From Betaproteobacteria bacterium (GTDB lineage Bacteria > Pseudomonadota > Gammaproteobacteria > Burkholderiales > Ga0077523), in NCBI GenBank assembly GCA_025350245.1, contig JANXYG010000008.1, positions 1 through 32,879 of the forward strand: DNA of 32,879 nucleotides, written 5' to 3'. The first letter of the stretch is position 1; every line of letters begins with the position of its first letter. This document shows positions 1 to 32,879 of the stretch, piece after piece. Made by a program: the position numbers and the translations under genes. A model generated the notes under the pieces. It was not told the origin of the DNA. It searched no databases and worked only from the letters and a program-made list of their open reading frames with translations.

Positions 1-6
1 GCATAT

Positions 7-34
7 CTGCATAATCGTTTTTACGATTATGCAG
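7..34. repeat. Perfect 12-bp palindrome with 4-nt loop
   Basis: Arms CTGCATAATCGT and ACGATTATGCAG flank a TTTT loop, and a further partial copy (TTATGCAG) follows at 35-42. The GCATAAT/ATTATGC core also occurs in the terminal repeats of the RIT element at 9747-9757, 9803-9813 and 12909-12919. It could be a recombinase-type site or the end of an element outside the window, or a simple hairpin. No gene is attached to it here. Confidence 0.5.
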
Positions 35-70
35 TTATGCAGGCCTGACCCCAGCGTTCTGACACAAGGC

Positions 71-92
71 TCCGGAGGCTATCGCCTCCGGA
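71..92. repeat. GC hairpin downstream of DGR target gene 1
   Basis: A perfect 9-bp stem (TCCGGAGGC / GCCTCCGGA) with a TATC loop lies just past the terminator of target gene 1. The same GGCTATCGCC hairpin design recurs at 32737-32784, downstream of the second target. In studied DGRs, GC-rich hairpins or cruciforms just 3' of the VR promote mutagenic homing. Here the element sits about 130 bp beyond the VR, so that role is inferred. Confidence 0.6.
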
Positions 93-96
93 CCCC

Positions 97-113
97 AAAA
101 AGGGCCGAAGCCC
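97..113 (-). terminator. Intrinsic terminator of target gene 1
   Basis: On the minus strand the sequence reads GGGC-TTCG-GCCC followed by TTTTT, a short stem with a stable UUCG tetraloop and a U-tract, 10-25 bp after the target stop codon. The same motif follows target gene 2 at 32790-32805. Confidence 0.6.
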
Positions 114-122
114 CCTAAGTGC

Positions 123-761
123 CTAAGATCCGACTGGCCACTGGCGGCGCATCACCATCACGGCCGCAAGACCCGACAGCAGCAGCGCTACCATCCCGGG
201 CTCCGGTACCGCGGCCACATCGCCAGGGCGTACAGCCAAGGCGTAAAGGTCGAAGTGCTTGCCGGCGGCGTACTGAGCGCCAGTGAGGGTACTGAAGTTC
301 CACGCGGCGCCAGGACTCGGCGCGTACTCCGTACCCGACCAGTAATAGTTGGACTGCAGGTTCTTGAAGGGGCCGGTATTCGACAGCGGTCCGCCTGCCG
401 CATTGCCCAGGGCCGTGTAGTACAGCTCGCCCATCTGGCTACCGGTGCAGTTGTAATTGAAGCCACATCCCGGATCCGCCACGGGCAGCGACCAGCCACC
501 GAACGTTCCCACCGTCAGCCCTGCCGCCCAGTTCCTGGCATCGTCCCAGACCAATCCGGTGTTGTTGCCCGTCAGGTACCACGTCGCATCGAGCACCATG
601 TCGTAGGCGAACTGCGCATCCGCCTCAACCACGGTTGCGTGCCCGCTGATGTCCCGCAGTTCCAGCGCCGCCAGCGCTGACCCTGCCTGTGCCAGTGCGG
701 CTACCGCCAATGCCAGTGTCACGCGCTTGACAGCCGCGTGAAGACCTTTCATGTTCTTCAT
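123..761 (-). CDS. DGR target gene 1: exported DUF1566-like protein with PEP-CTERM tail
   Basis: The 212-residue product starts at the ATG at 761, which has GGAG six bases upstream; the open frame runs further but lacks signals. Residues 1-31 look like a signal peptide (basic, then an Ala/Leu-rich core ending SALA). The middle is a DUF1566/Lcl-type domain (GNNTGLVWDDARNWAA, GGWSLP, YYWSGTEYAP) of the C-type-lectin-like kind used by many DGR targets. Residues 134-180 are encoded by the variable repeat. They are followed at 185-189 by VPEPG, a hydrophobic segment and RR, the PEP-CTERM exosortase sorting signal. The protein is therefore probably exported, processed and displayed at the cell surface. 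It lies on the same strand as the DGR cassette at 30338-32879 but about 31 kb from it. The family and tail are clear; the ligand is unknown. Confidence 0.9.
   Translation of the reverse strand: MKNMKGLHAAVKRVTLALAVAALAQAGSALAALELRDISGHATVVEADAQFAYDMVLDATWYLTGNNTGLVWDDARNWAAGLTVGTFGGWSLPVADPGCGFNYNCTGSQMGELYYTALGNAAGGPLSNTGPFKNLQSNYYWSGTEYAPSPGAAWNFSTLTGAQYAAGKHFDLYALAVRPGDVAAVPEPGMVALLLSGLAAVMVMRRQWPVGS
223..360 (-). repeat. DGR variable repeat (VR1)
   Basis: This stretch aligns without gaps to the template repeat at 31923-32060 (offset 31700). On the coding strand, 17 template adenines between 32016 and 31940 are replaced by other bases, while only one non-adenine position differs in that stretch. 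A few non-A differences lie at the edges (partners of 31931, 32045, 32047, 32053, 32060), which suggests the active VR spans roughly 232-317. The matching GCCCTGG edge at 223-229 is the likely site of the initiation-of-mutagenic-homing end. The substitutions fall in Asn/Asp codons of the lectin-like domain. Confidence 0.95.
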
Positions 762-864
762 CTTGTCTCCAGAGATCGTGTTGTTGCTGGTTCGATCGGC
801 TCGGGGGGGTGAAGAGAGCACAGACGGCTTTCGTCCCTCTTCGGTTCGGGAAAATGCTCTCGAT

Positions 865-886
865 TGTCAAGTTACCCCCCCCCCCC
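865..886 (-). promoter_or_regulatory. Candidate -35 box next to a G12 tract upstream of target gene 1
   Basis: On the minus strand a run of 12 G (886-875) is followed by TAAC and a consensus TTGACA (870-865), about 105 bp before the target start codon. No convincing -10 box is seen at 16-18 bp spacing, so the promoter is a guess from the -35 match. A second run of seven C lies in the presumed leader (809-803). Confidence 0.35.
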
Positions 887-1015
887 GAGATGTCAATGGC
901 AATTGCCCGCAATAGCTGCCGCGTTGTCGGTTTCAGTCTGGTGCCGGCAGCACATGGAGAGCCCCGGACGGGCCTGCATCATTGACGACGAAAGCGGAAA
1001 CGAGCGCCCGTCTGG

Positions 1016-2239
1016 CTATGCGATCGCACCCGCCGCTCGCAACGCCGCGATCCGCGCATCGTTGCATCCCAGCCACTCGCGCAGCACGGCGTCGGTGTGC
1101 TCCGCCAGGCGCGGCGGCGGCAGGCGGTATTCGACGGCACTTTCCGACAAGCGCAACGGACTCGCCACCAGGCCGAGCATGCCGGCAACCGGATCGGGCA
1201 GATCGACCCGCAGGCCGCGCGCCTGCACTTGCGGATCGGCAAACACCGCGGCCATGTCGTTGATCGGCGCGCACGGCACTCCCACCGCCGTGAGGGCTTC
1301 GACCCAGGACGCGACCGGGCGCGCCGCCACGATCGCGGCAACAACGGCGATCACGTGCTCGCGATGGCGAACGCGCGCCTCGTTGGTCGCGAAGCGCGCG
1401 TCGTCCAGCAACCCACGGCAATCGGCCGCGCCGCAGAAGCGCTCGAACTGCGCGTCGTTGCCGGCGGTGAGCATCACGTGACCGTCGCTCGCGTGGAAGA
1501 TCTGCGACGGCACCACGCTCGGATGACCACTGCCTACGCGACCTGAGACGACGCCGGCGCCGAGCCACGCCTGCGCGGTGTTGACCATGGTGGCGACCTG
1601 CACGTCGAGCAACGCCATGTCGACCTGCTGGCCACGGCCGCTGGTCTGCCGATGCATCAGCGCCGCGACGATGCCCAGCGCCGAATACACCCCGGTCATC
1701 ACATCGATGACGGCGATGCCGGCGCGTTGCGGACCACCACCGGGCAGGTCGTCGCGTTCACCGGTCACGCTCATCAAGCCACCCAATGCCTGGGCGATCG
1801 GGTCGTATCCGGGCCGGGGGGCATAAGGACCAGTCTGCCCATAGCCGGTGACGGAGCAATAGACCAGTCGCGGATTCGCCGCCGTGAGCGTGGCATGGTC
1901 GAGGCCGTGGCGCGCGAGGTCACCCACCTTGAAGTTCTCGATCAGCACATCGGCGCCAGCCGCGAGTTCTCGCACCAGCGCCTGACCACCGGCGTGGGCC
2001 AGGTCGATGGCGATCGAACGCTTGCCGCGATTGGCGCACAGGAAATAGGTGCTCTCGCGGGTTTCGTTGCCAGCGGCATCTCGCAGGTAAGGCGGCCCCC
2101 AGGCGCGGGTGTCGTCGCCGCTGCCGGGACGCTCCACCTTGACCACATCCGCGCCGAGGTCCGCGAGGATCTGGCCCGCCAACGGGCCAGCGAGAACCCG
2201 TGTCAGGTCAAGGACCCGGATACCGGCGAGCGGCCCCAT
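1016..2239 (-). CDS. CaiB/BaiF family III CoA-transferase
   Basis: The 407-residue product is a normal-length family III CoA-transferase, which moves CoA between a donor acyl-CoA and a carboxylic acid. The N-terminus (GIRVLDLTRVLAGPLAGQ, then LGADVVKVERP) and the motif RSIAIDL are typical. Asp179 in AGIAVIDVMTG sits where the family's catalytic aspartate is expected. It starts 3 bp after the stop of the Bug-type binding protein gene, so the two are one operon. That pairing, common in Burkholderiales, suggests uptake and CoA activation of an organic acid. The substrate cannot be read from the sequence. Confidence 0.9.
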   Translation of the reverse strand: MGPLAGIRVLDLTRVLAGPLAGQILADLGADVVKVERPGSGDDTRAWGPPYLRDAAGNETRESTYFLCANRGKRSIAIDLAHAGGQALVRELAAGADVLIENFKVGDLARHGLDHATLTAANPRLVYCSVTGYGQTGPYAPRPGYDPIAQALGGLMSVTGERDDLPGGGPQRAGIAVIDVMTGVYSALGIVAALMHRQTSGRGQQVDMALLDVQVATMVNTAQAWLGAGVVSGRVGSGHPSVVPSQIFHASDGHVMLTAGNDAQFERFCGAADCRGLLDDARFATNEARVRHREHVIAVVAAIVAARPVASWVEALTAVGVPCAPINDMAAVFADPQVQARGLRVDLPDPVAGMLGLVASPLRLSESAVEYRLPPPRLAEHTDAVLREWLGCNDARIAALRAAGAIA

Positions 2240-2242
2240 TTG

Positions 2243-3226
2243 CTAGTCGAGTGAAATGCCGGCGCGCTTGACCACCACGGCCCAATACCGGGTCTCGCGT
2301 TTCATCAGCGCCGCGTAGTCGTCGGGGCCGAGCGAACGCGATTCGAAGCCCTGCTCGGCCAGTCGCTGGCGGAATGCGGGGTCGGCCGCGAGCTGCATCA
2401 ACTCGCGGGTGAGGCGCGCGATCACCGGCTTCGGTGTCGACGCCGGCGCGAACACGCCGAGCCATGATTCAGCCAGGTAACCGGGCAGCGCCGCCTCGGC
2501 CATGGTGGGCACGTCGGGCAGCGCGGGAACACGCGCGGCGTTGGTGACCGCCAGCGCCCTGAGCTTGCCTGAGCGGATGTGCTGCAGCGTCGCCGCAACG
2601 CTGTCGAACATCACATTTACCCGCCCCGCGATCAGATCGAGATGGGCCGGCGCGCTGCCTTTGTAGGGCACGTGCACCATGTGGATACCGGCCATGTGCT
2701 GAAACAACTCGCCCTCGAGCTGCGAGATGGTGCCCACGCCCTGCGATGCCATGATCAAGCCTTCGGGCTTCGCCCTGGCGATGGCGATGAGCTGCTTCAC
2801 ATCGGCGGCGCCGATGGCCGGATCGACCACCAGTACATGCGGCACGAACGCGACCGTCGCCACCGGCGCGAAATCGCGCGTCAGGTCGAACTTCGGTCGC
2901 GCGTACAACGATGCGCCTGCCGCATAGACGGTCGACGGTGCCATCAGCAACGTATAGCCATCGGGTGAGGCGCGCGCCACAACTTCGCCGCCGAGCACCG
3001 CGCCGGCACCCGGACGATTCTCGACGATGACGTTCTGACCGAGCCGCTTGCCGAGCGCATCGGCGGTGAGGCGCGACAGAATGTCGGTGGCGCCGGCCGG
3101 GGTGAATGGCGCGATCAGCCGCACCGGACGGAGCGGCCAGGGTTCGTCTGCCTGCGCATTTGCCAGGATGAGGATCAGGCTCGACACTGCTGCGCACCAA
3201 AGCGCCCGCTGCAGACTGCGGCTCAA
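2243..3226 (-). CDS. Bug/TctC family tripartite tricarboxylate-type solute-binding protein
   Basis: The 327-residue product is a periplasmic Bug receptor. I place the start at the TTG at 3226 because GGGGAGAA stands just upstream and the protein then opens with a signal peptide (about 25 residues, ending ANAQA). The mature part shows family motifs: PVRLIAPFTPAGATDILSR, then VENRPGAGAVLGGEVVA, SPDGYTLL, and VPYKGSAPAHLDLIAGRV. No TctA/TctB membrane genes are adjacent, which is usual for orphan Bug proteins. It is co-transcribed with the CoA-transferase downstream. Bug proteins bind small carboxylates or related solutes; the ligand here is unknown. Confidence 0.9.
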   Translation of the reverse strand: MSRSLQRALWCAAVSSLILILANAQADEPWPLRPVRLIAPFTPAGATDILSRLTADALGKRLGQNVIVENRPGAGAVLGGEVVARASPDGYTLLMAPSTVYAAGASLYARPKFDLTRDFAPVATVAFVPHVLVVDPAIGAADVKQLIAIARAKPEGLIMASQGVGTISQLEGELFQHMAGIHMVHVPYKGSAPAHLDLIAGRVNVMFDSVAATLQHIRSGKLRALAVTNAARVPALPDVPTMAEAALPGYLAESWLGVFAPASTPKPVIARLTRELMQLAADPAFRQRLAEQGFESRSLGPDDYAALMKRETRYWAVVVKRAGISLD

Positions 3227-3361
3227 GCGATTCTCCCCGGGATGCTGGCGATGTCCAGCCGGATGGGACTCTATCGCTGGAGGCCGGAGACCACAACGTT
3301 CGATCGTGACGGAGAAGGGCAACGCGGGACTGAGCCGCGCTCAGCACCGCAGTGTCCCCCG

Positions 3362-3418
3362 AGGATGCTGCGCCCCCTGGAGGGGAAAGCCTCAGCGCAG
3401 CGCAGGCCGGGGGGGGGG
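3362..3418. repeat. Intergenic GC-rich repeat ending in a G10 tract
   Basis: The stretch contains CGCCCCCTGGAGGGG, CAGCGCAGCGCAGG and a run of ten G (3409-3418). It resembles REP-like palindromic intergenic repeats of betaproteobacteria and lies just downstream of the outer-membrane gene, where it may act as a terminator. The family assignment is from memory. Confidence 0.4.
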
Positions 3419-3426
3419 ACGCCACC

Positions 3427-4398
3427 TCAGAAGCGGACGCTGGCCCCGGTAACCACGGCCCAGTCGGCGGTCAATTGCACGCCATTGACATAGCGATACA
3501 AAGGTAACTGCACGAAACCGTAGGCCTGGATGTCGCGGGTGATGGCGACCGCCAGACCCGGGCTGGCCAGCAGCGTGAGCCCGCCGCTCAGTGCGGATTC
3601 GGCGTTGGCGCCGGACTCGCGATTGCGCGCCAATACGTTGAGCTGGAACAAGGCAGCCACCCGCTGCGTCAGCGGATGGCGCACGCCGAGGTTCAGGGTA
3701 TAGAGATCACCCGGGCGGTACTGATCGCGAATCACCACCGCGTGCTGCACCGCGATCTGGGCGAACAGGCTGGTTCCGGCGCCGACGTGCGGCGTGGTCC
3801 ACAAGGCACCGAGAATCAGGTCGGTGCTGCCGGTGCCCGGCTGGAGCATGCGCTCGGCCACCACGCCGCCGCCATTGGCGACCTTGTACTCTCCGGTGGG
3901 AAACTTGAGTCCGAACTGCAATGCAAGCGAGGAACCGGCGGCGGCGAGGTCTGCAACGCGATAGCGCCCGACGACGCGCAAGTCACCGCGCTCCCGAAAC
4001 TGCCACGCCTCGGGCTCGGCAGTTCCGGTGGGGTCTGCGATGTGCGCGTGCGAGCGGTTGATCAGCGGTAGTTGCGCCGTGAGTCCCCACCACGGCGAGA
4101 ACGCGTGGTCGAGCGTCGCCACCAGATTGCGGTTGTAGGTGTACTGCTCGGCCGCTTCATGGTCGATGGCGATCGCCTCGTCGCGGGTCGGCGTGCGGTT
4201 GCCGGCACGCAGCCGGTCCTGCCGGATGAACTCGTAGCGCAGGTCGAGCACGGTGGCGCCACCGCCGCGCTCGAGATCGTGAGCGTCCCAGGTGGTGTTG
4301 AGCGTGCAGAAGGCCGAACCGCAGCCGGCGTTGGCAGGCGCGCAGATGAGCAAGGCGCTGCTGCCGACGACCAGACCTGCGAGCAGGACATTTTTCAT
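3427..4398 (-). CDS. Predicted outer-membrane beta-barrel protein
   Basis: The 323-residue product starts at the ATG at 4398 (MKNVLLAGLVVG), followed by a signal peptide ending near APANA. No strong Shine-Dalgarno is visible. The mature protein has a short Cys-containing N-terminus (CGSAFCTLN) and then alternating amphipathic strands rich in aromatic and small residues. It ends in Phe (VRF), as outer-membrane barrels recognised by the BAM complex do. It looks like the phenol-degradation MetA-like/transporter family of barrels. Its neighbours, zwf upstream and the Bug gene downstream on the same strand, do not reveal a role. Confidence 0.7.
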   Translation of the reverse strand: MKNVLLAGLVVGSSALLICAPANAGCGSAFCTLNTTWDAHDLERGGGATVLDLRYEFIRQDRLRAGNRTPTRDEAIAIDHEAAEQYTYNRNLVATLDHAFSPWWGLTAQLPLINRSHAHIADPTGTAEPEAWQFRERGDLRVVGRYRVADLAAAGSSLALQFGLKFPTGEYKVANGGGVVAERMLQPGTGSTDLILGALWTTPHVGAGTSLFAQIAVQHAVVIRDQYRPGDLYTLNLGVRHPLTQRVAALFQLNVLARNRESGANAESALSGGLTLLASPGLAVAITRDIQAYGFVQLPLYRYVNGVQLTADWAVVTGASVRF

Positions 4399-4485
4399 GC
4401 GCCCGAGTGTAGCGGGCAGCCCGTCGGCCGGTAATGCCATCGGCTGCGGCCAATGGTCGCAGCGCCGGCCCAAGGCCGGCACCGC

Positions 4486-6030
4486 CTATGTCACCGCGCC
4501 AGCGCCTTCCGGGTCGATCCAGTGCCGGCCATCCCGGATGAGCATCTGTGCCGCGGCCTCCGGCCCCCAGCTGCCCGCCGCATAGTTGGGAAAGTCCCTG
4601 GGCGGTAACGCCTGCCAGAGGTCGATCACCGGCGTCAGGACATCCCAGGACTCCTCCACCATATCGGCGCGCAGGAACAGCATGCGATTGCCGACCATGC
4701 AGTCGTGGATCAGGGTCTCGTAGCCGGTGGCACGCCCGTCGCTGCCCAGATCGTCGTAGCTGAAGGCCATCTCGACCTGCGCGAGATGGTTGCCCGGCCC
4801 GGGCCGCTTGGCCTGGAAGCGCAGTTGTATCCGCTCCTGCGGCTGCACCTGGATGGTGAGGCGATTGGCGTGCTGCATCGTCTCGGTCGGCAGCAAGGCG
4901 AGCGGCGCGCGACGGAACTGGATCACGATCTGGGTGTTACGCGCCGGCAGGCGTTTGCCGGTGCGCACGTAGAACGGCACGTCGGCCCAGCGCCAGTTGT
5001 CGATATGCAGCTTAAGTGCAGCGAAAGTCTCGGTGGCGGATCCGGGCGCGACATGCGCCTCGTCGCGGTAGCCGGCCACGGTTTCACCGCCCAGCATGCC
5101 GGCACTGTATTGCCCGCGCACCGCATCGCGCAGCAAGGCTTCCTCCTGCGGTCGGCGCATCGCCCGCAGCACCTTCACCTTTTCGTTGCGGACTTCCTCG
5201 TTGCCGAGAGAAGACGGTGGCTCCATCGCAATGAGACACAGCACCTGGAAGACGTGGTTCTGAACGATGTCGCGCAAGGCACCCTGCGTGTCGTAGTAGC
5301 GCCCGCGGTTCTCGACACCCAGGGATTCGGCGACGGTGACCTGCACATGATCGACGTAGTTGCGATTCCAGATCGGCTCGAAGATCCCGTTCAGGAACCG
5401 GAAGCTGAGAAGGTTCTGCACCGTCTCCTTGCCGAGGTAGTGGTCGATCCGGTAAATCTGCGATTCGTCCATGCAGGCGAGCAGTTCGCCATTGAGAGCG
5501 CGCGCCGACGCGAGGTCGCGGCCGAAGGGCTTTTCGACCACCATGCGAAACCAGCTGCCGTCGGGGGCTCGGTCACCTCCCGGCGCAATCAGGCCGGCCC
5601 CTTGCAGACCACGCGCGATCGGCGCGAACTGATCCGGCGGCACCGCGAGATACACCAGCACGTTGCCCCTGGTTCCATGGCTGGCGTGCACCTGCTCGAG
5701 TCGCTCCTTCAGCCGCTGATAGGTAGCGGAATCTTCGGTACGCCCGGCCAGATAGTGCAGACGCGGCGTGGCGGTGCCGAGAAACCCGACATCGGCGCAG
5801 TCTTCGCAGTGTCGGCTGATCGACGCCGCGGCACGTTCGCGAAAGGTTTCGTCGCTCAGACTCGAGCCGGAAACCCCGATCACCGCGAACTCGTTCGGCA
5901 GGAAGCCGTTGCGATGCAGGTTGTAGAGGGCGGGAATGAGCTTGCGCTGCGTGAGATCGCCGGAAGCGCCGAAGATCACCATCACGCAGGGCGGCGCCGC
6001 GGTGACGGTAACGGTTGGGAGAGAGTCCAT
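4486..6030 (-). CDS. zwf: Glucose-6-phosphate 1-dehydrogenase
   Basis: The 514-residue enzyme oxidises glucose 6-phosphate to 6-phosphogluconolactone, making NADPH at the entry to the oxidative pentose phosphate and Entner-Doudoroff routes. I chose the ATG at 6030 because GGAAGG lies 5 bases upstream; the frame is open beyond it. The dinucleotide loop GASGDL is at residues 21-26, EKPFGRD at 166-172 and the active-site signature RIDHYLGKE at 194-202. The length fits the family. The gene stands without pgl or edd neighbours here. All key motifs are intact. Confidence 0.97.
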   Translation of the reverse strand: MDSLPTVTVTAAPPCVMVIFGASGDLTQRKLIPALYNLHRNGFLPNEFAVIGVSGSSLSDETFRERAAASISRHCEDCADVGFLGTATPRLHYLAGRTEDSATYQRLKERLEQVHASHGTRGNVLVYLAVPPDQFAPIARGLQGAGLIAPGGDRAPDGSWFRMVVEKPFGRDLASARALNGELLACMDESQIYRIDHYLGKETVQNLLSFRFLNGIFEPIWNRNYVDHVQVTVAESLGVENRGRYYDTQGALRDIVQNHVFQVLCLIAMEPPSSLGNEEVRNEKVKVLRAMRRPQEEALLRDAVRGQYSAGMLGGETVAGYRDEAHVAPGSATETFAALKLHIDNWRWADVPFYVRTGKRLPARNTQIVIQFRRAPLALLPTETMQHANRLTIQVQPQERIQLRFQAKRPGPGNHLAQVEMAFSYDDLGSDGRATGYETLIHDCMVGNRMLFLRADMVEESWDVLTPVIDLWQALPPRDFPNYAAGSWGPEAAAQMLIRDGRHWIDPEGAGAVT

Positions 6031-6222
6031 GCGCGGCCTTCCGTTGGAACAGGAACCCGAGTGTAGTGGGTGCCGGACGACACGCAAAAAAAGAGCGCCT
6101 GGGGTCGGGGATGCCCGGGGCGCTCGAGGAGGAGGAGGAGACTTCGAACCGGCAGCAGATGCGGGGTTCTCGCGGCGACTCGCTGCCCGGGGTCGCCGTA
6201 CTCGACGAAACAGACGTTCCGT

Positions 6223-6450
6223 CTATGACACCAAGTGGGGACGAGCGGCCCGGACTTCAACCACCCCATCGGCGGCCGGCGTCATCAGGTTCGCGCAGGT
6301 GTCGCGCGTTTCGCACCGGCTGTCGCGCGGTGAACCGGCACCGCTCTCCGATGCCTGTGCGTCGATGGCAACCATGCCGACGCTCGCGGCGAGCAACAGC
6401 ACGACGGGCAAACGGCGCGTGGCTTGGAAAAGTTCTGAGATCCGTTTCAT
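6223..6450 (-). CDS. Small predicted exported protein
   Basis: The 75-residue product starts at the ATG at 6450, with AGGAG seven bases upstream. Residues 1-33 form a signal peptide (MKRISELFQATRR, then a Val/Leu-rich core ending AIDAQA). The mature part is about 42 residues and has two cysteines in DSRCETRDTC, possibly one disulfide. I recognise no family. It is divergent from the TetR gene and shares a 270-bp intergenic region containing the operator-like palindrome, so TetR may regulate it. Existence is supported by the ribosome-binding site and signal peptide rather than by homology. Confidence 0.6.
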   Translation of the reverse strand: MKRISELFQATRRLPVVLLLAASVGMVAIDAQASESGAGSPRDSRCETRDTCANLMTPAADGVVEVRAARPHLVS

Positions 6451-6648
6451 CTTGGGCTCCTTTCGGGTCCGGCGGCCTGGAAACGACATGCCGGACAGCG
6501 CTGTTTGTGATTGCAACGCAGGCGTTCGGACTGTTCCCGGGTCCCGAGCCGGGCGGTCCGCCTGCCTGCAACACCTTTTCACTCAATGTCTTGGCAAAGT
6601 CACGGGATCGACTTAATCTACGTTTCCGCGGCGAACAAACACATTAGA

Positions 6649-6673
6649 GTGAACGATGTTCACAATAGTGAAC
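6649..6673. promoter_or_regulatory. Palindromic operator, probable TetR binding site
   Basis: Three alternating half-sites, GTGAAC-GAT-GTTCAC-AATA-GTGAAC, make two overlapping perfect inverted repeats. They lie 50 bp before the tetR start codon and 200 bp before the divergent small gene. This position and symmetry fit autoregulation by the TetR-family protein at 6723-7373. Confidence 0.65.
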
Positions 6674-6722
6674 TACGTTTATTTCGTCAACAGTTTTCTG
6701 GTTAACAGCAGTCGGGGGACCC

Positions 6723-7373
6723 TTGGGAATCACCGAGCGGCGCGCGCGCGAGCGCGAAGAGATGCGCGTCCGGATCATGGAGGCGGCGCGGTGCCTGTTC
6801 GCGAAGGAAGGCTACGAAGCCGTGACCCTGCGGCGCGTTGCCGATGCGATCGAATACTCGCCGGCGGCGATCTACAAGTATTTCCAGGACAAAGACGACA
6901 TGGTCCGGGCACTGGTCGAGGACGACGTCGCGGTTCTGCTCGACGCCTTCCAGCCGGCCCTGGCCAAGTGCACACCCCTCGAGCGATTGCGCACGCTGGG
7001 CCTGGCCTACATGGACATGGCGTACGACCAGCCCAACCACTACCGGCTGATGTTCATGACGCGCATGCCCGCGGGCGCAAAGTCGGAGGCGCTGGAGGCC
7101 GGGCGCGGCGATCCCAACACCGATGCCTATGCCCTGTACGTCTCGGTGATCGCCGACTGCATCTCGCGGGGGCTGTTTCGCGACGAGTTCCTCGATCCCG
7201 AACTCGTGGCCCAGACCCTTTGGGCCGGATTGCACGGCATCGCCTCATTGCACATCACGTTCTCCGATAAACCCGGCGTGGCGTGGCGCCCGGTCCGCGA
7301 CCGGGTCCGGGTCATGCAGGACCTTCTGATAGGCGGCATGGTCAAGCCTCACGTCGAGGGTTCCGCAGCCTGA
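6723..7373 (+). CDS. TetR/AcrR family transcriptional regulator (WHG-type C-terminal domain)
   Basis: The 216-residue product starts at the TTG at 6723, preceded by GGGGGA at about the right distance; no ATG fits the domain start. The N-terminal helix-turn-helix spans about residues 14-60 (IMEAARCLFAKEGYEAVTLR, then YSPAAIYKYFQDKDD). The C-terminal ligand domain carries LWAGLHGIASL, the signature of the TetR_C WHG family. Such proteins are dimeric repressors released by small ligands. The palindromic site at 6649-6673 is the likely operator. The regulated genes are not obvious beyond itself and the small divergent gene. A 29-codon frame follows at 7376-7462 (GTG start, VGRYPLTHVNF...); I do not recognise it and do not call it. 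Confidence 0.92.
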   Translation: MGITERRAREREEMRVRIMEAARCLFAKEGYEAVTLRRVADAIEYSPAAIYKYFQDKDDMVRALVEDDVAVLLDAFQPALAKCTPLERLRTLGLAYMDMAYDQPNHYRLMFMTRMPAGAKSEALEAGRGDPNTDAYALYVSVIADCISRGLFRDEFLDPELVAQTLWAGLHGIASLHITFSDKPGVAWRPVRDRVRVMQDLLIGGMVKPHVEGSAA

Positions 7374-7509
7374 TCGTGGGCCGATACCCGCTCACCCACG
7401 TCAACTTCGCGCCCGGGCGCATGAAGAACATGCGGGAGATCGAGCCCGACATCCTGGCCTGAGGCCCGGGCTCGACGCACCAGCCGCGTGAGCCTCGCTG
7501 CATTCTCGT

Positions 7510-7919
7510 TCATTTCGGGTAGCCGATTCGCCCGGGGCACGGCCATCCTTATTTGTTCTTGTGCGGGCTCAGCGTGGCATCGTAGGTCCTGCGCTTGAAG
7601 GTCTTGCCGCAGACGGTGCATGCAAAGGCGTACGACATGACGAAGCCGGCTGCGGATTTCGGCCCGCCGGGGCGAGCTCGTGCCTGCGTGCTGGTCTTTC
7701 TGGCCATCGGTCGGCCGAGACCAAGGCCAGCCGAATGGCTGACCGTGCGCTCAAGGGCGGGCGCTGCCAATGGCCCAGATGCGGTCAGCTCAACGGCGAA
7801 TCGCGGCCGGTAGGCCTGGCGTGTGACGGTGGCCGCGCGAATGCGATCGAGCCGGTAGCTCCGCGACTCGCCCGTGTCGGCTTTCACGCCGAACAACAGC
7901 AGGTCACCTGCGCTGGTGC
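7510..7919 (-). pseudogene. 3' remnant of a WYL-like protein gene cut by IS66
   Basis: Reading from the IS66 end toward lower coordinates gives YRLRTSAGDLLLFGV, then SRSYRLDRI and RPRFAVELTASGP. This resembles the C-terminal part of a WYL-like protein that ends in a zinc-ribbon-like CTVCGKTFKRRTYDATL...HKNK segment. The 5' part is missing because IS66 begins at 7920. An in-frame TAA at 7549-7551 splits the conserved tail; reading through it gives GWPCPGRIGYPK, which looks like the family's normal end, and stops at 7510. So there are two lesions: 5' truncation and a nonsense codon. The family name is tentative. Confidence 0.55.
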
Positions 7920-8006
7920 GTAACCGGTAACCACGCGGCGTTCTTCCCCCGAGCTTAGTCCCTGTCCACACTTGCTTCCGTGATCAACGACACGGAGGCA
8001 ACGGTG

Positions 8007-8327
8007 ATGACAGGACGAGACAAGAGCAAACGGATTCGGCGTGGCGACACGCAGTGGCGCGCACTGCTGTCGCGGTTCTCCACCAGCGGGCTGAGCGTGG
8101 CGGCGTTCTGTGACCGCGAGGCGGTGAGCACGGCGAGCTTCTATCGCTGGCGCGGCCTGATCGAACAGTACGACGGCGGCAAAGTGGTCGCCGTGCCGAA
8201 CCAATCCGCGTTCGTCGACCTGGGGGCTTTGAACACACCACCGAGCGCGCCGATCTCGTTCGCCGCGCCGCTCGATCTGCGCCTGGATCTGGGCGGTGGC
8301 CTGAGCCTGCACCTGGTGCGGCACTGA
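8007..8327 (+). CDS. tnpA: IS66 accessory protein TnpA (orf1)
   Basis: The 106-residue product starts at the ATG at 8007, with GGAGG eight bases upstream. It has the transposase_8-like helix-turn-helix of IS66 orf1 (WRALLSRFSTSGLSVAAFCD, then STASFYRWRG). It is needed with TnpB and TnpC for IS66 transposition in studied members. Its TGA overlaps the tnpB start (TGATG), so translation is probably coupled. It appears intact. Confidence 0.85.
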   Translation: MTGRDKSKRIRRGDTQWRALLSRFSTSGLSVAAFCDREAVSTASFYRWRGLIEQYDGGKVVAVPNQSAFVDLGALNTPPSAPISFAAPLDLRLDLGGGLSLHLVRH

Positions 8328-8695
8328 TGTTCTTCCCCGAGGGCCAGGTGCGCGTGCATCTGTACGGGCAGCCGGTGGACATGCGCCGCTCCTTCGATGG
8401 GCTGTACGCCCTCACGCGCCACGAGCTGGGACAAGACCCGATGAGCGGGGCGCTGTTCGTGTTCATCAACCGCCGCGCTACCCAGATGAAGGTGCTGTAC
8501 TGGGACCGCACCGGCTTCTGTGTCTGGGCCAAGCGCCTGGAGCAGGGCCGTTTCATCGCCAACTGGTCGCGGGTTTCGACCCGGGAGATGGACTGGACCA
8601 CTTTGAAATTGCTGCTCGAAGGTATCGAAGTAAAGTGTGTTCGCCGGCGCTATCACCACCCTGCTAATTCCACTTCCATAAGCGCGGTGGCTTAG
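8327..8695 (+). CDS. tnpB: IS66 accessory protein TnpB (orf2)
   Basis: The 122-residue product is full length and shows the orf2 signature: VHLYGQPVDMRRSFDGLYAL, then LFVFINRRATQMKVLYWDRTG and CVWAKRLEQGRF. The start ATG overlaps the tnpA stop. The role in transposition is known genetically, but the biochemical function is not settled. It appears intact. Confidence 0.92.
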   Translation: MFFPEGQVRVHLYGQPVDMRRSFDGLYALTRHELGQDPMSGALFVFINRRATQMKVLYWDRTGFCVWAKRLEQGRFIANWSRVSTREMDWTTLKLLLEGIEVKCVRRRYHHPANSTSISAVA

Positions 8696-9724
8696 CTATG
8701 ATTCGGCTATGCATTCGCCCACTACTGTTGGTGTGCTCAGCGCCGAAGAAGCCGCCACTTTCGCCCCGGAGCAGGTGGTGAACTTAAGCCGGCAGCTGGC
8801 CGCGGCACAGCACCAGCTGGAACTGTTCCGCCAGCAACTGGACTGGTTCAAGCGCCAGTTGTTCGGCCAGAAGAGCGAGCGGCGCGTGCTCGACGCCGAC
8901 AGCGTGCAACTGAACCTGGGGGAGATCATCGGCTAGGCGCAGGAGCATGAACCAGGCGGCGAGCCCGCCTCGCAGGGGATCGCCGCGCACCAGCGCCGCG
9001 TGGCGACGAAGAAGCCCGGTGCCGACGGCGGCGAGGAGTCGCTGCCGTTCTTCGATGCCGAGCGGGTGCCGGTGGAACTCATCGAGGTGCCGGCGCCGGA
9101 GGCGCAGGGTCTGGACCCGGACGATTACCAGATCATCAGCTACAAGGACAGCTACCGCCTGGCACAGCGCCCGGGCAGCTACGTGGTGCTGCAGTACCGC
9201 CGGCCCGTGATCAAGCTGCGCGAGGGCACGATTGCCTGTGCGCCGGCCCCCGCGAACGTGATCGAGGGCAGCCGCGCCGAGGTCAGCTTCGTGGCTGGGG
9301 TGCTGATCGACAAGTTCGCCTACCACTTGCCCTTGTACCGCCAGCACCAGCGCCTGGCCGATGCCGGCATCACCGTGAGCCGGGCGTGGCTCACCCAGAT
9401 CGTGCACCAGGGGGCGAGCCTGCTCGAACCCATCTACGAGGCGCAGTTCGCCTCGGTCCGGGGCAGCCGGATCAAGGCCATGGACGAGACCCCGGTCAAG
9501 GCCGGGCGCGCGGGCGCGGGCAAGATGAAGGCCGCCTACTACTGGCCGGTGTACGGCGAACACGACGAGGTGTGTTTCCCGTACTTCGAAAGCCGCCGTG
9601 CCCAGCATGTCGAACAAGCCCTGGGGCTGGCCCCCGCGCACGGTGCGGTGCTGCTCTCCGATGGCTACGCCGCCTATACCGGCACCAATCATCTGGAACG
9701 CGCGCTGCGCGCGATTCCCATGGG

Positions 9725-9755
9725 CCGAAATTATCCGCAGTCCCAGATTATGCAA
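9725..9755 (+). repeat. RIT left terminal inverted repeat
   Basis: This 31-bp sequence starts CCGAAATTATCCGCAG and is an exact reverse complement of 12909-12939. Its first six bases, CCGAAA, also occur as a direct repeat at 12960-12965. The inner end (ATTATGCAAAC, 9747-9757) is repeated inverted at 9803-9813 just before the ritC stop, giving a second pair of arms. Confidence 0.9.
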
Positions 9756-9813
9756 ACTCTGCCGGCGCGAGCAGGGTCCGGCGCGGTGGTGCGCGTGCCC
9801 GGGTTTGCATAAT

Positions 9814-10824
9814 TCAGAGACTTTCCAGGAACGCCAGGACCGGGTCGCTGGGGCGATAGCGTTTGTGCCTGGTGCCGGGTGGAGCAATGGTGGCCAGCGC
9901 GCGCGCCTTCATCGCCAGATCAGCCTCGACGTAGCCGTGGGTGGTGACCGGGCTCTCGTGACCCAGCCACAAGGCGATCACCGTGATGTCGACGCCGGCT
10001 TGCAACAGGTGCATGGCAGTGGTGTGGCGCAGGGTATGCGGAGAGACCTTGCGGCCGTGCAACTGCGGGCACTGCTGCGTGGCCGCGGTGAGCGCCAGGG
10101 TGAGCCGCTCGGCGGCATTCGTGCGCGTCATCGGTAGTCCGCAGCGATTGGGCACCAGGGGTTGATCGGCGCGCAGGTTGGCGTAGTCGAGCCAGTGACG
10201 GATTTCGGCGGCGGTTTCCTTCCACAGGGGCACAGTGCGTTGCTTGCGGCCCTTGCCATGCAGCCGCACCGAGGATGTGGACGCGAGCGTGACATCGGCA
10301 ACCCGGATACCGGTCAATTCGGAAACCCGGGCGCCGGTGTTGTAGAGCACCGCGAGCATTACCCGGTCGCGGCGGCCACACCAGGTCCCCAGGTCCGGAG
10401 CGGCGAGTACGGCCTGGACCTCATCGCGGGAGAGAAACCCGAGCAGGGGTTTCTCGAAACGTTTCATCGGTATCGCCAGGATCTGCTGAGCCAGATGCAG
10501 GGCCGGCGGACATTGCAAGGCCACATAGCGGGCAAAGGCGCGCACCGCGGCCAATCGCGCATTGCGGCTGCGCACCGTGTTGTGGCGTTCGGTTTCCAGG
10601 TACGCGAGGAAGTCCAGTACCAGTGTCGCATCGACGTCATTGAGCGCCAGCTTGGCCGGTGGTTTGCCGGTTTCGCGTTCGGCATAGCGCAGCAGCAGCC
10701 GGAAGGTGTCGCGATAGGCCATCACAGTTCTAGGGCTGGCGTTGCGGTGCTGGAGCAGCCGCTCGGCAAAGAAGCGCTCGAGCAATTTGGCGAATTCGGC
10801 GGGGTCTGCGAGCAAGGGGTTCAT
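9814..10824 (-). CDS. RIT tyrosine recombinase, third gene (RitC-like)
   Basis: The 336-residue product starts at the ATG at 10824, which overlaps the ritB stop (ATGA); the frame upstream is only open by chance. It has an N-terminal SAM-like DNA-binding domain (LLQHRNASPRTVMAYRDTFR) and a complete catalytic domain: Arg in NTGARVSELTG, Lys in GKGRKQRTVPL, HTLRH, WLGHES, and the nucleophile Tyr in THGYVEAD. All catalytic positions of a tyrosine recombinase are present. In RIT elements the three recombinases are thought to act together in moving the element. It is the only apparently intact one here. Confidence 0.92.
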   Translation of the reverse strand: MNPLLADPAEFAKLLERFFAERLLQHRNASPRTVMAYRDTFRLLLRYAERETGKPPAKLALNDVDATLVLDFLAYLETERHNTVRSRNARLAAVRAFARYVALQCPPALHLAQQILAIPMKRFEKPLLGFLSRDEVQAVLAAPDLGTWCGRRDRVMLAVLYNTGARVSELTGIRVADVTLASTSSVRLHGKGRKQRTVPLWKETAAEIRHWLDYANLRADQPLVPNRCGLPMTRTNAAERLTLALTAATQQCPQLHGRKVSPHTLRHTTAMHLLQAGVDITVIALWLGHESPVTTHGYVEADLAMKARALATIAPPGTRHKRYRPSDPVLAFLESL

Positions 10825-11742
10825 TGCGGCGCTCCCTGGGCGTAGTGGTGGAAGCGCCCGGCGGCGATGGCCATCAGTTCGGGGATGCCGGTGAAGTACC
10901 AGTAGGTGTCGCTCACCTTGGCGTGTCCGACGTAGGCCGATAGCGCCAGTACGGCGTGGTCGGCATCGATGCCCTGCTGGTAGAAGCGCAGGGTGCTGCG
11001 CACGATGAAGGTGTGGCGCAAGTCGTGTAGGCGGTGGTGCGGGTAGTCGCCACGGGGCTGCCACCCCAGTTGCCGGCATAGCATTTGCAAGGCGTGGAGC
11101 ATGCCGGCCTGATTGGCCGCGTGGCCGTCACCGCGCAGGAAGAACCGGTCGCAGGCAGGTCGGGGCAGGAGCCGGTCGCGCTGCTGGGCATAGGCACTCA
11201 GGCACTGCGTGACGCTCGGATGCAGCGGCACCAGACGTTGCCGGTGGAACTTGGCGTCCCGGATCCGGAGCACGCCAGCCGCGAGGTCGGCGTCGGCGCG
11301 TGTCAGCGCCAGCGCCTCGGAGATACGCAGCCCGCTTGCGGCGAGCAATCCGAAGACGCACCGGCAAGTGGCGGGACGCATGCCGTGCGGCGGCGCCAGA
11401 CTATCAGCCGCCTCGAGCAGCGCGATCAGCTCCGCCTCGGTGTAGATGTGCGGCACCAAGCGCCGGTGGGCCGGGCGGCGGCATCTGCGTCGCCGGATCC
11501 ACACGCAGGCAAAAGCGCGCGAAGCCGCGCAGAACTTCGATGCGGCGCGCCCAGGTGAGCGGATTCGGTCGCCGAGAAGCCTGCGCCCACGCGACGGCCA
11601 GCGCCACCGTCAGATGATCCTGCTCGCCGGTCTGGTCGGCGAAGCGGGCAAACGATCTGAGCCGCGTCTCGTCGATGGTGAGCTTGAATCCGTGACTGCG
11701 CCGGTACGCCAGGTACGTCTCGACGCAGACCACAGCGAACAA
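10821..11742 (-). pseudogene. RIT tyrosine recombinase, second gene (RitB-like), frameshifted
   Basis: The N-terminal part reads from about 11742 (TTG; VCVETYLAYRRSHGFKL, then RIEVLRGFARFCLRVDPATQ) in one frame. Near 11475-11485, in a CCGCCGCCCGG context, the homologous reading moves by one base to the frame that gives PAHRRLVPHIYTEAELIALL and runs to the TGA at 10821. The catalytic half keeps Arg in ASGLRISEALAL, HDLRH, YVGH and a C-terminal Tyr (DTYWYF). One extra base explains the shift. It may be decay, a sequencing error, or less likely a programmed shift. The 5' end is also fused to truncated ritA. Confidence 0.8.
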
Positions 11743-12784
11743 AGGCGCGGTTCATCGCAGTGCGGATGGCCGGCACGCTCAGCGGTTTGTCAAACGGTGC
11801 ACGATGCCGAACGAACACAGCACGGTGTTCGGTCTGCGGTCGTCCCTCACGCAAGTACCGGGCGATTGCCGCACCGGTGGATACTGGCAAGGGCAACTGC
11901 TGCACGCGTTGGCTCTTGGTGCCGCTGATGGTGAGCGTCGCGTCGCGCCAGTCCAGTGATTCCAGTGTCAGGTAGGTCACTTCATGGCCGCGCAAGCCCA
12001 GGTCGGCCAGGCAGCGCGCGATGGCGTAGTCGCGCAGCCCGACCGGATCAGCGCGGTCGAACGCCGCCAGGAACGCTTCCAGCTCGTCGTCGGAGAGGAC
12101 TTTGGGCAAGGTTGACCGGCCCCAGTGCGCCACTCTGGGCAGCGCCGCCGACAGCGCCGCGGTCGGCTCGCCCAGCAGGCAGCGGTACCGAAAGTAGCTG
12201 CGCAGACTGTTACAGACGCCTCGAAGCGATGACGGCCGCAGGTGTGCGCTCAGTTCGGCAAAGTACGCGTCCAGCTGTCCCACGGACAGCTGCGAGACCA
12301 CCGGTGTCTGGGTTCCAAATGCCCAAACGAGGAACGCACCGGCGTGTTGCACCCGGCGCTCACGAGTGATTGGCGCCACCCCGCAGATGTTCGACAGGTA
12401 GTCGCCAAAGCGTTCGAGTTCGACCGCAACGGGATCGGCAGCCGCCGTTGCTGGACCTTCGCAGGGCAGCAGTCTGAGCAAGTGCCGCAGTGCCGCGCCC
12501 GAGTTGGAAACCGTGCGATAGCACGGTGCCGGGCAAGTACAGGCAGGGAGGTGCTCACGCAGGAAGCGCTTGACGAGCGACGACTCGAGCCTCGATGGCT
12601 CGATCGATTCGGCCGTCATCCAATAGCTGAAATGGGCCAGGCAGCCCAAGTAGACGCGGATGGTGGTGTCGGGATAGCGCTGATTGCGCAGCGCTTCGAT
12701 GTAGGGAACAACGACGCCGTCGAGCGGGCCTTCAGTGAGCCAGTCGCAACGGGTAAGCGTCGCCAAGCATCTATCGGTATCCAT
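11426..12784 (-). pseudogene. RIT tyrosine recombinase, first gene (RitA-like), catalytic end deleted
   Basis: The frame starts at the ATG at 12784, with AGGAG six bases upstream, and is recombinase-like for about 348 residues. These comprise an N-terminal SAM-like region, then VLSDDELEAFLAAFD, the first catalytic Arg in ADLGLRGHEVTYL and SGTKSQRVQQLPLP. At AMNRAFVRCGL (about 11740) the expected continuation with HxLRH, GH and the Tyr nucleophile is absent. Instead the sequence passes straight into the 5' part of ritB read in the wrong frame, giving a meaningless Arg/Ala-rich tail to 11426. The simplest explanation is a deletion of about 300 bp across the ritA-ritB junction. The product would be inactive. 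Confidence 0.82.
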
Positions 12785-12908
12785 GGTGTGCTCCTGTGGA
12801 GGGGATGGGACTCACAGGAAACACCAATTCTTATGGCACGTTCGGCGACGGCAATGTGGCCTGAGAGCCCCTTCGGTTCTAGACCTCGGCGGCGGGAGCG
12901 AACCAACC

Positions 12909-12939
12909 TTGCATAATCTGGGACTGCGGATAATTTCGG
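12909..12939 (-). repeat. RIT right terminal inverted repeat
   Basis: Exact reverse complement of 9725-9755. It is followed by a perfect 8-bp palindrome, CGGTTATG (12937-12944) and CATAACCG (12955-12962), around a 10-nt spacer. That geometry resembles a tyrosine-recombinase core site with two binding arms. The second arm runs into the CCGAAA direct repeat that marks the element boundary. Confidence 0.9.
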
Positions 12940-13225
12940 TTATGCAAATGTTTCCATAACCGAAAAGCCTGGATGTTCAACTGGACCGAAGTCGGCGCCA
13001 AGTACGTGGGGATTGTGAACAGCCTGATCGTGACCTGCCGGCTGCACCAGGTCGACCCCTACGACTACCTGGTCGATGTGCTGCAGCGGGTCGGCGAGCA
13101 TCCGGCCTCCAGAGTCGCCGAACTCACCCCGCGGCACTGGAAGCAGCACTTCGCCGGCCAGCCGCTGCGCTCCGCGCTGCATACCCGGGCAGTCGCGTAA
13201 ACAACGCCGGGTAGTTACCGGTTAC

Positions 13226-13616
13226 TTTCGACCGGCTCGAAAAGCTTGTTGTCGTGGGAAGCGCAGAAGCCTGTAAACGTAGTGGCGCGATTGACGCCCA
13301 CCAGTTCGGGCCACAGGCGCCCGTCATTCCTGCGGAGGTTCTCTAGGCTCGTAACGTAGGCTAGAACGTGACCTTTCTCGGCGATACGTGCAAGGCTACC
13401 GGCTTTTGGGATTGAGTGGGCACGAACGATCTTTCCCATGCAGTCTGCTCGCATGACTGGTGGGGCGAGGCAGTGCTTCGCGGAGAAGGCCTTGTGGAAC
13501 CCCTCGCTAATTTTCCAGAGTGGCACTCGCTCCTCACGCTCGCGACCGAGGTGGCAGCGCTTGAACTTCAGTCCCGATCCACACCAGCAAGGTTTGTTTC
13601 GTCCAAGCTTTGCCAT
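13226..13616 (-). pseudogene. SEC-C motif protein gene, 3' end cut by IS66
   Basis: The frame starts at the ATG at 13616 with MAKLGRNKPCWCGSGLKFKR, a SEC-C zinc-binding motif (CxC...C/H) at residues 6-21. The rest reads as a conserved domain (IVRAHSIPKAGSLARIAEKG, then GVNRATTFTGFCASHDNKLF) until VES at the IS66 boundary. The stop that closes the frame (13215-13217) lies inside the IS66 terminal repeat, so the natural C-terminus is missing. The remnant on the other IS66 side (7510-7919) is a different protein, so it is not the lost end. The function of the family is unknown. Confidence 0.7.
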
Positions 13617-13646
13617 TCGCGTCTAAAGCAGCTCGATCGCTGCCCC

Positions 13647-13994
13647 CTAATGCAACGGAATCACATTAGCCCCACGAATCAACTGCTGCTCGAGCACGGT
13701 CGATTCGATTCTTCGCCCCAGCATCGTCACCGACCCGATATGTCGGTCATTCCCCGTCTCGCTGTACTCGAACGCATAGCGCCGCAGAAAGCGTAGCTCA
13801 CCGTTGCCGTTCCTGGCCAGTCGCAGCTTGGTTTGCGCCACGGTCCAGTCGAGGAACTGGAAAGCCTGGAGTTCGCACCGGCGGGTGCCCTCGGCCACGG
13901 CGATCTCGCGGGCCTTCAGCGAGTCGAGCCAGAACCAGATGCCGGCCGCGATCAGCGCCACGAGCACCAGCAGGGAGACGTCACCCGAGGTCAT
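13647..13994 (-). CDS. DUF3301 family membrane-anchored protein
   Basis: The 115-residue product starts at the ATG at 13994 (MTSGDVSLLVLVALIAAGI), inside the last codons of ybaK with a 14-bp overlap, which suggests translational coupling. One N-terminal transmembrane helix (about residues 5-21) is followed by CELQAFQFLDWTVAQTKLRL and RRYAFEYSETGNDRHIGSVT, the DUF3301 pattern. The family has no assigned function. Confidence 0.85.
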   Translation of the reverse strand: MTSGDVSLLVLVALIAAGIWFWLDSLKAREIAVAEGTRRCELQAFQFLDWTVAQTKLRLARNGNGELRFLRRYAFEYSETGNDRHIGSVTMLGRRIESTVLEQQLIRGANVIPLH

Positions 13995-14487
13995 CGGCGA
14001 TGGCAACGTTGACGAGTTTGGGTTCGAGCACGCGCACCACGTCCTGCGGCGACACGCCCACGAGATAGCCGCGCTTGCCGCCGTTGAGGTAGATGCGGTC
14101 GAGCGCGAGGATGGATTCTTCCAGATACACAGGCATGGTCTTTCTGGTTCCGAACGGCGAGGTGCCGCCCACGAGGTAACCGGAATGTCGGTTCGCGGTG
14201 TCCGGATCGCAAGGGGCGATCGTCTTCACGCCGATGGTGCGCGCCAGTTCCTTGGTCGAGACCTTACGGTCGCCGTGCATCAGCACCACCAGCGGATGCC
14301 GGTTTTCGTCTTCCATGACGAGCGTCTTGACGACGGCATGCTCGGCCACGCCCAGCTCGCGGGCCGAGACGGTGGTGCCGCCCTTCTCTTCGTAGTCGTA
14401 CAGGTGGTCGGTGAACGGCACCTTTTCGGCGCGTAGGACTCGTATCGCGGCGGTCACCGGCGCTTTCTCTTTCCTGGTTTGCGACAT
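13981..14487 (-). CDS. ybaK: Cys-tRNA(Pro)/Cys-tRNA(Cys) deacylase YbaK
   Basis: The 168-residue product is a YbaK/EbsC editing domain, which removes cysteine misattached to tRNA(Pro) in trans. Diagnostic segments are VVKTLVMEDE, VVLMHGDRKVSTKELAR with the conserved catalytic-pocket lysine, GYLVGGTSPFGTRK.MPVYLEESI and IYLNGGKRGYLVGVSP. The start ATG at 14487 has GGGAAG about 8 bases upstream. It is followed by overlapping DUF3301. Family assignment is firm. Confidence 0.95.
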   Translation of the reverse strand: MSQTRKEKAPVTAAIRVLRAEKVPFTDHLYDYEEKGGTTVSARELGVAEHAVVKTLVMEDENRHPLVVLMHGDRKVSTKELARTIGVKTIAPCDPDTANRHSGYLVGGTSPFGTRKTMPVYLEESILALDRIYLNGGKRGYLVGVSPQDVVRVLEPKLVNVAIADDLG

Positions 14488-14497
14488 CGCTTGGCTT

Positions 14498-14532
14498 CCC
14501 TCACCCTCGGTCCCTCCCGGGGGAGAGGGAGG
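14498..14532. repeat. REP-like intergenic repeat
   Basis: This element (CCCTCACCCTCGGTCCCTC, then CCGGGGGAGAGGGAGG) contains an inverted repeat and matches, in inverse orientation, the copy at 20087-20125. Both lie between genes. It is a dispersed palindromic element, also common in other betaproteobacteria as far as I recall. Confidence 0.7.
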
Positions 14533-14547
14533 TCTTCTTGGCCATGC

Positions 14548-15174
14548 TCAGCCCCGATGGGTCAGCGCCCGGTACAGCGAGCGCAGCATGCCGGCGGTGG
14601 CGCCCCAGATGTTGCGCCCCTCGTACGGCAGCGCATAAAAGTGCCGCAGCTTGCCATCCACCGCGCGGCTCTGGGCGAGGTAGTTGGCCGGCTCCAAAAA
14701 AAACGCCAACGGCACCTCGAACACTTCGGCCACCTCGAACGGATCGGGCTGAAGGGTGAAAGGCGGCTCGACCCAGCCGACCACCGGTGTCACGCGGAAG
14801 CCGGTCATGATGTCGTAGTCCGGGAGAAAGCCCAGGATTTCCACGCGATCGCGCGGCACACCGGTTTCTTCTTCGGTCTCGCGTAGCGCGGTATCGATGC
14901 GGTCGATGTCGCCCACATCCACGCGCCCGCCCGGAAAGCTGATCTGGCCGGCGTGCGCGTGCAGATGCGTTGTGCGCTGCGTCAACAATACGGTGGGACC
15001 TTGGTCGCGCGCCACCAGCGGCACCAGCACGGCGGCGGCAACCGGGGCGTGTTCAGGCGAATGGCTGAAGAGCGGAATGGCCCCCTCGTCGGGTCGTGCG
15101 TGCCAGTTGGCCCGAAGACGCTCGGCGATCGACTCGCGCCAGGCAGGGGGGGAAACCAGCAGGGATTCAGGCAT
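14548..15174 (-). CDS. NudL-type Nudix hydrolase (CoA pyrophosphatase family)
   Basis: The 208-residue product has the Nudix box GGRVDVGDIDRIDTALRETE-EETGV (residues 82-106). Directly before it is the UPF0035/NudL signature LLTQRTTHLHAHAGQISFPG. NudL-type enzymes hydrolyse CoA and its derivatives to a 4'-phosphopantetheine and an adenosine bisphosphate, with Mg or Mn held by the RE..EE residues. Length and both motifs fit. The start ATG at 15174 has no strong ribosome-binding site. Substrate is inferred from family. Confidence 0.9.
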   Translation of the reverse strand: MPESLLVSPPAWRESIAERLRANWHARPDEGAIPLFSHSPEHAPVAAAVLVPLVARDQGPTVLLTQRTTHLHAHAGQISFPGGRVDVGDIDRIDTALRETEEETGVPRDRVEILGFLPDYDIMTGFRVTPVVGWVEPPFTLQPDPFEVAEVFEVPLAFFLEPANYLAQSRAVDGKLRHFYALPYEGRNIWGATAGMLRSLYRALTHRG

Positions 15175-15362
15175 GCCGCGGTGACACCGATCGCAGGAAT
15201 TCAGGGGCCGTTGGTACCACTCCGAGTCTACGTTCTGAGTATCGGCGCGGGGAAGAAATCCTGCGGTGTGCGGAACAAATCGGCGCCGCTATACTCGCAC
15301 CCGGAGAAGGCTGCGACAGAATGTCGCACCCTTCCCGTTCGTCAAAACCTAAGGAGACCCCG

Positions 15363-15608
15363 ATGAAGATCCGCACCCTGATTGCCGCCGCCGTTCTGGC
15401 CCTCACCAGCAGCATTGCCTTTGCCAACCACTGCCCGAAGGACATGGCCGCCATCGACGCCGCGCTCGCCAAGAACCCGAGCCTGTCGGCCGACAAGCTG
15501 GCCGCAGTAAAGCAGTTGCGCGCCGACGGCGAAGCGATGCACAAGGCAGGCAAGCACACCGAGTCGATGGATAGCCTCGGCAAGGCGATGAAGATCCTCG
15601 GCATCTGA
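15363..15608 (+). CDS. Small exported alpha-helical protein
   Basis: The 81-residue product starts at the ATG at 15363, with AAGGAG seven bases upstream. A clear signal peptide (MKIRTLIAAAVLALTSSIAF, cut after FA) precedes a mature part of about 60 residues: NHCPKDMAAIDAALAKNPSL, then LAAVKQLRADGEAMHKAGKH and SLGKAMKIL. It is helical and looks like half a tetratricopeptide repeat. Similar small periplasmic proteins are common in betaproteobacteria with no known role. Transcription probably ends at the hairpin at 15624-15646. Confidence 0.88.
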   Translation: MKIRTLIAAAVLALTSSIAFANHCPKDMAAIDAALAKNPSLSADKLAAVKQLRADGEAMHKAGKHTESMDSLGKAMKILGI

Positions 15609-15623
15609 AGAGTTGACGCCCAC

Positions 15624-15646
15624 CCCCAGCCTTCGCTGCGCTGGGG
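15624..15646. terminator. Hairpin between convergent genes
   Basis: Stem CCCCAGC (15624-15630) and GCTGGGG (15640-15646) surround a 9-nt loop, between the plus-strand small exported gene and the minus-strand PEP-CTERM remnant. There is no U-tract on either side, so termination is only inferred from position. The CGCTGGGG arm recurs in the repeat array at 19994-20101. Confidence 0.45.
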
Positions 15647-15661
15647 ACTAGCGACCACTGA

Positions 15662-15979
15662 CTAGCCGCGCTTGCGAGCCGGTACCGCGCCGCTCGCGAT
15701 CAACCCCAGCCCGGCCACCATCAGCGCCCAGGTCGAGGGTTCTGGCACCGCGTACTGGAGATTGTCCAGACCGATGTAGCCGTTGCCGGATGTCGGGGTG
15801 ATCGACACGCGGGCGACATTCGCGTCGGCGATGAAGCCCCAGAAACGCGGTTGGCCCGAGATCTCCTGCACCTCGCCCGAGCCGATCAGGTTGTTGCTCG
15901 CGTCGTAGGCACGCACCTGGTAGCCGTCATCCGAGCCCACGTCGTACCAGCCGAACGACCGGCTCGGGCACCAGCGCAT
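15662..15979 (-). pseudogene. PEP-CTERM protein gene, 5' end missing, overlapping the MOSC gene
   Basis: The readable part gives FGWYDVGSDDGYQVRAYDAS, then QPRFWGFIADANVARVSITP, GYIGLDNLQY, and a full PEP-CTERM sorting tail (VPEPSTWALMVAGLGLIASG followed by basic residues). No signal peptide exists. The frame begins inside the end of the MOSC gene with MRWCPSRS, which is MOSC sequence read in another frame. The gene therefore seems to have lost its 5' half in a deletion that ended within or next to the MOSC 3' end. The tail matches the same sorting system used by the DGR targets. Confidence 0.75.
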
Positions 15980-16412
15980 CGCCCACCCGGATCAGCCCGC
16001 CCACCAGCACCCGCGCGGTGATGCCGCCGCGGTCGCGCATCGCCTCGAAGCCGCCCTCGCCCAGCGCCTCTTCCATCCGCGAGCACGGGTCGCACAGGCC
16101 GGTGGTTTCGAACAGCGCCTCGCCGATGCGAAAGCGCGCGAACCGCAGCGCGAGCAGGTCGGTGCCGGACACCACGAGGTTGCGCCGCAGCAGCGCCGGA
16201 TCGATGGGCGGGAGGTCGAGCTGCTGCGCGATCATCGGCAGGTGCTCGGCCTGTATCAGCGACACCTGCCGCGGCTTGCCCGACCGGACCGAGGCCCGGT
16301 CACCTTCGAAGCCCCGGTTGGCGATCGCTAACACACTGCGAACCACCAGCGGTGGCTGGCGCCGCTGCGGCCGGACCGCGATCCACTCGATCCGTCCGCC
16401 CTCCGGGGTCAT
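15927..16412 (-). CDS. MOSC domain protein
   Basis: The 161-residue product is a stand-alone MOSC domain, the sulfur-carrier fold of molybdenum cofactor sulfurases. It shows NRGFEGDRASVRSGKPRQVS, RRNLVVSGTDLLAL, TGLCDPCSRMEEALG with the conserved cysteine, and RGGITARVLVGGLIRVGD. It starts 22 bp after the pyruvate carboxylase stop and is probably co-transcribed with it. The last residues (PVVRLVRRGLG) may derive from the deletion that fused it to the PEP-CTERM remnant. The substrate is unknown. Confidence 0.88.
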   Translation of the reverse strand: MTPEGGRIEWIAVRPQRRQPPLVVRSVLAIANRGFEGDRASVRSGKPRQVSLIQAEHLPMIAQQLDLPPIDPALLRRNLVVSGTDLLALRFARFRIGEALFETTGLCDPCSRMEEALGEGGFEAMRDRGGITARVLVGGLIRVGDALVPEPVVRLVRRGLG

Positions 16413-16434
16413 GGCGCGAGGCTCGGGTCCGGGG

Positions 16435-19400
16435 CTACTGGTATTCGATCAGCAGGTCGCGGGCGGCGATCACGTCGCCGTTGCGCACATGGATGTTCTT
16501 GATGGTGGCGTCGCGTTCGGCCCGGATCTGGGTTTCCATCTTCATCGCCTCGATCGAGGCCAGCGGGTCGCCGGCCTTCACCGCCTGCCCCGGCTTCACG
16601 CTCACGGTCGCGATCATGCCGGGCATCGGCGCGGCCACATGATGCGGATTGGCGGGGTCGGCCACGGCGCGCTTGACTGCGGTGCGGGTGGCGCCCGCCT
16701 TCTCGATCCGGATGGTGCGCGCTTGGCCGTTGAGCTCGAAGTCCACTCGCACGACGCCTTCGTCCTCGGCCGGCGCGGTGCCCTGCATGCGGATCACCAG
16801 CGTCTTGCCGGCATCGATGTCGACGCTGATCTCCTCGCGCTCGGCCATGCCGTAGAAGAACGCCGGCGTTGGCAGCGCGCTGGTGTCGCCGTATTGCCGC
16901 TGATGGTCGGCGAACTCGCGGAACACCTTCGGGTACATCAGGTACGACGCGAGGTCGGCGTCGCTCACGTGGCGCCCGATTGCCTTCTCGGCGTCCTTGC
17001 GGGCCTGATCGAGGTCGACCGCCGGGATCGAGTCGCCCGGCCGGTAGGCGGCCGGCGGGTCGCCGCGCAGCACCTTGCGCGACAGCACCTCCGGAAAGCC
17101 GTCGGGTGGAAACCCGAGTTCGCCCTTGAACAGCGACACCACCGCATCGGGAAAAGCCACCTCGCGGTCCGGGTCCATGACGTCTTCGGCGCTCAGGTCA
17201 TTGGTCACCATGAAGATCGCCATGTCACCCACCACTTTGGACGTGGGCGTGACCTTGACGATGTCGCCGAACAGACGGTTCACCTGAGCGTAGCAGCGCG
17301 ACACCGCCGGCCACCGGGTCTCGAGGCCCATGGCGCGCGCCTGCTCGCGCAGATTGGTGTACTGGCCGCCGGGCATCTCGTGGCTGTACACGTCGGAGGT
17401 ACCGGCGCGGATATCGGACTCCCACGGCGCGTAGTACTTGCGCACGCCTTCCCAGTAGTGCGACAGGGCGCGCAGCGACTCGCGATCGACGCCCGCATCG
17501 CCGGCGCACGGATCGCGCTCGGTACCTTCGAGCGCGGCCACGATCGAGCCGAGGTTCGGCTGCGAGGTGAGGCCGCTCATGCTGTCGAGCGCGCCATCGA
17601 CGGCATCGGCCCCGGCCTCGATGGCGGCCAGCACCGAGGCTGCCGACATGCCGCTGGTGTCGTGGGTGTGGAAATGCACCGGCAACCCGGTTTCATGCTT
17701 GAGCGCATGCACCAGTTCGCGGGCCGCGCGCGGGCGCACCAGCCCGGCCATGTCTTTCAGGCCGAGGATATGCACGCCGGCCTGCTTCAGCTCGCGCGCG
17801 AGCTTCAGGTAGTAGTCGAGGCCGTACTTGCGGCTGCCGTCGAACAGGTCGGCGGTGTAGCAGATGGCGCCCTCGCACAGCGCGCCGGTCTCGAGCACCG
17901 CGTCGATCGAGACGCGCATGTTGCGCACCCAGTTGAGCGAGTCGAACACGCGAAAAAGGTCGACGCCGTTGGTGTGCGCCTGCTGCACGAAGTAGCGCAC
18001 CACGTTGTCGGCGTAGTTGGTGTAGCCCACCGCGTTAGAGCCGCGCAGGAGCATCTGCAGCAGCACGTTGGGCACGCGGGCGCGCAACTGCGTCAGGCGC
18101 TGCCACGGATCCTCGTTGAGAAAGCGCATGGCGACGTCGAAGGTCGCGCCGCCCCAGCACTCAAGCGAGAACAGGCCGGGCACCAGCCGTGCGTAGTGCG
18201 GGGCGATGCGCACCATGTCGGCGCTGCGCATGCGGGTGGCGAACAGCGACTGATGCGCGTCGCGCATGGTGGTGTCGGTGAGCAGGACGCGCGGCTCGGC
18301 CAGCATCCATTGCGCGAAGCCCTCGGCGCCCAGCGCCAGCAACCGGTCGCGCGAACCCGGGCGGGGTGCCTGGGTGAGGTCAGTTTTCGGCAGGATCAAA
18401 TGGGCGTGCGACAGGTCGGGCCGGATGCGGCCCTTCATGTCGGGATGACCGTTCACGATGACCTCGCCCAGGTGCCGCAGCAAGCGCGTCGCGCGATCGC
18501 GCCGATGGCTGAACTTGAACAGCTCGGGCGTGGTGTCGATGAAGCGGGTGGTGATCCGGCCGGCGACGAAATCCGGATGGTTGATGACGTTCTCGACGAA
18601 CTGCAGGTTGGTCGCGACGCCGCGCACCCGGAACTCGCGCAGCGCCCGGTCCATGCGGTGGATGGCTTCCTGCGGCGTCGGTGCGGACGCCGTCACCTTC
18701 ACCAGCAGCGAGTCGTAGTAGGGCGTGATGACGGCGCCGGTGTAGGCCGTGCCGCCATCGAGGCGGATGCCGAAGCCGGCGGCGCTGCGGTAGGCGGTGA
18801 TGCGACCGTAGTCGGGCGTGAAGTCGTTCTCGGGGTCTTCGGTGGTGACGCGGCATTGCAGCGCATGGCCGTTGAGCCGGATGTCTTCCTGCTTCGGCAC
18901 CGGGCAATCGGCGCCGCCGATGCGCGCGCCCTCGCTCACCCGGATCTGCGACTTGACCACGTCGATGCCGGTCACCTGTTCGGTGACGGTGTGCTCCACC
19001 TGAATGCGCGGATTGACCTCGATGAAATAGAAGTCGTCGGTGTCGGCATCCATCAGGAACTCGACGGTGCCGGCGTGGGTGTAGCGGACGGCGCGGCCGA
19101 GCCGCAGTGCGGCGTCGCAGAGCGCGGCGCGTTGCGCCGGGGTGAGGTAGGGCGCGGGCGCGCGCTCGACCATCTTCTGGTTGCGCCGCTGCACCGAGCA
19201 GTCGCGCTCGAACAGGTGCACGAGGTTGCCGTGGCGGTCGCCCATCAACTGCACTTCGACGTGGCGGGCACGCCGCACCAGCTTTTCGAGGTAGACCTCG
19301 TCGTTGCCGAACGCGGCGCCGGCTTCGCGCCGCGCGATCTCGAGCTGGGCGTCGAGGTCGGCTTCGTTCTCGATCACGCGCATGCCGCGGCCGCCACCGC

Positions 19401-19947
19401 CCCAGGAGGCCTTGAGCATCAGCGGATAGCCGATAGCCCCGGCCATGCGCCGGCATTCGGCGGCATCGCGCGGCAGCGGCGCGGTGGCAGGCATGACCGG
19501 AACCCCTGCGGCCACGGCTGCGTGGCGCGCGGCGACCTTGTTGCCGAGCGTGGTCATCACCTCGGGCGTGGGCCCGATGAAGGTGATGCCGGCCTCGCCG
19601 CAAGCGCGGGCGAAGTCGGGGTTCTCCGACAGGAAGCCGTAGCCGGGATGGATGGCATCGACCCGGGCGAGCTTGGCGATGCGCAGCACGTCGGCGATGT
19701 CGAGATAGGCCGCCAGCGGCTTGCGGCCCTCGCCCACGAGATAGCTCTCGTCGGCCTTGAAGCGGTGCAGGGCAAAGCGGTCTTCCTGCGAGTAGATGGC
19801 GACGGTGCGGATGCCGAGTTCGGCGGCGGCGCGCATCACGCGGATGGCGATCTCGGAGCGGTTGGCAACGAGGATGGAGCGGATCGTGGAACTCAAGGTG
19901 GCGGATTCACGTGATGCGGAGGTTGCTGGTCGATACCCGGTGATCAA
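16435..19947 (-). CDS. pyc: Pyruvate carboxylase, single-chain
   Basis: The 1170-residue enzyme carboxylates pyruvate to oxaloacetate using ATP, bicarbonate and biotin. In order it has a biotin carboxylase domain (SILVANRSEIAIRVMRAAAE, the ATP loop SWGGGGRGM, FIEVNPRIQVEHTVTEQVTG), a carboxyltransferase TIM barrel (TTMRDAHQSLFATRMR, FHTHDTSGMSAASVLAAIEA) and a C-terminal biotinyl domain with SIEAMKMETQ, Lys1136 being the biotin site. The start is uncertain: TTG at 19947 has GAGGGA upstream, while TTG at 19896 gives SSTIRSILVANR, closer to the usual N-terminus. It lies downstream of maeB on the same strand; the repeat array 19994-20125 separates them. Confidence 0.96.
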   Translation of the reverse strand: MITGYRPATSASRESATLSSTIRSILVANRSEIAIRVMRAAAELGIRTVAIYSQEDRFALHRFKADESYLVGEGRKPLAAYLDIADVLRIAKLARVDAIHPGYGFLSENPDFARACGEAGITFIGPTPEVMTTLGNKVAARHAAVAAGVPVMPATAPLPRDAAECRRMAGAIGYPLMLKASWGGGGRGMRVIENEADLDAQLEIARREAGAAFGNDEVYLEKLVRRARHVEVQLMGDRHGNLVHLFERDCSVQRRNQKMVERAPAPYLTPAQRAALCDAALRLGRAVRYTHAGTVEFLMDADTDDFYFIEVNPRIQVEHTVTEQVTGIDVVKSQIRVSEGARIGGADCPVPKQEDIRLNGHALQCRVTTEDPENDFTPDYGRITAYRSAAGFGIRLDGGTAYTGAVITPYYDSLLVKVTASAPTPQEAIHRMDRALREFRVRGVATNLQFVENVINHPDFVAGRITTRFIDTTPELFKFSHRRDRATRLLRHLGEVIVNGHPDMKGRIRPDLSHAHLILPKTDLTQAPRPGSRDRLLALGAEGFAQWMLAEPRVLLTDTTMRDAHQSLFATRMRSADMVRIAPHYARLVPGLFSLECWGGATFDVAMRFLNEDPWQRLTQLRARVPNVLLQMLLRGSNAVGYTNYADNVVRYFVQQAHTNGVDLFRVFDSLNWVRNMRVSIDAVLETGALCEGAICYTADLFDGSRKYGLDYYLKLARELKQAGVHILGLKDMAGLVRPRAARELVHALKHETGLPVHFHTHDTSGMSAASVLAAIEAGADAVDGALDSMSGLTSQPNLGSIVAALEGTERDPCAGDAGVDRESLRALSHYWEGVRKYYAPWESDIRAGTSDVYSHEMPGGQYTNLREQARAMGLETRWPAVSRCYAQVNRLFGDIVKVTPTSKVVGDMAIFMVTNDLSAEDVMDPDREVAFPDAVVSLFKGELGFPPDGFPEVLSRKVLRGDPPAAYRPGDSIPAVDLDQARKDAEKAIGRHVSDADLASYLMYPKVFREFADHQRQYGDTSALPTPAFFYGMAEREEISVDIDAGKTLVIRMQGTAPAEDEGVVRVDFELNGQARTIRIEKAGATRTAVKRAVADPANPHHVAAPMPGMIATVSVKPGQAVKAGDPLASIEAMKMETQIRAERDATIKNIHVRNGDVIAARDLLIEYQ

Positions 19948-19993
19948 CGCTCAGGTTTCCCTCATCCCCAGCCCTTTCCGGAGGGAGAAGGGA

Positions 19994-20125
19994 GCGGGAG
20001 ACTTTCCTCTGCGCTGGGGAGCGGGAGACTTTCCTCTGCGCTGGGGAGCGGGAGACTTTCCTCTCCACTGGGGAGCCGTAGACCTCCCTCTCCGCTCGGG
20101 AGAGGGACCGAGGGTGAGGGACGCT
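19994..20125. repeat. 27-bp tandem repeat array ending in a REP-like element
   Basis: Units of 27 bp begin at 19994, 20021, 20048 and 20075 (GCGGGAGACTTTCCTCTGCG plus seven bases). The first two are identical, the third is slightly changed and the fourth clearly diverged. The last merges into CTCTCCGCTCGGGAGAGGGA and CCGAGGGTGAGGG, the inverted form of the repeat at 14498-14532. Because 27 is a multiple of three the array is open in one minus frame (KVSRSPAQR repeated), but I see no sign that it is translated. Confidence 0.85.
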
Positions 20126-20177
20126 GGGCAATGTCGCGAATCAGCCTGTTTGCCGATGACGCGCACGGTGCGGCCCG

Positions 20178-22466
<2,289 letters not shown>

Positions 22467-22625
22467 GGCGGGATTCGGGCAACTGCGAAGGTGGCAAACG
22501 GGCACATCAAGTATACCCGCCGGGCATTCGCGACTGGCACCCTCGCGCCTTGCTACACTCGAAAAAACGCGGCTTGCCACGACTGGCGGTCGCGATTCAT
22601 CCGCTCACCTGTATCGAGATTCGCC

Positions 22626-23522
22626 ATGCGCAAGTCCAGCCGCTTTTTCAGTCTCGTTTGCGCCCTCATGGGGATCATGGCGTTGCCGGCGCGCTCGGCC
22701 GACACCGACCGCAAGGCGCTGTTGTGGGAGGTGACCTCGGGCTCGGCCACGGTGTATCTGCTCGGCACCATCCACGTCGGTTCCGAGCGGCTCTATCCGC
22801 TGCCGACGCCGGTCGAGGCGGCTTATGCGCGAGCCACCGTGATCGCGCTGGAGGCCGATCCCACCGATCCGTCGGCGCTGATGGCAGTGGGCAGCACCCT
22901 GTACCAGCCGCCCGATTCCCTCGACCAGCATGTGCCTCCCGCGCTGTATCGCGACGTGCAGGCACGCCTCGCCGCCACCGGGCTGCCGCCGGCGATCGCC
23001 CGGATGATGAAGCCGTGGTTGCTGTCGATGACCTTGACGATGGCGGAGATGGGGCGCCTCGGGTACGACGCGAGCCAGGGCATAGACGTGCATCTGGCCA
23101 CCCGCGCGAAACGCGACGGCAAGCGCCTCATCGAACTCGAATCGATGGCGATGCAGATCGCCTTGCTCGACTCGCTTTCGGCCGAGGTCCAGGGGGCGAT
23201 GCTGCAAAACACGGTCGACAGCCTTCAGTCCGGGCGGCTCGAAGTCGAAATGACAGCCATGGTGGACAGATGGCGCCACGGCGATGCCGCCGGCCTGGAC
23301 GATCTTGCGCAACGCGACCTCGAAGCAACCGGTGGCAATGCCGCGCGCGAGCTGCGCACGCGCCTGTACGACCGGCGCAATCGCGACATGACCGACAAGA
23401 TCGTGCGTCTGCTCGCCGGCAAGGAAGTCGTGCTGGTTGGCGTCGGCGCCGGTCACATGACCGGCCCCACCGGCATCACCACCTTGCTCGCCGCCAAGGG
23501 GTTCTCAGTGCGGCGGCTGTGA
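22626..23522 (+). CDS. TraB/GumN family protein, exported
   Basis: The 298-residue product starts at the ATG at 22626 and has a signal peptide of about 24 residues ending ARSA. Family motifs are LLGTIHVGSERLYPLP near the N-terminus (GTIH), VIALEADP, and GVGAGHMTGPTGITTLLAAK at the C-terminus. TraB/GumN proteins belong to a metal-dependent hydrolase superfamily suggested to include proteases (the TIKI relatives); no bacterial substrate is established. Transcription starts in the region divergent from maeB. A membrane-protein gene follows after 16 bp. Confidence 0.88.
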   Translation: MRKSSRFFSLVCALMGIMALPARSADTDRKALLWEVTSGSATVYLLGTIHVGSERLYPLPTPVEAAYARATVIALEADPTDPSALMAVGSTLYQPPDSLDQHVPPALYRDVQARLAATGLPPAIARMMKPWLLSMTLTMAEMGRLGYDASQGIDVHLATRAKRDGKRLIELESMAMQIALLDSLSAEVQGAMLQNTVDSLQSGRLEVEMTAMVDRWRHGDAAGLDDLAQRDLEATGGNAARELRTRLYDRRNRDMTDKIVRLLAGKEVVLVGVGAGHMTGPTGITTLLAAKGFSVRRL

Positions 23523-23538
23523 GCGCGGGTGGCGCCGG

Positions 23539-24006
23539 ATGGCCTTGATCGAGGCCGATGCCCCATCGGCGCCGCGAGGGGTGCTGCCGGGCCTGCTCTG
23601 GCTGCTGACCGCCACCTTCGCCGCCCGCGTCGCCGGCCAGGCGATCCAGAGCGTCTGGCCGCAGGCTTTCCTGCCGTCGTTCGCTGCCTTCCAGGGTAGT
23701 CGCCTGCCCTACCCCGTGTTGCTTGCCACGCAGATCGCGATCTTGGCGACCATGATCCGGTTCACCTCCCGCATCCACGCCGACACGCTCGTCGCGAGCC
23801 GCCGGGCCGCGCGCCTCCTCGGCCTGCTCGGCGGCCTGTATCTCGCCGTGGCCATCGGGCGGATCGTGATCGGCCTCGTGGTGCCGCAGGCGCCGCCGTG
23901 GTTCTCGACCTGGATCCCGGCGCTGCTGCATGTGGCGCTGGCGTCATGGGTGCTGCTGGTCGCTGCCTATCACCATACGGGCGCCGCATTGGATAAGCAT
24001 GCGTAG
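23539..24006 (+). CDS. Small integral membrane protein, four predicted helices
   Basis: The 155-residue product has about four transmembrane helices: LPGLLWLLTATFAARVAGQA, YPVLLATQIAILATMI, ARLLGLLGGLYLAVAIG and LLHVALASWVLLVAAY. I do not recognise a named family. It begins 16 bp after the TraB-like gene and its last codons overlap the start of the hydroxylase-GH3 fusion by 8 bp (ATGCGTAG), so it is translationally coupled to that gene. That suggests a role in the same membrane-lipid-related function. Confidence 0.8.
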   Translation: MALIEADAPSAPRGVLPGLLWLLTATFAARVAGQAIQSVWPQAFLPSFAAFQGSRLPYPVLLATQIAILATMIRFTSRIHADTLVASRRAARLLGLLGGLYLAVAIGRIVIGLVVPQAPPWFSTWIPALLHVALASWVLLVAAYHHTGAALDKHA

Positions 24007-26539
24007 CGAGTTGCTGCCGGCGCTGTGGTATCCGCTGTTCTTCGGCCTCGCCATCGCCTTGCACGTAGCGCTGAAGATGCAAGGTCTGCCGCTGCTCGCC
24101 GCGCTCTATATCCCGATCGCCCTGGTGGCCATCGGCATCGTGATCCTCGAACGCCTCGATCCGGCGCGACTCGACTGGCGCCCCCGGTGGCGCGATGTGC
24201 GCGCGGACGCCGCGTTCATGCTGTTGGTGCAGGTGGCGCTGCCGCGCCTGCTGGCGCTGGCGCTCGCCCTGGTCGTGGCCGACCGCATCCACGAGCGCGC
24301 CGCGAGCGACCTCTGGCCGCACCACTGGCCCGTCGCCGCGCAGGTGGTGCTGATGGTGTTGGCGGTCGACTTCATGCGCTACTGGCTGCATCGCGCCAGC
24401 CATACCTTCACGCCGCTGTGGCGATTGCACGAGGTGCACCACTCGCCCGACCTGCTCTACACGCTCAATGTCGGCCGCTTTCATCCGCTAGAGAAGGTGT
24501 TGCAGTTCGCGCTCGACACGGTGCCGTTCGTGCTGCTCGGGGTGGCGCCGCCGGTGATCGCCGGGTACTTCCTGGCCTACTCGGTTAACGGCTTCTTCCA
24601 GCACAGCAACCTGCGGCTGCGCTACGGCTGGCTCAACCATCTGGTCGGCAGCGCCGAGACCAACCGCTGGCATCACGCGCGCGACCCGAAGACCGGCTAC
24701 TGCAATTTCGGCAACACCGTCATCGTGTGGGATCACCTGTTCGGCACGTGGTACCTGCCCCGCGCTCGCGTGCTCGACATCGGCATTCCCGATCGCGACT
24801 ACCCGAAGGGCTTCGGGGCCCAGTTGCTCGCGCCGTTTCGAGCAGGATCGGGATCGCGGCGCGGCATTCGCCAGCGCCTTGCGGGCTTCGTGATCACCGC
24901 GCAGTTGGGCTGGGCGCGGCGTGCGCTCGGTCGCAAGGTCGCCGCGGCCGCTCGCGATCCGATGCGCGCGCAACACGCGCTGCTCATGCGGCTGTTACGC
25001 GAGAACCGTGACACGACCTTCGGCCGGGCGCATGGATTCGCCACGATGCGCGACCACCGTGACTTCGTCGACCGGGTTCCGGTGCAAGACTACGAAGCCG
25101 TGCGCCCGTATGTCGAGGCCACGATCGCCAAGGGCGAGCGCGCGCTGACCGCCGAACGTCCGGTGCGATACGTGCGCACCAGCGGCACCACCGGACAACC
25201 GAAGGACATCCCGCTCACTGCATCGCACCTTGCGCACCTGCGCGCGATCCATCGCGCCTCGGTCGCGAGCCAGTATCGCGTCAGCCCGGCCGCATTCGCC
25301 GGCAGCATCCTCGCGATCACCAGCCCGGCGGCCGAGGGCACCGTTGCCGACGGTACGCCGTTCGGCTCGGCATCCGGCGTGCTCGCTGGCAGCACACCGG
25401 CGTTGCTGCAGGACAAGTTCGCGGTGCCGCCGCTGGTGTTCACCATCGCCGACAGCCGCGTCAAGTATCTGTTGCTGCTGCGCCTCGCCCTGACCCGCCG
25501 CGACCTCTCCTATCTGGGCACCGCCAACCCCACCACGCTACTGGCCCTGATCCGGCTCTATCGCGAGCACGAGTCGGCGCTGCTGGCCGACCTGCGCGCG
25601 GGCGGTTTCTTTCTCGCGCCCGAGGTGCCGGCGGCAATCCTTGCCACTCTCGCCAGCCGGTTGCGGCCCGACCCGGAACGCGCGGCCGAGCTTGCCGCTT
25701 TGATCGCCGGCACCGGACAGCGGCGCATCCGCGACCTGTGGCCGCAGCTCGCGTTGGTGGTCACCTGGACCTGCGCCAGCGCCGGCGTGGCGGTCGCCGC
25801 GTTGCGTACCGAGCTTGGCCCCCACACCCACGTGCACGAGCTGGGCTACGTGTCGAGCGAGTTCCGCGGCACGATCACCGTGGGCCGGCGCGCCGGCAGC
25901 GGCCTGCCGACCTTCGACACGCACTTCTTCGAGTTCGTCGAGCGCCAACGCTGGGATGACGGTGATCCCGAGTTCCTCACGCTGGATCGCCTGCGCAAGG
26001 GCGTCGACTACTACGTGATCGTGACCACGCCGTCGGGCCTGTACCGCTACTTCATCAACGATCTGGTGCGCGTCACCGGCTTTCTGCATCGGATGCCGCT
26101 GCTGCAGTTCCGCCAGAAGGGCAAGGGGGTCACCAGCATCACCGGCGAGAAGCTCTACGAATCGCAGGTGCTGGCCGCGGTCGGCCAAGGGCTCGCCACG
26201 ACGGGCAGCGCGCCGCGCTTCCTAATGATGCTGGCCGACGAGCAGGGACAACACTATCGGCTGTACGTGGAGCCGGACACGGCACCGGGCCTGTCGGCCG
26301 CGCAGCTCGGCACGCAGGTCGATGCGCGATTGCAGGCGCTCAACATCGAATATGCATCGAAGCGCGAAAGCGGCCGGCTCGGCAGCGTAGTGGCGCACTG
26401 GCTCGCGCCTGGCACCGAAGAGGCGTGGCGGCGCGACGCCGTCGCCCGCGGCCAGCGCGAAGGCCAGTTCAAGACCATCGCGCTGGGCTATCGCTCGGCA
26501 ATGGTGTTCGATCTCGACGCCCACTGCCTGCCACCATGA
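23999..26539 (+). CDS. Fusion of fatty acid hydroxylase (sterol desaturase-like) and GH3-like acyl-adenylating domain
   Basis: The 846-residue product starts at the ATG at 23999, which overlaps the previous stop. Residues 1-280 form a membrane-bound di-iron hydroxylase with histidine boxes HRASH (131-135), HEVHH (144-148), QHS (201) and HH (225). From about 320 to the end the sequence is GH3-like: RYVRTSGTTGQPKDIPLT (390-407), HELGYVSSEFRGTITVG, HFFEFV, YRYFINDLVRVTGF and RQKGKGVTSITGEKLYESQV. Plant GH3 proteins adenylate a carboxylic acid and couple it to an amino acid. The fusion implies hydroxylation and activation of a lipid-like acid by one polypeptide. The reading frame is continuous across the joint, so it is not an error-made fusion. 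The substrate is unknown. Confidence 0.88.
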   Translation: MRSELLPALWYPLFFGLAIALHVALKMQGLPLLAALYIPIALVAIGIVILERLDPARLDWRPRWRDVRADAAFMLLVQVALPRLLALALALVVADRIHERAASDLWPHHWPVAAQVVLMVLAVDFMRYWLHRASHTFTPLWRLHEVHHSPDLLYTLNVGRFHPLEKVLQFALDTVPFVLLGVAPPVIAGYFLAYSVNGFFQHSNLRLRYGWLNHLVGSAETNRWHHARDPKTGYCNFGNTVIVWDHLFGTWYLPRARVLDIGIPDRDYPKGFGAQLLAPFRAGSGSRRGIRQRLAGFVITAQLGWARRALGRKVAAAARDPMRAQHALLMRLLRENRDTTFGRAHGFATMRDHRDFVDRVPVQDYEAVRPYVEATIAKGERALTAERPVRYVRTSGTTGQPKDIPLTASHLAHLRAIHRASVASQYRVSPAAFAGSILAITSPAAEGTVADGTPFGSASGVLAGSTPALLQDKFAVPPLVFTIADSRVKYLLLLRLALTRRDLSYLGTANPTTLLALIRLYREHESALLADLRAGGFFLAPEVPAAILATLASRLRPDPERAAELAALIAGTGQRRIRDLWPQLALVVTWTCASAGVAVAALRTELGPHTHVHELGYVSSEFRGTITVGRRAGSGLPTFDTHFFEFVERQRWDDGDPEFLTLDRLRKGVDYYVIVTTPSGLYRYFINDLVRVTGFLHRMPLLQFRQKGKGVTSITGEKLYESQVLAAVGQGLATTGSAPRFLMMLADEQGQHYRLYVEPDTAPGLSAAQLGTQVDARLQALNIEYASKRESGRLGSVVAHWLAPGTEEAWRRDAVARGQREGQFKTIALGYRSAMVFDLDAHCLPP

Positions 26540-27663
26540 ACATCGCCCTCGCGTCGATCCACGCCCGCAGTCTGTCGATTCCGTTCAAGGCGGCGTTCAG
26601 CCACGCTTCGGCAGATCGTTCGGTCACGCAGACGCTGTGGGTGCAAGCAGGCGATTCAGCCGGCCTGACCGGCTACGGCGAAGGCTGTCCGCGCGAGTAC
26701 GTCACCGCCGAAACCATCGGCAGCGCGCTCGATTTCGTCGCCCGCCATCGAACCTTGTGGATCGCTGGCATCCACGATCTGCCGTCGCTGAAGGCGTGGG
26801 TCAACGCCCATCGGCGCGAGATCGACATCGAACCGGCGGCGTGGTCGGCGGTCGAGCTGGCGCTGCTCGACCTGCTGGGCAAGCGTGGCGATTGCAGCGT
26901 CGAAGCGCTGCTCGGATTGCCGACGATCGACGGCAGCTTCCGCTACACCGCCGTGATCGGCGACGGGACGCCGGTGCGATTCGAGGCCGAACTCGAACGC
27001 TATCGGCTGGCCGGCTTCGACGACTTCAAGATCAAGCTATCGGGCGACCCCGCACGCGACGCCGGCAAGGTCGCGGCGCTGCGCCGCGCCGGCATCGATC
27101 CGGCGCGGGTGCGGGCCGACGCCAACAACCTGTGGCCGGATGCAGCGGCGGCGGTCACGGCATTGCGCGCACTCGACTTCGCGTTCGGCGCGGTCGAGGA
27201 ACCCATCCACGCCAACGACATCGATGGTCTCGCCGCCATCGCCGACGCGATCGGTTGCGGCATCATCCTCGACGAGAGCCTGCTGCGCGCCGATCAGCTC
27301 GATGCATTTGCGCGGCACCCCGCGCGCTGGCTGGTCAATCTGCGCATCTCCAAGATGGGCGGGTTGCTGCGCTCGCTCGAACTGGTCGAGCGGATCGGGG
27401 CGCTCGGCTTCGGCGTCGTGGTGGGCGCGCACGTCGGCGAGACCAGCCTGCTTACCCGCGCCGCGCTCACCATCGCCCACGCCGCTCGCGACATCGTGGT
27501 GGCCAGCGAAGGCGCCTTCGGCACCCACCTGCTGGCGCACGACATCGTCGACCCGCCGATCATGTTCGGCGCCGGCGGGGTGCTGAATGCGGCCTCGCTG
27601 CCGCGCCGCGCCGGCGGCTTTGGCCTGGGCAACATCGATCCAGCACTCCTGGCCTCGCCCTGA
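26536..27663 (+). CDS. Enolase-superfamily enzyme, muconate-lactonizing/dipeptide-epimerase-like
   Basis: The 375-residue product starts at the ATG overlapping the previous stop (ATGA). It has the enolase-superfamily capping domain and barrel, with expected residues in place: KIK at 165-167 (base), metal ligands D195 (RADANNLWP), E222 (VEEPI) and D246 (LDES), and K273 (RISKMGG). This pattern belongs to the MLE subgroup, which includes L-Ala-D/L-Glu and other dipeptide epimerases and o-succinylbenzoate synthase. Coupling to a GH3-like amino-acid conjugating enzyme makes an amino-acid or dipeptide substrate plausible, but that is inference. Confidence 0.88.
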   Translation: MNIALASIHARSLSIPFKAAFSHASADRSVTQTLWVQAGDSAGLTGYGEGCPREYVTAETIGSALDFVARHRTLWIAGIHDLPSLKAWVNAHRREIDIEPAAWSAVELALLDLLGKRGDCSVEALLGLPTIDGSFRYTAVIGDGTPVRFEAELERYRLAGFDDFKIKLSGDPARDAGKVAALRRAGIDPARVRADANNLWPDAAAAVTALRALDFAFGAVEEPIHANDIDGLAAIADAIGCGIILDESLLRADQLDAFARHPARWLVNLRISKMGGLLRSLELVERIGALGFGVVVGAHVGETSLLTRAALTIAHAARDIVVASEGAFGTHLLAHDIVDPPIMFGAGGVLNAASLPRRAGGFGLGNIDPALLASP

Positions 27664-27739
27664 CGCACCGAGCACCGGATCGCGGCGCCGGCGCCGCGAA
27701 GTGCTACGCTCCGACCCCGATTCCGTATCCGCCAGCACC

Positions 27740-28714
27740 ATGAACGATCTGTCCGTTACGGCCCCGCGCGCCGACCTGTATCCCGATATCGAACCGCTGG
27801 CCGTGGGCCGGTTGCCGCTCGACGCGAGACACACGATGTATTGGGAGGTGAGCGGCAATCCGGAAGGGCTGCCGGTGGTGTTTCTGCACGGCGGCCCGGG
27901 TGCGGGCGCCAGCGCCGCGCACCGGCGCCTGTTCGACCCGGAACGCTACCGCATCGTCATCTTCGACCAGCGTGGCGCCGGCCGTTCCACCCCGCTCGGC
28001 GAACTCACCGACAACACCACGCCGCACCTGATCGCCGACATCGAGGCGTTGCGCGAGCACCTCGGCATCGAGCGCTGGGTGGTGTTCGGCGGCTCGTGGG
28101 GATCGACGCTGGCGCTGGCCTACGGCGAAGCCCATCCGGAGCGCTGCCTCGGCTTCGTGCTGCGCGGCATCTTCCTGTGCCGGCGCATCGAGATCGACTG
28201 GTTTCTGTACGGCATGCGCCACGTGTTTCCCGAAATCTGGGCGCGTTTCGCCGGGTTCGTTCCGGAAGCGGAACGCGCCGATCTGCTCACCGCCTATCGC
28301 CGCCGTCTCGAGAATCCGGACCCCGCGATACACCTGCCGGCGGCGCGTCAGTGGAGCCGGTACGAAGGCGCGTGTTCTACCCTGCTGCCGAGCGACGACG
28401 TGATGAAGCATTTCGGCGGCGACGTGGTCGCGCTGGGCCTGGCGCGCATCGAGGCGCACTACTTCGCCAACGACATCTTCCTGCCCGACAACAGCCTGCT
28501 GAACGACGTGGGGCGCATCCGCCACCTGCCGTGCGTGATCGTGCAGGGCCGCTACGACATGGTGTGCCCCGCCATGTCGGCGCTGGATCTGAAAACCGCA
28601 TGGCCGGAAGCGGAACTGGTGATGATCCCCGATGCCGGACATTCGGCGTGGGAACCCGGCATCCGGATCCAGCTCATGGCGGCGACCGAGCGATTCAAGG
28701 AATCGGGCCGTTGA
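27740..28714 (+). CDS. pip: Prolyl iminopeptidase-like alpha/beta hydrolase
   Basis: The 324-residue product is an alpha/beta hydrolase of peptidase family S33. It has the oxyanion segment HGGPGAG (50-56), DQRGAGRS (76-83), the nucleophile elbow GGSWGS with Ser119, an acid in QGRYDMVCP and His in PDAGHS. The cap region (IEAHYFAND) is typical of prolyl iminopeptidases, which release N-terminal proline. Length fits. It starts 76 bp after the enolase-like gene and may have its own promoter. Confidence 0.92.
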   Translation: MNDLSVTAPRADLYPDIEPLAVGRLPLDARHTMYWEVSGNPEGLPVVFLHGGPGAGASAAHRRLFDPERYRIVIFDQRGAGRSTPLGELTDNTTPHLIADIEALREHLGIERWVVFGGSWGSTLALAYGEAHPERCLGFVLRGIFLCRRIEIDWFLYGMRHVFPEIWARFAGFVPEAERADLLTAYRRRLENPDPAIHLPAARQWSRYEGACSTLLPSDDVMKHFGGDVVALGLARIEAHYFANDIFLPDNSLLNDVGRIRHLPCVIVQGRYDMVCPAMSALDLKTAWPEAELVMIPDAGHSAWEPGIRIQLMAATERFKESGR

Positions 28715-28749
28715 GGACCGATGCGATCCGACCACGAAAGGACATGACG

Positions 28750-29187
28750 ATGCCCGCGATCCCGCCGATCTTTCACGAGTACGTCGCGGGCCTGAAGGCG
28801 CACGACGTGGCGCGCATTGCCGCGACCATGGGCGACGACCTGCAGGTGATCGGCGCGACCCGCACCCTGGGCAAGCCGGAATTCGTGCCATTCCTGACGG
28901 CGCTCTATTCGGCGTTTCCCGACTGGAACTACGATCACGACCCGATCGAATGGCACGGCGAACTGCTGGCTATCAAGTGGCGGCAGAGCGGGACGCATAC
29001 GGCGACCTTGGCGTTTCCCGGGATGGAACCGATCGCCGCGACCGGAAGGCACGTGCGCATTCCGGACCAGTATTTCAGGTATCGGGTGACGGATGGCCTG
29101 CTGGTGCTGATCCACCCCGATCCGATTCCCGGCGGGGCGCCGCGCGGCATCCTCGAGCAGATCGGGGCGGTGGCGCCACCGCTGTAG
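28750..29187 (+). CDS. SnoaL/NTF2-like protein
   Basis: The 145-residue product is a cone-shaped NTF2-fold protein of the SnoaL polyketide-cyclase/ester-cyclase type: FHEYVAGLKAHDVARIAATM, FPDWNYDHDPI, TGRHVRIPDQYFRYRVTDGL. I prefer the ATG at 28750, seven bases after AAAGGA; the ATG at 28744 is too close to it. Such proteins bind or turn over small hydrophobic molecules, and the function here is unknown. It follows pip by 35 bp and is probably in the same transcript. Confidence 0.85.
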   Translation: MPAIPPIFHEYVAGLKAHDVARIAATMGDDLQVIGATRTLGKPEFVPFLTALYSAFPDWNYDHDPIEWHGELLAIKWRQSGTHTATLAFPGMEPIAATGRHVRIPDQYFRYRVTDGLLVLIHPDPIPGGAPRGILEQIGAVAPPL

Positions 29188-29697
29188 CGGTGTGAGCCAC
29201 CCGGTGAACGGAACGTCGGAGCGCGGCGCAGGGACCCTATCGCGAGCTGCACAGACGTTGCAGAAATTCCGGAGCTGCCCGCCGAGGAGCGTTTTTGTCT
29301 CATCGAGGTCATTTCGGCGAGTCTTTGGAGGGATTCATCCTCCGTGCCACGCGGCGATACTCATCGTGGGGTCTTGGAGGATCTCTTGGCTGAGCAAGAA
29401 CTCACTCCGGAAGCCGGGCAGCAGGGTTTCGCTATAGATGGTGATTTGTTCACTTTCATCGCTCCAGGCGACGCCGTATCCTTTCGAATGGGTAGCGGCG
29501 AGGCGGCCGACGCGCGCGGCGGGCCGTTTGTCGAGCATTCGTTACTACGGACCGTCAGCGGCGCAACCCGCCCGCCCCTCCTGTCTCACGATGCGCATCG
29601 GTCGACGTGATCTGTCGGCAACTTCCCGTACCTGTCCCCATACACGACCCGACAATGGACTCCCCACCCTCGAGATGGCCCCCCAGGCTGGCAGGAC
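29188..29697. other. 510-bp stretch with no supported gene
   Basis: Short open frames exist on both strands but none has a good start, ribosome-binding site or recognisable domain. One plus frame around 29254-29320 reads DVAEIPELPAEERFCLIEVI then SASL, which faintly resembles addiction-module antitoxins (LPPEER...L...WDSL), and it continues open to 29610. This may be a decayed toxin-antitoxin locus. The last 60 bp are open in frame with the gene that follows. Confidence 0.4.
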
Positions 29698-30276
29698 GTG
29701 CTCCATGCGGCACGAAAAGCTGCCGAGGCTTGCGATTGGATGCGATGCCAGGAACTGTGCGCGACGCTGGCCGAACAGCCGCCGACGGCCCTCATGGCGA
29801 CATCGAGACTGAATATCCTGATCTGCCAGTATCACCTCGGCTACACGCAACTGATCCCGGAGCGGGCGCTGCCATTGCTGGGGCACCTGCCCGCGGGAGC
29901 GGCGCTCGCGTGCCTTGGCCTGTCGCTTCTCGCCGCGCGGAAGTCCGACGCGCTTGCCACGCTCAAACCCGTGGTCCTGGTGCTTGCGGACGAGCGCCAC
30001 TCCGCCCTGGATCTGCCAACGGTGCCGACCTTCGTCGGGCTCCACGACGACTTGGCTGGCTGCACCGTGGTCGAGAGCCCGGATGGTGCCCTCATGAGCG
30101 AAGTGGTCGCCACATTTCTGTGTTCCGGTTCACTGACGGAGCAGGAGACGAAAGCGCTGATTTCGCTGTCGCGCAGATACCTGGAGAAAGCCGCCATCAT
30201 GGCTGGGAGCTGCACCCTGCAATCCGGCCCGGCGCAAAACAGTACCGACGGGAGTGACAAAAACGCTCTCCGATAG
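29698..30276 (+). CDS. Hypothetical protein convergent with the DGR reverse transcriptase
   Basis: The 192-residue frame starts at the GTG at 29698; upstream codons are also open (GPPGWQDVLHAARKAAEACD) but offer no start. It looks like real protein, helical with alternating Leu/Ala (HLPAGAALACLGLSLLAARK) and a less repetitive C-terminal half ending NALR. I recognise no domain, signal peptide or membrane helix. It ends 61 bp from the end of the RT gene on the opposite strand. The location next to a DGR does not show that it belongs to it. The 5' end may be truncated. Confidence 0.5.
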   Translation: MLHAARKAAEACDWMRCQELCATLAEQPPTALMATSRLNILICQYHLGYTQLIPERALPLLGHLPAGAALACLGLSLLAARKSDALATLKPVVLVLADERHSALDLPTVPTFVGLHDDLAGCTVVESPDGALMSEVVATFLCSGSLTEQETKALISLSRRYLEKAAIMAGSCTLQSGPAQNSTDGSDKNALR

Positions 30277-30304
30277 ACCGTGCCGCGGTCGCCGCTCACG
30301 CTCC

Positions 30305-30323
30305 CCTGACGATACGCGTCAGG
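30305..30323. terminator. Hairpin between convergent genes
   Basis: A perfect 7-bp stem, CCTGACG and CGTCAGG, with a 5-nt loop lies between the hypothetical gene and the RT stop. It has no U-tract. A bidirectional terminator is plausible from position only. Confidence 0.4.
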
Positions 30324-30337
30324 CACTCACTCCCCGT

Positions 30338-31909
30338 TCAATGCCCGGTACGCGCGGATGACCTGACTGTCGTCGGCGCTGCCCATGCCTCGTTGCGATC
30401 GGAGCAGCGAGCCACCCAGCGCAGTGCCGGTGTCCGCCGCCGCAGACCGCCGGTGTCGGTGCCCCGCTGTCCGACAACGATGACCTGCCCGCCGGCCGCC
30501 ACCAGCGCCGCGCGCCGCCTGGCCAATTGCGACAGCGGGAACCCTTCGATCGCGCCGCGGCGCGGCGAGCCCATCCGGCGCAGGCCCAGGTTTTCCCGGA
30601 TACCGCGTTTGCCCAGCCGCCGCGGCGGCCACTGCAAGCGCTCCACGAAGGCGCCGACCTGAATCCAGACCACATCGTCGGGATATTCCTGCCGCCAGTG
30701 CCGGTATTGCTGCTGTACCGTCCGCGCCTGCGCCGGTGCCCGGTCGCGTCGCCGCAGGCGCAGCGACTGCCGATCCAGGCCGAAGAAGGTGTCGAGCCAG
30801 GGGTTGCGCGCCAGGATGGCGGTCAACAGCCGGTTGCAGGAGGCCCGGGCGAAATGTCCGAGGTACGAAGCCAGGCTCGCCTGCAACGCATCGAGCACCG
30901 CGGCATCGAAGCGATACTCGGTGGCATCCGCGCGCTGCCGGACCAGCACACGCTCGCTGCGCGCCAGCGTCTCGCACAGGTGCCCGACCACGCGCCGCCG
31001 CACCAGCAGGTGAAACGGCCGCACGATGTAACCGAGGAAATCCACGCCGTCGGTCACCGGGCGCAGCCGCTCGCGCCGCGGGTTCAGCCGCAGCGCGAGA
31101 CGCTCCTCGAGGAAATGCGCGATCTCCTCTTTCCATACCGCCAGTTGCCCGGGTGAGTGTCCGACCAGCACGAAGTCGTCGCAGTAGCGAAGGTACCCGC
31201 GGCATTTGAGCTTGTGCTTGACGAACTGATCCAGTGCGTTCAGATAGACGTTGGCGAAGAATTGGCTGTTCAGGTTGCCGATCGGCAGGCCCTTGCCCGG
31301 CGGCGCGCGGAACAGCGTCTTTTCCGGCGGCAGCCGATCGATCAGGCGTGGGTCGCCTTTCATCACCGGCGCGAGCGTGCAGTCGTGGAACACGAGCTTG
31401 CGGGTGAGCCAGAGCGCCTCTTCATCCTCCTCTCGCCGCGGCTTCAGTCGCGCCTCGACCATCTCGAACAGGCGCGCCTTGTCGATGCTCATGAAGTAGT
31501 TGCGGATGTCCAGCTGCAGCGTCCACGCCTCGCGTGTGCCGTTGGCGGTGGCCTCGCGCATGAACTGCTGCAGCCGCGCCACCGCGTTGTGGACGCCCTT
31601 GCCCTTGCGGCAGGCGTAGGAGTCGTGAATGAACACCGGCTCCCAGATCCGTTCGAGATGGCTCACCAGCACATGGTGAACCACGCGATCGCGGAAATCG
31701 GCCGCGAACACCTCGCGCAGTTTCGGCCGTTGTACAAAGAAGCAGACAGAACGTCCCGGTTCGTAGCTGCGATCGGCGAGCGCGTCACGCAGCGCCAGCA
31801 GGCTCAACTCCTGCCGTGCCTCGAAGCGCAGCGCGTTGGCCGTGTTGCGCTTGTTGCGGCGGCAGGCGAGGTACTGCCGGTACAGGTTCTCCAGCGAGAA
31901 CAGCGACAC
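30338..31909 (-). CDS. Diversity-generating retroelement reverse transcriptase with MutS-domain-I-like C-terminus
   Basis: The 523-residue product starts at the GTG at 31909 (SLFSLENLYRQYLACRRNKR), the usual DGR-RT opening; no ATG lies in frame. The catalytic motifs are LQLDIRNYFMSID (Asp134) and RYCDDFVLVG (242-245). Motif 4 is GLPIGNLNSQFFAN (207-220), the IGxxxSQ form typical of DGR enzymes rather than the QGxxxSP of group II introns. It copies TR RNA with errors at adenines, working with Avd. Residues 398-480 (QQQYRHWRQEYPDDVVWIQV, LGLRRM, EGFPLSQL, AAGGQVIVVGQ) resemble MutS domain I. The last 20 residues may be out of frame: an alternative frame ends ADDSQVIRAYRALNGE at 30327. Confidence 0.97.
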   Translation of the reverse strand: MSLFSLENLYRQYLACRRNKRNTANALRFEARQELSLLALRDALADRSYEPGRSVCFFVQRPKLREVFAADFRDRVVHHVLVSHLERIWEPVFIHDSYACRKGKGVHNAVARLQQFMREATANGTREAWTLQLDIRNYFMSIDKARLFEMVEARLKPRREEDEEALWLTRKLVFHDCTLAPVMKGDPRLIDRLPPEKTLFRAPPGKGLPIGNLNSQFFANVYLNALDQFVKHKLKCRGYLRYCDDFVLVGHSPGQLAVWKEEIAHFLEERLALRLNPRRERLRPVTDGVDFLGYIVRPFHLLVRRRVVGHLCETLARSERVLVRQRADATEYRFDAAVLDALQASLASYLGHFARASCNRLLTAILARNPWLDTFFGLDRQSLRLRRRDRAPAQARTVQQQYRHWRQEYPDDVVWIQVGAFVERLQWPPRRLGKRGIRENLGLRRMGSPRRGAIEGFPLSQLARRRAALVAAGGQVIVVGQRGTDTGGLRRRTPALRWVARCSDRNEAWAAPTTVRSSARTGH

Positions 31910-31922
31910 GGGGCATCATCCT

Positions 31923-32060
31923 CCAGGGCGCACAGCCAATGCGTAAAGGTCGTTGTTCTTGTCGTTGGCGTTCTGATTGCCATTGTTGGTATTGAAGTTC
32001 CACGCGTTGCCCGGATTCGGCGCGTACTCCGTACCCGACCAGTAGTCGTTGGGCTGCAGC
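31923..32060 (-). repeat. DGR template repeat (TR)
   Basis: The TR lies between avd and the RT gene, its near end 13 bp from the RT start. Read in the VR frame it encodes WSGTEYAPNPGNAWNF, then NTNNGNQNANDKNNDLYALA. The Asn codons (AAC/AAT) place adenines at the first two codon positions, as DGR templates do. It aligns without gaps to the VR at 223-360. It acts as RNA template rather than protein; the surrounding open frame (to 32314) begins at a chance TTG. The 250 bp between it and avd hold no other gene and probably form part of the TR RNA leader. Confidence 0.95.
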
Positions 32061-32310
32061 GAAGTCCACCCACTTCCCCCGCCAAGGCAGACTCGCAAGC
32101 GGCGGGGCCACCGGCAGTCGATCCCGTCGCCGGGTACGGCTGCCTGAACAATCATGCCCGCGCGACCCCGGGGAGCAGACTCCACGATGTCGGTTTGTTC
32201 GCGGGCGGGATGGACGCACGATGATGAAACTTCGGCACGCTGATCGCCCCGGCCGAATCCTGCGCCCGGCGCGTGGCGATCATTCAGGCCCCCATGCAAC
32301 GCACGCGCAG

Positions 32311-32673
32311 TCAACCCTTGCCCTGCGTGTGCTTGAACCAGCCTTCGTTCTGTCTGGCCACCGAACCCACCTGCTCGACCGCATGCAGGTAGCCGGCAAA
32401 ACTCTTGAACGCCTTCACTTCCTTGGCCACGCGCAGCGTCAGGATGAGCGCCTCGATACGCTCGCGCAACACCTGCAACTCCGCCTTGCGCTCGACCGCG
32501 CCGGGCGCGTTGTTGGCCTTGACCACCTGCTGCACCACCGCCCGGCTGCCGTCGCGAAGTTCGGTGCCGAGGGTGTATTTGTGGTAGCGCGAGAACCCCG
32601 CCACCACTTTCTCGAAGTGCACCGTCAGATCGAGCGCCGCCTTGTAGATCGGCAGGTGCTCGTAGCGCGCCAT
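32311..32673 (-). CDS. avd: DGR accessory variability determinant (Avd), four-helix bundle
   Basis: The 120-residue product (MARYEHLPIYKAALDLTVHF, then VVAGFSRYHKYTLGTELRD, AELQVLRERIEALILTLRVA, KSFAGYLHAVEQVGSVARQN) matches the Avd/S23-like four-helix bundle family. Avd forms a basic pentameric barrel that binds RT and TR RNA and is required for mutagenic homing. Its place between target and TR is canonical. The ATG at 32673 has only a weak ribosome-binding site (GGGGG), so translation may depend on the upstream target transcript. Confidence 0.93.
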   Translation of the reverse strand: MARYEHLPIYKAALDLTVHFEKVVAGFSRYHKYTLGTELRDGSRAVVQQVVKANNAPGAVERKAELQVLRERIEALILTLRVAKEVKAFKSFAGYLHAVEQVGSVARQNEGWFKHTQGKG

Positions 32674-32700
32674 CCGGAAACCCCCGATAAACCGAACGTT

Positions 32701-32784
32701 CCGGGGGCTGTTGCCCCCGGACCCCCTCGAACGCCCGAGGCTATCGCCCCGGACCCACTCAAACAGCCGGGGCTATCGCCCCGG
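32701..32784. repeat. Array of GC hairpins between target gene 2 and avd
   Basis: Three stems stand in a row: CCGGGGGC-TGTT-GCCCCCGG (32701-32720, perfect 8 bp), an imperfect CGAGGC-TATC-GCCCCG (32737-32752) and CCGGGGC-TATC-GCCCCGG (32767-32784, perfect 7 bp). The GGACCC spacer recurs between them. The last one with its downstream sequence is homologous to 71-122 beside target gene 1. They may assist VR recognition or stabilise the transcript end. Confidence 0.75.
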
Positions 32785-32789
32785 ACCCC

Positions 32790-32805
32790 AAAAGGGCCGA
32801 AGCCC
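32790..32805 (-). terminator. Intrinsic terminator of target gene 2
   Basis: On the minus strand GGGC-TTCG-GCCC is followed by TTTT, 10-25 bp after the target stop. It equals the terminator at 97-113. If efficient, avd and RT would need read-through or their own promoter. Confidence 0.55.
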
Positions 32806-32814
32806 CCGAAGCGC

Positions 32815-32879
32815 CTAAGTGCCCACTGGCCGCCGACGCATCACCAGCACGCCCGCAATCCCCGACAGCAACAGGGCAA
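32815..32879 (-). CDS. DGR target gene 2, 3' tip only (PEP-CTERM tail)
   Basis: The last 21 codons read ALLLSGIAGVLVMRRRPVGT before a TAG at 32815-32817, nearly the same as the end of target gene 1 (ALLLSGLAAVMVMRRQWPVG). This is the hydrophobic and basic part of a PEP-CTERM sorting tail. The gene continues beyond the window's right edge. Since it stands directly upstream of avd-TR-RT and shares its 3' region with target gene 1, it is almost certainly the cassette's local target, with its VR just outside. Confidence 0.85.
   Translation of the reverse strand, partial: ALLLSGIAGVLVMRRRPVGT

Follow-up and report, generated by a model that had tools for sequence, protein, structure and literature searches.

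Diversity-generating retroelements (DGRs), among them that of the Bordetella phage BPP-1, are arranged in the order target gene, hairpin, avd, template repeat (TR) and reverse transcriptase (RT), with an SQ motif in the RT, adenine-biased differences between the TR and its variable repeat (VR), and a GC hairpin with a GRNA loop, as described in PMC3240598. These features are shared by the locus described here. The presence of several VRs per DGR is common (271 of 948; PMC6642488), and gene duplication has been proposed as the likely origin of multiple VRs (PMC3521204). Compared with such cellular multi-VR DGRs, the present element is accompanied by decaying copies of the whole cassette, and both sorting tails and promoter G tracts are common to its targets. 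It also departs from BPP-1 and from DGRs generally in that the hairpin lies about 130 bp, rather than 4-34 bp, from the VR, a sorting tail follows the VR, and several targets are remote from the cassette.

In a host proficient in mismatch repair, DGRs must insert cDNA that carries many mismatches into the chromosome. A MutS-like accessory (MSL) of DGRs was reportedly named by Wu et al. in 2018; the element considered here likewise includes a MutS-like part, fused to the RT. In retron editing in E. coli, deletion of mutS led to 21-fold more editing (PMC6868368), indicating that mismatch repair can act against RT-made cDNA. In this article, the locus is interpreted as very probably a cellular DGR that rewrites, partly in trans, a family of exported, PEP-CTERM-tailed binding proteins of the Lcl_C type.

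Organization of the cassette

The window, meaning the whole 32,879-nt stretch of DNA that was analysed, corresponds to an entire contig (C116). The parts named in the original prediction, namely the 3' end of a target gene, hairpins, avd, TR and RT, are all present at 30338-32879, and every feature of the window described below lies on the minus strand. The RT gene (30341-31909, stop codon at 30338-30340) has a GTG start and encodes 523 aa, matching Pfam RVT_1 with 56.7 bits (E 3.5e-15; cut-off 29.6), and the motifs IGNLNSQ (residues 210-216; 31262-31282) and YCDD (31175-31186) can be read in it. The TR (31923-32059) is 137 bp long, contains 38 adenines, and is separated by 13 bp from the RT start codon. 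The avd gene (32311-32673), encoding 120 aa and having a copy of 97% identity on contig C142, was recognized by profile searches that scored under their cut-offs (PF22296 bAvd, 1.1e-07, 32.7 bits against 40; NCBIfam DivGenRetAVD, 4.2e-07, 30.2 bits against 80), and no useful match to its product was found among solved structures.

A GC-rich hairpin block spans 32700-32805 and comprises a hairpin with a 9-bp stem and an AACA loop (32700-32721), a second GATA-loop hairpin with a single stem mismatch, recognized by repeat pairing (32735-32752), a hairpin with a 7-bp GC stem and a GATA loop of the GRNA type (32767-32784), and a short, terminator-like TTCG-loop hairpin followed by TTTT (32794-32805). 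The 3' end of the cis target gene follows at 32815-32879 (encoding LLLSGIAGVLVMRRRPVGT and the stop), where it is truncated by the contig end, and no VR lies within the window at this end. The cassette had been described as complete; it is incomplete in the window, because the contig stops within the last codons of the cis target, before its VR, which would start about 36 bp beyond the contig end if the cis target is built like its sister gene at the opposite end.

Identity of the reverse transcriptase

The identification of the element as a DGR was upheld by the SQ motif, the RT tree, a DGR RT as the best structure match, and the adenine-biased TR/VR pairs. Phylogenetic placement, which had been proposed as a check, put the RT among the DGRs, and clustering outside the DGR clade was not seen: among the 109 RTs of the tree, it groups with 102 DGR rows, and seven group II intron RTs split off at 100/100. 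This tree took 20 of the 80 viral loci and omitted two of the 80 cellular loci as too short; the BPP-1-like and C78 rows form long branches in it. The best solved-structure match of the RT was to 8ub7 and companion entries (1.5e-38, runner-up 3.4e-10), which we take to be the BPP-1 DGR RT. The 8ub7 chain of the BPP-1 RT comprises 328 residues compared with 523 here, and the C-terminal MutS domain I is found only in the latter. A frameshift at the 3' end of the RT gene, raised by a plausible tail in another frame, found no support; the RTs of many relatives end near residue 490, and those of the nearest four (L065-L068) have longer tails too.

Template repeat, variable repeats and hairpins

In a search of the 3.99-Mb genome, the TR gave, besides itself, three long matches of 128-130 bp (E 4.6e-33 to 7.7e-26), and three VRs are known in genes other than the cis target, of which VR1 lies in the window at 223-359 and the other two on other contigs. 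The TR adenines are mismatched at 17, 16 and 18 of 38 positions in VR1, VR2 and VR3, compared with 5, 8 and 9 of 99 positions for the other bases, an adenine excess with Fisher p values of 1.4e-07, 1.2e-05 and 2.2e-06. Six non-adenine differences are common to VR2 and VR3. In L065 and L066, the closest relatives, which are laid out in the same way, 20 and 16 adenines respectively are changed and no other base is; the C78 DGR of this genome likewise has no non-adenine TR/VR differences. Of the 82 loci in the wider set, 67 gave TR/VR pairs and 45 a readable target. Homogenisation of the VRs by homing is weakly shown, since the downstream flanks of the targets are about as alike (0.90-0.91) as the VR non-adenine sites (0.90-0.95).

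VR1 and VR3 are each followed, about 130 bp downstream, by a GATA-loop hairpin (at VR1, 71-92, with a 9-bp stem), and the hairpin has been lost at VR2. Such hairpins were found in nine of the 15 clade loci, where 0.22 would be expected.

Target proteins and their promoters

A complete, VR-bearing target gene at 123-761, overlooked in the first reading of the same window, encodes 212 aa with a secretion-type N-terminal helix, an Lcl_C region, the VR and a PEP-CTERM tail. The tail exceeds the cut-off of TIGR02595 (19.6 bits against 16) and falls short of that of PF07589 (18.6 bits against 20.7), the Lcl_C match (3e-05, 24.7 bits) is under its cut-off of 34.9, and the structure model of the protein is poor (pLDDT 58.4). 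A PEP-CTERM-type sorting tail follows the VR in all 14 readable targets of this RT's clade, the targets of this genome likewise having one. The target resembles known PEP-CTERM/exosortase substrates in its C-terminal PEP motif, hydrophobic stretch and Arg cluster, and differs from them in being the target of a DGR. No exosortase was found in this genome, and one is present in each of the eight same-genus genomes tested; in the open-licence literature, no paper joining DGRs with PEP-CTERM or with exosortase was found.

Upstream of this gene, a putative promoter (869-896) combines TTGACA (891-896), a G12 tract in the spacer (875-886) and TAACTT (869-874). A G tract of 8-12 lies between putative -35 and -10 boxes in five of the six target promoters of this genome, which do not represent five independent events because the targets are paralogues; the spacers are 14-17 long, and the -10 box is weak. 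The C32 target has lost both the hairpin and the G tract. The same promoter layout is shared by L075, which is distant in the RT tree and is without a further run of this kind across 13.5 kb, and eight of the 11 clade relatives checked (L085 being included without upstream sequence) have no G/C run upstream of the target. Judged from the sequence, these tracts suggest phase variation, in which slippage in the promoter G tract would turn the targets on or off.

A MutS domain I fused to the reverse transcriptase

The C-terminus of the RT (approximately residues 392-502; 30404-30736) has the fold of MutS domain I, an assignment based on fold comparison and on Pfam matches of homologues. The predicted domain matches MutS/MSH3 domain I with a fold Z of up to 11.6, compared with at most 4.5 for unrelated folds; in Foldseek alone, the best E value was 1.6e-3 and all top rows were MutS. 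Pfam MutS_I reaches 13.8 bits in this RT, under the cut-off of 20.6; the model is matched in 29 of 32 aligned homologues, and another RT of this genome, that of C86, clears the cut-off with 28.2 bits. The domain is present in 59 of 80 cellular relatives (best 80 of 121) and in none of 80 viral ones (best 80 of 570 confirmed loci), counts that favour domain-bearing RTs since both sets were ranked by full-length RT.

The Phe-x-Glu motif serves MutS in reading mismatches, and it is retained in this RT as F421-V-E423 within VGAFVE (30641-30658). Its Glu is retained in 32 of 32 rows of an alignment made of 30 of the 59 long-C-terminus loci and two rows from this genome, a count that is biased because the 29 omitted loci had truncated or degenerate domains. 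In a wider set of 58 domains, Glu is found in 43 and Phe or Tyr in 37, the motif being gone in a second group of relatives. Among the matches listed for DGRs together with MutS in the open-licence literature, as far as their available text extends, a fusion to the RT was not found. Loss of the host MutS as a reason for the fused domain was considered and rejected: MutL is present in the genome, and MutS_V was matched in eight of eight same-genus genomes tested and in 29 of 29 fused-domain genomes, with matches in G212, G214 and G227 that are only weak or partial and with some of the 29 possibly being MutS2. The absence of MutS from this genome assembly is most likely an assembly gap.

Proposed mechanism and alternative explanations

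By analogy with the known DGR mechanism, as set out in PMC8144416 and PMC3240598, the TR RNA would be reverse transcribed with errors arising at template adenines, and the cDNA would replace a VR beside its hairpin, so that the changes fall chiefly on Asn codons in the binding surface. The MutS domain might, with less certainty, hold the mismatched duplex formed in retrohoming, be it cDNA:VR or RNA:cDNA, and the mutated copy might thereby escape rejection by the host MutS or be extended past mismatches. The cassette has spread through the genome by duplication, and five or more target loci remain from this, along with several decayed copies.

The alternative of a group II intron or retron RT is raised by the top NCBIfam RT model, the group II family TIGR04416, whose 101 bits are far under the cut-off of 300; against the tree position, the SQ motif, the presence of avd and the TR/VR adenine bias, it is exceedingly improbable. 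Decay of the DGR deserves more weight. The expectation that the core parts are intact and could be active is borne out in that RT, avd and TR are open, and is weakened by the 5-9 non-adenine sites at which each of the three known VRs differs from the TR. The cassette could be a remnant that no longer homes and whose VRs have ceased to change, a reading favoured by these non-adenine differences, six of them common to VR2 and VR3, by the absence of any such difference from L065, L066 and the C78 DGR, by the sister copy on C142, from which the TR and portions of the RT are gone, and by the missing hairpin of C32. However, RT, avd and TR run uninterrupted for 2 kb on C116, the cis VR, which is missing from the assembly, may be current, and the differences common to VR2 and VR3 can be explained by an older or sister TR. 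We regard a decaying remnant as rather unlikely. Given the non-adenine differences and the broken second copy, current activity of the DGR is a candidate only.

The more specific proposals meet rivals of their own. The fused domain may no longer read mismatches and only aid RNA/DNA binding or RT folding, in keeping with the missing motif in the second group of relatives, the lack of the domain in the best viral relatives, where phage DGR RTs manage without it, and the absence of the rest of MutS; retention of the motif in this RT's own clade argues for mismatch reading, and the auxiliary role is a serious contender that falls somewhat short of an even chance. It is rather improbable that the G tracts are incidental, having been duplicated along with the genes without any switching of expression: the paralogy of the targets, the tract-free C32 target, the relatives without a G/C run and the weak -10 box are compatible with this, whereas the variation in tract and spacer length and the matching layout in far-off L075 favour switching.

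Biological significance

A broader view can be put forward only tentatively, and is itself doubtful, namely that a clade of cellular DGRs joins three layers of variation: an RT whose own MutS mismatch-recognition domain lets mismatched cDNA survive host repair, exosortase-type surface proteins rewritten in trans at several loci, and slippage-prone promoters that switch each variant. How mismatched cDNA passes repair can be tested directly, given that an RT-fused MutS mismatch-binding domain occurs in many cellular DGRs and in none of the viral relatives (best 80). Sorting-tailed, possibly phase-variable targets would give DGRs a role in surface display in beta- and gammaproteobacteria.

Organization and identity of the element

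The genome (G000; 3.99 Mb in 156 contigs, 95.84% complete) carries the element at the right end of contig C116 (32,879 bases), which the window covers in full, with every part of the cassette on the minus strand. The reverse transcriptase (RT) at 30341-31909 contains the motifs IGNLNSQ and YCDD, in line with the original prediction, and its assignment to the diversity-generating retroelements (DGRs) is borne out by phylogeny: in a tree of 109 rows, in which the tool warned of long branches for the BPP-1-like and C78 rows, it falls among 102 DGR rows that stand apart from seven group II intron RTs with support of 100/100. It groups with the RTs of a Burkholderiaceae bacterium (L067) and Azohydromonas sediminis (L068) (94/72), and together with L065 and L066 (100/99); the best solved-structure match is the RT of 8ub7. 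The avd product (32311-32673) does match Avd families, but with scores under their cut-offs. GC hairpins follow the stop codon of the cis target, and the cassette is less complete than predicted, since the contig ends within this gene, of which only the last codons, LLLSGIAGVLVMRRRPVGT and the stop, are present; its variable repeat (VR) lies outside the contig, expected to start about 36 bp beyond the end as measured against a sister gene.

Elsewhere in the window, two adjacent minus-strand genes of the phage-integrase family (9814-11079 and 11426-12784) raise the possibility that the contig is in part a mobile island. Long open reading frames overlap on opposite strands at 16018-19947; the one on the plus strand (1298 aa) has no Pfam match at 1e-5, and the one on the minus strand has 1170 aa.

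The same genome harbors further DGRs. One, on contig C86 (L045, G000:C86:28000-36500, 3182-6163 minus), comprises an Lcl_C target with VR, avd, template repeat (TR) and RT, and its TR and VR differ by 13 adenine changes and one other. Another, on C78 (L046, G000:C78:4000-12000, 1-4612), has two VRs, one with 18 adenine changes and no others and one with 14 and a single other, as well as an avd-like frame on the opposite strand (2956-3408); it seems to have been active more recently than the window DGR.

Remote variable repeats and the state of the template

Searching the genome with the TR returned three long matches besides the TR itself, at window 223-359 (VR1, in the target gene 123-761), on C32 (VR2) and on C42 (VR3). 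Over the 137 bp, 17, 16 and 18 of the 38 TR adenines are changed in VR1, VR2 and VR3, respectively, against 5, 8 and 9 of the 99 other bases, and the changes affect 10, 9 and 11 of the 12 TR Asn codons. The left contig edge (1-40), about 180 bp beyond VR1, is an almost perfect inverted repeat of 18 bp (17/18 paired) around an AAAA loop.

At non-adenine sites the VRs agree with one another at 0.93, 0.90 and 0.95, compared with 0.85, 0.84 and 0.83 in the coding DNA upstream (p 0.018, 0.081 and 0.0012). Homogenization of the VRs by homing is only weakly indicated by these values, because the 96 bases downstream also agree at 0.90-0.91. Six non-adenine differences from the TR are common to VR2 and VR3, and two of the six also occur in VR1; the simplest reading is that they derive from an older or sister TR and that the VRs were not lately written from the present one. 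The same comparison in the closest relatives, L065 and L066, gave 0 non-adenine differences.

Dispersed and decayed copies

The target protein matched 14 places in the genome, including complete targets (C116 left end, C32), a nearly complete one (C42), targets cut by a contig end in their 5' part (C111, C118, C144, C145), tails only (C116 right end, C142, C143) and relics without a VR (C46, C32:13681). At exactly 141 bases, the overlap that the C144 and C145 fragments each have with the C42 edge probably equals the word length of the assembler; one or both therefore lead into C42, and the target loci are accordingly counted as at least five. The C111 contig (L245, G000:C111:1-1908) breaks off six bases into the VR, and no exact overlap of its edge with the right edge of C116 was found; population variation could have broken the assembly at the VR.

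The C142 copy (L044, G000:C142:69000-73182, 2632-4183 minus) is a broken sister cassette, with an avd 97% identical to that of the window and three deletions that removed the TR together with the RT start, plus two inner RT stretches, each junction sharing 6-10 bases. Just upstream of the window TR, a stretch of 29 bp (32112-32140) recurs in the C142 copy (L008) with 28/29 identity, exactly where that copy's TR is missing. Because avd is cut at an identical junction in C42 and C143, an already truncated unit was evidently duplicated a further time. In another genome of the order (G171), RT fragments 61-82% identical to the window RT, some with stop codons, are found close to contig ends on four contigs, C53, C60, C12 and C111 (L057, L032, L034 and L037), which suggests a similar repeat family, probably with several DGR copies there too.

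Sorting-tail targets and displaced hairpins

The clade of the window RT (25 tree rows, support 100/99) includes 14 relatives with a readable target, and in 14/14 the coding sequence continues 81-112 nt 3' of the VR; outside the clade, the VR lies within 10 nt of the frame end in 28 of 31 readable loci. Ten of the 14 targets were scanned: seven passed the PEP-CTERM cut-off, one that of VPLPA-CTERM, one that of IPTL-CTERM and one (L068) none.

Beyond the tail, a hairpin lies 120-139 bp from the VR in 9/15 clade loci (0.22 expected) and in 1/45 outside (0.44 expected), whereas for phage DGRs a GRNA-loop hairpin 4-34 bp from the VR is reported (PMC3240598). The GRNA loop occurs in four of the nine clade hairpins, the remainder being G-initial variants. 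Both VR1 (stem GGAGGC/GCCTCC) and VR3 (GGGGGC/GCCCCC) have the loop GATA; the VR2 hairpin has lost its right arm, so VR2 may no longer be a target.

A MutS-like domain at the RT C-terminus

Across the whole genome, Pfam MutS_I matched only the C-termini of two DGR RTs, those of C86 (3.2e-7, passing the cut-off) and of the window (0.168, failing it); it matched 29/32 aligned homologous C-termini, the window RT by itself giving no such hit. An AlphaFold2 model of this region (pLDDT 78.8) gave only MutS among the top Foldseek rows, none at E 0.001, and VIA-align scored Z up to 11.6 against domain I of MutS and MSH3/MSH6, the next unrelated fold reaching 4.5. The Phe-x-Glu pair is present (F421, E423); the Glu is retained in 43/58 domains, so the motif has been lost from a good part of the family. 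The domain profile lies within the RT frame in 57 of the best 80 of 121 cellular loci, with two further cases in another frame just downstream, and in 0 of the best 80 of 570 viral loci. Matches were present in 55 phage and 34 plasmid records, in none of which a single place covered 80% of the window RT. The C78 RT lacks the length of the domain. On the RT tree, domain presence requires three changes versus an average of 23 for shuffled labels, and the domain looks old, with losses.

The domain may handle mismatched duplex. In one study with a reconstituted DGR assay, mutS is reported to have been deleted so that substitutions would be better kept, with repair of an 18-nt insertion reporter unaffected by its loss (PMC12875486). 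Searches of the genome found MutL, and neither MutS (MutS_V) nor an exosortase, both of which occur in 8/8 same-genus genomes tested; these absences are probably assembly gaps.

G tracts in putative promoters

Upstream of the target at 123-761, a putative promoter consists of TTGACA, a 16-bp spacer including 12 Gs, and TAACTT. Such tracts precede five of the six own-genome targets with upstream sequence (G12, G10, G12, G10 and G8; spacers of 16, 14, 16, 17 and 15); the C32 target has a 17-bp spacer and no tract. Elsewhere, G/C runs of at least 8 are rare: the other own loci (55.9 kb) hold two and the window holds one more. Among 21 clade loci, the layout matches only in the Nevskiales relative L075, where TTGACG, ATTTGC plus G11, and TAGCTT precede the target and no other such run occurs in 13.5 kb; in L073 and in L077 a single C run is likewise found upstream of the target, in a different setting. 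Phase variation is known to arise from slippage in promoter spacers, so the targets may be phase variable.

Comparison with known systems

It is common for a DGR to have several VRs (271/948; PMC6642488), and these have been proposed to stem, most likely, from gene duplication (PMC3521204); contig surveys are said to overlook remote targets (PMC8144416). The combination of a MutS domain, sorting-tail targets, a shifted hairpin and promoter tracts was not found in the open-licence literature searched. The MutS domain itself is not claimed as new, since Wu et al. in 2018 reportedly named a MutS-like DGR accessory. The window DGR belongs to a known kind of element, of which it is an unusual and informative form.
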